From a virus, in the IMG/VR virus record IMGVR_UViG_3300020171_000011, positions 1-41,029 of that record: a DNA stretch of 41,029 nt; one strand, given 5' to 3'. Shown piece by piece: positions 1-41,029 of the stretch. Both the position numbers and the translations under genes were made by a program. The stretch's first letter is position 1, and each line of letters begins with the position of its first letter. The notes under the pieces were generated by a model that ran no database searches, was not told the origin of the DNA, and saw only the letters and a list, made by a program, of their open reading frames with translations.

Positions 1-313
1 CGTCTACTGTTTCAATAACGCAGCAGATATGCGCTTGCATCTCATCGCTTGCTGTTGAATAACTTTTAAGCAAGTCTTCTTTTAGCTTCCCGATGCGCTC
101 TTTTAAATCATTATGCGCGGATTGGCGACCTGCTTCTTTACCTTTAATGTATTCTTGAGCTTCTTTCAGAACACATTGACTATTTCTTTTTTCTTTGCCT
201 TCCGAGCGTGCTTTGTCGAGCAAAATTATTATTTCAGCTTTAGATAGTGTGTATGTTTCCATTCCACATTCTGCGCCATTGTCAATTTCCGCAATAATTT
301 CTTCATTACCCAT
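1..313 (-). CDS. Small coiled-coil-like protein, paralogue B, N-terminal part (gene continues across the contig ends)
   Basis: The reading frame starts at the ATG at 313 (MGNEEIIAEI...), stays open to base 1 and continues in frame at 40934 down to a TGA at 40897 if the ends are joined, giving a protein of about 116 residues. It is a clear paralogue of the gene at 39929-40285: the first nine residues (MGNEEIIAE) and the last two thirds are the same, while the middle differs and lacks the CRNC motif of the other copy. Charged, helical, no recognised domain. Its start overlaps the stop of the zinc-ribbon gene upstream (306-308). Function unknown. The coding call is firm; the join over the ends is inferred. 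Confidence 0.75.
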   Translation of the reverse strand, partial: MGNEEIIAEIDNGAECGMETYTLSKAEIIILLDKARSEGKEKRNSQCVLKEAQEYIKGKEAGRQSAHNDLKERIGKLKEDLLKSYSTASDEMQAHICCVIETVD

Positions 314-434
314 TTTTGCTCGCCTCTTTCTCTTTATTCCAGCAATCATAGCATATTTCTTCGTCAATATGCCCTTTACTGCCGTCTATTTCGTCAATTC
401 TGGTTTCATATCCGCATTTATGGCATCGAATCAT
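306..434 (-). CDS. Zinc-ribbon microprotein (42 aa)
   Basis: Reads MIRCHKCGYE at the N-terminus and CYDCW near residues 29-33, so two CxxC knuckles separated by about 22 residues, a typical small zinc ribbon. The start lies in the repeated leader GAGGCGATTAA-ATG. The gene is a paralogue of 2647-2775: both share the DGSKGHID core and the CxDCW second knuckle. It overlaps its neighbours at both ends (ATGA with the gene upstream, a few bases with the gene downstream), so it is probably translationally coupled. Zinc binding is inferred from the cysteines; the partner (DNA, RNA or protein) is unknown. Confidence 0.7.
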   Translation of the reverse strand: MIRCHKCGYETRIDEIDGSKGHIDEEICYDCWNKEKEASKNG

Positions 435-646
435 TTAATCGCCTCAAGATGTTTTTTCTTTTCTTTCCATTCTAAACATTTAATCGCCTCAAGATGTTTT
501 TTCTTTTCTTTCCATTCTAAATATGTACTACATTCTTCGCATTTTGGAGCATTAGCCCAATATTCGTGTGCGTCTGCATTATCACAGGACGTGGTTTCAT
601 CAAGTGTGCAAACATAAATCTTGTAACACACCCATTTTTTGACCAT
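431..646 (-). CDS. Cysteine-rich small protein (71 aa) with duplicated C-terminus
   Basis: Starts MVKKWVCYK after a leader containing GAGGCGAA. Cysteines at about residues 7, 13, 21, 36 and 39 (including a CEEC pair) suggest a metal-binding fold. The last 15 residues are an exact repeat of the 15 before them, caused by the 45-bp tandem duplication, and the protein ends LEAIK followed by TGA; the codons for LEAIK are the Shine-Dalgarno leader of the next gene. No family recognised. Confidence 0.65.
   Translation of the reverse strand: MVKKWVCYKIYVCTLDETTSCDNADAHEYWANAPKCEECSTYLEWKEKKKHLEAIKCLEWKEKKKHLEAIK
432..521. repeat. 45-bp perfect tandem duplication
   Basis: Bases 432-476 and 477-521 are identical. 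The unit carries the C-terminal codons of the 431-646 gene (CLEWKEKKKHLEAIK, duplicated in the protein) together with the ribosome binding site and start codon of the next gene. Because 45 is a multiple of three the upstream frame survives, and a second copy of the leader-ATG now lies inside the upstream gene. Confidence 0.95.
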
Positions 647-667
647 TCATTTCGCCTCAAGATACAT

Positions 668-985
668 TCACTTCGTTTTTGTCTCTCTCGCCTTTGGCTC
701 AAGATGTTTTTTCTTGATGTCTATTTCAATAGCCTCAAGTGCTGCATTCCAAACAGTATCCTTAGGGATTTTAAATTTTATTTTAAAATCTTGTATCCGT
801 TCAATAATCGCCGAAGCCGTCTTTTGCCGTGTATTGTGTATGAGATTTTTTGCAGCTGCTTCAATATCTGCACTAAAGAACTCTTTTTTAATGCTCGGCA
901 TAAAATTATCTTTCCAAAACTCCGCGATGAGTTCAGTTTCGTCTTTTTTGTACTTCAACAAAACAATAGGTGGCTCGGCTTTCAT
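668..985 (-). CDS. Hypothetical protein, MKAEP-leader family (105 aa)
   Basis: Begins MKAEPP and continues LLKYKKDETELIAEFWKDN. The same start and the DExxLIAEF(K/W)K pattern recur in the 40509-40712 gene (MKPEP...KDEALIAEFKKN), so the two are related small cassette proteins. A middle stretch with alternating charged and hydrophobic residues looks alpha-helical. The ATG overlaps the TGA of the repeat protein upstream. No known domain; function unknown. Confidence 0.65.
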   Translation of the reverse strand: MKAEPPIVLLKYKKDETELIAEFWKDNFMPSIKKEFFSADIEAAAKNLIHNTRQKTASAIIERIQDFKIKFKIPKDTVWNAALEAIEIDIKKKHLEPKARETKTK

Positions 986-1593
986 TGGGAGACCTCTTTC
1001 TTTTCAAGTTTTGATTTTTCTTTAACGAAAATCCTTGCTTTTGTTGTTGCAGTTTCGGATTTCTTTATTCTTGTTTCGCAGATGATTGCCCAAAAAACAT
1101 TGATGTCCCTTGCATCGATGTTCCCTGCATTGATGTTCACTGCATTGATGTCCCTTGCATCGATGTCCCTTGCATCGATGTTCCCTGCATCGATGTTCCT
1201 TGCATCGATGTTCCCTGCATCGATGTTCCTTGCATCGATGTTCACTGCATTGATGTCCCTTGCATCGATGTCCCTTGCATCGATGTTCCCTGCATTGATG
1301 TTCACTGCATTGATGTCCCTTGCATCGATGTTCCTTGCATCGATGTTCACTGCATCGATGTTCCCTGCATCGATGTCCTTTGCATCGATGTTCACTGCAT
1401 CGATGTTCACTGCATCGATGTCCTTTGCATTGATGTCCTTTGCATCGATGTTCACTGCATCGATGTTCCAAAGACCATTTTCAGACATGATTGCATGACA
1501 TTTTATTTTATTTTTGAAGGTAGTGTCTTGGATTAGGATAATATCCTCTTCGGTATCAATCTCTTCTTCTATAACTGCTTTTTCAATTTTCAT
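982..1593 (-). CDS. Pentapeptide-type tandem-repeat protein (predicted beta-helix)
   Basis: About 203 residues if started at the ATG at 1593, which sits six bases after a GGTGA site; the ATG at 1599 directly abuts that site and is less likely. An acidic N-terminal segment is followed by about 25 pentads of the form [N/D]-I-[D/N]-A-x (for example NIDAV, DINAK, NIDAR), then a basic tail of about 45 residues. Five-residue periodicity with Ile and Ala at fixed places is what is known from right-handed quadrilateral beta-helices, but the register differs from the canonical A(D/N)Lxx family, where Ala directly precedes Asp/Asn. Some pentapeptide proteins mimic DNA; that role here would be speculation. 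The long frames on the other strand and in the other minus frame are by-products of the repeat. Confidence 0.75.
   Translation of the reverse strand: MKIEKAVIEEEIDTEEDIILIQDTTFKNKIKCHAIMSENGLWNIDAVNIDAKDINAKDIDAVNIDAVNIDAKDIDAGNIDAVNIDARNIDARDINAVNINAGNIDARDIDARDINAVNIDARNIDAGNIDARNIDAGNIDARDIDARDINAVNINAGNIDARDINVFWAIICETRIKKSETATTKARIFVKEKSKLEKKEVSQ
1098..1470. repeat. 15-bp minisatellite, about 25 units
   Basis: Tandem 15-bp units of the type GATGT(T/C)C(A/C/T)(C/T)TGCAT(C/T), differing at only a few positions. All changes keep the five-residue protein period. It lies entirely within the pentapeptide-type gene. High unit identity suggests recent expansion and length variation between virus isolates. 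Confidence 0.95.
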
Positions 1594-1599
1594 CTTCAT

Positions 1600-1794
1600 T
1601 CACCTTTTAACTTTCTCGGCAACGGGCGGGGGGTTTGGCTCGTTAAATACATTCCAATACACAGCGATTGTTCTTTTTTTCCAAAGATACGCTTTATGTA
1701 TCCTATCGATTGCTTCTGTTTTTTTATACCCTAAATCCTTTTGGCGTATTACTTCTCTTGCCAAATCATATTTATCGTCTTTTGTCATACCCAT
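1600..1794 (-). CDS. Hypothetical basic protein (64 aa)
   Basis: MGMTKDDKYDLAREVI followed by a helical, charged segment with GYKKTEAIDRIHKAY. The pattern of a short helix, a turn and KKTEAIDRIHKA could be a small helix-turn-helix-like unit, but this is only an impression. Preceded by GAGGTAAT. It sits head to tail between the cysteine-containing gene and the repeat-protein gene with gaps of only a few bases, in the same operon. Confidence 0.6.
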   Translation of the reverse strand: MGMTKDDKYDLAREVIRQKDLGYKKTEAIDRIHKAYLWKKRTIAVYWNVFNEPNPPPVAEKVKR

Positions 1795-1800
1795 AAATCA

Positions 1801-2175
1801 TTACCTCTTATTCCCGCAAACGTCTTTCGGGGTTTTTGTTTCTTTAGTTTTTGTAACTTGAAAGTGCATTTTAGCTTTCACAATATCATTATCATTAATT
1901 TTCAAAAAACAAGATTCGAGTATGTGCTTAAATCCATGAAATGTACCTTCATAGTTTTCGATTTCAAACCCCGTATTTTTAGGCATTAATTTGGTTTCAA
2001 TCGAACCGTCTTGATTTACCCATGTTGTAAGCTCTTTTTCAATCTTATTCTCCGCAGGCGGGAGTGTGGATGGCTCGAACCTAAAAAGCAATGTATTATC
2101 GCAAAATAATCCACTAAATACGTGTTTATCTTTCGGCTTTCCGCAGTGGCGGCAGAGTTGCGGCTCGGCTTTCAT
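1801..2175 (-). CDS. Zinc-knuckle protein of the MKAEP-leader family (124 aa)
   Basis: Starts MKAEPQLCRHCGK, with a CxxC at residues 8-11 and further cysteines near residue 29. The remainder is a mixed alpha/beta sequence with FEIENYEGTFHGFKHILESC and a lysine-rich end. The start shares leader GAGGTATCC and the first codons with the 668-985 gene. The initiation codon shares a base with the upstream stop (TAATG). No recognised family. Confidence 0.65.
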   Translation of the reverse strand: MKAEPQLCRHCGKPKDKHVFSGLFCDNTLLFRFEPSTLPPAENKIEKELTTWVNQDGSIETKLMPKNTGFEIENYEGTFHGFKHILESCFLKINDNDIVKAKMHFQVTKTKETKTPKDVCGNKR

Positions 2176-2657
2176 TAGGATACCTCTTGTTCATAACTTG
2201 TCGACTTTGTCGAATCATCATCTTTATGCGTAAGCTGTAAATTACCTTCTTTGAACGCCTGATAAAGTGTCCTATTATTTTTGACATCGTACATATAAGG
2301 CAATAAAACTTCATCTGGCTGTGCCTGACCGCTTGCGATAATGCTTAGTTGAGCATGAACCCAGTCCTTCATTATTCTCCATGCGACATTGTAAGAGTTC
2401 TTATCACGATTTAGCATAGCATCCCTTCTGCTTGACGTTCTTTTGCCCTCATAAAGCACTTTTTTTACTCCATCGGCGTTAGCTGGAAGTTTGTATGTCT
2501 TATCGCCAATTTTAAACGCAAGAGCCGTAATTCTACCATCAGCAGTATTTTCCTTCATGGTTGCAGTTGCGCCAAATAAGGCAAGCATCTGCTCTATCTC
2601 TGCAATGCTTCTACTTGCTGAAACTCCTGTCGTATAATTCATTAATTTAAAATTCAT
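2175..2657 (-). CDS. Conserved phage/plasmid protein of unknown function (about 160 aa)
   Basis: The sequence pattern, NYTTGVSASRSIAEIEQML near the N-terminus, then RITALAFKIG and YKLPANADGVKKVL, then AWRIMKDWVHAQLSIIASG and LLPYMYD, matches a protein seen widely in phages, plasmids and integrative elements and annotated only as conserved hypothetical. That family assignment is from memory. The ATG at 2657 is chosen because GGTGA lies six bases before it; the ATG at 2663 abuts the site. The same AAGGTGAATGAA leader precedes the 982-1593 gene. Its biochemical role is unknown. Confidence 0.75.
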   Translation of the reverse strand: MNFKLMNYTTGVSASRSIAEIEQMLALFGATATMKENTADGRITALAFKIGDKTYKLPANADGVKKVLYEGKRTSSRRDAMLNRDKNSYNVAWRIMKDWVHAQLSIIASGQAQPDEVLLPYMYDVKNNRTLYQAFKEGNLQLTHKDDDSTKSTSYEQEVS

Positions 2658-2775
2658 TTTCATTCACCTTATATTTCAGCCAGCAATCAAAGCACTGCTC
2701 AAAATCTATATGCCCTTTGCTTCCGTCTGTTTCGTCTATTATGCTTTCAAAACCGCAGTCGGAGCATTTTATCAT
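2647..2775 (-). CDS. Zinc-ribbon microprotein (42 aa), paralogue of 306-434
   Basis: MIKCSDCGFE at the N-terminus and CFDCW near residue 28-32, with the shared DGSKGHID core. The leader GAGGCGATTGAA directly precedes the ATG. The last codons overlap the start of the next gene. Roughly two thirds of positions match the copy at 306-434, so the pair arose by duplication within this operon. Zinc binding inferred. Confidence 0.7.
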   Translation of the reverse strand: MIKCSDCGFESIIDETDGSKGHIDFEQCFDCWLKYKVNENEF

Positions 2776-2785
2776 TTCAATCGCC

Positions 2786-2899
2786 TCATTTCAAATATTG
2801 CTTGCAACGCGGGCAGCTTTTGGGCTCGTTCTTGCGCGGCAGCCACGAGTATGCCGTGCCGTCAGGGCAGTTATGCCGCATTTCTTTTTTATTTTTCAT
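2786..2899 (-). CDS. Cysteine-rich microprotein (37 aa), possibly 5'-truncated
   Basis: From the ATG at 2899 the protein carries a single CPDG cysteine and a CPRC pair near the C-terminus. The same frame is open upstream to a TAG near 2965 and would encode another cysteine cluster (CAFDAQTACARC) but contains no ATG, GTG or TTG. Either the annotated ATG is the true start and the upstream coding look is a remnant, or a frameshift has cut off the natural start. No strong Shine-Dalgarno precedes the ATG. Confidence 0.45.
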   Translation of the reverse strand: MKNKKEMRHNCPDGTAYSWLPRKNEPKSCPRCKQYLK

Positions 2900-2977
2900 A
2901 AAAAGCAGGCAACGGGCGCAAGCCGTTTGTGCGTCAAAAGCGCAGTCCTGCTCAAGGTGTAAATAATGCTAAGTATT

Positions 2978-3139
2978 TTAGTGCGCGCCCCTCTGCGCTA
3001 TATGCAATTCCGCAGACGTTAAAAAATGTCCTGCTAAATCGTCGTAGACAAGTTGACCGTCTTTGTATGCTTGACGATAGTTTTTTCCGTTTCTGACCAC
3101 GTTCATTCCTGTATATTTCGTTTCAGTTTTAGTTTTCAT
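2978..3139 (-). CDS. Hypothetical protein (53 aa)
   Basis: MKTKTETKYTGMNVVRNGKNYRQAY... with a GTGATG site seven bases upstream. It reads like a small beta-rich domain (NVVRNGKNYRQAYKDGQLVYDD). It follows the 167-residue gene with a gap of 15 bases, so the two are co-transcribed. Function unknown. Confidence 0.55.
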   Translation of the reverse strand: MKTKTETKYTGMNVVRNGKNYRQAYKDGQLVYDDLAGHFLTSAELHIAQRGAH

Positions 3140-3154
3140 AAGACATCACATTCT

Positions 3155-3658
3155 TTAATACGCATAATCTGTTTTTTCAGTTATATTGCCTAATTCGTCT
3201 ATAAATTCGCTGACTGTTGCCCATCCACGCTCCGCTTTTCCATTATCTTCTTCATCAGCATCATATTGTGAAAGAATTCTAACAAATTCTGCATGATGAG
3301 ATATTTTCGCTTTCTCTTGCGCTGCTTTTCTCTTTTCAACAAAAGCTTCAAATTTTTCGGCTTCTTTAGCTTCCTTTTTTGCTTTCGTCTCGTTTTCGCG
3401 CTGCATAATTTCATTATATATCTCGATAATTTCTTGTCCTGCCCGAGACGCAAAAAATATCTCATCATCTACTTCAGCAATGCCTATGCAGCCGTCTTCT
3501 TCTTTGAAAGTTAAGTTTAACTCGGCGATACTTTCATCAGAAAAATAAATCGGGTCGCTGCCGTTATGCTCTTCAACTTTTTTCAGAATATTATTCAGTC
3601 TTTTGACTTTGCTGTATTCGACTATGTTTCCGAATGATGAACTTTTATATATTTTCAT
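3155..3658 (-). CDS. Hypothetical acidic protein (167 aa)
   Basis: The N-terminal half looks mixed alpha/beta. Residues about 85-120 form a long charged helix (rich in Lys, Glu and Ala, likely coiled coil), followed by an acidic segment DADEEDN and a C-terminal helix. A GAGTGGATTGAT leader precedes the ATG. Second gene after the promoter at 3978. No family recognised; a role in early host takeover is possible from position only. Confidence 0.65.
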   Translation of the reverse strand: MKIYKSSSFGNIVEYSKVKRLNNILKKVEEHNGSDPIYFSDESIAELNLTFKEEDGCIGIAEVDDEIFFASRAGQEIIEIYNEIMQRENETKAKKEAKEAEKFEAFVEKRKAAQEKAKISHHAEFVRILSQYDADEEDNGKAERGWATVSEFIDELGNITEKTDYAY

Positions 3659-3675
3659 ATCAATCCACTCATAAA

Positions 3676-3882
3676 TTATCGAGAGGCGGGGTTGGCCGCT
3701 TCTTCAACTTGCTGAAGAGTTCTGTCTTGGAACACCTCTATAATCAGAATAGGTGTTCCGTGATACTTCACAGAAAACAACTCGCCTTCGCGATCCACAG
3801 CAGGAATTTTTACTAAATTCCATCCAGTCGTTCCTGATAATTCGTCTATTTTTTCTTTCATTTCTCTTGTTAAGCTTACCAT
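3676..3882 (-). CDS. Hypothetical small protein (68 aa), first gene of the small-gene operon
   Basis: MVSLTREMKEKIDELSG..., a compact alpha/beta-looking sequence with GTPILIIEVFQDRTLQQVEEA. A strong AAGGAGATGG site precedes the ATG at 3882. It is the first gene downstream of the TATA box at 3978-3987 and the palindrome at 3930-3945. Function unknown; the lead position suggests early expression. Confidence 0.65.
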   Translation of the reverse strand: MVSLTREMKEKIDELSGTTGWNLVKIPAVDREGELFSVKYHGTPILIIEVFQDRTLQQVEEAANPASR

Positions 3883-3929
3883 TTTTCCCCATCTCCTTTT
3901 TATTTATCTTTAGTCAAATGCGCTTCTCT

Positions 3930-3945
3930 ATCAGCATATGCTGAT
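3930..3945. promoter_or_regulatory. 16-bp perfect palindrome, candidate operator
   Basis: ATCAGCATATGCTGAT reads the same on both strands. It lies about 35-50 bases downstream (in transcription direction) of the TATA box at 3978-3987 and 50 bases before the first start codon, so it falls at or just after the expected transcription start, where an archaeal repressor would block polymerase. The winged-helix protein at 4602-4835 is the nearest candidate regulator, but no link is shown. Confidence 0.55.
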
Positions 3946-3977
3946 TTATGATTATGATTATTATTATGAACACGAGA

Positions 3978-3987
3978 GTATATATAC
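3978..3987 (-). promoter_or_regulatory. TATA box of the small-gene operon
   Basis: GTATATATAC lies within the 12-bp palindrome AGTATATATACT, preceded on the minus strand by the A/G-rich CGAAA (possible BRE). Expected start of transcription is about 25 bases downstream. It separates the converging end of the 4020-4835 unit from the 3882 gene. Confidence 0.55.
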
Positions 3988-4019
3988 TTTTCGTTTGCAG
4001 AATGTATATATTAAAGCAT

Positions 4020-4109
4020 CTATTTAGGCGGTACTGCTATCGGTTTTAGGCAATAATCCTGCTTGAATTGATAAAATATACCTATAGCGCCGCATTGTCT
4101 GCGCGTCAT
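4020..4109 (-). CDS. Micro-ORF (29 aa), coupled
   Basis: MTRRQCGAIGIFYQF... begins at an ATG that overlaps the TGA of the 28-residue ORF upstream (ATGA). Two cysteines. Its reality rests on the overlap arrangement, since composition alone cannot decide at this length. Confidence 0.35.
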   Translation of the reverse strand: MTRRQCGAIGIFYQFKQDYCLKPIAVPPK

Positions 4110-4192
4110 GCCAGCCGCCTCTTTAAGTCTTCAATCCACCACTTGATGCGCGTCTTGATTAACCACCACAATCTTGTCCAGAATCCTTTCAT
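4106..4192 (-). CDS. Micro-ORF (28 aa), Trp-rich amphipathic peptide, coupled
   Basis: MKGFWTRLWWLIKTRIKWWIEDL...: five tryptophans with regularly spaced Arg and Lys, an amphipathic helix that would sit at a membrane surface. The ATG overlaps the stop of the 4189-4596 gene (ATGA). A small membrane-active or membrane-anchoring peptide is possible; not recognised. Confidence 0.4.
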   Translation of the reverse strand: MKGFWTRLWWLIKTRIKWWIEDLKRRLA

Positions 4193-4596
4193 TTTGTTCC
4201 CCTCGTGTTGTTCTGCAGCATCTGTTTAGTGTTGATGTCTGCGATGATGACCTCTAACTTCGAGACTCGTTTCTGCAGGTCCACGATGGATTCTGCCTGC
4301 TTCACCAGCGTGACCATTGTTTCCATCGGCGTATCGTGCTCCGGGAATTCTGCGGTCTTTGGTTTTAAGCTCTGCTGCGTCTCTCCTGCGCACACCATGT
4401 CAGTGATGTGCTGGTCCTGCGTCTTGCTATTTCCAAGCGGCTTCTTGATCCATATAACATGGACTTTCTCTCCGATTTGCGCGCTTGATATTCCGAATTT
4501 CCAGAAGTCTCCCTGCGTCTCCTCGAAGGCCGCGAATTCTCCTTTGCCGTTCTTCCAGACCGATTTCTTTGTGATTGTTCCATCGAATTCAGACAT
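4189..4596 (-). CDS. Hypothetical protein with OB-like N-terminal part and C-terminal coiled coil (135 aa)
   Basis: Residues 1-55 (GTITKKSVWKNGKGEF..., GEKVHVIWIKKPLG) look like a small five-strand barrel of the kind that binds nucleic acid; this is judged by pattern only. A linker follows, then about 45 residues with heptad-like spacing (VDLQKRVSKLEVIIADI) that suggest oligomerisation. The ATG at 4596 is chosen for the GGGTGATG site with proper spacing; in-frame alternatives lie 6 and 9 bases upstream. Follows the winged-helix gene in one unit. Confidence 0.6.
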   Translation of the reverse strand: MSEFDGTITKKSVWKNGKGEFAAFEETQGDFWKFGISSAQIGEKVHVIWIKKPLGNSKTQDQHITDMVCAGETQQSLKPKTAEFPEHDTPMETMVTLVKQAESIVDLQKRVSKLEVIIADINTKQMLQNNTRGTK

Positions 4597-4601
4597 ATTC
4601 A

Positions 4602-4835
4602 TCACCCTTTATTCGCTTCGAATCTTTTGATTTGGAATCCAGTCTCTGTCGCGGTTATATATCCGAATTGCGTCAGCGATTGCTTATATCGCACGATTGT
4701 TCGCGCATCAAGGCCTGCAACAGTTCCTATGTATTGATCAATCGCGCAATGCGTCAGTTTATCTCCGACTTTCTTTCCGTTTTCTTTCAAAGAAGCCATT
4801 ATTTTTATGCATTTGTTCATTCCTGCTGAGGTCAT
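4602..4835 (-). CDS. Small winged-helix/HTH DNA-binding protein (77 aa)
   Basis: After an N-terminal helix the region THCAIDQYIGTVAGLDARTIVRYKQSLTQFGYI has the spacing of a winged helix-turn-helix: helix, turn with Gly, recognition helix with Thr-Arg-Tyr, then a beta hairpin GYITATETGFQI. It leads a short unit with its own TATA box (4865-4876), so it is a likely transcription regulator of the virus. Target unknown; the palindrome at 3930-3945 in front of the neighbouring operon is one candidate. An internal ATG at residue 6 is an alternative start. Confidence 0.65.
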   Translation of the reverse strand: MTSAGMNKCIKIMASLKENGKKVGDKLTHCAIDQYIGTVAGLDARTIVRYKQSLTQFGYITATETGFQIKRFEANKG

Positions 4836-4864
4836 AATACCACACTTTATCTATGTGCGCGCTC

Positions 4865-4876
4865 GTTTATATATCT
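4865..4876 (-). promoter_or_regulatory. TATA box (AGATATATAAAC), class A promoter
   Basis: On the minus strand AGATATATAAAC follows GCGAA, about 30-40 bases before the ATG of the winged-helix gene. The identical 12-mer occurs at 6117-6128 and 14316-14327, each time before a gene start. A second AT-rich box, AAATATATACTG, lies about 20 bases further upstream. Confidence 0.55.
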
Positions 4877-5179
4877 TTCGCTGCTGCAGTATATATTTTT
4901 CTGTTGATATGATCACTCCAGGAACGTGTGCACGGCGGCTCCTGGGCAGATGGTGTGTTGTTTTGTATCATTTATTTAGAATTCATTATCCTGTTGCGTA
5001 ATTCGTCGTTTTTTATCAATTCTTTTCGCGAGCCTGTCGTCTGTCTTATTCCCGCGAAAAACAATCAAGCAAAAATATATAATACGCTTGACGATTGTCC
5101 GCTTACGCACGCATATAAAATAGGAATAAATCTCGAAAAAACGGCGCAGTTGTCATGATCAGGTTCCTGCGACTTCCCG

Positions 5180-5200
5180 AACAGACCGTCATGGTCTGTT
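5180..5200. other. Hairpin, 8-bp stem
   Basis: AACAGACC and GGTCTGTT are perfectly complementary around a 5-nt loop (GTCAT on the plus strand). No T-run follows on either strand, so it does not look like a simple terminator. Confidence 0.75.
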
Positions 5201-5257
5201 TAGAAGCTTCATCCCTTTCAATTCCCCATTTACTCCCTGTCTTGCGGTCATTAGGAA

Positions 5258-5280
5258 ACGTCATCACAGCTTTGTGACGT
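5258..5280. other. Hairpin with ACGTCA/TGACGT arms
   Basis: Six perfect base pairs plus a possible G-U pair; an alternative inner pairing CACA/TGTG is also possible, so the element can adopt two registers. Confidence 0.65.
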
Positions 5281-5298
5281 AGTGGTTTTAAAAGTGCT

Positions 5299-5362
5299 TC
5301 CAGAATCCAAGGTTCCCTCAGATCCGGTCCAGTTTGTCTTGTTCGATATTATGGATTCTGGA
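5299..5362. other. 11-bp inverted repeat with 42-nt loop
   Basis: TCCAGAATCCA (5299-5309) is perfectly complementary to TGGATTCTGGA (5352-5362). Eleven exact pairs at this distance are unlikely by chance. On the plus strand it is followed by T-rich sequence. Confidence 0.75.
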
Positions 5363-5391
5363 GTTTATATAATTTTGCTTTTTTAGAAGAA

Positions 5392-5574
5392 TTAGCCTGG
5401 GCCGTTTTGATAGAAGTTATAAGACAAAACTGTACCGGCGCAGCCCAGGACAGAATAAATATATGTATTCTGTTGTTTATAAGCCTTTTGATCGATAGCG
5501 AGTAGGGTGCAGCTTTCACCACACCCAATCAAGCTATACGATATTAGGAGATAAAACAACATTAAGCGCATCAT
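5392..5574 (-). CDS. Possible small lipoprotein or secreted peptide (60 aa)
   Basis: N-terminus MMRLMLFYLLISYSLIGCGESC has a hydrophobic core ending in LIGC, which resembles a lipobox; residues 18-60 are polar with two more cysteines. A box GTATATAT at 5591-5598 lies about 20 bases before the ATG and there is no Shine-Dalgarno, consistent with a leaderless message. Not recognised; could play a role in superinfection exclusion, but that is only a guess from other viruses. Confidence 0.45.
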   Translation of the reverse strand: MMRLMLFYLLISYSLIGCGESCTLLAIDQKAYKQQNTYIYSVLGCAGTVLSYNFYQNGPG

Positions 5575-5631
5575 TCAGTTGTCCGCGCTTGTATATATGC
5601 TTTCTCTTGAGGGTTTATAAAACTTTGTGTA

Positions 5632-5724
5632 CTACTGTGACGTGTTTTCCTCAATGGTCGTTTTAATCCAGCCGCAGACGCACACTGTCGCGTATACGGG
5701 CCGTCCGCAATTATCACATATCAT
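5632..5724 (-). CDS. Zinc-knuckle micro-ORF (30 aa)
   Basis: MICDNCGRPVYATVCVCGW: CxxC followed after nine residues by CxC, a minimal zinc-ribbon spacing. It overlaps the end of the 5714-5851 gene by 11 bases. Small and unsupported by homology, but the cysteine spacing is good evidence for coding. Confidence 0.5.
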   Translation of the reverse strand: MICDNCGRPVYATVCVCGWIKTTIEENTSQ

Positions 5725-5851
5725 CGCGCCCCTCTCCTTTCAGTTGGCACCCGGAGTCTATTCCGTAGCATTTAACGTTGCATGACTCGCATACGCCATT
5801 TATGGTCAGTGTGGCGTATTCGCGGCATCTTGAGCAGTATCCTTTTGACAT
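5714..5851 (-). CDS. Zinc-ribbon microprotein (45 aa)
   Basis: CSRC at residues 6-9, CESC at 21-24, then CYG and a further Cys near residue 35; a clear treble-clef or ribbon spacing. A strong GGAGGAG site lies about 10 bases before the ATG at 5851. Together with the downstream 30-residue ORF it forms a pair of overlapping zinc proteins. Confidence 0.65.
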   Translation of the reverse strand: MSKGYCSRCREYATLTINGVCESCNVKCYGIDSGCQLKGEGRDDM

Positions 5852-5917
5852 TTAAAACCACTCCTCCATTCCTATACCCCATTGCTTTTTTGATGCTCTT
5901 CTTTTTCGTTTTTGCAT
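5852..5917 (-). CDS. Basic micro-ORF (21 aa), weak
   Basis: MQKRKRRASKKQWG...: fills the gap between the 56-residue ORF and the zinc-ribbon gene. A GTGAT sits only one base before the ATG, which is too close, and the 3' end contains the Shine-Dalgarno of the next gene. May only be a spacer. Confidence 0.25.
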   Translation of the reverse strand: MQKRKRRASKKQWGIGMEEWF

Positions 5918-5922
5918 ATCAC

Positions 5923-6093
5923 TCACATACCATTTTTTATCTTGCCGAATTGCAAGCCGTCATTCCACGTCAGAATCGTTGTATCGATTCGTCCGGTGCG
6001 TCTGTCTGCATGTTCTTTTTCTATTATTATTCTTGGCATATATCTCGACCTCAAAAATTCCTTATTCTTTTTCCACTTAATCATCATCTTCAT
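5923..6093 (-). CDS. Hypothetical basic protein (56 aa)
   Basis: MKMMIKWKKNKEFLRSRYMPRIIIEKEH... with TWNDGLQFGKIKNG at the end. No Shine-Dalgarno, but a class A TATA box lies 24-35 bases upstream, so a leaderless message is likely. An internal ATG (MPRIII) is an alternative start. Confidence 0.45.
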   Translation of the reverse strand: MKMMIKWKKNKEFLRSRYMPRIIIEKEHADRRTGRIDTTILTWNDGLQFGKIKNGM

Positions 6094-6116
6094 AATATAT
6101 ATAAATGACTACTGTT

Positions 6117-6128
6117 GTTTATATATCT
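6117..6128 (-). promoter_or_regulatory. TATA box (AGATATATAAAC), class A promoter
   Basis: Same 12-mer as at 4865 and 14316. Centre about 29 bases before the ATG at 6093, the usual archaeal distance for leaderless initiation. Confidence 0.55.
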
Positions 6129-6163
6129 ATCGCTGTCAACTGCTATCGTTCTTATTATTATAT

Positions 6164-6186
6164 GCACTTATTAGGATAATTAGTGC
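6164..6186 (-). terminator. Hairpin after the glycosylation operon
   Basis: GCACTAATTA and TAATAAGTGC pair at nine of ten positions around a 3-nt loop, two bases after the stop codon of the last glycosyltransferase. The following sequence is AT-rich rather than a pure T-run. Its position at the end of the operon supports a terminator or mRNA 3' end-stabilising role. Confidence 0.5.
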
Positions 6187-6188
6187 TT

Positions 6189-7268
6189 TTAAAGCTCTTT
6201 GCATATTTTTTCTATTGCGCGCGCAGAGTCCTCCCATGTATAGCTTCCTGCATCGTTTGACGCTTGAATGCCGCGTTTCCTGGTTTCGTCTCTGTTGTCG
6301 AAGGCATATCTCATACGCTCCTGCAGCTCTTTTTGGTCCGAGTCCCACCATCTGCATTCTTCATAAATCGGGTTTGAATCTCCTGGCACGATTGACTTCC
6401 CCTTCTGCAGCAGCCAGCCGTTCTCTCCGTCCTTGATGAAGTCTGCCTGGCCGCCGAATGCCGGCGCAATCACGGGCATTCCGCATGCCATCGCTTCGAG
6501 GCATGGAAGGTTGAATCCCTCTGCCCTGGATGTCGAGACGAAGACGTTTCCGGACTTGTAGACCTTAGCGAGCTCTGTTGAGGGTATGATCTGCGCGTTT
6601 AAGAATAATTTGTCCTTCAGTCCCTCGATATTCAGCGCGCGAATTGCTGCAGGGAAGTCTATCTGTGCGTATGACGGGTTAATCTTGACGATTGCCTTTA
6701 CTTTGGCGTCGTTCTTGAATTCCTCGGCAAATGCCTTCAAAAATAGAACGAGGTTGCTGCGGTCCTTATCTCCCTGCGACCAGCCTTTGCACCATACGAA
6801 TGCGAACTCGTCAATTTCTGCGCGCCCTTCGGTATTGAATACCTTCGGATCATATCCGTGCGGCACTATGCTAATTGGTGTCTGTACGCCTGCGGTCATG
6901 CATGCTCCGAGCGTATGCGTGGACGGCACGATTACATGGTTGATGAACTTCTCGTTTAAAGCGAGTCTCCACGATGTGGGTATTTTGGTGCCTTCAAAGA
7001 CGGCATAACATATTATAAGTGTTCTATCACCACTTTTTAAATACGCCATCGGCGGCGGCGTGATCATGAGCTGTATTCCTTCGAATCGGTGGTCTTTCAG
7101 TATCATTTCCCTCAGTTCGTTTGATACTGCGCGCTGCCAGTTCGGGTTTGTCATCTGAGTCTCGAATGCGGTGTCTATGCCGATTCGTTTCAGCGCAAGT
7201 CCTAATTCGCGCGTATGGTTCGCGTATCCACTTTCACCCTCTACCGTTCCACAAATATTTATTTTCAT
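6189..7268 (-). CDS. Glycosyltransferase family 4-like (GT-B), 359 aa
   Basis: N-terminus MKINICGTVEGESGYANHTRELGLALKR carries the Gly-rich donor/acceptor loop of GT4 enzymes; the C-terminal domain contains SRAEGFNLPCLEAMA (about 247-261), the retaining E-x7-E motif that contacts the nucleotide sugar, followed by GMPVIAP. These enzymes transfer a sugar from an NDP-sugar to a growing glycan in the cytoplasm. A GTGAT site lies before the ATG. It is separated from the upstream glycosyltransferase by 82 bases with TATA-like sequence, so it may also have its own promoter. Sugar and acceptor unknown. Confidence 0.85.
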   Translation of the reverse strand: MKINICGTVEGESGYANHTRELGLALKRIGIDTAFETQMTNPNWQRAVSNELREMILKDHRFEGIQLMITPPPMAYLKSGDRTLIICYAVFEGTKIPTSWRLALNEKFINHVIVPSTHTLGACMTAGVQTPISIVPHGYDPKVFNTEGRAEIDEFAFVWCKGWSQGDKDRSNLVLFLKAFAEEFKNDAKVKAIVKINPSYAQIDFPAAIRALNIEGLKDKLFLNAQIIPSTELAKVYKSGNVFVSTSRAEGFNLPCLEAMACGMPVIAPAFGGQADFIKDGENGWLLQKGKSIVPGDSNPIYEECRWWDSDQKELQERMRYAFDNRDETRKRGIQASNDAGSYTWEDSARAIEKICKEL

Positions 7269-7350
7269 ATAATCACATAAAAAATATAACTACTACGCTG
7301 ACCACAACAATTATGCATCCATATATAATATAATCACACAGTGTGTCTAT
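7269..7350 (-). promoter_or_regulatory. Intergenic gap with possible internal promoter
   Basis: AT-rich gap holding TTATATTATATATGG (minus strand) about 65 bases before the next ATG and a short CACACAGTGTG palindrome. It is the only sizeable gap within the glycosylation operon. Confidence 0.35.
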
Positions 7351-8175
7351 TCATAATTTCGTCACCCTGTACGGATTCCCTTTGTCCTTAAACATCCATT
7401 TCGACCATGTTTTGAAGTGCTGCTCGACGATGTTTATCTGCTGCGCATAATCCGGAGACCTCACCCCCCCACTGGGACAGTGTAAATGATAACAGATAGC
7501 TCCGGTATCAGTCAGCATCTTCCATCCTTTCCAGGCCAGCTTCATGCAGAATATTGTTTCCTCGCGCCATCCTGCAGGGCCCGTATCTGTCGGGAATCCT
7601 CCGACCTCGTCGAATGCTTTGCGTCTGAATGCGTATGAGCTTCTTAAATGGTGCGAAGGCAGGACTACAGGCGGATAATATGCGAATCCTCCATCGTCCT
7701 TGATTGTCACGTCTCCATCCTTGCTGAATGTGACTTTATTGAATATGCTCTTTAGTATGTTCGGATTGCGCACGAATGCTGGCATGCCGAATAAAGGCAC
7801 TACGCCTCCTGCGGCTCCAACATTCTCGTCTTCCATCAGCTTCATAAGGCGCGCGATATAATCCTGCTCGAGGAGGCTATCATCGTCGATTCTGATACAT
7901 ATTTCGTTCCCGAATCCTTCCCTTACAGCCCTGTTGCGCGCCGCACAGACTCCCCTCGGTGGTAGGTCTGCGATGTATTTCACGCCATGACCTTCTATTT
8001 TAAGGCGGTTGACGATGTCCCCGATAAACTTATATGCGTTGACCAGCGGTTGCGGCTGCGATGAGTCCACTATCACGACATCGAAGTTCTGTTCTGTCTG
8101 TCTCCACAGCGATGTCAGAAGCATTGCGAGCTCAGTCGCGCGGTCCCGAGTGCATATTTGAATTTCTGCTCTCAT
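7351..8175 (-). CDS. Glycosyltransferase family 2-like (GT-A), 274 aa
   Basis: MRAEIQICTRDRATELAMLLTSL is the start of the GT-A nucleotide-sugar fold; VVIVDSSQP follows, and CIRIDDDSLLEQDY (about residue 93-106) holds the DxD-type metal/nucleotide site. FRRKAFDEVGGFP and GWREETIFCMKLAWKGW are the acceptor-side motifs of polysaccharide-type GT2 enzymes. Probably acts on a lipid- or protein-linked glycan at the inner membrane face. Follows the methyltransferase gene with a gap of four bases. Confidence 0.85.
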   Translation of the reverse strand: MRAEIQICTRDRATELAMLLTSLWRQTEQNFDVVIVDSSQPQPLVNAYKFIGDIVNRLKIEGHGVKYIADLPPRGVCAARNRAVREGFGNEICIRIDDDSLLEQDYIARLMKLMEDENVGAAGGVVPLFGMPAFVRNPNILKSIFNKVTFSKDGDVTIKDDGGFAYYPPVVLPSHHLRSSYAFRRKAFDEVGGFPTDTGPAGWREETIFCMKLAWKGWKMLTDTGAICYHLHCPSGGVRSPDYAQQINIVEQHFKTWSKWMFKDKGNPYRVTKL

Positions 8176-8179
8176 AATC

Positions 8180-8701
8180 TCATCTCGTCATACATAAAAA
8201 TAATTGCTCTTTGAATATCCAATCGTCTGGCACGCGGTTAATTGTGAAATACTCAGCGATTTTGTTCTCCCACCATATCCGAGATTTGCACGTCACATGT
8301 GTTTCATCAGGATATTTACCCCACAGCGAGGAGTCGCAGATGCTGAATATGATGTATTTGCCGGCTTTCTTCTGTATCGCGCGCAGCACATCGTCAATCT
8401 CTGCCTCCGTGACATGCTCCAAAACATCACATACCCAAATCAAATCATAAGTCCCCGATGGAATTTCTTTAAATATGTTATTTCTAGAACAAGCAATTTT
8501 TTGAATTTGTTCGATGTTGGGTTCATATCCAATTGTGGGCACCCCATAATCTGTGAATATTTTTACATATTTACCTGCGCCGGCTCCAAAATCCAATATT
8601 GACTTAGGTATCGTTTTCTCTAAAACCTGCACCGCAAGAATCTCATCTTTTTGAGTCACTATGTCTCTGTCTTTGAAATATGTGGAATCATAATTTGACA
8701 T
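8180..8701 (-). CDS. Class I SAM-dependent methyltransferase (about 173 aa)
   Basis: SILDFGAGAGKYVKIF is motif I (SAM binding), IGYEPN the acidic end of strand 2, and YDLIWVCDVLEHV the post-I motif typical of the Methyltransf_11/23 groups. The ATG at 8701 follows GGTGAAAAAC. Placed between glycosyltransferases, it probably O-methylates a sugar, as in O-antigen and phage glycan clusters; the substrate is inferred only from context. Confidence 0.8.
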   Translation of the reverse strand: MSNYDSTYFKDRDIVTQKDEILAVQVLEKTIPKSILDFGAGAGKYVKIFTDYGVPTIGYEPNIEQIQKIACSRNNIFKEIPSGTYDLIWVCDVLEHVTEAEIDDVLRAIQKKAGKYIIFSICDSSLWGKYPDETHVTCKSRIWWENKIAEYFTINRVPDDWIFKEQLFLCMTR

Positions 8702-8721
8702 GTTTTTCACCTATATGTAAG

Positions 8722-8781
8722 TTATATTGCTCTCTGCCTTAATTTTTCCTTTGTTTTCTCAGTTTGCTTTCGTCCCATCAT
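8722..8781 (-). CDS. NUMOD3-like micro-ORF (19 aa), possible endonuclease remnant
   Basis: MMGRKQTEKTKEKLRQRAI resembles a single NUMOD3 motif, the DNA-binding tail module of GIY-YIG and HNH homing endonucleases. It overlaps the end of the upstream methyltransferase gene. Could be a remnant of a lost intron or homing gene or chance. Confidence 0.25.
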   Translation of the reverse strand: MMGRKQTEKTKEKLRQRAI

Positions 8782-9341
8782 ATTCCCTCATCCCTCACTT
8801 TCACGAACATAAAAGTCCACATCCTCTGCTCGTCTCCTCCGTTTATTGCTTCCTTGTCTTCCTGAAAGAATGTCGGGACAAATCCGCACTTTCGGAATAA
8901 AGCCTCGTAGTTCTCGCGCGGCACACAGAAGTTGTGCTCATCCGCATTAACCCATTGCTTGCAGTCTGCAGGCACGTTCATGAATACAACGCCTTTCATT
9001 CTCAGCACCCGGTTGAATTCGTGCAGTGCTAAAATCGGAGCGATTGCATGCTCAAAGACCTGCGACATAAATATGATGTCGAATGTCGCGTCCGGGAAGT
9101 CCAGTTCGTGCATATCCATCTCTTTTATCCCTTGCGCGCCTATGTCGATGCCTTCCACGCGGTATCCTTTCTCCTTGAATTCCTTCATGTGCTTGTCGTT
9201 TCCGGCCCCGATGTCCAGCAGTCTCGGATGCGTCTCTGCTGGCGGCGCTTTGTCGATGTGCAGACTGAGGCAGCGCGGACATTGTCCTCCTCCTGCTCTT
9301 TGCCATTTTGCGGCGTATTTCTTGAATTTTTCAGTATTCAT
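8778..9341 (-). CDS. Class I SAM-dependent methyltransferase (187 aa)
   Basis: Starts MNTEKFKKYAAKW at an ATG overlapping the stop of the glycosyltransferase upstream (ATGA). A CPRC pair lies at about 23-26 before the SAM-binding motif RLLDIGAGNDKHM; GIDIG, MDMHELDFPDATFDIIFMSQVFEHA and LRMKGVVFMNVP complete the Methyltransf_11 pattern. Likely a sugar O-methyltransferase of the same glycan pathway as the second methyltransferase. An in-frame upstream extension to 9431 lies inside the previous gene and is rejected. Confidence 0.8.
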   Translation of the reverse strand: MNTEKFKKYAAKWQRAGGGQCPRCLSLHIDKAPPAETHPRLLDIGAGNDKHMKEFKEKGYRVEGIDIGAQGIKEMDMHELDFPDATFDIIFMSQVFEHAIAPILALHEFNRVLRMKGVVFMNVPADCKQWVNADEHNFCVPRENYEALFRKCGFVPTFFQEDKEAINGGDEQRMWTFMFVKVRDEGI

Positions 9342-10036
9342 AATTCGAACCTCTGTCTGATCAATCTTGGCAGTTCCTCTGGAGCTACCGGACTCACCGG
9401 ATACTGGCCTAATAAGTGAGCATCGTGCCACATCTTAATGAACTCGGTGTCATGTATTGGCGAGCGTCCTTTGTTCATTATATATTTGTCCTGGATTGCA
9501 TTGACACCCTTCAGGTATCCGAGGTGCCAGATTATGATGTCTCTGATGATGCCTTCTTTGTGCCATTCCGGGCTTTCTGCGTATTCGTGAAGCGGACGGT
9601 TGTATTTGACGCCTTTGTTCTTGAAAAATCTGTTTATTCCGATATGCTCGTGTATGGTTGCATCCTCCAGAGAAAAGGTCCGGATAAAATGGCGGTACTT
9701 CATGCTGTAGACATCCACGTCCGATTGCATGAATACATTAAAAAGATGCGGCGTGTCTCCGATTATTTCGTCCATATCCAACTGAATACACCAAACGGTA
9801 TCTAATTCATCAACAGCTTTCTGACGTGCTGATCCATAGTCATTATCCCATTTTCGAAATATGTATTTTATCTTTTTTGAAGCATAAGGATGAGTGAATA
9901 TTCTATTGAGAGTTTCTTGATTTGCATCACCAACAATTACAATTTTATCCACCCAATCAATAATTGATGCTATGGATAAATCTGCAAAAGGCTCATCTCG
10001 AGCGCATATCATTGCCACACCCATTGTTAAGGCCAT
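9338..10036 (-). CDS. Glycosyltransferase family 2-like (GT-A), 232 aa
   Basis: VAMICARDEPFADLSIASIIDWVDKIVIVGD is a GT2 N-terminus; IQLDMDEIIGD holds the DxD element near residue 88-92. The C-terminal part includes HEHIGINRFFKNKGV and RPLHEYAESPEW. Similar short GT2 proteins in viruses act on beta-linked sugars. GGAGAT lies nine bases before the ATG at 10036. Sugar unknown. Confidence 0.8.
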   Translation of the reverse strand: MALTMGVAMICARDEPFADLSIASIIDWVDKIVIVGDANQETLNRIFTHPYASKKIKYIFRKWDNDYGSARQKAVDELDTVWCIQLDMDEIIGDTPHLFNVFMQSDVDVYSMKYRHFIRTFSLEDATIHEHIGINRFFKNKGVKYNRPLHEYAESPEWHKEGIIRDIIIWHLGYLKGVNAIQDKYIMNKGRSPIHDTEFIKMWHDAHLLGQYPVSPVAPEELPRLIRQRFEL

Positions 10037-10239
10037 ATCTTAATCTCCTTCTCCATGTCTTTCTGCATCTCAGCGACCTTTGCGTTGAAGTCGCGCATTG
10101 TTAGGTCTTCCATTCTTCTGAATATCAGGTAATGCTGGCCTATTGCCTGCTGGAATTCGCGCGTTATTTCTGCGCCCAGCTTGCGGTATTTTTCCTTTAT
10201 TTCGGCTTCCTTCCAGTTTTCTTTTACTTGCTGTTTCAT
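10027..10239 (-). CDS. Hypothetical helical protein (70 aa)
   Basis: Highly charged, helix-forming sequence (KENWKEAEIKEKYRKLGAEITREFQQAIG...) ending KIWP. AAGGAGACTGAG precedes the ATG. Its end overlaps the start of the glycosyltransferase downstream, so it belongs to the glycosylation operon. Possibly a small partner of an enzyme in the pathway; no family recognised. Confidence 0.55.
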   Translation of the reverse strand: MKQQVKENWKEAEIKEKYRKLGAEITREFQQAIGQHYLIFRRMEDLTMRDFNAKVAEMQKDMEKEIKIWP

Positions 10240-10287
10240 GTTGCTCAGTCTCCTTTGCTCGTTTCTCGATAATTTTATAGTGCCATT

Positions 10288-10683
10288 TCAATCCCAATTA
10301 CATGCTGAAAAATTAAGATACTCATCGACTTCGCTCACGATTTCTTCCTCGCGCGTGAGATTCATTCCATGTATGATATTGTGCATAACTTCATGATTGC
10401 ACACTGTTTTGATGCGCGCCATGGATAAATTCTGCATAATATATATGTTGTTCCGGTTGTCCGTCCATCCGTCGCATTGGTCGGTTCCATTCGCTATTAT
10501 ACTTACAGTTCCGTTTATTTTGCTAAATTCGCAGGTGTCTATCATAGTCACTGTGTATTTATCCATCTTGAATGTGTGCGGTGCGATGAATACTCGCTGT
10601 TCGTTCAGCGTATAATGCGCGAATGCGAGTGAGGTGATTGCTGCGCAGGTCATTAAAATAAATGCTATCTCCCTTGCTTCCAT
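10288..10683 (-). CDS. Membrane-anchored HExxH zinc metallopeptidase-like protein (131 aa)
   Basis: From the ATG at 10683 the protein starts MEAREIAFILMTCAAITSLAFAHYTL, a single N-terminal membrane segment, and continues outside the membrane. HEVMHNIIH at about 87-95 is an HExxH zinc site with a third His, and EEEIVSEVDEYL downstream may supply a glutamate ligand. Three NxS/T sequons and several cysteines fit an extracytoplasmic location. The gene follows the GT4 gene directly. It may trim a cell-envelope or virion protein, or act in egress in place of an endolysin; this is inference. Confidence 0.6.
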   Translation of the reverse strand: MEAREIAFILMTCAAITSLAFAHYTLNEQRVFIAPHTFKMDKYTVTMIDTCEFSKINGTVSIIANGTDQCDGWTDNRNNIYIMQNLSMARIKTVCNHEVMHNIIHGMNLTREEEIVSEVDEYLNFSACNWD

Positions 10684-10684
10684 A

Positions 10685-11929
10685 TTACTCAACCATTTTT
10701 TTGAATAACGCAACCCATTTGTTGATGATGCCTTTGTCTCCATCCCATGTGTAATTATCAAGCACCCTTTGCCGGCCGGCAGCGCCCATCTGTTTGCGCG
10801 TATCTGCCTGGTTGTAGAGCATCTTCATCGCGTCCACGAATTCTTCGAGATTCACGAATCCGCGATAAACATCCCACGTCCCGGGTATCTCTGCAGCAAT
10901 TGGCACTCCTATTCCGCACTTTCCTATTTGAAGCTCTTGCTGTGCGCTTGGCGCTGCATAAGGATAGTCCAGCAGTTCCGCAGTTGTGGTGTAATCCGTC
11001 ATAATAATCGGAATCTCCGCAGCCATAGCTTCGATTGTTGTTATGCCGAACCCCTCGCCCGTTGACGTGCTGATTTTAACGTCCATGGCGTTGTATATGC
11101 TGTTCATCTTTGATGTCGGCGCGCCCTGGTAGAATTTCATTGCTCCCTTTCCGAGTATGCGGTGTTCTACGTTGTACCTGCGCGCGAGGTTCATTAAGTC
11201 CGAGTGTCCGGCCTGATCCTGGAAGTCTGTCCATAAAAGCAGATATGCATTCGCATCCGGGTTTCGCTTCATAAATTCTCCGAATGCCATCACTTCCAGC
11301 CCGACCATCTTGCGGCCCTGATTGCGCGTAACATCGCCGAATACGAATGCGTCCTCCGGGATTCCGAAATCTGCTTTGCATTTGCGCTTCTCCTCTGTGC
11401 TCATCGGATAGAATAAGTTCGGATTTGTCGCGTGAGGGATATATTCAGACATTACGTTGTATCCGTCTGTGAGCTGGTTCTGCGCGAATTTCGACATTGC
11501 CACAGGGACATCGAATTTCTTCAGCACGTTCTCGCATCCGGTCGGGAAGTAGTTGCCGTCGCTTGGGTAGTACATTATTGACTTTGCAGGCGCGAAGCTC
11601 ATCGGAATGATCCACGGATAAAGCATGAATGAGTCAAGCAGCACCCAGAATATGTCCGGCTGGTATTTGGCGAAGTATTCCGGGAGAACGTCTTCTGCAT
11701 ATGGCTTGCGTCCGCCGGATAGGATCGTGAAGTTGAGGTCCTCTGTCGCGCCGAGGTCTCCGGTTTTAATCGGAGGGACTAAATTCACGCCGTTGCTGTT
11801 CCACGCGACGTGGTATACTTCGAATTCCGGCATCTGCGATAGACGCTTGCATAATTCGCGCGTAATGTTTGCAAAGCCCGTTGGCGTGAGCACCGAGTCA
11901 CTTAATAGCATTATTTTTATCTTCCTCAT
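10685..11929 (-). CDS. Glycosyltransferase family 4-like (GT-B), 414 aa
   Basis: N-terminal MRKIKIMLLSDSVLTPTGFANITREL and C-terminal TGEGFGITTIEAMAAEIPII (about 290-308) are the two signature regions of GT4 retaining glycosyltransferases, including the E-x7-E pair. FGDVTRNQGRKMVGLEVM carries the R/K phosphate contact region. It starts by an ATGA overlap with the AbrB-like regulator gene, so both are translated from one message. Cytoplasmic sugar transfer; acceptor unknown. Confidence 0.85.
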   Translation of the reverse strand: MRKIKIMLLSDSVLTPTGFANITRELCKRLSQMPEFEVYHVAWNSNGVNLVPPIKTGDLGATEDLNFTILSGGRKPYAEDVLPEYFAKYQPDIFWVLLDSFMLYPWIIPMSFAPAKSIMYYPSDGNYFPTGCENVLKKFDVPVAMSKFAQNQLTDGYNVMSEYIPHATNPNLFYPMSTEEKRKCKADFGIPEDAFVFGDVTRNQGRKMVGLEVMAFGEFMKRNPDANAYLLLWTDFQDQAGHSDLMNLARRYNVEHRILGKGAMKFYQGAPTSKMNSIYNAMDVKISTSTGEGFGITTIEAMAAEIPIIMTDYTTTAELLDYPYAAPSAQQELQIGKCGIGVPIAAEIPGTWDVYRGFVNLEEFVDAMKMLYNQADTRKQMGAAGRQRVLDNYTWDGDKGIINKWVALFKKMVE

Positions 11930-12090
11930 TCCTGAACCACCATCCCTAATATATCCACAGTGACTTTGACTAAAGTTCCGCTTTTAAGAGAATTAGCATC
12001 GCAATCGTTTTTCGGGAATGTCACCCCGAGGCTGTTGCCTATTCTTATGACTCTGAGGTTTGCAATTATCTTCCCATTCCCATTTGCCAT
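11926..12090 (-). CDS. AbrB/MazE-like swapped-hairpin DNA-binding protein (54 aa)
   Basis: The core VIRIGNSLGVTFPKND followed by SLKSGTLVKVTVDI is a classic AbrB/SpoVT (MazE-type) domain: R-x-I-G-N-S-L-G-V at the first hairpin and the G-T/D-x-V-x-V strand at the end. These domains dimerise and bind DNA as transcription factors or antitoxins. It leads the glycosylation operon under its own TATA box and is ATGA-coupled to the first glycosyltransferase, so autoregulation of the operon is plausible. No toxin gene follows, which speaks against a toxin-antitoxin pair. Confidence 0.75.
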   Translation of the reverse strand: MANGNGKIIANLRVIRIGNSLGVTFPKNDCDANSLKSGTLVKVTVDILGMVVQE

Positions 12091-12112
12091 GATTATAATA
12101 TTGTTATAACAC

Positions 12113-12122
12113 GTATATATAG
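12113..12122 (-). promoter_or_regulatory. TATA box of the glycosylation operon (class B)
   Basis: AAAACTATATATACG on the minus strand, about 25-30 bases before the ATG at 12090. The TATATATAGTTT string is shared with the promoter at 38881. BRE-like AAAA precedes it. Confidence 0.6.
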
Positions 12123-12164
12123 TTTTGTGCTACGTCGCGCTTGTTCATCCGTACACTGTTAGAT

Positions 12165-12371
12165 TTATTTGCCTATTGCATCTCTGATGCCTAACACTAC
12201 GAGCAATGCTCCGGATGCGTTGACTACTGTTGTCAAGTCTGATGCTGAGAATCCGTTTATTAATCCGTTTCCTACTGCTCCAAGTATAGCTGCGAGCGCG
12301 AGCAATACTGCTCCAACTTTTGTCTTTGATAGTTTCCCTGCTTTGTTCTGCACTACTGTTGGTGTTTCCAT
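12165..12371 (-). CDS. Holin-like small membrane protein (68 aa)
   Basis: A polar N-terminus (METPTVVQNKAGKLSKTKV) is followed by two hydrophobic stretches, VGAVLLALAAILGAVGNGLI and a weaker LTTVVNASGALLVVLGI. Size, topology and the position after the tail genes resemble phage holins, which form membrane pores at lysis. It has the strongest ribosome binding site in the window, GGAGGTGA, implying high expression. No endolysin was recognised nearby. Other small membrane roles are possible. Confidence 0.55.
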   Translation of the reverse strand: METPTVVQNKAGKLSKTKVGAVLLALAAILGAVGNGLINGFSASDLTTVVNASGALLVVLGIRDAIGK

Positions 12372-12395
12372 CTGCTATTCACCTCCTCCACTGTT

Positions 12396-13844
12396 TTATG
12401 TGAAATATAATCCGAGTCCGACGCATTTGGCCGTGCTTGCGTTCTCCGACACAGTAACTGTTATTGTGCTTCCTGCAGCTATCGGCGTATATTCTGTCTC
12501 GCGAGTCACGGGTTCTGTAGAAATTTGATTATCGAAGCTCACAGTCAGGCTGATGTTCGGAAGATCTTCTCCGACTGGTTTTAAGTAAAGTCGCGTCACA
12601 TTTGAAGACACAGTGATTGTTCGTGTCTTTGCGGTTCCGGTGCTTGTCGTTATCAATACGCCGTTGCTTATTGTGATTCCGGATAATGTCGGGAAGTCTG
12701 TCGAATTCGCGCCCAAGAATATAACATTTTTAAGCCCATAGGGATTGTCTGATATGATCTGATTCTTCGTCCGGTTCAGATTATCCATTAAAAACGATGC
12801 GATCCCTTCTGTCCTTCGGCCTTTCTCCTGAAAGAATACATAAGTGCTTATCCCTTTCTGTCCGAATTCATGTATGTATTCAGTCACATATTCCTCCTCC
12901 TGAATGTTGTAGTCCGGGTTAAAGACATATATGCTGTCTCCTGGTTGAAGTGTCGACATGATGCTGCACTTGGCTTCTCCTTTGAATTCGTCAGTCTGTA
13001 GAGTATTCAGCACGCTTTGCGCCTTTGTATGCAGGGTGCTCCAATCTGAGATGTTAGTATCCTGTCTTATGAGTTCCAAGTCTCCAGTTCCTGCTGTGGC
13101 GGTAAGTGGTACGCCGTTTATTGATGCGCCGATAATCGTGACTTTATTGTATGTGTCTGTTCGATCCTTAGTCCATTTAAATGTTCGTGGAAGAAGATTT
13201 CCGCCGTGTACTATAGCATCTACAGTGTTATATACCGCGCCTTTCTCGAAGAATTGCCATGACTTTGTGAAGTCGCAATTGAATGTGTAGTTCTCCTCTG
13301 TCTCTCCGACAAGGTCTTTAAGGCATTCGAGAAGCGGTTTATTCTGCCATGTCGGTGTTATTAAATACCCTGTATTTGTGACAATACCATTTCCGCGCGC
13401 GTATCCTGCCTGCACGGTAGATGTCGCGGTATGGCCTAAAGGCACGAGATAATCTGTGATTAAATCCACGAATACCTGTCCTGCGTCCGTCGGTGTAGTG
13501 TACACTTTACTCACCATCTTTTTGAGCGCGTCTCCGGCATAATCCAGGGCAGTTATGTTTATTGCCGGGAATGGCATCGAGTCCAGAGATGGCGCTTGTA
13601 TCTTTCCTTCAAATATCTGAGTCGTTCCTGAAGCATAGTCGGCATATATCTTTATGACGTCTCCGACATTAAATGTTGTGCTATACGCGCCAGACTGGTT
13701 AAGGATCATAACTTCTGCGAATCCGGCTGATGTTGTCGCGTATCCGTGCACTTTACAACTCATAACCTTTGATTTATATTCAGTTCCTGCAATTGTGACG
13801 CTCGTAGCCAGCCTTGTAGATGCCGGAGGCGACCACATAAACAT
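12396..13844 (-). CDS. Tail hub / baseplate protein (gpD/gp27-like), 482 aa
   Basis: N-terminal half follows the pattern of phage late-control D and tail hub proteins: a first barrel (VTIAGTEYKSKVMSCKVH, GDVIKIYADY...IFEGKI), then DAGQVFVDLITDYL and PLLECLKDLVGET, then a second barrel with NKVTIIGASING and PGDSIYVFNP. The C-terminal 120 residues (ITISNGVLITTSTGTAKTRTITV..., GLGLYF) look like a beta-sandwich that could carry decoration or carbohydrate-binding. It would close the tail tip. Located at the end of the tail module as expected. Confidence 0.7.
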   Translation of the reverse strand: MFMWSPPASTRLATSVTIAGTEYKSKVMSCKVHGYATTSAGFAEVMILNQSGAYSTTFNVGDVIKIYADYASGTTQIFEGKIQAPSLDSMPFPAINITALDYAGDALKKMVSKVYTTPTDAGQVFVDLITDYLVPLGHTATSTVQAGYARGNGIVTNTGYLITPTWQNKPLLECLKDLVGETEENYTFNCDFTKSWQFFEKGAVYNTVDAIVHGGNLLPRTFKWTKDRTDTYNKVTIIGASINGVPLTATAGTGDLELIRQDTNISDWSTLHTKAQSVLNTLQTDEFKGEAKCSIMSTLQPGDSIYVFNPDYNIQEEEYVTEYIHEFGQKGISTYVFFQEKGRRTEGIASFLMDNLNRTKNQIISDNPYGLKNVIFLGANSTDFPTLSGITISNGVLITTSTGTAKTRTITVSSNVTRLYLKPVGEDLPNISLTVSFDNQISTEPVTRETEYTPIAAGSTITVTVSENASTAKCVGLGLYFT

Positions 13845-13863
13845 TCTTTCCTGGCGTATAACC

Positions 13864-14295
13864 CTACAAATCTCCCCCTTTTTTATTCATAGTACTTATC
13901 TGTTTAAGCCGTCCATCTTTCGTCATATGACATCTCCTACATAACCATTCATAATCATTTATATCGCGCATATATTTTCCACTAATATTTGCTAAATCTC
14001 TTGGCGGAACTTTTTTACAAAATTCACAAAAGTATGGTTTTGGTTTTCGCCTTTGTATCCAAGCGTGTAACCCATTCATACCAACATATTTTCCAGCCCA
14101 ATTTCCATTCGATTCGCCACTATTTGCCAGACCTATTTTATCTTTGGTTTCTTGAGATTTTTTACGTCCTATTGAAGCATCCCCTATTTTTTTAAGCGTT
14201 TCCTTTGAAAATACATCCGATTTCCCTTTACTCCAAGGAATATTTCCTTTTTTAAATCCCAATTTTGTTCCGTCTTTTCTATATCCTGTAGGCAT
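13864..14295 (-). CDS. HNH endonuclease with NUMOD3-type repeats (homing-like), 143 aa
   Basis: Residues 1-75 contain GKSDVFSKETLKKIGDASIGRKKSQETKDKIGLAN, repeated NUMOD3-like DNA-binding motifs. Residues about 88-130 form an HNH/zinc finger: YFCEFCKK, then DLANISG, NDYEWLCRRCHMTKDGR. Free-standing enzymes like this nick DNA at phage genes and spread by repair. It is inserted between two tail genes and has its own TATA box with no Shine-Dalgarno, unlike its neighbours, which supports late acquisition. Confidence 0.8.
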   Translation of the reverse strand: MPTGYRKDGTKLGFKKGNIPWSKGKSDVFSKETLKKIGDASIGRKKSQETKDKIGLANSGESNGNWAGKYVGMNGLHAWIQRRKPKPYFCEFCKKVPPRDLANISGKYMRDINDYEWLCRRCHMTKDGRLKQISTMNKKGGDL

Positions 14296-14315
14296 ACACT
14301 TTTTTTAGTTTAAAT

Positions 14316-14327
14316 GTTTATATATCT
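14316..14327 (-). promoter_or_regulatory. TATA box (AGATATATAAAC) of the HNH gene, class A
   Basis: Third copy of the 12-mer also seen at 4865 and 6117. Centre about 26 bases before the ATG at 14295; overlaps the last codon of the giant gene upstream. Confidence 0.6.
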
Positions 14328-17300
14328 ATATGCAATTAACACATTTCGATTCGTATGTGATATATGGCCTTGACTGCTGAGGGCAGCTTGCGTTCTTATC
14401 CCAGAATAGCCAAAGTCCTTGATTTCCACTGCAGAAGTTATATATAAATGGTGTATGCGCAGTTGTGAATAATGAACCATTCGCTTTGTTGCTCGTATTT
14501 GATATTGTGAGGTTCATGCACGGATTCAGCGACGTGTTTGTGTACAGCAATATATTCATGCATTGTTCTCGCGCGCCATAGGAGAAATTAACCGCAGGGA
14601 TTGTTGTCGTCTGGCCGTATGGAGTTATATTCTGCGTCTGGTTCAGCTTCGCGATGAATATCGGCTCCTTTGTCTTTGCCGCGAATACTTTCGAATAATT
14701 GCTCCATATCAATTTGACAGTTTTTGTCATATTATTACTTGCATCAGCCCATCCTGTAAATGTATAATTATAATCTGTCATTGCGCTTATTGCAAGACTA
14801 TAGGTATTCAATATTCCCCAGTTGTCTGCTGTGTATTTTATAGGGACTTGAATATCTGAATTCATTATATCAATGTACAGGTCATATACGTTAGCCCACG
14901 TATAACCAACACCAATACCACCTGGAACATACATCCTTATTTTTGAAGAATCTCCATCCCAATAATTTATAGAAGAGGTATCATTTGAAAAATATGTTAA
15001 ATTAATATCTCCATTCAAACTATAAAGCACATCCCACGTTAAACTTGAATAGTTATATATTTCTACATAAAATATTCTTCCACCATCATTTTGTGTTTCA
15101 CTGAAACTATAATATATTTTTGAAGGTCGTGTTTTAAATGTAAAGTTATATGTTATTCCTCTTTCAACTACTGCATAGGTTGTAGTATCGCCTTTATTTC
15201 TATCAGTTATATTTTCAGAACCATTTGTTTGCGAATTAGGTCTAATCATGGTGATATAATTATTCAAAACACTCACATTCAAATTAATCGGGTTTATCGA
15301 GAAGTTTCCTACTAAGTTGCTTAAAGCCATAGTTCCTGCTGTCTGGCTTGTTGCAACTATCGGTATTGAAACAGAGTTATTAACACAATGACTTGAAATG
15401 TAAGTGTTCATTGCATTCAATCCAGTTAATCCTATTGTGATATTGTTGTTAGGTATTGTACTACCACTTATTGAAGCATCAATCACTCCATCATTTGCAA
15501 CGTCAAAAGTGATATTACTTATTGAGTTCGTATAATCAACATTAACTCCACTTATTGTAACATTTCCACGTTTTGTCGTCTTCATCGTATATGGAACAGG
15601 ACAGGGGTCTTGAGCGCAAGTGCTTAAATAACTATTCATATTTGTCGAGCTTAAATTAACCTTTAAGGATACTGAACTATTCAATTCAGGAAGGTATTGA
15701 TAATTAAGTATTGTTCCGTTATACCAGATTGTTGTGTTTGTTGCGTTATGTATGTTATATTGATTTAATCCAGAAAACGAAGTGCATTTTTCAAATGCTC
15801 CAATTCCGCTGCAAGCATTGCAGCATGGTTCTGTTCCTCCTGCAGTGTATGTCGAGGTTACCCAAATATTTTCAAAAGGCTGTATTCCCGATATTGTTGC
15901 TGCACATTCCCAAGGACCATAACCGCTCCCCCAATTTAAAGGTACTGTTGTACTACAACTTCCTTTAACTCCCGATGTTCCTACTAATGTATTAGTTAAT
16001 GTTCCCGCGGGCAGAGAGCAACCATATTCACAATAAAGAACACTTCCTGTAAGTGTTACAGTTCCGCTTCCATAATAATTAGACGCAGTTGTTTTATAAG
16101 CACTTCCTTCAATATAATTGTATCCGCTATATCCTCCGCTTAATGTTCCGTTTGATTCATAGTAAGATGTTCCAGTTAAAGTTATATTAGCTGGTTCTGA
16201 AAAAACTGTTGAACTTTTCGGAATATATAGCTTAAACGTATTGCTTGAATTTTCTGTTGAAAAGACAAGCGATTCTTGAGCTAAACCATCTACTTTGTTT
16301 AAATTCTGTGTTCCAATTCCACCGCTTACATTCCAACTAAGTGGATTTGCTTGTGAATTACAAGGTGCTTGAATATAAGTCACGTTTGTTCCGCCTCTGC
16401 TAAATAATAGACTCTTTGTCAAAGTATTTGTCTTAAATCTATTTGTTATTGCATACGTGTCTTGCAGTGTCATGTAAGGTAGCCAGTAATCCTTAATATT
16501 ATCATTTCCGATGTCTATTGAAAGATTAAATGAATATAAATCAGTATAATTTAGAGTAACCCACGCTTCATAAATATTAAAGTTTGGTGAACTTGTAGGG
16601 CAGAAAAGCCTATATTTCAGTTTTAAAATACCATTGTTAAAATAATTTGTACCATATGTTTGGTTTTTATTTATTATCGCAGGCGTTGCTGGTATCGTCC
16701 ATGTTCCACCAGTTATTTCTTCGTAATTTCCAGAACTTGTATTATACGCATAAAAATTCATATTGCCAGTGTATCCACTTCCGCAACCCACGTAAACAGA
16801 AACATTAAAGTAATTTGTTACTAATCCTGATAAATAATTAACATCTTGTGTGAAATTAACATCAGCATTATCAGCAGTTCCTACACCATATGTAGTTATG
16901 TCTTTGTCAAAAATATTAGCTCCATTCGTTATTCTTCCTGTTGAATTAGTCCATGTGTATGTTGTAGCATTATCGTATTTAGAAACAGAAAATCCTCTTA
17001 AATACATATTTCCACCCAATAAATCAGTAACTGTATATATCGTAACTCCGCTCATATTATTTGTAGTATGGTTTTGAGAGGTTTCCGTATTATTGAATTG
17101 ATTAATTACTGCTGTTGATGTATTCCAAAGATAAGTAGCGCAATTTGTTCCATTTATTATCGGATTTGTAAAACTTGGATGTGTTGTATTTATAAAAACG
17201 GTCGTACCAGCAACATCAGCGCATCCAGTAATATTTATTGGGTCTCCAAGTTCATAGAATCTATCTGCGCTTGTTCCATTTAGATAAAGTGTAATATTTA

Positions 17301-19206
17301 ATGGTTGAAATTCCACATCTCCTATCGTTACTGTCGGCGGGGTTGCCATGTATTGTTTAACTATAAGATTTTCAACTTGCGTATATGTCGGATAAGCATT
17401 TGTTGAACGACCTGCAATTAAAGCAAGGACTGGTGTACTGCCAGAAGTTCCGTTAATCCATGAGACCCAATTCTGTGTGGTTGTGTTTCTATACCATGAT
17501 TGGTATGTTGTGCCTATTTTTACGAGCTTGAAATATCTGACATTAAGTGTCACATCACTAATCATGTTTGTTATAATATCCGCTGTTCCGTTTGACCCTG
17601 CAATCTGATTCAATATTGAAACGCCGTGTCCGTCAGACTGTGCGCCGCTTATTAGAGTATAATTGCTTGAGGCGTTCATAAGTCCGATACCGCCTTGCCC
17701 CATAGCAGCACCTACTGTATTGTTTATTGTACTTTTATATTCTACTGAAAAGTTGGTTGTAGGAGACCATTTTGCTTGATGCTGAGAACCCAATTGTGCG
17801 AATGTTGCCCATGTGCCTGTTGTTGCATCAGTTACCCTAAAATAATTATTTACGGAATAAGTAATTGTGTTTACGGCATTAATAGTCCATTTATTCGTAT
17901 CTAAACTTGTCCCTGCGAAATCGTCAAAGAATGGAAATGTCGTTATTCCGTTGCTTGTATTCACTGCGCTTGGGTTGCCGTACCACATATTCATCAGCGT
18001 TTGATTTGTTTTAACCCAGACGCCGAACCATGACGCTTGCGTATTATTTTCTATCCAATAATAAAGCACTGTTGAATTGTCATCGTAAGTAAAACGAACA
18101 TCCTGTCCTGTGCTATTCATATTTGTCGTATTTGTTATGTTTATGAACACCTGATAATCGACCATTGCCGAACTGTTGCCTGTTAATGTAATTGGCCTAA
18201 CATACAACCATGATGAGTTCCACCACGCCCATTTATCCTGCTTAAATTTTATATCCGATATTGTTATTTCAGGAATCCAGTCTATTGAGATTTCCTTTCC
18301 AGCATCCCAAGTTCCTTTAATCATTATATTCTTGCACTCATTTGGTTTTACCTTCTTTGCTGTAGATGGAAGCAGTTCATACTCTATAACAGTTTCTGTT
18401 ATTGTTCTTATTTCATTCCATTCTGTTTTATAGCTGTCATTCACAAAATAAATACTATCATTCTTCGTTACATAATGTCCTGTTGGCAGAGATATTATTT
18501 TAAAATAATAATCAGTTATATTTCTTGTTATATTCTTTATAGTGCCTATAGAAACTTCAAAAGTATTAAAATCGCCCTTTACTTTATTAAATAAAAAATT
18601 AATCTTATTCTTATCATAATCAATATCGTAAGTGGCAGGATTGCAGTATTTAAAAATTGCCTCTCCGCCTGTTAAATCTGCTCTGTTATAAATCAATTCG
18701 GGAATGAAATCATCTGTTGAGTATCCTTCCCATTTCGGGTCTATAAAGGAATCATTATTAAATAAACTCTTCTCTCCAAAAGCCCATTCTACTGTATCAT
18801 TTATGTTATTCTTATAGCCAATAAATCTCAGGCTGTATTTCTGACCATTTGAGAACTTTATAGCATATTTAACATCTTTTGTATATGTCTTGCTTAAATC
18901 AATAGTTCGCCATCCTGTCCCCCAGCTTCTCTGCATTATTATTTCTTTCATTAGATGTTCCGGCGCAACATTAAATGCCCAAGTGGCATCATTTGTGGGA
19001 TATATATAAATGTCTTTATTTGCCGTGAAATTAAGAAACGCATAACATGGTTCTTGAATTGTTCCAGCGCATTTCATATCTCCAGAATATCCTGTTATAG
19101 TTATGTCCCCTGTATTTGAAAGATAGATGAATATACTGAAAATCAGCGCTATTCCTGTAATGCCTAATTTCTTTATATTTGTATCATATATTCGTTTGTA
19201 AGCCAT
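14326..19206 (-). CDS. Giant membrane-anchored surface protein with DUF2341 domain (about 1,626 aa)
   Basis: Begins MAYKRIYDTNIKKLGITGIALIFSIFIYLSNTG, one N-terminal membrane segment, then about 1,600 extracytoplasmic residues rich in Asn, Thr and Ser with dozens of NxS/T sequons. A DUF2341 domain lies near 330-440 (WWNSSWLYVRPITLTG to YGNPSAVNTSNG), directly followed by FFDDFAGTSLDTNKW, a lectin-like LamG lead-in. The rest is repetitive beta-sandwich-like sequence; cysteines cluster at about 1030-1100 and the extreme C-terminus. In tailed viruses this position holds the tail fibre or adhesin, so receptor binding is likely, but an N-terminal membrane anchor is unusual for a virion protein. 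Start at 19206 preferred for its GGGAGTGA site; 19236 (ATGA overlap) is the alternative. Confidence 0.7.
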   Translation of the reverse strand: MAYKRIYDTNIKKLGITGIALIFSIFIYLSNTGDITITGYSGDMKCAGTIQEPCYAFLNFTANKDIYIYPTNDATWAFNVAPEHLMKEIIMQRSWGTGWRTIDLSKTYTKDVKYAIKFSNGQKYSLRFIGYKNNINDTVEWAFGEKSLFNNDSFIDPKWEGYSTDDFIPELIYNRADLTGGEAIFKYCNPATYDIDYDKNKINFLFNKVKGDFNTFEVSIGTIKNITRNITDYYFKIISLPTGHYVTKNDSIYFVNDSYKTEWNEIRTITETVIEYELLPSTAKKVKPNECKNIMIKGTWDAGKEISIDWIPEITISDIKFKQDKWAWWNSSWLYVRPITLTGNSSAMVDYQVFINITNTTNMNSTGQDVRFTYDDNSTVLYYWIENNTQASWFGVWVKTNQTLMNMWYGNPSAVNTSNGITTFPFFDDFAGTSLDTNKWTINAVNTITYSVNNYFRVTDATTGTWATFAQLGSQHQAKWSPTTNFSVEYKSTINNTVGAAMGQGGIGLMNASSNYTLISGAQSDGHGVSILNQIAGSNGTADIITNMISDVTLNVRYFKLVKIGTTYQSWYRNTTTQNWVSWINGTSGSTPVLALIAGRSTNAYPTYTQVENLIVKQYMATPPTVTIGDVEFQPLNITLYLNGTSADRFYELGDPINITGCADVAGTTVFINTTHPSFTNPIINGTNCATYLWNTSTAVINQFNNTETSQNHTTNNMSGVTIYTVTDLLGGNMYLRGFSVSKYDNATTYTWTNSTGRITNGANIFDKDITTYGVGTADNADVNFTQDVNYLSGLVTNYFNVSVYVGCGSGYTGNMNFYAYNTSSGNYEEITGGTWTIPATPAIINKNQTYGTNYFNNGILKLKYRLFCPTSSPNFNIYEAWVTLNYTDLYSFNLSIDIGNDNIKDYWLPYMTLQDTYAITNRFKTNTLTKSLLFSRGGTNVTYIQAPCNSQANPLSWNVSGGIGTQNLNKVDGLAQESLVFSTENSSNTFKLYIPKSSTVFSEPANITLTGTSYYESNGTLSGGYSGYNYIEGSAYKTTASNYYGSGTVTLTGSVLYCEYGCSLPAGTLTNTLVGTSGVKGSCSTTVPLNWGSGYGPWECAATISGIQPFENIWVTSTYTAGGTEPCCNACSGIGAFEKCTSFSGLNQYNIHNATNTTIWYNGTILNYQYLPELNSSVSLKVNLSSTNMNSYLSTCAQDPCPVPYTMKTTKRGNVTISGVNVDYTNSISNITFDVANDGVIDASISGSTIPNNNITIGLTGLNAMNTYISSHCVNNSVSIPIVATSQTAGTMALSNLVGNFSINPINLNVSVLNNYITMIRPNSQTNGSENITDRNKGDTTTYAVVERGITYNFTFKTRPSKIYYSFSETQNDGGRIFYVEIYNYSSLTWDVLYSLNGDINLTYFSNDTSSINYWDGDSSKIRMYVPGGIGVGYTWANVYDLYIDIMNSDIQVPIKYTADNWGILNTYSLAISAMTDYNYTFTGWADASNNMTKTVKLIWSNYSKVFAAKTKEPIFIAKLNQTQNITPYGQTTTIPAVNFSYGAREQCMNILLYTNTSLNPCMNLTISNTSNKANGSLFTTAHTPFIYNFCSGNQGLWLFWDKNASCPQQSRPYITYESKCVNCI

Positions 19207-19232
19207 CAGATATTCACTCCCGCCATAATTGT

Positions 19233-19631
19233 TCATGTACTCTCCACTACATCCAATATATATTCCGCGGTATTTCCGATATCTCCCTGCGACCAGTGGT
19301 ATGCGAAGTGCATCACTTTGACATTAAAGTTTCCGTCCGGGTAGTATTCTGCAACTGCAGCGTCCTGAAACATCTGCAAATGCAGCACGACAGTTCCCTG
19401 GTTTCCATTCTGCAGCAAGTCTATTTGTGCGATAAGAGTCATGAGTGCAGCTTGTGTATCTGCCACCAGTTCACCTGTGATTGTGAACTTGCGCGTGACG
19501 CCAGAATAATCCAGCGCTATAACTCCGCCCGTCCCGGACATTGGGAATGCCATAACCGTAAGGTCCGATCCAACGTCTGAATCTATTGACTGTATGCTTC
19601 CGAGGGAGTATGTATTTATTGTGTCCGCCAT
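19233..19631 (-). CDS. Distal tail-like protein (132 aa)
   Basis: MADTINTYSLGSIQSIDSDVG... with VTRKFTITGELVADTQAALMTLIAQIDLL, a beta-sheet plus helix pattern typical of distal tail (Dit N-terminal) or similar tail-tube-fold proteins, ending NTAEYILDVVE. Placed directly after the tape measure gene, where Dit is encoded in siphoviruses. Function assigned mainly by order and pattern. Confidence 0.6.
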   Translation of the reverse strand: MADTINTYSLGSIQSIDSDVGSDLTVMAFPMSGTGGVIALDYSGVTRKFTITGELVADTQAALMTLIAQIDLLQNGNQGTVVLHLQMFQDAAVAEYYPDGNFNVKVMHFAYHWSQGDIGNTAEYILDVVEST

Positions 19632-19637
19632 ATATAT

Positions 19638-20828
19638 CTACCTTCCTGCCGCGCGCATCTCAGAGCGTATCATACTAGTGATTTCGCGCTTCATATAATC
19701 AATGTCGCTTCTATCCCTGAATTGATTGCCACGGATATTAAGCGTGAGATTGATTGATTTTGAGGTTCCGCCAGCCATATTCTGAGGGTTCTTTGTTGCG
19801 AAGATATAATCTGCCGGATCGGTTTTGATATGTTGGCCTGTCGGTGTAATCACAAAATCTCCGCCACCTTCCTTTGTTGTGGTCTTTCCGCCGCCGAATA
19901 CATTTCCGAGCTGTGTCTTAATCCATGCCCACAGCTTTGATGCAAGGTCGAGTCCCCACGTCCATGTATCTTTTATGTTTGTCCAAATCCATGTTCCGAA
20001 AGAACCCACTACTTTTAAACCATCAACGAACTTATCCCAAATCCATGTTCCGAAAGAACCCACTACTTTTAAACCATCAACGAACTTATCCCAAATCCAT
20101 GTTCCGAAATTAGCAACGTCTTTGAGGCCAGCGACTATCAGATTCCAGATCCAAGAACCTACTTTATCGAGGAATTTAAAAGCTGGTGATATGATGTTAT
20201 CCCATATCCATTTACCAACACCTAATAACGCATTAAATGCCGGAACAATTGTATTATCCCATAGCCATTTTCCTATACCTTTGAGCGCATCAAAAACAGA
20301 AATTATTCCTTTCCAAAGCACACCCCCCGCCCATTTTAGAATATCTGCCGCTACACCCGCCAAAAGAGTTCCGATATCCTTTAATCCACCAAATATATCA
20401 CCCGACATTATTTTTTCAATACCCTTCATTAGCCCCATCATTACGGGTTGCAAAATTTTCATAAATAATCCGAAGGCCACCATGATTGGTTTGAGAATTG
20501 GTATTAATGGCATAAATAACAGCATGAGCACAGACTTAAACATCTTCATCACAGCGGATATGATCGGAATGTCTGCCAAAAGGTTCATTAACCCCATCAC
20601 CCCTCCAGCGATAAGTCCGAGCGCGACTCCGGTTGCTGTTGTTCCTCCACCTCCTTCTTTCCCCCCTCCTGCAGCGACTGGCGAGAATTTATCAAGACCT
20701 AATGCGCGCACAGTGTTCTTAAGGCTGCTTTCTATGCGCTTTGCGAATGATTGCGCTGCCTGCTCGGAATCCTTTCTGAGCTTGTCTCCTTTGACATTAA
20801 AATCGATTCCGATTGTTGTTTCAAGCAT
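19638..20828 (-). CDS. Tail tape measure protein (396 aa)
   Basis: Follows the chaperone pair by a TAAATG junction, the standard place for the tape measure. N-terminal charged helix, then Gly-rich GGGKEGGGGTTATG and a long hydrophobic block (about 75-145) with several membrane-like helices for genome ejection; then a run of W-I/L-W repeats (GKWLWDN, GKWIWDN, GSWIWN, GTWIWDK) and a conserved-looking C-terminal NLTLNIRGNQF..REI domain. At 396 residues it is short, predicting a short tail (roughly 60 nm at 1.5 angstrom per residue). Two repeats are exact copies, see the tandem duplication. Confidence 0.85.
   Translation of the reverse strand: MLETTIGIDFNVKGDKLRKDSEQAAQSFAKRIESSLKNTVRALGLDKFSPVAAGGGKEGGGGTTATGVALGLIAGGVMGLMNLLADIPIISAVMKMFKSVLMLLFMPLIPILKPIMVAFGLFMKILQPVMMGLMKGIEKIMSGDIFGGLKDIGTLLAGVAADILKWAGGVLWKGIISVFDALKGIGKWLWDNTIVPAFNALLGVGKWIWDNIISPAFKFLDKVGSWIWNLIVAGLKDVANFGTWIWDKFVDGLKVVGSFGTWIWDKFVDGLKVVGSFGTWIWTNIKDTWTWGLDLASKLWAWIKTQLGNVFGGGKTTTKEGGGDFVITPTGQHIKTDPADYIFATKNPQNMAGGTSKSINLTLNIRGNQFRDRSDIDYMKREITSMIRSEMRAAGR
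19985..20108. repeat. 54-bp exact tandem duplication inside the tape measure gene
   Basis: 19985-20038 and 20039-20092 are identical and a third copy starts at 20093 but diverges after 16 bases. The unit encodes the 18-residue WIWDKFVDGLKVVGSFGT. In-frame and fresh, so it changes tape length by 18 residues per copy. Confidence 0.95.
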
Positions 20829-21427
20829 TTATTTCGCCTCTTGCATTAGCGGACATTGCGGTTTTGTCTTCTCAATCCATTTCGGGAGCATTATAAGGAA
20901 TTCATCCACGCGGTATTTATCCATTGCATCGGTTTGCTCCGGCGTGTAGTGGAAGTAATATGCGAATAGGAAGTACACGAATTCGATATCCAGTTCCTCG
21001 TCAGTCACAAGGAATCCGCGCAGTTTATTCCCTATCCTTGCTTTTTTTTTTCATCCAAATTGTTCAATTCTATGTATGTCAAGAACAGCGTATCTCCGAC
21101 TTCAACCGGGAGCTGCGCGATGTTCTCAATTGTAAGCGGATACGGTTCTGTGATGAATTCGTTCTTTTCTGTTAAATATGATGTCTTGGAGAGTGTGCAG
21201 GATACCACGGATTTGTGTATTCCGAGCTCCATTGCGTCCGGGACCATGTCCTTTGCTTCTCGCATAACCGGTTGCGCGCCTTCTTTCGGCATTCTCATTC
21301 CGGATGCTTCCAGCTTCAGTCTGTTCATCTCTCCGAATCCCAACCGTTTAAGAACCACGGTTCCTTTGAGATCCAGCTTTTCGTTTCCTTCTCCTTCAGA
21401 GTAATTAATTTCTACAGTCTTCTGCAT
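20829..21427 (-). CDS. Tail assembly chaperone, long -1 frameshift product (gpGT-like)
   Basis: If ribosomes slip back one base on A AAA AAG (21047-21041), the 131-residue protein loses its short end (QG-stop) and continues KARIGNKLRGFLVTDEEL... for about 69 residues to a TAA at 20829-20831, one base before the tape measure ATG. The downstream frame has no start codon of its own near its 5' end and codes a plausible domain with ELDIEFVYFLFAYYFHYTPEQ and DEFLIMLPKWIEK. This is the arrangement of lambda G/GT and most siphophages, where the long form bridges tape measure and tail tube protein. Confidence 0.8.
21032..21427 (-). CDS. Tail assembly chaperone, short form (gpG-like, 131 aa)
   Basis: MQKTVEINYSEGEGNEKLDLKGTVVLKRLGFGEMNRLKLEA: an N-terminal beta-rich portion followed by helices, ending LDEKKKQG. 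Located between the major tail protein region and the tape measure. GAGGTAATGTAA precedes the ATG. Such proteins coat the tape measure during tail tube assembly and are absent from the virion. Confidence 0.8.
   Translation of the reverse strand: MQKTVEINYSEGEGNEKLDLKGTVVLKRLGFGEMNRLKLEASGMRMPKEGAQPVMREAKDMVPDAMELGIHKSVVSCTLSKTSYLTEKNEFITEPYPLTIENIAQLPVEVGDTLFLTYIELNNLDEKKKQG
21041..21047 (-). promoter_or_regulatory. Slippery heptamer A AAA AAG for -1 frameshifting
   Basis: Part of a run of ten A followed by G on the minus strand (21051-21041). In the upstream frame it reads GAA AAA AAA AAG; shifting by -1 gives AAA AAA AAA GCA and opens the downstream frame. A TAG in the original frame follows after two codons (CAA GGA). 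Polymerase slippage on the A-run is an alternative way to the same product. Confidence 0.8.
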
Positions 21428-21504
21428 TTACATTACCTCTTTGGGCTCTTGCCCAGTTCAATATTATCCGCGTATTCTTTGTCGTAGTTCCGCGCCAGTG
21501 CTTA

Positions 21505-21849
21505 TCACACATAGCTTTTTAAAAATTCTAATTCTGATGCCGATTTGCGCACGAGTTCGTTGTATTTGGCGAAGTTGTCCTGGAGCTTCTCGACGTGCTT
21601 CCAGAATTCATCCGGTTTGTCCGCATTGAGATATTCCGCCACAAGAGCGTCCTCGAGGTCGTCCTTTAGCTTTGGCATCTTGTCATGCAGCAGCCAGTAG
21701 ATATATTTATCTCCCTCGTTTGCATCGACAGCGTATATGTTCTTGATGTTGAGATATAAGCTGTGCGCGACATTGAGTTTGCTGAATAGCAGTTCTGCTC
21801 TTTTGCTTCCGCGCATCTCCACGTTGTCGACGTTCAGGAATTCTTCCAT
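21505..21849 (-). CDS. Tail-module protein of unknown function (114 aa)
   Basis: MEEFLNVDNVEMRGSKRAELLFSKL..., mostly helical, with IYAVDANEGDKYIYWLLHDKM and a C-terminal charged helix. It sits between the coiled-coil membrane protein and the tail assembly chaperone. Possibly another assembly factor. An overlapping 35-codon ORF (21405-21512) fills the gap to the next gene but is weak. Confidence 0.55.
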   Translation of the reverse strand: MEEFLNVDNVEMRGSKRAELLFSKLNVAHSLYLNIKNIYAVDANEGDKYIYWLLHDKMPKLKDDLEDALVAEYLNADKPDEFWKHVEKLQDNFAKYNELVRKSASELEFLKSYV

Positions 21850-21853
21850 AACC

Positions 21854-22177
21854 TCACTTGAATAAATATCTTATTGCCAAATCAATAACGAATACGGCAA
21901 TGCTCGCTATCATAGCAAACTTAAGTTCTATCTTGTCAAGTTTGCGTTCCATTTTTTGAAGGCTTATCTGCATGTGCGCAAGATGGTTCTCGCGCATCAC
22001 TCTGCATTCTTCCTTTATTTCCGCGACATCCTCCTTTATTTCCGCGACATCCTCCTTTATTGCAGATTCTTTTGCTTCGCATAAGTCGCGGTCTATGAAT
22101 TTCTGCTTTTTATCCGCGCAGTCTTTTAAACTGACGAATCTTGAGTCAGCTTCTGTCTTGCTATATGCTACGACCAT
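21854..22177 (-). CDS. Coiled-coil protein with C-terminal membrane segment (XhlA-like), about 107 aa
   Basis: Heptad-rich region with an internal direct repeat (AIKEDVAEIKEDVAEIKEE), then MQISLQKMERKLDKIELK and a C-terminal hydrophobic helix FAMIASIAVFVIDLAIRYL. Length and architecture match haemolysin XhlA-type proteins, which work with holins. Located between the major tail protein and chaperone genes, an odd place for a lysis gene, so a tail or membrane-docking role is also possible. GAGGGATATA precedes the ATG at 22177. Confidence 0.5.
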   Translation of the reverse strand: MVVAYSKTEADSRFVSLKDCADKKQKFIDRDLCEAKESAIKEDVAEIKEDVAEIKEECRVMRENHLAHMQISLQKMERKLDKIELKFAMIASIAVFVIDLAIRYLFK

Positions 22178-22185
22178 TATATCCC

Positions 22186-23160
22186 TCACAGTACGGTGTT
22201 GCTTCCTGCTATGTAGGTTATTGAGCCGCAGTATGTTGCGTATGCGGTCACGTCTTCTTTTGTGACTTCCATCGGATCGCTTGGCAATGTGTGTTCGTCG
22301 AAGAACACGCTTCCGAGATTTATCTGTATCACTCTCTGCGCGGTTCCTGATCCTGCGTTGTCGAATTTAAGGAACATTGTTGCCTCGTCTGCAGGCGTTG
22401 TTGCCGGGCTCCCGGTGCCGCCGTATACGCGGTTAAGGAATTCTGTGACATCCTTGAATGTCGCATTGAATTTAAGGTCATAGTGCCTGTCTTTCGCTGT
22501 TCCGTTTGTCGCATATCTGCTTCCAATACCCCATGTCTGATCTACGCTGTTGTTAACCTTGAGCTCTATTGTCTGCATTTCTGCCATGGCGCTTCCTGCG
22601 ATGCTGATTAATCCGTGCGCGAATGAGAAGGGTTCGTTTGTCTCTGTCGGTTGCGTTGCAAGCGCGATTAATGTCGTGCCTTTTGTTTCGTTTGAATAAG
22701 GGCATTCGAATTTCAATTTGACGAGCTCGTTCTGCGCGGCAGATAATGTGACGGTGTTCATCTGGCATCCTTTAAGGGTGCGCGCGGTTTTAGTATCCAT
22801 AGATACGCCGTTTTCGATTGTAAAGCTGGGTATTGTTGTGTTCTCAAGGAATGTGTATGTCCACCATTGCGTCGGTGATCCAGTCCATACTGCAGTTCCA
22901 GGGCTTCCGAGCATGCCTCGAACCCACCAGGCATTTGCCATGACTGAGTCAATTGAAGCATTTCCTTCAAATTTCTTTGCCACCATAGTGGTCGCGTTTC
23001 TCCCTCCGACGCCGAAGACTTTCTCGGTGTTGTTCTTGATTGAAACATTCACTTTCTGTCCTGCGCCGAATACCTTGTTTATCGGTGATCCTGCTGTAGC
23101 ATAAGCTGTTTCCCACTGATATCCAAGATATGTCATCCATCCTCCTGTATTTGTAGCCAT
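22186..23160 (-). CDS. Major tail (tube) protein (324 aa)
   Basis: MATNTGGWMTYLGYQWETAYAT... followed by repeated beta-strand patterns (VNVSIKNNTEKVFGVGGRNA, FTIENGVSMDTKTARTLKGCQMNTVTLSA, LKFNATFKDVTEFLNRVYGG) that match tail-tube proteins of siphoviruses; the middle ISIAGSAMAEMQTIELKVNNSVDQTWGIGSRYA repeats the same half-barrel pattern, suggesting an internal duplication. Position after the tail completion gene and before the chaperones supports the call. AAGTGATATT precedes the ATG. Confidence 0.8.
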   Translation of the reverse strand: MATNTGGWMTYLGYQWETAYATAGSPINKVFGAGQKVNVSIKNNTEKVFGVGGRNATTMVAKKFEGNASIDSVMANAWWVRGMLGSPGTAVWTGSPTQWWTYTFLENTTIPSFTIENGVSMDTKTARTLKGCQMNTVTLSAAQNELVKLKFECPYSNETKGTTLIALATQPTETNEPFSFAHGLISIAGSAMAEMQTIELKVNNSVDQTWGIGSRYATNGTAKDRHYDLKFNATFKDVTEFLNRVYGGTGSPATTPADEATMFLKFDNAGSGTAQRVIQINLGSVFFDEHTLPSDPMEVTKEDVTAYATYCGSITYIAGSNTVL

Positions 23161-23164
23161 AATA

Positions 23165-23839
23165 TCACTTTTCTACTCTTGATAATATAATCAGGTCCTG
23201 CGTCTGGAATAGGATTTTATCGTTTCTATCCGGTTCATTCAATATTGAGGACATCGAGTCCGGATACACGGCCTGAAAATTATAAAATGATGTTGTATTT
23301 GCGATGAAACTGCTTCCGATTTGCGTCATGAGCGTATCTATTGTCGACGCCTTATCCGCGAATACCGCCATCGATACCATGATGTCGCTTATGGTCACTT
23401 TGCCACCGATTCCGAAGGGTTTTGTGCGCTTGCTGAGTATATCCACAGCGATTCTCGGGTATGCGTTCAATCCGAGGTCTGTGCGCGGCCAGTCGGGGTA
23501 TATCCACGTATCTCCGTATTTGTAGTTTACCTGGACCTGCGCGCCGGATGCCGGGACTGCTGCCATGGCGACTGTAGGGTTTGATGATGGTGAGGTGTTC
23601 TGATAATTTGGAGTATAATCGACGTATGCTGTCTTTGCTGCGCTTGACACGGTGACAGATGTGATGTTCTTGACGCCAACTTGCGACAGCGTGAAGTTCC
23701 CTGATGCGCCTCCTGCGGTGAATACGTCGCTTCCGGTTGTTCCGCGCGCGCTTGGATCGGTGACGTTATTTCTGAGGAATACGAGGAGTTCTTCTTTCAA
23801 TGCTCCGTATGATAATACATCAGTATGATTCGTTCCCAT
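23165..23839 (-). CDS. Tail completion/terminator-like protein (224 aa)
   Basis: N-terminal helix SYGALKEELLVFLRNNV; then an inserted beta domain (about 40-110: GASGNFTLSQVGVKNITSVTVSS...); then YPRIAVDILSKRTKPFGIGG and ISDIMVSMAVFADK, which follow the pattern of tail terminator proteins that cap the tube and join it to the head. Start overlaps the gp10-like gene stop by one base. Assigned by order and pattern. Confidence 0.6.
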   Translation of the reverse strand: MGTNHTDVLSYGALKEELLVFLRNNVTDPSARGTTGSDVFTAGGASGNFTLSQVGVKNITSVTVSSAAKTAYVDYTPNYQNTSPSSNPTVAMAAVPASGAQVQVNYKYGDTWIYPDWPRTDLGLNAYPRIAVDILSKRTKPFGIGGKVTISDIMVSMAVFADKASTIDTLMTQIGSSFIANTTSFYNFQAVYPDSMSSILNEPDRNDKILFQTQDLIILSRVEK

Positions 23840-24285
23840 TAATTAACACCGAATTCTTTCTTAATCATCGCCGCGATTGTGTCTCTGGATTGAAAAACCG
23901 CCGGCCTTAAAAAGGGTATGGATCCGCTTTGTGTCTTTCTTGGCGATTTCACGGTTCCTGCTTTGATACCTCGCTTCTTAATATTCTTCGCTATAGCCCA
24001 TCCTGCGCCCTCCATACCGTGCCGTTTGGCCCAGACTTCTATTGGCGCTACTGGAGGCATTGTCCCTGGCGCGCGCCCGTATTCATACACTTCCGCATAG
24101 GGCAGTTCGTTGAATATCCTGACTTTATTACCTTCAACGCGATAATATATGCGGTCACGGAGCGTTCCGATATCTTTCGGCACGAGTTCTTTTGCCTTAT
24201 CCATCACGAGTATGCCTATCTTCTCGAGAAGTTTCGGCATTACTTCGCGCTGCGCTCGAGCCTTTATGTCGTCTTCAAATGACAT
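23839..24285 (-). CDS. HK97 gp10-like head-tail component (148 aa)
   Basis: LLEKIGILVMDKAKELVPKDIGTLRDRIYYRV and NELPYAEVYEYGR are the hallmark motifs of the HK97 gp10/tail-component family: the helix with the P-x-x-x-G-x-L-R turn and the Y-A-x-x-x-E-Y/F-G motif. The C-terminus RPAVFQSRDTIAAMIKKEF is also typical. Needed for joining heads and tails. Confidence 0.85.
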   Translation of the reverse strand: MSFEDDIKARAQREVMPKLLEKIGILVMDKAKELVPKDIGTLRDRIYYRVEGNKVRIFNELPYAEVYEYGRAPGTMPPVAPIEVWAKRHGMEGAGWAIAKNIKKRGIKAGTVKSPRKTQSGSIPFLRPAVFQSRDTIAAMIKKEFGVN

Positions 24286-24523
24286 ACTTTGCCCTCAATT
24301 TCTCCCAGTCGCGCATGCAGATCTGATTGCTGAATCGTGTTCCGTGGTCATTTGCATTATCTCCGACAAAGTTTCCGAGCATTCCTTCGACATCGTCAAG
24401 GACTTTATTTGCAATCTCTTTGTTCGTCTGTACTGAGATAAGCGGCACTATTGTTTGTTCTTTTTCAGTCACTGGTTTCGGCGCTTCGTTCTTTTTTTTA
24501 GTTACTTTCCTTTTTGCTGCCAT
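24275..24523 (-). CDS. Hypothetical head-tail region protein (82 aa)
   Basis: A basic start MAAKRKVTKKKNE, a linker, and a C-terminal portion with ANKVLDDVEGMLGNFVGD and FSNQICMRDWEKLRAKYV. AGTGAT four bases before the ATG at 24523 fixes the start; an upstream ATG at 24541 lacks a site. Overlaps the next gene by 11 bases. Confidence 0.5.
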   Translation of the reverse strand: MAAKRKVTKKKNEAPKPVTEKEQTIVPLISVQTNKEIANKVLDDVEGMLGNFVGDNANDHGTRFSNQICMRDWEKLRAKYVI

Positions 24524-24530
24524 AAAATCA

Positions 24531-24899
24531 CTATGATCCATTCATTGCATATAATGTTGCATGCACATATAATCCCGAACCCTGCCACCTTCGTATCTGC
24601 GCGAAGTCCACCTCATACATCGAACCAGCATATAACACCAAGTCTCTTTGAGTTATTGCTACGGATCCATTTGTGACTATAGTATTCTCCGCTTTGTTGA
24701 ACTCTCCGGGTTTCTCGCGCGAGTCGCTCCATAGTTTATGGTTCCATAATACTTTATGAGTTACGCCTGCGCCTGAAGCGCCGACTTCATCTCCTGTAAT
24801 ATTTGAATAAGAATGAGTTACTGGGTAGAGTGTTACATTTACGCCATACTCCTGTATGGTATTTTGTACCTGGTCTTGAAATTCTGCAACGTCTACCAT
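24531..24899 (-). CDS. Head closure-like protein (122 aa)
   Basis: MVDVAEFQDQVQNTIQEYGVNVTLYPVTHSYSN followed by KVLWNHKLWSDSREKPGEFNKAENTIVTNGS and LYAGSMYEVDFAQIRRWQGSGLYV. The pattern of a beta-barrel with a final report strand VHATLYAMN fits neck/head-closure proteins, which stopper the portal. GAGGATGTTT gives the start at 24899. Family assignment from pattern and order. Confidence 0.55.
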   Translation of the reverse strand: MVDVAEFQDQVQNTIQEYGVNVTLYPVTHSYSNITGDEVGASGAGVTHKVLWNHKLWSDSREKPGEFNKAENTIVTNGSVAITQRDLVLYAGSMYEVDFAQIRRWQGSGLYVHATLYAMNGS

Positions 24900-24946
24900 A
24901 AACATCCTCTTGAATGATTATGTATAACTTACATGTATTTTTTACA

Positions 24947-25297
24947 TCAAGCATACACTTTTTGAAATAGGATCGGCTTTCTCTTGAGAGCGTCCTTAAC
25001 CTGCGACGCGAAAAATTCCGCCTGCGGTGATGCGCCTTTGCTGAGTGATAATTCTCCTAAGTTGAAGCTGCATGCTCCTCCATCCATATTGACGCGCACA
25101 TAAAGCGCGGTTAGGTTCACTGCAGCATTAAAATATCTGTCAGGTATGTTATCACAGGATATCGACTGGCCAACCGCATTGCTTATATCATACACTGCTC
25201 CTGATGCGAGTATGACCATATTGCCACTTAGGGTTGAGTTTATTCCATTCATCCTGGTAAATACCCAGGCTGCCACGGATCCTGCGCTCATTGTCAT
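24947..25297 (-). CDS. Head-tail adaptor-like protein (about 116 aa)
   Basis: Starts MTMSAGSVAAWVFTRMNG at 25297; a longer frame to 25399 lies inside the neighbouring gene and is rejected. Helical and rich in Ala, with RYFNAAVNLTALYVRVNMDGGACSFNLGEL and ASQVKDALKRK at the end, resembling head-tail connectors that ring the portal. First protein of the neck series following the terminator at 25723. Confidence 0.55.
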   Translation of the reverse strand: MTMSAGSVAAWVFTRMNGINSTLSGNMVILASGAVYDISNAVGQSISCDNIPDRYFNAAVNLTALYVRVNMDGGACSFNLGELSLSKGASPQAEFFASQVKDALKRKPILFQKVYA

Positions 25298-25299
25298 AG

Positions 25300-25668
25300 T
25301 TAAGGCCTCGCCCAGTATATGCTTGCAGTCACGCTTCCAACTGTTCCAAGCGCGCTCCCTCCGACGATTACTGGTCCGAGCACTGATGCGCGAGTCCATA
25401 CACTTCCAACTGTCACGGCTCCTGCGGTATCATGTGCTATTGTGCGCGGATAATATGTCGATGTGATGTTTCCGGAAGAGATCGTATTGACATTAAGCAA
25501 TACTTCATTCGTCCCTGACACAAGTATCCATGCAGAACCATTTGCGATGGATTTTGTTTGCAAGACTACCTTTTCGACATATCCAAATATTGGTTCTGAA
25601 GAATGCGCGTCTGTCGTTGTGTTGCTGCCTGTTGCGATTATCATTAATCTGTCGTATCTGTTTACCAT
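25300..25668 (-). CDS. Virion structural protein, paralogue of 29037-29474 (122 aa)
   Basis: IATGSNTTTDAHSSEP, VEKVVLQTKSIANGSAWILV, SGTNEVLL, STYYPRTI, VWTRASVLGPVIVGGSALGTVGSVTASI: each block is matched in the 29037-29474 protein. Beta-rich and lacking cysteine, suited to a capsid decoration or accessory role. GGAGGAGAAC precedes the ATG. First gene after the terminator hairpin, with its own TATA-like sequence in front. Confidence 0.7.
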   Translation of the reverse strand: MVNRYDRLMIIATGSNTTTDAHSSEPIFGYVEKVVLQTKSIANGSAWILVSGTNEVLLNVNTISSGNITSTYYPRTIAHDTAGAVTVGSVWTRASVLGPVIVGGSALGTVGSVTASIYWARP

Positions 25669-25675
25669 ATTGTTC

Positions 25676-25692
25676 TCCTCCTCATATATAAA
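25676..25692 (-). promoter_or_regulatory. AT-rich box before the neck/tail genes
   Basis: GATTTATATATGAGGAGG on the minus strand puts a TATA-like element about 20 bases before the ATG and next to a Shine-Dalgarno. The spacing is tight for a promoter, so read-through from upstream may be the main source of transcript. Confidence 0.35.
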
Positions 25693-25722
25693 TCAGAGTT
25701 AAAAAATTATAAAAAATACCTT

Positions 25723-25747
25723 GGGACAGGGCGCAATGCCCTGTCCC
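25723..25747 (-). terminator. Strong hairpin with T-rich tail between capsid and neck genes
   Basis: Ten perfect base pairs (GGGACAGGGC/GCCCTGTCCC) with a 5-nt loop, followed on the minus strand by AAGGTATTTTTTATAATTTTTT. Placed 20 bases after the decoration gene stop; it probably ends or attenuates the capsid message so that coat proteins are made in excess over neck and tail proteins. Confidence 0.75.
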
Positions 25748-25765
25748 TCTGATGGTAATTTTATC

Positions 25766-26314
25766 TTAGCAAATTCGTACCAATACTGCTGCTCCTGATG
25801 CTGCGTCGTTCACAGCTATTGCCGCGACTCTTGGCAGAGGGCTTCCAGTAATCGGTAGTACTGTGTTCAGCGCGCCTCCAGCGCCCATCTGCAGGTGTTG
25901 TCCGTATGTGATGGTATTATCAGCCACCATATATGCCAATCCATTTATTAGGATTACGGGTGCTGCTCCTGATGCAACAGTTGCCATGCATACGCCAATT
26001 GGCGCAGGGCATGATGCAGGCGCTGCGATTACCACGGTTTGGGATCCTGCAACCCATTGTCCGCCAGATATAATTACATCTGCGAGTGGTCCTTGAACTG
26101 TCAGCCCTTGTCTATAAGGCGAGCCAGCAGTTACTTTTACTGATGCGCCTATGCGCGCATCAGCAGTTACCATTGCAGAACCCGTCAATGTTAGGTTTGC
26201 GCCGCCCAATATAGTTGTTGCAGTTACCGAGCCAGTTGATACTACATTGCCAAAGCTTCCGGTTGTTGCCACATATTGTTCATGCGGCAATCCTTGTAGT
26301 ATGTTAGTAGCCAT
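25766..26314 (-). CDS. Capsid-associated/decoration-like protein (182 aa)
   Basis: MATNILQGLPHEQYVATTGSFG... then a run of short beta strands rich in Gly, Ala, Thr and Val (GSVTATTILGGANLTLTGSAMVTADA), a middle with QGLTVQGPLADVIISGG, ending VAAIAVNDAASGAAVLVRI. The final part (INGLAYMVADNTITYGQHLQMGAGG) is the DUF2190-like pattern of small capsid decorators. GGAGGAGATT precedes the ATG. Lies directly behind the major capsid gene. Confidence 0.6.
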   Translation of the reverse strand: MATNILQGLPHEQYVATTGSFGNVVSTGSVTATTILGGANLTLTGSAMVTADARIGASVKVTAGSPYRQGLTVQGPLADVIISGGQWVAGSQTVVIAAPASCPAPIGVCMATVASGAAPVILINGLAYMVADNTITYGQHLQMGAGGALNTVLPITGSPLPRVAAIAVNDAASGAAVLVRIC

Positions 26315-26327
26315 TCAAATCTCCTCC

Positions 26328-27182
26328 TTATGAAGATGTGATCTTGCAGATTGCTCCAGCTCTCAGTTGGCGCACGACTATTCTCTGTGTGATCACTGCT
26401 CCGGACAGGTCATGGACGTTGTCGTCGTAGTTCTCTACGGTTACTGGCCTTTTCTCAGCTATGCAGAATGCGTGTGCTTTGTCAATCACATAAGCGTATT
26501 TGCTGTATGTGGTTGTCGGTGCGGCATTTGTCGAGAATCTGAGGACATCCATTCCGTATATTCTGCCGATGAATCCTGTCTCGAACATCTCGCGCGTTCC
26601 GAGCTTCTGCGCTTCGACGAATGTGTCGATGTTTCGAAGGTCGTTTGCTACTTCAGGGCCTACGATTATGTGTGTTGCGGTGTAGTCGGAGTCCTCGAGG
26701 TATTGTATTGCGCGCGTGACATCAGATATTGTGACAGCTGCTCCGCCGGATTGGGTGTTTGTCGCGTTATCAAGCGCATCCCTCAAAATAAGCAGGTCTT
26801 CATTGTCTGCGATCTTTGTTCCTGCGAATTTGATGTTGTGCTCGATTAAGTCCCATTTGCCGTCTTCCATCATTTCTTTTGTGATTGGTATTCTCACGCC
26901 GTATTTGACAGGTTTAAGGTTGAATGAGGTATAATCCACGACATCAATCGGTACTGCGCCGCCTTCAGCCACAGCATAGACTTTCTGCGAGTCTGGTGTT
27001 GCGAGGTCTATGTCAACGCTTGAGCCGGGTATTCCTGAAGAACCGACAACGAATGCTGCCGCGCCTCTCCCAATGTGTTTCTTCTCGACTGCCTCTATGA
27101 GAGTGTCGTAGATTTTCTTCTCAATTAGTTTAGAGCCTTCTGTTCCGACAGAGGTTTGTAATAGTTCTTTGATTGTCTTCAT
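26328..27182 (-). CDS. Major capsid protein, HK97 fold (284 aa)
   Basis: KKIYDTLIEAVEKKHIGRGAAAFVVGSSGIPGSSVDIDL, then VYAVAEGGAVPIDVVDYTSFNLKPVKYGVRIPITKEMMEDGKWDLIEHN (E-loop and spine helix), TATHIIVGPEVANDLRN (P-domain) and FIGRIYGMDVLRF (A-domain) follow the HK97 capsid pattern. It has no long N-terminal delta domain, so scaffolding is probably supplied by the protease fusion upstream. AAGGAGGGG precedes the ATG, one of the best sites in the window, as expected for the most abundant protein. Confidence 0.85.
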   Translation of the reverse strand: MKTIKELLQTSVGTEGSKLIEKKIYDTLIEAVEKKHIGRGAAAFVVGSSGIPGSSVDIDLATPDSQKVYAVAEGGAVPIDVVDYTSFNLKPVKYGVRIPITKEMMEDGKWDLIEHNIKFAGTKIADNEDLLILRDALDNATNTQSGGAAVTISDVTRAIQYLEDSDYTATHIIVGPEVANDLRNIDTFVEAQKLGTREMFETGFIGRIYGMDVLRFSTNAAPTTTYSKYAYVIDKAHAFCIAEKRPVTVENYDDNVHDLSGAVITQRIVVRQLRAGAICKITSS

Positions 27183-27196
27183 TTAACATCCCCTCC

Positions 27197-27670
27197 TTAA
27201 AGATTCAGTTTCACAAGGACGAAGTTGTTCGTTCCTGATGTCTGAGCTGTCATGGCGATGCCTATGACGTCATTTGTGTTGAATGCAGGGCTTCCAGCCG
27301 CTGCATTTGCGACGCATGCTTCTCCGTTTGAGGCGTATGTTGCTGCGAGGTTGCCTCCTGCTGTTACGGTTCCGTTTGCAGGGCATATTACTATGCCGCG
27401 CGAAAGGAATGCTCCGTATCCGCCGGATGCTGTGTTTGCGAGCATCATTCCAATTGGCCTGGCTGTTCCAGATCCGCCCGGTGCGATGCTTACATAATCG
27501 CTGTTAAAGACTACATTTCCGCCCGAAAGCGAAAGATTAGCAGCGAGAGTGTCGCTTCCTGCAACCACCCACCATCCGCCTGATGCTGCTGTTGAGCATT
27601 TGCCAGTGAATGTTGCGGGATTTCCGTCGTCATTTATAATTCCGATGTATCCTGTTGATGTGTGTGCCAT
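27197..27670 (-). CDS. DUF2190-like capsid decoration protein (157 aa)
   Basis: Gly/Ala/Thr-rich beta sequence (HTSTGYIGIINDDGNPATFTG, FLSRGIVICPANGTVTAGGNLAATYASNGEACVANAAAGSPAF) ending DVIGIAMTAQTSGTNNFVLVKL, which matches the C-terminal pattern of decoration and stabilisation proteins (IGIA-T-A-x-G-x-x-V-L). Between protease and capsid genes, the standard position. GAGGAGATTTAA precedes the ATG. Confidence 0.65.
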   Translation of the reverse strand: MAHTSTGYIGIINDDGNPATFTGKCSTAASGGWWVVAGSDTLAANLSLSGGNVVFNSDYVSIAPGGSGTARPIGMMLANTASGGYGAFLSRGIVICPANGTVTAGGNLAATYASNGEACVANAAAGSPAFNTNDVIGIAMTAQTSGTNNFVLVKLNL

Positions 27671-27685
27671 TTAAATCTCCTCAGA

Positions 27686-28618
27686 TTATTCGTACCAGAA
27701 GCTTGCCTTTCCGCCTGCTGTCTTTTCGACGCAGAAGGTCTTGCCGTTTTCCTGGATCATTCGTGTTATGTTTCCGTTAACCACGACTTGTTCTTTTGCT
27801 GTGGTGTCTTCGCTGATCACGCCCTTTCCTCTCGGCGCGCTCTGCGCGGTTAGTTGTGCAAGCTGTTCCTGGAGCTGTTTTATCTTCTCCGAGGATTCAG
27901 CCTTAAGTTTTTCTGCTCCTGTGCCGGCTCCGCCACAGACTTGCTGTAGCATCGCCATCATTTGCTGTATCATGGTTTTGAGTTCCGTCATTCCGTCAAC
28001 TACTGGTACGGGTGCCGGAGCTGGTGCAGCAACTGGTGCTGGAGCAGGTTCGTCTGCTTCTTTTGTTCGTTTTGTTTCCATAATATCACTTGAATATGAT
28101 TTTCCTTTTCGCATGAATGGTTCTTTTGTAACTTTGTATGACTCTGAGAGCGCGCTTGATATGCTTGCGTTTGGATCCCCGGGCACTGAGCACAGCGACA
28201 GTTCGAGGAAGTCTATGCCTTTTGCAACCATGATGTCTTCGCTTCCTTCTACTTCTTCTTTGATGAGGTCATCTACTTTCGCGCCTATCGATACGTTTTG
28301 GATGCGTCCGTCCTGTATCATCTCTATTGCGTCCCGGTCCATGATGTCTGCGCTGAATTTGATGCAATTTCCTTCAAATGTCGAGGAAGTCACACGGCCC
28401 AATATGCCTTTAATCGATTCCTGGCGGTGTGTGTCGAGTATCGGCTTTCCCATGAGGCTCTTTGCAGAGGTCATGAGTTCTTCGCGCGTGTACTTCACTT
28501 TATTTCTCGTTGTTCCTTCTGTGATCGCGTCCCCATTTATCTGGAGCGTTTTCTTTCCGGTTTCTTTGCCGGAGGCTTCACTGATTTTTATCGGTACTGA
28601 AAATGCGAAGTTTATCAT
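27686..28618 (-). CDS. Prohead maturation protease (S78-like) fused to a scaffolding tail (310 aa)
   Basis: Residues 1-165: GKPILDTHRQES with the catalytic His (about 64) and DFLELSLCSVPGDPNASI with the Ser (about 141), as in HK97-type U35/S78 proteases. Residues about 190-275: a proline/alanine linker and a coiled coil (MTELKTMIQQMMAMLQQV, KIKQLQEQLAQL), as in protease-scaffold fusions. The end, ENGKTFCVEKTAGGKASFWYE, may contact capsid subunits. Cleaves scaffold and capsid during head maturation. Start at the ATG at 28618 after GGTGAATTGACC; the TTG at 28624 is less likely. Confidence 0.85.
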   Translation of the reverse strand: MINFAFSVPIKISEASGKETGKKTLQINGDAITEGTTRNKVKYTREELMTSAKSLMGKPILDTHRQESIKGILGRVTSSTFEGNCIKFSADIMDRDAIEMIQDGRIQNVSIGAKVDDLIKEEVEGSEDIMVAKGIDFLELSLCSVPGDPNASISSALSESYKVTKEPFMRKGKSYSSDIMETKRTKEADEPAPAPVAAPAPAPVPVVDGMTELKTMIQQMMAMLQQVCGGAGTGAEKLKAESSEKIKQLQEQLAQLTAQSAPRGKGVISEDTTAKEQVVVNGNITRMIQENGKTFCVEKTAGGKASFWYE

Positions 28619-28620
28619 GG

Positions 28621-28971
28621 TCAATTCACCTTTATTCCTGCTGCGCGCGGAGTAACTTTAAAGTATTCATATCTCTTTCTCTGCCTGTGTGTTGATGCGC
28701 GGTTTCCCCACACATCGTAATTCTCCGAGTTCTCTCCCTCGATGCCTGCGAAGGTTCCGTTGAGCCTATTTGCAATGCCCTGGAAGTTTGGCGCGCTGCG
28801 CTTAATCTCTGTTTCGTATGGTGTTCCCGGGTTGTCCGTGCCCTCAGCCATTGTGACGACAGACTCATTATCTACAGCGACGACTCCCTTCTTGCAGTCG
28901 TGGACGACGTCTGTGTCATAAGAATTAACTACAACTGTTTGCTGGCAATTGGGACAATGCACGAGTGGCAT
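28621..28971 (-). CDS. Zinc-knuckle protein in the head module (116 aa)
   Basis: MPLVHCPNCQQTVVV with CxxC at 6-9 and a possible HDC at 28-30 make a small zinc ribbon; the rest contains APNFQGIANRLNGTFAGIEG and a basic C-terminal end. A TATA box with 22-30 bases to the ATG and no Shine-Dalgarno suggest a leaderless message. Similar zinc-ribbon starts precede the protease in some archaeal tailed viruses, but I cannot name the family. Function unknown. Confidence 0.6.
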   Translation of the reverse strand: MPLVHCPNCQQTVVVNSYDTDVVHDCKKGVVAVDNESVVTMAEGTDNPGTPYETEIKRSAPNFQGIANRLNGTFAGIEGENSENYDVWGNRASTHRQRKRYEYFKVTPRAAGIKVN

Positions 28972-28992
28972 ATGTAGATATGGTGCGCGGTA

Positions 28993-29001
28993 GGATATAA
29001 A
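28993..29001 (-). promoter_or_regulatory. TATA box before the capsid gene block
   Basis: ATCTTTATATCC on the minus strand, about 25 bases before the ATG at 28971, with TTAAAAA upstream. Its place ahead of zinc protein, protease, decoration and capsid genes makes it a candidate late promoter ending at the hairpin at 25723. Confidence 0.55.
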
Positions 29002-29036
29002 GATTTTTAAGAATTTAAAATAATATTAGCTCGGCA

Positions 29037-29474
29037 TCACGGTTTCGTCCACAGTATCTGCGCAGTGATGCTTCCTGTCGCTCCGAGTCCTGAGCCTCCG
29101 AGGTATAATGGCCCGAGTATTGATGCGCGCGCATACACGCTCTGGTTAGTCACCTGCGTGTCCTGGGTGAGTATCCGAGGATAATATGTCGCGGTGTTCA
29201 GTCCGGACGGCAACGGCACAATCTGCAATAAGACCTCATTCGTCCCGGACACAAGTATCCATGCCGAGCCGTTTGCGATCACGTTTGTTGTCAGCACTAC
29301 TTTCTCGATATGTCCTGCGATACCTTGACTTGAATATACACTCTGCGCGGTATTGCTGCCTGTAGCTACGATAGTCAGTTGATTGAGTTCTATTCCTCCG
29401 CGCTCTATCTCGTTCTGCCAATATACATTTGTGAGCGTCTCAGTCACTTGGTCGGATTGTTCAGGCATAAGCAT
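29037..29474 (-). CDS. Virion structural protein, paralogue of 25300-25668 (145 aa)
   Basis: An extra 25-residue helical N-terminus (MPEQSDQVTETLTNVYWQNEIERGG) precedes the shared beta domain: IVATGSNTAQSVYSS, IEKVVLTTNVIANGSAWILVSGTNEVLL, ATYYPRIL, YARASILGPLYLGGSGLGATGSITAQILW. Two versions of one structural protein flank the capsid genes. A second ATG at residue 3 is an alternative start. Probably head-associated. Confidence 0.7.
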   Translation of the reverse strand: MLMPEQSDQVTETLTNVYWQNEIERGGIELNQLTIVATGSNTAQSVYSSQGIAGHIEKVVLTTNVIANGSAWILVSGTNEVLLQIVPLPSGLNTATYYPRILTQDTQVTNQSVYARASILGPLYLGGSGLGATGSITAQILWTKP

Positions 29475-32400
29475 CAGGTTGATGTAATATTGTAAAATTA
29501 TATAATGCGATTTGCGCGCCGGTTGCTGTCGCGTTGTATCCGCGCCTGCACCATAGGGATGTTGCGGTATTCTGTGATAGGAGATTGCCGAGTCCGGCGT
29601 ATATATTTGTTAGGTTTATTGCTAACGAGTATGATGATGAATTGCTGCATGTGTCCGTCCTGTTGCCGAGCGTCCCGTTTATTTTAATCTGTACCTGTCC
29701 GCTTCCGCTTCCGACATTTGTGCAGTTATAAAGCGGAACTGTCGGGTATTGCCCTGTCGCGTTCACCCATAACCACGACGTATTTGTCGGAGGGTTTCTC
29801 ATGTCGAATTTCGGCGCGTAGTTTGCGATGCTTATTCCTGTTCCGAGTGTGCAGTTGACGTTTCCCTGCACAGTCCCGTTCACTAATAATATCAGCCAGT
29901 CCGAGTTTGCGCTATAAGCACCTTCCTCGTTTCTGGTTAATAGAAGCCTGTCTTTTCCACGGTTGTATTCGCTTGTTATTTCACTTGCGCTCAAAGACCT
30001 GTTGTAGATGCGGACTTCATCGATTGTGCCGTTGAATGGTACATTTGAACCACCAACACGATTTCCAATTTTGATAACCGATTCATTAACAAAGTTACTG
30101 ATAGTTCCAGAAGTTATTGGAACTAAATACATAACACCATTATATATGATTGTTGCATTTGTTGAGTTTAATGTCAGACCAACCATACTCCATGTGTTGG
30201 CTGGAATATTTGCGGTATAATTTGCAATAATACCGCCTTTTATAAAAATATCATCATTATTTTCTATCTCTAATTCTACACCATAGTTAGTCATAAGACT
30301 TGTAACTACTGCACCTTCGGAAGATGTAAGAAAACCAGCACCACGTTTTATCCACGCAGTAATTGTTATTCCATTGAATCCAAGTGTATCTAAATCAGTA
30401 AGTACATAATCATTTGTTCCGTCAAACTGCAACCCGTTTCCGAACTTTCCGCTTGTTGTCCATCCGCTGCTTCCGTTGTCTATGCCTAAATTCATGTTTG
30501 TAAGTATGCCGTCATTGTTAAATCCGCTTCTGTCGTTTGTGACTGGAGTTGCATTGTTTGAGTAACCCTCTTCAAATGGCATGCAAAGTACCATATTTGA
30601 TATAACCCCTGTAGTGCAGGTGTCTGTATATCCGATTGCATTGTCCTGTTTCCACGCCCTGTTCTGTGAGTCTATCCTTCTGTATGCAACCCAGTTGAAA
30701 TTATTGTTTGTCGAATATCCTAAAGCTGTCAGGTTTATTAAAGGCGTGTCCATCACGCTCATTGATTTAGCAGATGTGCAGTTCAAAAGGGTTAAATTCC
30801 CGTTTCCCAAATAATTGTTTGTCGCAACGCAAGTGATGTTAGAGACATAATCCGAATTTGTGGTGTTGAATATCACATTTGTCCCGTTATAGACATAAGT
30901 CGGAGTCAAGCTGATTGTCTTGTTCAGTTCGGGTATGTCGTAGATTAAAGACCTGTTTGTATTGCTCCAGATGTCGAATGTGCAGGCAGAACTGCTTAAG
31001 TTAGTGATTGTGTTCAGTCTGTATTTGCCGTTGTTGAACTGGTTGAGTATTTCAGAGGCGTTGAGTGCTCGGTTGTAAATCTTCACTTCATCGATTGTGC
31101 CGTTTGTTCGATTATTAGATTGAAAATTAGTGGAAAATCTTAAAGGTGCTACTGGTAAAGACATACCACCCTTACTTAAATTCAAAGCGGTTGTAGATAC
31201 GGCAACACCATTTTTATAAATGGTTGAATGAGTATAATTTATAACCTGAGCAAAAAATACCCATTGTCCTATAGTATAAAATGATGAAACTGAAGGTCCT
31301 GCCCATGTTCCGTCGTTATAACGATAGTGACAAGAAAACTGACCTAGAGTACTCGTTAATCTACATCCATTTTCCCAACCGAAAGTAACAACACCACCAT
31401 ATTGATTTTGGTTTACATCAAACCCGTTAATTTTAAACCAACCTGATATAGTAGTATAATTCGAAATATTCAATGATGGAGTAAGTGAACGTTCAACATG
31501 ATCATCCACGCCGTCAAACTGCAACGCTCCGCTTATATTACCAGATGTGTTCCACCCGCTTGTTGCATTACCTACGGTGTTCATATTCGTAAGTGTTCCG
31601 TGGTTCTCATACCTGCTTCCGTCATGCGCAATAGAGTATCCAGTTCCGTCATCGAAGCTCCAGTAACCAACAAGAGAAGTGTCGGTGTCATTCTGGGTAG
31701 TGATTGTGCAGTCTGCTGTCCTTAGATTGCTTACATATCCATAGGTTTGGTTCTCGCCTACTACAACATTCAAATTGCCGTTCTTTGTAAGCTGAATAAT
31801 AGTTGAGCCAGTGCCGAAGTACATTATGAATTTGCTCGGCTCAGCGTCCATCTTCACATAGACCTCGAAGTCCTTATATGTGCCTTTATCTAACTTAGAG
31901 AAAGATAAAGAATAAGCAGCATCATATTTCTCTACTTCTTGGTATCTTGTGACTTTATCAATTACAGATTCGTTAGTGTCCTTATCAATCTTATATGTTG
32001 TGTCTGTTTTTGTGACGTTTTTAATCACGTATGCGTCTTTAACTGTCAAGTCCTTACTTGCGACTTCAGTCCATAAAGATTTATTGTCTGTAGCGTCTCT
32101 GTATTTGATGTATGACTCTGCTTTGATAGGCTTGTCGAATGAAAATCCGAGATACTTTGTTCCATTTTTGTCTGTGCCTTGCTGCTGAAAAGTTCCTTTA
32201 TAGCTCATATAATATGACGTCGTGTTATCTCCGTTGTCAACTGTCCATTCATTTATAGAATCCGTGTCTATGCTGATTTGATATGGCGCTTCGGTCTGAA
32301 TCTCCACCGCGGAATATTTCGGCGCGCTCATTGTAACCTGCATCATCGGCGCTGCAGGCGCGACAGCCACTTCCTCCGGGTCGAAGAGCCTCACGTTGTA

Positions 32401-32970
32401 GGTCTCATCATTTGATGTCACGCGCCATTTAAGCGTCAGTTTCCCTCCTGTCAATAGTTTTGTCAGTTTCGCGTAATATGGCGCGCCATCCCATTCTATC
32501 TTCATGTTGCGCCCGAATTTCTCCGGGCTGGCCGCATCTCTTGCTCCGCCATCATACACCAGCTTCTGCGCTTCGTATTGGTATCTGAGCCCTGCACCGT
32601 TTATGACTTGGATTGTGTGCGCAATAGGAAATAGTTCTTTGTCAGTTATTGTTCCGTCGAATATATACGTATCTATGACTGTGGCCGCGCCCATCTTCGC
32701 CGTCCTGGTGATTGTCATGTGCGCGCCGTCATTCTCCTGCGTTACGCTCCTCGCGTTAGCAGTGATCCGTTTCGAGCCGTTGTATAATTTCGAATATTCT
32801 TTTCCGGATATTACCCAATGTCCGTTGGGATATGATTGTGATGATTCCCACACATAAAAAATTGTTGACGAATCTCCGACTGAAATCTTTACTTCTCCTG
32901 GAAGCATAATATAAATTGAAGTTAGCAAAATAACGAGCGTCAAGCTTCCCAGTACATATTTGTTAGCCAT
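29461..32970 (-). CDS. Membrane-anchored surface protein with two LamG/concanavalin-like domains (about 1,169 aa)
   Basis: From the ATG at 32970, with GGAGGATATG upstream, it starts MANKYVLGSLTLVILLTSIYIMLPG, a signal anchor. After a 400-residue N-terminal region of beta character come two LamG-type domains: SLVGYWSFDDGTGYSIAHDG to GTIDEVKIYNRALNASEIL (about 435-650) and MPFEEGYSNNATPVTNDRSG to GTIDEVRIYNRSLSASEI (about 790-1000). Such domains bind glycans. Many NxS/T sequons. Lying between portal and capsid genes it may be a virion glycan-binding protein or be displayed on the infected cell. The longer frame to 33054 lies inside the portal gene and is rejected. Confidence 0.7.
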   Translation of the reverse strand: MANKYVLGSLTLVILLTSIYIMLPGEVKISVGDSSTIFYVWESSQSYPNGHWVISGKEYSKLYNGSKRITANARSVTQENDGAHMTITRTAKMGAATVIDTYIFDGTITDKELFPIAHTIQVINGAGLRYQYEAQKLVYDGGARDAASPEKFGRNMKIEWDGAPYYAKLTKLLTGGKLTLKWRVTSNDETYNVRLFDPEEVAVAPAAPMMQVTMSAPKYSAVEIQTEAPYQISIDTDSINEWTVDNGDNTTSYYMSYKGTFQQQGTDKNGTKYLGFSFDKPIKAESYIKYRDATDNKSLWTEVASKDLTVKDAYVIKNVTKTDTTYKIDKDTNESVIDKVTRYQEVEKYDAAYSLSFSKLDKGTYKDFEVYVKMDAEPSKFIMYFGTGSTIIQLTKNGNLNVVVGENQTYGYVSNLRTADCTITTQNDTDTSLVGYWSFDDGTGYSIAHDGSRYENHGTLTNMNTVGNATSGWNTSGNISGALQFDGVDDHVERSLTPSLNISNYTTISGWFKINGFDVNQNQYGGVVTFGWENGCRLTSTLGQFSCHYRYNDGTWAGPSVSSFYTIGQWVFFAQVINYTHSTIYKNGVAVSTTALNLSKGGMSLPVAPLRFSTNFQSNNRTNGTIDEVKIYNRALNASEILNQFNNGKYRLNTITNLSSSACTFDIWSNTNRSLIYDIPELNKTISLTPTYVYNGTNVIFNTTNSDYVSNITCVATNNYLGNGNLTLLNCTSAKSMSVMDTPLINLTALGYSTNNNFNWVAYRRIDSQNRAWKQDNAIGYTDTCTTGVISNMVLCMPFEEGYSNNATPVTNDRSGFNNDGILTNMNLGIDNGSSGWTTSGKFGNGLQFDGTNDYVLTDLDTLGFNGITITAWIKRGAGFLTSSEGAVVTSLMTNYGVELEIENNDDIFIKGGIIANYTANIPANTWSMVGLTLNSTNATIIYNGVMYLVPITSGTISNFVNESVIKIGNRVGGSNVPFNGTIDEVRIYNRSLSASEITSEYNRGKDRLLLTRNEEGAYSANSDWLILLVNGTVQGNVNCTLGTGISIANYAPKFDMRNPPTNTSWLWVNATGQYPTVPLYNCTNVGSGSGQVQIKINGTLGNRTDTCSNSSSYSLAINLTNIYAGLGNLLSQNTATSLWCRRGYNATATGAQIALYNFTILHQPDAYA

Positions 32971-32989
32971 AAAGCATATCCTCCTTTTG

Positions 32990-34846
32990 TTATGAAAATA
33001 CATGACTCCAGCCGCACCTACAATTAACGTGTTTCGGTATTTGTCCCTTTGCATCCTCTATCTTAAATACTTTCCCCTGCATCGGCTCGCATATCTCGCA
33101 TATTCTGCTATCGTCGATTACTATCCAGCGAACCTTGTCGATGCCTTTATCCTGGAAGTCCTCGAGCAGGGCCTCTGATGTCGCCCGGACAGATTCTGTT
33201 CTTGCAATCATTTCTGCGCGGTGTTTGTCCACTCCGAGTTCGTCTGCGATTCTGTTTGTGAGTGTTGCGAGTGTTACATTATCCTTCATCCCATTCATCA
33301 TTATTCCGCGCAGTTTTTCGCGTCCGCGCTTGGATACGTCCACGTCCAGGAATTTATGCTGCTCCAGGAACTTGCTGATTCGTAAGAATAAAGGCGCAGG
33401 ATTTCGGGACGTCCACTCTGATATTGTCATGTCGTTTGTGTTTAAAATAGGTTTATTGTCACTGTCTGTATTCACTAGCGATGAAAAATCACCCGATACT
33501 GTTTTACCGTCCACAACATCGGAGTGTGTCACTGCGAATTGTGGAGGTTGCTGTGCTGCCGGCTGAGGCGCGAATGCCGGCGGCGCTTGTCCGGGAAGCG
33601 CTTCAGGCATATTAAGCATCGGCGCGATTTCTACACCCAGTATCTTTGCGATGCGCTCCTCTAATACAGTTTTCATTGGCAGCGATACGAGGCACATGAG
33701 CATTGTGATCCTTTCGACTTCCTTCCATTTGTCATCTTCGCTCTGCGGCTCCCAGTCAATCTCGACGTTTCCTTTAATATTGTGCAGCTTCAGAAGCGGC
33801 TTAAATATGTCTTCTTCAATTACGTTCTCTGCCAGGAGCCTTATCGAGTCGATTCTGCGCATCCATGCCTCGAGCTGCACTGTTGCGAGCCCTTCCGGGA
33901 CTGAGCCGCGCCCGAGCAGTACGATTGGGGTCTCCAGGCCATAAACCAACTGGTTCTCGAAGTGTTCATTAAATGGCGCGAAGTTCATCAGTTTCCCGGC
34001 AAAGTCTATTGTCTGGATGTCTACGCGATGGTCAGTCACCCATTCGGTTTTGTCTTTCAGATAGTATAAGTCATTTGCGAATGCGGAGACGTCGTCTGAT
34101 GTCGCTGGCTCCCCAATAGTTCCGAGTTTGACATGTATCGGCGCGTTTGCCTTGCGGTCCATCAGCGTCATCATTGAGCGTTCCATGTTCAACTTTGTCT
34201 CGATGATCTTGACCAGCGGCGATATTATTGAATATCCGTATGCGCAGTCACCGACCACATTATATTTATAATGCGCAATCTCATTCGATGAAAATTGGAT
34301 CTTGTCTCCGCGCTTTCTGCTCTGTGTGAATCCTATAATATGACCGAACTTGTCGCGCCGCACATACATATATTTCGGAGTCAGCGTCTTCAGTTCGAGT
34401 ATGTCTGTTGCTGGCTTTATGATCAGCATTCCGTTCTTGGCGCGCTCCTCATCAGTCACTATCTCTGTGAAGCTGTTTCCGAATATCATTAAATCTTTGA
34501 CCACGTTGCGCAGATATAAATCGAAGTTCATCTTATGCATGAATTCCTCGCATAGTTTCTTTGCGAACAGATTGTCTGTCTTTATTGAGAATTCCGAACC
34601 AACGACCATATCCACGGTCTTGTTTATCGCGCCCTGTACGAGAGGCACGTTCTTATATATTTCTTCAAGCGTTTCGAAGTCGGATGGATGCGGCTCTCCG
34701 ACATCTTTGTTGAAGCCTTTTGGCAGGTCGATAGTTGCTTTCGCAGTTTCAGAAATAGTGGATTTCGCAATTGCAGGCGCGCTTTGTTTAACTTCTGTGA
34801 TTATTGGTTTGCCTGAATTCTTCCTCCAAAAAAAAGGGAATGCCAT
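32990..34846 (-). CDS. Portal protein fused to a MuF head-morphogenesis domain (about 618 aa)
   Basis: Residues 1-420 match HK97/SPP1-type portals: VPLVQGAINKTVDMVVG, FAKKLCEEFMHKMNFD, LYLRNVVKDLMIFGNSFTEIV, FSSNEIAHYKYNVVGDCAYGYSIISPLVKII and the tunnel region VLLGRGSVPEGLATVQLEAWMRRID. A Pro/Gln-rich linker (about 430-470) leads to a MuF domain: HRAEMIARTESVRATSEALLEDF, RWIVIDDSRICEICEPMQGKVF, HVNCRCGW. The portal forms the DNA gate; MuF proteins are minor capsid or cargo proteins. The start at 34846 (MAFPFFW) is chosen; the frame is open to 34921. Confidence 0.85.
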   Translation of the reverse strand: MAFPFFWRKNSGKPIITEVKQSAPAIAKSTISETAKATIDLPKGFNKDVGEPHPSDFETLEEIYKNVPLVQGAINKTVDMVVGSEFSIKTDNLFAKKLCEEFMHKMNFDLYLRNVVKDLMIFGNSFTEIVTDEERAKNGMLIIKPATDILELKTLTPKYMYVRRDKFGHIIGFTQSRKRGDKIQFSSNEIAHYKYNVVGDCAYGYSIISPLVKIIETKLNMERSMMTLMDRKANAPIHVKLGTIGEPATSDDVSAFANDLYYLKDKTEWVTDHRVDIQTIDFAGKLMNFAPFNEHFENQLVYGLETPIVLLGRGSVPEGLATVQLEAWMRRIDSIRLLAENVIEEDIFKPLLKLHNIKGNVEIDWEPQSEDDKWKEVERITMLMCLVSLPMKTVLEERIAKILGVEIAPMLNMPEALPGQAPPAFAPQPAAQQPPQFAVTHSDVVDGKTVSGDFSSLVNTDSDNKPILNTNDMTISEWTSRNPAPLFLRISKFLEQHKFLDVDVSKRGREKLRGIMMNGMKDNVTLATLTNRIADELGVDKHRAEMIARTESVRATSEALLEDFQDKGIDKVRWIVIDDSRICEICEPMQGKVFKIEDAKGQIPKHVNCRCGWSHVFS

Positions 34847-34918
34847 TATGAAATTGAAATGAGCGCCGCTGGTCGAGATATATGCAATCAATGTGTAATA
34901 CATATATGTTCGAGGTTG

Positions 34919-34928
34919 CATATAAAGG
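34919..34928 (-). promoter_or_regulatory. TATA-like box between terminase and portal genes
   Basis: AAACCTTTATATGC on the minus strand in the only gap (about 100 bases) within the packaging genes. Start of transcription would fall near 34900, ahead of the portal ATG at 34846. Confidence 0.4.
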
Positions 34929-34950
34929 TTTCTGCTGTTTTAAAATAATA

Positions 34951-36165
34951 TTAACGTCCTGCAATCGCGAATTTCCTGCGCGGTTTGCCTCCCATGCAGG
35001 CATATCTGGCGGCATCACAGCAGTGGTCATTTATCTTCAAAGGCACTTCTTTGACTGTTTTATCGTCCTTATTGTCCTCATATCGGTATGTTTCGAGCTC
35101 CCTGATGAAATTTGCGCACCTCGGACTGATTAAAATCGTATTCATGCGCAGGCGTTCTGTCACCGAGCGTATGCCTATCTCTACATCGTTGTTGGCCGGC
35201 ATGACTGTCAGCCCTGCGCGCCTCATTGCTGCTATCAGTGCGATGCTTGAAGGATCGCAATAAAACACATCGACTTTATGGCGTTTGTTCGCTTCGAATG
35301 CCGCCTCGACGATGTCCTCATCCGTCAGTCCGCTTTGGTAGAATTCCTCTGCTGCATAGAAGTTGTTGTCATGGTCTACATCGAAGAATACGAATGCTGT
35401 AGGATTGGTGAAACCCTGATCAATGCCCACGATACGGTATTTGTGCGGATTGAGTGGTTTCTCCGATATATGGCGCGCGCGGGAGAAGTCCTTATATACC
35501 ATCCCTGAGAAGCTGATGAATTGCGCCTCGAGTTCCTGGGCGAAGAACTCTGCAGAATACATTGTCTTTAATCGTTCTATCTCCTCCTTTGGAAAGTAGG
35601 GGTTGTCGAAGCTGCGGAAGGCCACAACATCATAGTCTTTGTTCCCGGCGTTGAATGGCTCGTATATATCCGTATATACGAAGTTCCGGCCTTTCGGCGT
35701 TGTTGCAACGAATCCGCATCCCTGCTTCTGCGCGATTCTGCCGAGAAGGATAATGTATGCGTCACGCTTCATAATTGCAAGTTCGTCTGCGAAGAACCAG
35801 TGCAGGTCCAGCCCTCTCAGTCTCTCCGGATCGTCTGCTGTTCTGAATAGTATTTCTGAGCCATTGACGAATGTCGCGCGCATCTCTGAGTGGTTGAATT
35901 CCTTTAAGGCCTCCTTTGGGCAGAATTTAAAGAATTCTGGCAGCACTACGTCGCGCAGCATAGGATATGTCGGGGACAGGACGCATCCTCTGTTCGGTGT
36001 CTTAAATGTCTTCCATCCCACGCATGCGAGCTTGATGCCTTCGTTTACTCCTGCGAGTGTCTTTCCCCCTCTAATCCCGGCGAGCATCAACCTTATTCTC
36101 GCGCTACTGTTGTGAAATTTACGTTGAAATTCATGCGGAGAATATTTAATAACTATTTCAACCAT
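34951..36165 (-). CDS. Terminase large subunit (404 aa)
   Basis: ATPase domain: GIRGGKT at 30-36 is the Walker A box and LHWFFADELAIM gives Walker B D127/E128. Nuclease domain: GIDQGF with D249, VFYCDPSS with D304 and HCCDAARYA near 387 supply the three acidic metal ligands of the RNaseH-like fold. The protein pumps DNA into proheads and cuts it. At 404 residues it is compact. The 24-base gap to the small subunit and the order TerS-TerL-portal are canonical. Confidence 0.92.
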   Translation of the reverse strand: MVEIVIKYSPHEFQRKFHNSSARIRLMLAGIRGGKTLAGVNEGIKLACVGWKTFKTPNRGCVLSPTYPMLRDVVLPEFFKFCPKEALKEFNHSEMRATFVNGSEILFRTADDPERLRGLDLHWFFADELAIMKRDAYIILLGRIAQKQGCGFVATTPKGRNFVYTDIYEPFNAGNKDYDVVAFRSFDNPYFPKEEIERLKTMYSAEFFAQELEAQFISFSGMVYKDFSRARHISEKPLNPHKYRIVGIDQGFTNPTAFVFFDVDHDNNFYAAEEFYQSGLTDEDIVEAAFEANKRHKVDVFYCDPSSIALIAAMRRAGLTVMPANNDVEIGIRSVTERLRMNTILISPRCANFIRELETYRYEDNKDDKTVKEVPLKINDHCCDAARYACMGGKPRRKFAIAGR

Positions 36166-36191
36166 TGCGCAACACCTTTAAATCAAAAAGT

Positions 36192-36608
36192 CTATGGTGG
36201 TTTTTGGGTGTTATCAGTTCCATCGTCCCACTTCAGTATTATTACATTGTCTGTCTTGATTATATTGTTCTGCTGAATGTATAAATCAGGACGCAATACT
36301 TTCACAAAGTCGCGGTGTATCCCCCATATATCCGGCAGAATCTTCGCTTCTCCTGTCTGTTGATATTTCTTCCATAGTTCGCGTATTATCTCCTGTTTGG
36401 CTGCTGCGCATTCAGCGATAACGGATTCGATGTTTTTAACATTTTTAATTATTGTATTTCGGTTGACTTTAAGGTCGCGCGCAACAGTCAAAGGTGTTAC
36501 TCCGAGCCCTTCAGCTATCTCCTCATGCGTCAATCCATGCATCGCAAGCCGGAGCACATCATTGCGCCGCTTGTTCTGCAGCGCTTTCTTTTCGGGCGTT
36601 AATATCAT
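36192..36608 (-). CDS. Terminase small subunit-like HTH protein (138 aa)
   Basis: LRLAMHGLTHEEIAEGLGVTPLTVARDLKVNRNTII (about 20-55) is a helix-turn-helix; KNVKNIESVIAECAAAKQEIIRELWKKYQQTG supplies the helical oligomerisation region. This architecture and its place directly before the large subunit identify a TerS, which recognises viral DNA for packaging. It overlaps the end of the methyltransferase gene by 50 bases. Confidence 0.75.
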   Translation of the reverse strand: MILTPEKKALQNKRRNDVLRLAMHGLTHEEIAEGLGVTPLTVARDLKVNRNTIIKNVKNIESVIAECAAAKQEIIRELWKKYQQTGEAKILPDIWGIHRDFVKVLRPDLYIQQNNIIKTDNVIILKWDDGTDNTQKPP

Positions 36609-37737
36609 TCTCTATCTTGACTCCTTTCTTTCCGGTTAAAATTTCCCAACGTTCTATGATGACTGAACAGTATAAGGGGTCTATTTCCATTCCATAACAG
36701 GAATGGTTAGTTTGTTCACAAGCTATCAATGTTGTGCCGCTTCCCAAAAAAATATCCAGTACGCGTTGGTCTTTATCTATTGCGTTTTGTATAAATTCAG
36801 AAAACATTTTTACAGGTTTTGGACATGTGTGAATACCTGCAGGTCCATCTAATATTTTTATTGAATCATCCAAGATGTAGTCAAAATTAAACTGATTTTT
36901 AAATCGCCCCCACATCATTATTGGCTCTGTGTTGCGAAAGCGACTATTCTTTCCTCCTGAGTGTTTATTTTTAACTACCCAGTAGAATGTATCATATGGG
37001 TTTTTATTAAACCAAAACTTATTATACGACCATCCTGTGAATATAATTAACTGATTACATATCGATTTGATTATATTGAACCAATCATCACAAAAATGTT
37101 CATATAATTCACCCCCCTCATCTTTGTGGCTATTATAATTAAAACCTATACCATACGGTGGGTCAGTAATAACCATATCCGCTTTCTTTCCGTCCATGAG
37201 CTTCTCGACATCCTCGCGCTTTGTCGAGTCTCCGCACATCACTCTATGCGCGCCGAGTTGCCATATCTCACCTGCCTTTATATCATATTTCGGTTTCGCG
37301 AGCGCGGCATCGGCATCGAAGTCCTCGTCTTTAAGTTCTTTGTTAAGTATCTTCGCGATTTCTGAATCTTCGAATCCGGTCAGCGCGAGAAGCGTGGCAT
37401 CCTTTGCCTCGATTTCCTTTATTAGAAGGTCTATTTTATCATCTTCCCACTCACCGTTTACTTTATTGAGCGCGATGTTTAATGCCTTTTCCTTTGTCTC
37501 GTCCATATCAACTACAACGACATCGTATTCTTCGTCAGCATGACCTGTTTCGATGAGAGCGCGCAGTCTTTGATTGCCACCTACGACGTTGCCGGTATTC
37601 TTATTCCATATGATTGGTTCGACATACCCAAATTCGCTTAAAGATGCCTTTAACTTTGACAGCATGAAGGGAGTTATCTTTCGCGGATTATACGGCGCGG
37701 TTCTAAGTTCGCTTAATTTCTTTTTAATTATTTCCAT
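36559..37737 (-). CDS. ParB/Srx-domain protein fused to a DNA N4/N6 methyltransferase (392 aa)
   Basis: N-terminus (about 5-115) is a ParB/Srx domain: LRTAPYNPRKIT, EFGYVEPIIWN, VVGGNQRLRALIETG. C-terminus is an N6-adenine or N4-cytosine methyltransferase of the order DPPY first: MVITDPPYG (D192-G196) and DIFLGSGTTLIACE with CYGMEIDP (SAM site) near 335-360. Such fusions are common in phages and act as solitary methyltransferases against host restriction or in marking DNA. No restriction enzyme is present. Target sequence unknown. Confidence 0.85.
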   Translation of the reverse strand: MEIIKKKLSELRTAPYNPRKITPFMLSKLKASLSEFGYVEPIIWNKNTGNVVGGNQRLRALIETGHADEEYDVVVVDMDETKEKALNIALNKVNGEWEDDKIDLLIKEIEAKDATLLALTGFEDSEIAKILNKELKDEDFDADAALAKPKYDIKAGEIWQLGAHRVMCGDSTKREDVEKLMDGKKADMVITDPPYGIGFNYNSHKDEGGELYEHFCDDWFNIIKSICNQLIIFTGWSYNKFWFNKNPYDTFYWVVKNKHSGGKNSRFRNTEPIMMWGRFKNQFNFDYILDDSIKILDGPAGIHTCPKPVKMFSEFIQNAIDKDQRVLDIFLGSGTTLIACEQTNHSCYGMEIDPLYCSVIIERWEILTGKKGVKIENDINARKESAAEQAAQ

Positions 37738-37741
37738 TTAA

Positions 37742-38104
37742 TCATCCTTTAATGTATTTCTCGCGAAATTCTCCGAGGGTTATGCGTTCTATATTGACTT
37801 TGTTGCTTTTGCCGTTCTTCTCGCGCGTGACAATATAATAATCTATTTGGACTTCGGATAAGTTCGACCAGTCGCAAAACTGCGCGTATTGCTCGAGGTC
37901 GTGCTTGTTTGGCTTGAATTTGCCTTCTACGCGACCTTTAACTTCTACCGCGAAGGGCCCTAATGATTTACATTTGCTTCTTAATACTATGAAGTCCGGC
38001 GCTTTCTGGCTCACTGCGACTTTCAACACGTTATGCGCGCCGAATGCTTTGACGAGTTGTTTCTTGACGTGATATTCGTCCTCATATCCTCTGCGTTTAC
38101 TCAT
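37742..38104 (-). CDS. Hjc-like archaeal Holliday-junction resolvase (about 120 aa)
   Basis: KRRGYEDEYHVKKQLVKAFGAHNVLKVAVSQKAPDFIVLRS...PFAVEVKGR shows the archaeal Hjc layout of the PD-(D/E)xK nuclease fold: an early Arg/Gly-x-x-x-E in helix 1, a Ser before the catalytic Asp (PDFIV), and the E-V-K motif. QYAQFCDWSN follows, as in the family. Resolves branched DNA after replication or recombination so that the packaging motor can run. The ATG at 38104 with GGTG upstream is chosen over a GTG nine bases earlier. Confidence 0.75.
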   Translation of the reverse strand: MSKRRGYEDEYHVKKQLVKAFGAHNVLKVAVSQKAPDFIVLRSKCKSLGPFAVEVKGRVEGKFKPNKHDLEQYAQFCDWSNLSEVQIDYYIVTREKNGKSNKVNIERITLGEFREKYIKG

Positions 38105-38294
38105 CCTTAACACCTGATATCGGATAGTTTGATGATGCGCGCTTCAGCGTCATTGTCCGTGTCACGTCGCATTCAGGGCATTTGAGCGTCACGGTCTTCT
38201 CTGTCTCGCTTGGCCCGATTGTTGCGATGATGTGGAATGTGTGCGAGTCGCATGCGGCGCAGTTTGTCTTAAAGTCGTATTTAATTGTGTTCAT
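38097..38294 (-). CDS. Zinc-ribbon protein (65 aa)
   Basis: CAAC at about 12-15 and CPEC at about 39-42 with beta strands between (HIIATIGPSETEKTVTLK): a transcription-factor-S-like or rubredoxin-like ribbon. Overlaps the genes on both sides by a few bases. Could help transcription or binding of nucleic acid; no closer identification. Confidence 0.65.
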   Translation of the reverse strand: MNTIKYDFKTNCAACDSHTFHIIATIGPSETEKTVTLKCPECDVTRTMTLKRASSNYPISGVKDE

Positions 38295-38671
38295 TGTTTG
38301 ACCTCGATTCCTGCGCGTTCCATATCGCGTTTAGTCAATAGCTTCTGCGCGAATGCATCCTTTGCGCGGTCAATATCCACCCTCATTGTCGTTCCGTGGT
38401 TCTTCTCGCATCTGAAGTCCAGCATCCACCCGATGATTTTTGATGTCTTCTGATCTCTGATCTCTGATGATTGCACGAGCTTCATCCCAATATCGAAATA
38501 ATGCTTTATATCATGATCCTGCCCTTTGTCCGCATCCAGCTTCATGCACCTTAAGCATGCCGGTTTCAGCGTTTCCGCCTGCTGCTTGACAACATCGTGG
38601 TGCTTGTTGCCGTAGGCTTTGAAGCGCGCGTTGGTCTCATTCGTCCGTCTCTGAGTTTCGTCGTTTTCCAT
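38291..38671 (-). CDS. Hypothetical protein with CxxC (126 aa)
   Basis: MENDETQRRTNETNARFKAY..., then LKPACLRCMKLDADKG and a later Cys-Glu-Lys-Asn-His, a possible zinc site made of CLRC and C-x4-H. GAGGTATTGAT precedes the ATG. Its first 106 bases overlap the end of the preceding ORF in another frame, which is long for this genome. Not recognised. Confidence 0.6.
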   Translation of the reverse strand: MENDETQRRTNETNARFKAYGNKHHDVVKQQAETLKPACLRCMKLDADKGQDHDIKHYFDIGMKLVQSSEIRDQKTSKIIGWMLDFRCEKNHGTTMRVDIDRAKDAFAQKLLTKRDMERAGIEVKQ

Positions 38672-38859
38672 TTTATCAATACCTCTTTGGGATTGTTTTC
38701 GAGAATATGAAAATATGCTTTAATCTTGTTGTATGCCTCTTCCACGGTGATGCCTCTTACTGTGATTGTCCGGGACTTGACTTTGCTCTTTTGTTTTAGA
38801 ATGTGCACTGTTATTCCGCGCTGGTCTGTCTTGCCGTATCTCTCCTTGATTACTTGCAT
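38566..38859 (-). CDS. Hypothetical basic protein (97 aa), first gene of the packaging-side unit
   Basis: Residues 1-65 (MQVIKERYGKTDQRGITVHILKQKSK...TVEEAYNKIKAYFHILENNP) look like a small folded domain of two strands and a helix; the last 30 residues, Arg/Thr/Ser-rich, lie over the start of the next gene and may be a read-on in an unselected frame, so a stop has perhaps been lost. A TATA box about 26 bases ahead and no Shine-Dalgarno suggest a leaderless transcript. Confidence 0.55.
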   Translation of the reverse strand: MQVIKERYGKTDQRGITVHILKQKSKVKSRTITVRGITVEEAYNKIKAYFHILENNPKEVLIKWKTTKLRDGRMRPTRASKPTATSTTMLSSSRRKR

Positions 38860-38880
38860 GTAATATTATTACATTATGCA

Positions 38881-38892
38881 GTATATATAGTT
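38881..38892 (-). promoter_or_regulatory. TATA box (class B) before the resolvase/methyltransferase/packaging genes
   Basis: TTAAACTATATATACTG on the minus strand, with ATG at 38859 about 25 bases after the box. Shares TATATATAGTTT (plus-strand spelling) with the glycosylation-operon promoter at 12113. Confidence 0.6.
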
Positions 38893-38911
38893 TAATATTA
38901 TTAGCCGGGTG

Positions 38912-39091
38912 TTATATCGCCCTGACCTCCGCGAATTCTGCCGAGCTCTTAATTGAGCGTATAGCTCCGAGCGCGTTCTCTCTCCTGGAGTAGCCTTCGC
39001 TGTGCGCAAGTATCTGTCCGTTTCCGCAGATTATGCGGAAGCGCCATTTTTGTTTGCCTTTTCCTTTGAATACTTCGAATCTGTTTGTCAT
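38912..39091 (-). CDS. YegP-like (DUF1508) protein (59 aa)
   Basis: RFEVFKGKGKQKWRFRIICGNGQILAHSEGYSRRENALGAIRSIKSSA carries the YegP/DUF1508 pattern: F-x-x-F/Y-K...W-R-F-R, NG-x-I/L...SEGY and a final helix I-x-S-I-K. GAGGTCGAAATAT precedes the ATG at 39091; the in-frame extension upstream runs through the zinc-ribbon gene and is rejected. A small one-domain protein of unknown role in viruses and cells. Last gene of the small-gene operon. Confidence 0.8.
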   Translation of the reverse strand: MTNRFEVFKGKGKQKWRFRIICGNGQILAHSEGYSRRENALGAIRSIKSSAEFAEVRAI

Positions 39092-39102
39092 ATATTTCGA
39101 CC

Positions 39103-39240
39103 TCATGATAACATCCAAGTTCCGTTTATTTCTTTGATGTCTCTGATGTTTGTAAATCCGCACACTTCGCATTTACGTTTCAGTTTGCGGCCCTCCGCGA
39201 ATTTGCGGTATTTTGCGCTTCCGCATGCAGGGCATTTCAT
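39103..39240 (-). CDS. Zinc-ribbon microprotein (45 aa)
   Basis: MKCPACGSAKYRKF and KCEVCGFTNI: CPxCG and CxVCG knuckles about 20 residues apart, the classical zinc ribbon. The leader GAGGCGATGAA lies right before the ATG and overlaps the end of the 44-residue gene upstream. Likely nucleic-acid or protein binding; partner unknown. Confidence 0.7.
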   Translation of the reverse strand: MKCPACGSAKYRKFAEGRKLKRKCEVCGFTNIRDIKEINGTWMLS

Positions 39241-39381
39241 TTCATCGCCTCTTTATCCGCGCCTGTCAAACGCTCGTAAATCTCTTTGACTTCTGAGTCA
39301 GTCAATGCTTCAAGCAAAATGTTAATCTGCCTAATCATTGTTTTTTTTGTCTGCTTTTTGTTTTCAGTCATTTCAATCGCC
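39235..39381. repeat. 147-bp direct repeat, copy 1
   Basis: Identical to 40362-40508. Covers the whole 44-residue gene and its leader. The flanks differ, so the unit has been copied as a self-contained cassette. Confidence 0.95.
39237..39371 (-). CDS. Small helical protein (44 aa), exact duplicate copy 1
   Basis: MTENKKQTKKTMIRQINILLEALTDSEVKEIYERL... ending ADKEAMK. Looks like two short helices and a basic start. The DNA is identical to 40364-40498, including the leader upstream. The last four codons (GAG GCG ATG AAA) are the Shine-Dalgarno leader of the next gene, whose ATG overlaps the stop. Confidence 0.7.
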   Translation of the reverse strand: MTENKKQTKKTMIRQINILLEALTDSEVKEIYERLTGADKEAMK

Positions 39382-39396
39382 ACTTTTATTGCATGT

Positions 39397-39627
39397 TTAT
39401 ACCTCAAAAATCATATTGCGCTCGTTAGCTCTGCTTTCTAAATATCGCCAGCCGAATATCTTTTTCGGCTTGTTGCGCATCAACGCGGAATCAATTGCCG
39501 TCATTTTCTTGAACGACTTTGAGCCGCATTGACAGTTTTCATTCTGCCAATAATGAATATTCGTGCATCCGACGCATTTCTTGAACAGCCACCAATTATC
39601 TACTATATCTAAAAATGATACTCTCAT
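39397..39627 (-). CDS. Zinc-finger-like protein (76 aa)
   Basis: MRVSFLDIVDNWWLFKKCVGCTNIHYWQNENCQCGSKSF: CVGC and CQCG about 15 residues apart form a probable zinc ribbon; a basic C-terminus (RNKPKKIFGWRYLESRANERN) may bind nucleic acid. An AGTGATT site precedes the ATG. Confidence 0.65.
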   Translation of the reverse strand: MRVSFLDIVDNWWLFKKCVGCTNIHYWQNENCQCGSKSFKKMTAIDSALMRNKPKKIFGWRYLESRANERNMIFEV

Positions 39628-39680
39628 AGAATCACTCTTTCAATTCATATTCCATCCGCAAATTCAGTCATTTCTTTGCC

Positions 39681-39800
39681 TCATTCGACATAGCGTATTT
39701 TATCTAAAGCGCATTTTCCTTCTCTCTCAAAATAACAGAGCTCTGAGCAGTCATTTCCATCTTTGCATTTTGTTTTTGTTTTAAAAAGCTCCGGCTTCAT
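39681..39800 (-). CDS. Cysteine-rich microprotein (39 aa)
   Basis: MKPELFKTKTKCKDGNDCSELCYFEREGKCALD: four cysteines with spacing C-x5-C-x3-C-x7-C. Starts with the MKPE sequence shared with 40509-40712 and the leader GAGGCGATGAA. Could be zinc-binding or disulphide-linked. Confidence 0.6.
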   Translation of the reverse strand: MKPELFKTKTKCKDGNDCSELCYFEREGKCALDKIRYVE

Positions 39801-39809
39801 TTCATCGCC

Positions 39810-39929
39810 TCAATAAAACAAAATCCATTTACAGACAGCAACAATCAGCGCAAGTATAAGCGCAAACAATGCTTTAAGCAATGCTCCGCCGCCAGTTATT
39901 TGTGTTTCTTCCGTTCTTTCTTCGGTCAT
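39810..39929 (-). CDS. Single-pass membrane microprotein (39 aa)
   Basis: A polar start MTEERTEETQITGGG and a hydrophobic helix ALLKALFALILALIVAVCKWILF. Start codon overlaps the stop of the paralogue A gene (TAATG). Leader CGGCGATTGTA. Possibly a membrane-directed early peptide; not recognised. Confidence 0.55.
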   Translation of the reverse strand: MTEERTEETQITGGGALLKALFALILALIVAVCKWILFY

Positions 39930-40285
39930 TACAATCGCCGCTTTTTTGCTTCTGGGAAGATTTCGTCTACTGTTTCAATAACGCAGCAGATATGCGCTTG
40001 CATCTCATCGCTTGCTGTTGAATAACTTTTAAGCAAGTCTTCTTTTAGCTTCCCGATGCGCTCTTTTAAATCATTATGCGCGGATTGGCGGCCTGCCTCA
40101 AATTCGTCTGAAGTATCTACATTCCAGATGTCGCCGCAATTCCTGCAAATAAACTCTCTTCTGCCTTCCGCTCTTGCTTTATCAAGCGCTTCAATCAATT
40201 CTGATTTATAAAACGTAATTAAACTTTTTGCCGATTCTTGACCGCATTTTTTTGCATTCATTTCCGCAATAATTTCTTCATTTCC
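39929..40285 (-). CDS. Small coiled-coil-like protein, paralogue A (118 aa)
   Basis: MGNEEIIAEMNAKKCGQESAKSLITFYKSELIEALDKARAEGRREFICRNCG... with a CRNCG pair, then a long helix (GRQSAHNDLKERIGKLKEDLLKSYSTASDEMQ...) that is the same as in paralogue B. The start is set at 40285 by alignment with paralogue B; the frame is open to 40318. The DNA from 39932 to 40090 is an exact copy of the corresponding part of paralogue B. Function unknown. Confidence 0.7.
   Translation of the reverse strand, partial: GNEEIIAEMNAKKCGQESAKSLITFYKSELIEALDKARAEGRREFICRNCGDIWNVDTSDEFEAGRQSAHNDLKERIGKLKEDLLKSYSTASDEMQAHICCVIETVDEIFPEAKKRRL
39932..40090. repeat. 159-bp direct repeat, copy in paralogue A
   Basis: Identical to 40903-41029 continued by 96-127. 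Encodes the shared C-terminal two thirds of the two paralogues. The 95-base overlap of the contig ends lies wholly inside this repeat. Confidence 0.95.
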
Positions 40286-40367
40286 CATGTTCACCACTTC
40301 CATACCCTGCATAGCCATCGTGAATACATATTTGATTTGACGATTCTGTCCAGCGTTTCGTTTTCAT
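40278..40367 (-). CDS. Micro-ORF (29 aa) with the repeated leader
   Basis: MKTKRWTESSNQICIHDGYAG... begins directly after the GAGGCGATGAA leader provided by the second copy of the 44-residue gene (ATGA overlap) and ends inside the start of paralogue A. Support comes only from the leader and the overlap. Confidence 0.4.
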   Translation of the reverse strand: MKTKRWTESSNQICIHDGYAGYGSGEHGK

Positions 40368-40508
40368 TTCATCGCCTCTTTATCCGCGCCTGTCAAACGC
40401 TCGTAAATCTCTTTGACTTCTGAGTCAGTCAATGCTTCAAGCAAAATGTTAATCTGCCTAATCATTGTTTTTTTTGTCTGCTTTTTGTTTTCAGTCATTT
40501 CAATCGCC
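40362..40508. repeat. 147-bp direct repeat, copy 2
   Basis: Identical to 39235-39381, 1,127 bases away. Perfect identity implies recent duplication or ongoing gene conversion. Confidence 0.95.
40364..40498 (-). CDS. Small helical protein (44 aa), exact duplicate copy 2
   Basis: Same DNA and protein as 39237-39371. Here its EAMK-stop end serves a different downstream gene, which shows that the cassette can be placed in front of different partners. Confidence 0.7.
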   Translation of the reverse strand: MTENKKQTKKTMIRQINILLEALTDSEVKEIYERLTGADKEAMK

Positions 40509-40712
40509 TCATACTCCTGCTCCGCCGTCTTCTTTTCCTGCTTTGTATGCCTTCAGGTAAAGGTTTCGGGCGGCTTGATCTATATTATTGTACCACGATA
40601 ACGACCCCCAGTCTGGCAATCCTGTTGTTTTTAATATATTTTTTTTAAATTCCGCAATCAGGGCTTCGTCTTTCTGCTTTATCATTGAGTCTTTTGTCGG
40701 CTCGGGTTTCAT
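40509..40712 (-). CDS. Hypothetical protein, MKPEP-leader family (67 aa)
   Basis: MKPEPTKDSMIKQKDEALIAEFKKN...LYLKAYKAGKEDGGAGV. The N-terminal half resembles that of the 668-985 protein (KDExxLIAEF), and IDQAARNLYLKAYKAGKEDG recalls the IEAAAKNLIHN stretch there. Helical; unknown function. GAGGAAATAGTT precedes the ATG. Confidence 0.6.
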   Translation of the reverse strand: MKPEPTKDSMIKQKDEALIAEFKKNILKTTGLPDWGSLSWYNNIDQAARNLYLKAYKAGKEDGGAGV

Positions 40713-40714
40713 AA

Positions 40715-40900
40715 CTATTTCCTCTTTCTCAGTATTTCTTTGATTTTGTCAAGCGCCTTTCGTAAGGCTCTATTACTTCTTTTTCTGAATTCGATTATTG
40801 TTAAAATCTCTGCTCGTGGATTGCTTTTGAGCAGAACAACTGGCGAGGCTTGCGGGAGGTTCTGTTCTTTTCTTTTTTCGTCTTTTGATTTTTCAGTCAT
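40715..40900 (-). CDS. Hypothetical basic protein (61 aa)
   Basis: MTEKSKDEKRKEQNLPQASPVVLLKSNPRAEILTIIEF... and a C-terminal Lys/Arg-rich helix (ALRKALDKIKEILRKRK). The start ATG overlaps the stop of paralogue B (ATGA). Shares the VVLLK string with the 668-985 protein. Could bind nucleic acid; not recognised. Confidence 0.6.
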   Translation of the reverse strand: MTEKSKDEKRKEQNLPQASPVVLLKSNPRAEILTIIEFRKRSNRALRKALDKIKEILRKRK

Positions 40901-41029
40901 TTCAATCGCCGCTTTTTTGCTTCTGGGAAGATTTCGTCTACTGTTTCAATAACGCAGCAGATATGCGCTTGCATCTCATCGCTTGCTGTTGAATAACTTT
41001 TAAGCAAGTCTTCTTTTAGCTTCCCGATG
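40897..41029 (-). CDS. Paralogue B, C-terminal part (continues from base 1)
   Basis: The reverse frame from 41029 is the shared helix region and ends EIFPEAKKRRLK at a TGA at 40897. It is the end of the gene that starts at 313 if the contig is circular. The last 95 bases repeat bases 1-95. Confidence 0.7.
   Translation of the reverse strand, partial: IGKLKEDLLKSYSTASDEMQAHICCVIETVDEIFPEAKKRRLK
40935..41029. repeat. 95-bp terminal direct repeat (identical to 1-95)
   Basis: Bases 40935-41029 equal bases 1-95 exactly. This is the pattern left when an assembler closes a circular or circularly permuted molecule. The third copy at 39964-40058 inside paralogue A means it can also come from a repeat-caused break. 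Confidence 0.9.

Follow-up and report, generated by a model that had tools for sequence, protein, structure and literature searches.

Repeated gene junctions in the small-gene block of a tailed virus may double as homology for swapping genes

We analyzed a viral contig of 41,029 nucleotides (IMG/VR record IMGVR_UViG_3300020171_000011), referred to here in its full length as the window, from a tailed virus whose host is probably an archaeon. It holds a block of about 25 small genes in which the joints between genes are repeated, and the cassette-like behavior of these genes is supported by the repeats and by the relatives described below. Where viruses obtain their many small orphan genes, and how such genes are inserted without damage to an operon, is an open question. 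In this block, one DNA joint closes a gene, opens the next, and could supply homology for exchange, and joints of this kind, each with its own sequence, sit at the same position in three related viruses. The reading that we favor, and consider probable, takes the block to be a hypervariable, polycistronic operon whose genes are small and mostly orphans. Its junctions would be a translation-coupling signal of the ordinary kind; once copies of it exist, they would offer the homology by which small-gene bodies are duplicated, deleted, and swapped, and no fixed, recognized plug-in site would be involved. This suggests that, through the joints, the viruses can quickly copy and exchange small genes, and it offers a testable route by which such genes could turn over rapidly.

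The block runs on the minus strand from 3882 down to 1 and from 41029 down to 38912, between glycosyltransferase genes on one side and the packaging operon on the other; the features of the block and of its right border given below are on the minus strand. Its first gene (3676..3882, 68 aa) has a TATA-like element (about 3990-4010) and the perfect palindrome ATCAGCATATGCTGAT (3930-3945) upstream, and its last (38912..39091) encodes a DUF1508 protein (PF07411, E=2e-13). On the right, the block is bordered by gene 38566..38859, which opens the downstream packaging operon and has a TATA-like box 31 bases ahead of its ATG, at 38890. Within the block lie a gene for a repeat-rich protein of about 25 pentapeptide-like N-I-D-A-x units (982..1599), an MKPEP gene of 67 aa (40509..40712), and a gene (2175-2663) whose relatives, among named phages, were found only in a Methanofastidiosa virus and Microbacterium phages. 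Among the window proteins scanned, zinc ribbons and DUF1508 were the only Pfam matches. The earlier note described the genes as packed by overlaps; 9 of the 24 neighboring pairs do overlap, while 14 are separated by gaps of 0 to 25 bp and one by 78 bp. A stop/start overlap or a very short gap with a Shine-Dalgarno (SD) site upstream, as expected of translationally coupled genes, is thus the arrangement seen in the block. The contig ends have 95 bp in common, and because this stretch sits inside a repeat, the pairing of left and right flanks at the contig ends is unproven. The repeats probably explain why three virus contigs start and stop within this block. TerL and MCP alignments against GTDB genomes yielded no host genome or provirus.

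The junction itself consists of an SD core (GAGG-C-GAT), a short spacer, and ATG, often with the next gene's first codons; some junctions also take in the codons with which the preceding gene ends. The leader has the form GAGGCGAT(T)GAAATG and was present, exactly or with one mismatch, before all six genes at which it had first been noticed (starts at 434, 2775, 39240, 39371, 39800, and 40498), as well as before 40367 and 40900. Three starts had been listed as close variants: 40900 proved to be one of these near-exact copies, 39929 carries two mismatches (as does 39671), and 646 is a weaker variant with four. Allowing up to 3 mismatches, the leader 15-mer occurred 10 times versus 2.2 by chance (0/100 shuffles). 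With up to 2 mismatches, the leader preceded 10/25 block genes versus 1/45 other genes (Fisher P value = 7e-5), which confirms that it is repeated at small-gene starts, and with the three duplicated copies removed the counts were 7/22 and 1/45 (P value = 1.2e-3). It is therefore not equally frequent before structural genes; equal frequency there was an outcome that the earlier note had set as counting against its own proposal. The sole gene outside the block with such a leader starts at 27670 (GAGGAGATTTAAATG), near cases were seen at 26314 and 20828, and the capsid and tail genes have SD leaders that resemble the block leader but are not identical to it. The exact leader repeats, 16 to 21 bp long, hold the SD core GAGG plus a common GAAATG(A). 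Exact leaders stand before a zinc-ribbon gene (GAGGCGATTGAAATG, 2773..2787), where the TGA stop of the upstream gene overlaps the leader, and before the MKPEL gene 39681-39800 (leader at 39798..39811); the variant GAGGCAAAGAAATG (39669..39682) precedes an 8-codon ORF (MTEFADGI), possibly a gene remnant.

Leaders also serve as gene ends. The leader GAGGCGATTAAATG (432..445) provides both the final codons of gene 431..646 (...KKHLEAIK, then stop) and the ribosome binding site of gene 306-434; gene 431..646 ends in two tandem copies of LEWKEKKKHLEAIK, with a leader in each 45-bp copy. Likewise, GAGGCGATGAAATG (40365..40378) is the EAMK end of gene 40364-40498 and the ribosome binding site of a 29-aa ORF starting at 40367. 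The ending ...GADKEAMK is common to 40364-40498 and 39237-39371; because these two are the same 147-bp duplicate, the three cases originally counted amount to two independent ones. Two more genes terminate as RRL(K) within a leader: paralogue A of a pair beginning MGNEE (39929..40288, 119 aa), which ends in RRL, and paralogue B, whose RRLK end lies in CGGCGATTGAAATG (40898..40912), before the MTEKSKD gene 40715-40900.

The repeats and their boundaries at gene starts were observed directly. One unit of 147 bp is present in two exact copies (40362..40508 and 39235..39381), each comprising a leader, an MTENKK gene, and the next leader, and each running from 10 bp upstream of one ATG to 3 bp past the next. 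The leaders at 39240 and 40367 are the same 3' end of this copy and are followed by unrelated genes, the one after 39240 being a zinc-ribbon gene (MKCPACG, 39103..39240); a breakpoint at the junction is therefore needed. For the 159-bp copy to be exact, the contig ends have to be joined. The 3' part of MGNEE paralogue B (start at 313, across the contig end) lies at 1..136 and repeats 39964-40099. The zinc-ribbon genes 306..434 and 2647..2775 (42 aa each) are paralogues, as proposed (z=19.8), and apart from this pair the window gene bodies downstream of leaders are unrelated. The shared MKAEP start was also borne out: genes 985 and 2175 have in common a 27-bp start module that is 93% identical (AAGAGGTATCCTAATGAAAGCCGAGCC at 2162..2188, the other copy at 972..998), with downstream bodies that are not detectably related. 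A start codon lay inside 19/28 exact-repeat copies in the window (4.1 expected), and 19/28 ended within 8 bp of a start codon (2.0 expected, maximum of 8 in 2,000 random placements); the repeat pairs are not independent, as a single duplication gives several. In the window's internal duplications, the breakpoints fall at gene borders that have short homology.

We then compared the block with those of related viruses. The relatives G007 and G016, whose capsids are 66% and 61% identical, respectively, were directly seen to carry a block of this architecture in the syntenic position with junctions of their own, namely ...KKLEGEA, stop, AAGGTGAAGCTTAATGG in G007 and ...LKQKIQGVGE/AATTCAAGGGGTGGGGGAATG in G016. 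Each of these junctions occurs at least three times in its own virus and is confined to it among the 2.9 million viral contigs searched. For the window virus, GAGGCGATGAAATG was in none of 43 other relatives searched with 1 mismatch allowed, and the leader 17-mer had only three matches in IMG/VR (2.9 million viral contigs), all in unrelated phages; the leader as a conserved plug-in site is not supported, and as a widespread mobile signature it was rejected. The clustering of repeat 3' ends was above random in G007 (14 versus 3.4) and G016 (13 versus 1.4) as well. Start-context matches were 9 to 47 times commoner within than between the genomes of the window virus, G007, and G016; this measure reflects in part plain SD uniformity, because within-genome start similarity is also raised in G005, from scattered structural genes. 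A C-terminal tail is common to four consecutive G016 genes whose bodies score as random (|z|<1). The idea of movable units thus gains from duplicates that begin and/or end at the leader, from unrelated genes that share leader and first codons, and from the recurrence of the architecture in two relatives. No near-identical virus pair with differing cassette content was found, and for want of a near relative the gain, loss, or exchange of a cassette has never been directly observed. G005 and G039 have a comparable block without shared junctions and without exact repeats of at least 14 bp; the array is therefore not obligatory. G043 lacks the block altogether. A search via gene 38566 for more block-covering relatives returned G005 again and no other, and homologues of the block proteins were not found in the relatives. 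The archaeal virus vir519 (terminase 32% identical) has no junction repeats. It carries six repeated TATA/palindrome elements.

From established biology, each junction would be an ordinary SD site plus stop/start overlap that couples neighboring genes by termination-reinitiation. Repeated use of the junction would permit homologous or template-switching recombination between copies, which would duplicate, delete, or swap bodies while leaving the operon unbroken; the same recombination would keep junctions uniform within a genome and different between genomes. A further reading, which we put forward tentatively, is that these are self-made cassette arrays, in which each lineage of this virus group reaches its own junction (C-terminal tail, SD site, and start). 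Recombination would spread this junction within the operon and turn it into a site, private to the lineage, at which small orphan genes are exchanged. An inserted body would then be automatically terminated, coupled, and translated, so that new genes could arise or be captured with neither a recombinase nor a conserved site.

Simple duplication clearly contributes, as seen in the zinc ribbons, the MGNEE pair, the MTENKK copies, and the modular paralogues of G007. Clear paralogues, among them the G007 RKQTLKEVLDLID family, together with the 45-bp tandem duplication of tail and leader, would fit plain tandem duplication and divergence, with a gene copied along with its leader, bodies diverging fast, junctions kept by selection, and no exchange of bodies. 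We consider this unlikely, given that G016 bodies are indistinguishable from random while the junction DNA is mostly 81 to 97% identical over 29 to 60 bp, and given the junction breakpoint needed at 39240 and 40367. Somewhat less likely still is that the leader is merely a strong SD site made uniform by translation selection, without recombination. GAGGCGAT does equal the anti-SD complement GGAGGTGAT bar one base, comparable leaders precede capsid genes (for example that at 27670), and the structural genes of G040 have a uniform AAGGTGAT leader. However, the repeats run beyond the SD site into the first codons (GGCGATTGAAATGACTGAAAA), in G007 and G016 they reach back into the C-terminal codons of the upstream gene, whole cassettes are duplicated leader to leader, and the existing 16- to 27-bp identities speak against this account; moreover, the junctions are private to each virus, though the anti-SD is expected to be nearly universal.

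We give a similarly low probability to a regulatory site, at which a viral or host protein or RNA would bind the repeated junction and control translation of the whole block. The same placement upstream of unrelated nonstructural genes and the conserved bases beyond the SD site agree with such a role (PMC3203893), but the three viruses have no common motif, the junctions include coding bases to either side as well as entire duplicated genes, and the window repeats do not end before the start codon as those of mycobacteriophage TM4 do. Very improbable, in our judgment, is a dedicated array, integron-like or recombinase driven, that captures anti-host genes. It would suit the cassette-like units with their repeated joint, the small zinc-ribbon proteins, and the GT1-methyltransferase interval of only about 0.5 kb in G043; against it, the joint is directly repeated and each virus has its own, and of those window proteins that were scanned none was recognized as a recombinase, integrase, or reverse transcriptase. 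The anti-host role suggested for the small proteins has no support, and an anti-defence role was rejected: PADLOC matches were weak or marginal, and no defence-related model gave a convincing match.

Several known systems can be compared with these junctions. An integron-like cassette array has an integrase, not seen among the window proteins scanned, and a recognized attachment site; the joint here differs from virus to virus. In the archaeon Haloferax, experiments have established that overlapping genes with internal SD sites are translationally coupled. This coupling by termination-reinitiation at ATGA/TGATG-type overlaps has the same overlapping stop and start with an SD site inside the upstream gene; as we read that work, it is described as a general property of overlapping gene pairs, without shared sequence beyond the SD site or cassette repetition (PMC6728339). 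The closest known counterparts are the start-associated sequences (SAS) of cluster K mycobacteriophages and phage boundary sequences. Pope et al. (2011) described the SAS/ESAS, of which the SAS is a short SD-core repeat that immediately precedes several genes unrelated to each other, most of them located outside the structural module; it sometimes contains the upstream gene's stop codon, and a regulatory binding role was considered for it (PMC3203893). The window leader is likewise a short SD-bearing repeat immediately before unrelated genes, with conserved positions beyond the rRNA pairing. In contrast, the SAS is GGGATAGGAGCCC, conserved across cluster K, and the window junction differs in sequence and is private to its virus; the SAS-containing repeats of TM4, compared at annotated starts in this GC-rich genome, stop short of the ATG, whereas the window repeats cross it into coding sequence, the relatives' junctions include C-terminal codons of the upstream gene, and the array carries duplicated cassettes. 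Short conserved boundary sequences at gene borders have been proposed as recombination points in phage mosaicism; in phage Island3, the C-terminal 18 residues of gp68, a protein without homologues, recur together with the corresponding DNA (~50 bp) in gene 67, which lies upstream (PMC3029335). This anatomy is that of one G016 unit. Island3 represents a single event, whereas a junction of the type described here appears again and again within one operon, serves also as the ribosome binding site, and has counterparts of other sequence in related viruses.

The block starts at 3882 on the minus strand, passes over the contig ends and stops at 38912; it contains 25 small genes and ORFs. Of the 24 junctions between one gene end and the next gene start, 9 overlap, and the remaining gaps are 0 to 25 bp long, with one of 78 bp. 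The leader, GAGGCGAT(T)GAAATG, was found with at most 2 mismatches before 10 of the 25 block genes and before 1 of the 45 genes elsewhere in the window (P value = 7 × 10−5), and with duplicates removed the counts were 7 of 22 and 1 of 45 (P value = 1.2 × 10−3). The leader coordinates given in the earlier note were correct, and we added two sites that it had overlooked (40367 and 39671). Its observation that gene ends double as ribosome binding sites stands, with two of its three cases reducing to one duplicate. A second start module, AAGAGGTnTCCnAATGAAAGCCGAGCC, opens two unrelated genes (985 and 2175).

We then related the block's exact repeats (14 bp or longer; 14 pairs, 28 copies; NIDA-repeat gene masked) to start codons. 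A start codon lies inside 19 of the 28 copies (4.1 expected), and 19 of 28 have their end no more than 8 bp from a start codon, against 2.0 expected and at most 8 in 2,000 random placements; because repeat pairs are not independent, this clustering is a description that carries no clean P value. The clearest unit is an exact 147-bp copy, which begins in the leader 10 bp upstream of its own ATG and extends 3 bp beyond the following one; the genes that follow the two copies differ (MKCPACG at 39240, MKTKRW at 40367). Among eleven window proteins compared, body similarity was detected by this comparison only in the zinc-ribbon pair (306-434 and 2647-2775).

The masked gene (982-1599, minus strand) encodes a 205-amino-acid protein of about 25 N-I-D-A-x pentapeptide-like units, with a DNA repeat period of 15 bp and no Pfam match. 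The block protein at 2175-2663 (minus strand) has relatives at 32 to 36% in the Methanofastidiosa virus vir519 and in Microbacterium phages. A perfect palindrome, ATCAGCATATGCTGAT (3930-3945), follows a TATA-like element and precedes the first gene of the block; it is a possible operator. The window's contig ends fall within a repeat (1-136; 39964-40099; 40876-41029) and overlap by 95 bp inside it, its other copy being 39964-40099, so that a circular join is likely and the phasing of the two copies uncertain. The contigs of two relatives, G007 and G016, likewise start and finish inside their own arrays; block repeats thus probably break assemblies.

Capsid alignment yielded 48 related loci. 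The relatives do not support reading the leader as a conserved plug-in site: GAGGCGATGAAATG, searched with at most 1 mismatch in 44 records, occurred in the window only, and no homologues of block proteins were found in the relatives' records. G007 and G016 show the same junction pattern, with different sequences, at the corresponding syntenic position, which spans the contig ends and lies upstream of the packaging genes. In G007, AAGGTGAAGCTT(A/G)ATGG or close forms precede at least five genes, and upstream genes, terminating in ...KKLEGEA* or a similar sequence, overlap the next start as TAATG. In G016, four genes share C-terminal tails (65229-65471, LKQKIQGVENA; 65464-65685, LKQRIQGVGE; 65682..115, FKQKIQGVGK; 112-321, LKQEIQSEVGEK), and the tail DNA, AATTCAAGGGGTGGGG..., is the Shine-Dalgarno (SD) sequence of the following gene. 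Their bodies score pairwise at the random level, the full-length scores of the first three being raised by the shared tail alone. A second G016 junction, FNLTE[EA]DLK / AACAGAGG[AC]GGATTTAAAATG, occurs twice. When 2.9 million viral contigs were scanned, the junctions of G007 and of G016 were each found three or more times, in their own contigs only.

Start contexts were more similar within than between genomes for the window (7.4 × 10−4 versus 1.6 × 10−5), G007 (8.6 × 10−4 versus 3.6 × 10−5) and G016 (5.6 × 10−4 versus 6.5 × 10−5). Within-genome similarity was also raised in the relative G005, but from scattered SDs, and neither its block nor that of G039 contains exact repeats. A weaker form of the pattern is seen in G041, a distant relative (start inside 5 of 14 repeat copies, 0.8 expected). 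In G043, just about 0.5 kb separates GT1 from the methyltransferase gene, so the block is missing from that place. Junction repeats of the window type were absent from vir519, where a TATA and palindrome element, CTTTATAAGGTACTGATCAGTAC, stands whole or in part before six genes (2769, 3797, 27037, 28559, 37923 and 38591), probably a repressor regulon. Another distant relative (L086) carries, ahead of two genes (7498 and 7762), an exact repeat of 27 bp that spans the start, AGGAATATCTTATGACGGAACAAACAC.

The window, an entire IMG/VR virus record of 41,029 bp, encodes a tailed virus, with an HK97-type capsid protein and a protease, tail genes, a large terminase subunit and a portal that carries a fused Mu-F head domain; all assignable genes are on the minus strand. 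The host is likely, but not proven, to be an archaeon: TATA-like boxes lie 23 to 31 bases upstream of SD-less starts (38859, 28971 and 34921), a spacing like that of leaderless archaeal transcripts, and archaeal viruses account for two of the three closest named terminase matches (HJTV-4 of haloarchaea and a virus of Methanofastidiosa), at identities of only about 30%. A glycosyltransferase and SAM methyltransferase cluster (6189-11929, minus strand), kept in several relatives, may modify the host or virion surface, and a tape-measure-like gene contains tandem 54-bp repeats (19983-20144).

We propose that every junction works as a translation signal, for which there is good precedent: in Haloferax, termination-reinitiation was demonstrated at stop/start overlaps with internal SDs (PMC6728339). 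The main leader forms have stop codons in two of the three frames, so most upstream reading frames terminate within the leader. Once copied, junctions would provide 14 to 40 bp of homology through which gene bodies could be duplicated, deleted or swapped, by recombination or by template switching; duplication has sequence evidence, and exchange of bodies is inferred. The same process would keep the junctions of one genome alike, whereas those of different genomes would become private through drift and turnover. No recombinase was found among the scanned window proteins, so the agent would be host recombination or replication slippage. For the anti-host function suggested earlier we found no positive evidence, the block proteins being orphans, zinc ribbons and one DUF1508 protein.

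The best-known comparable repeats are the start-associated sequences (SAS) of cluster K mycobacteriophages. Their position resembles that of the window leader, but the window junctions lack two defining SAS features, a conserved consensus and confinement to the region upstream of the start; the SAS repeats of mycobacteriophage TM4 end short of the start codon. The junctions are also similar to proposed phage boundary sequences, as far as the accessible descriptions of these go. The nearest precedent for a common C-terminal tail as a recombination point is gp67/gp68 of Island3, a single event (PMC3029335). What is new here is that the joint is reused through a whole operon and doubles as a ribosome binding site, and that such joints recur at one locus in relatives with unrelated sequences.
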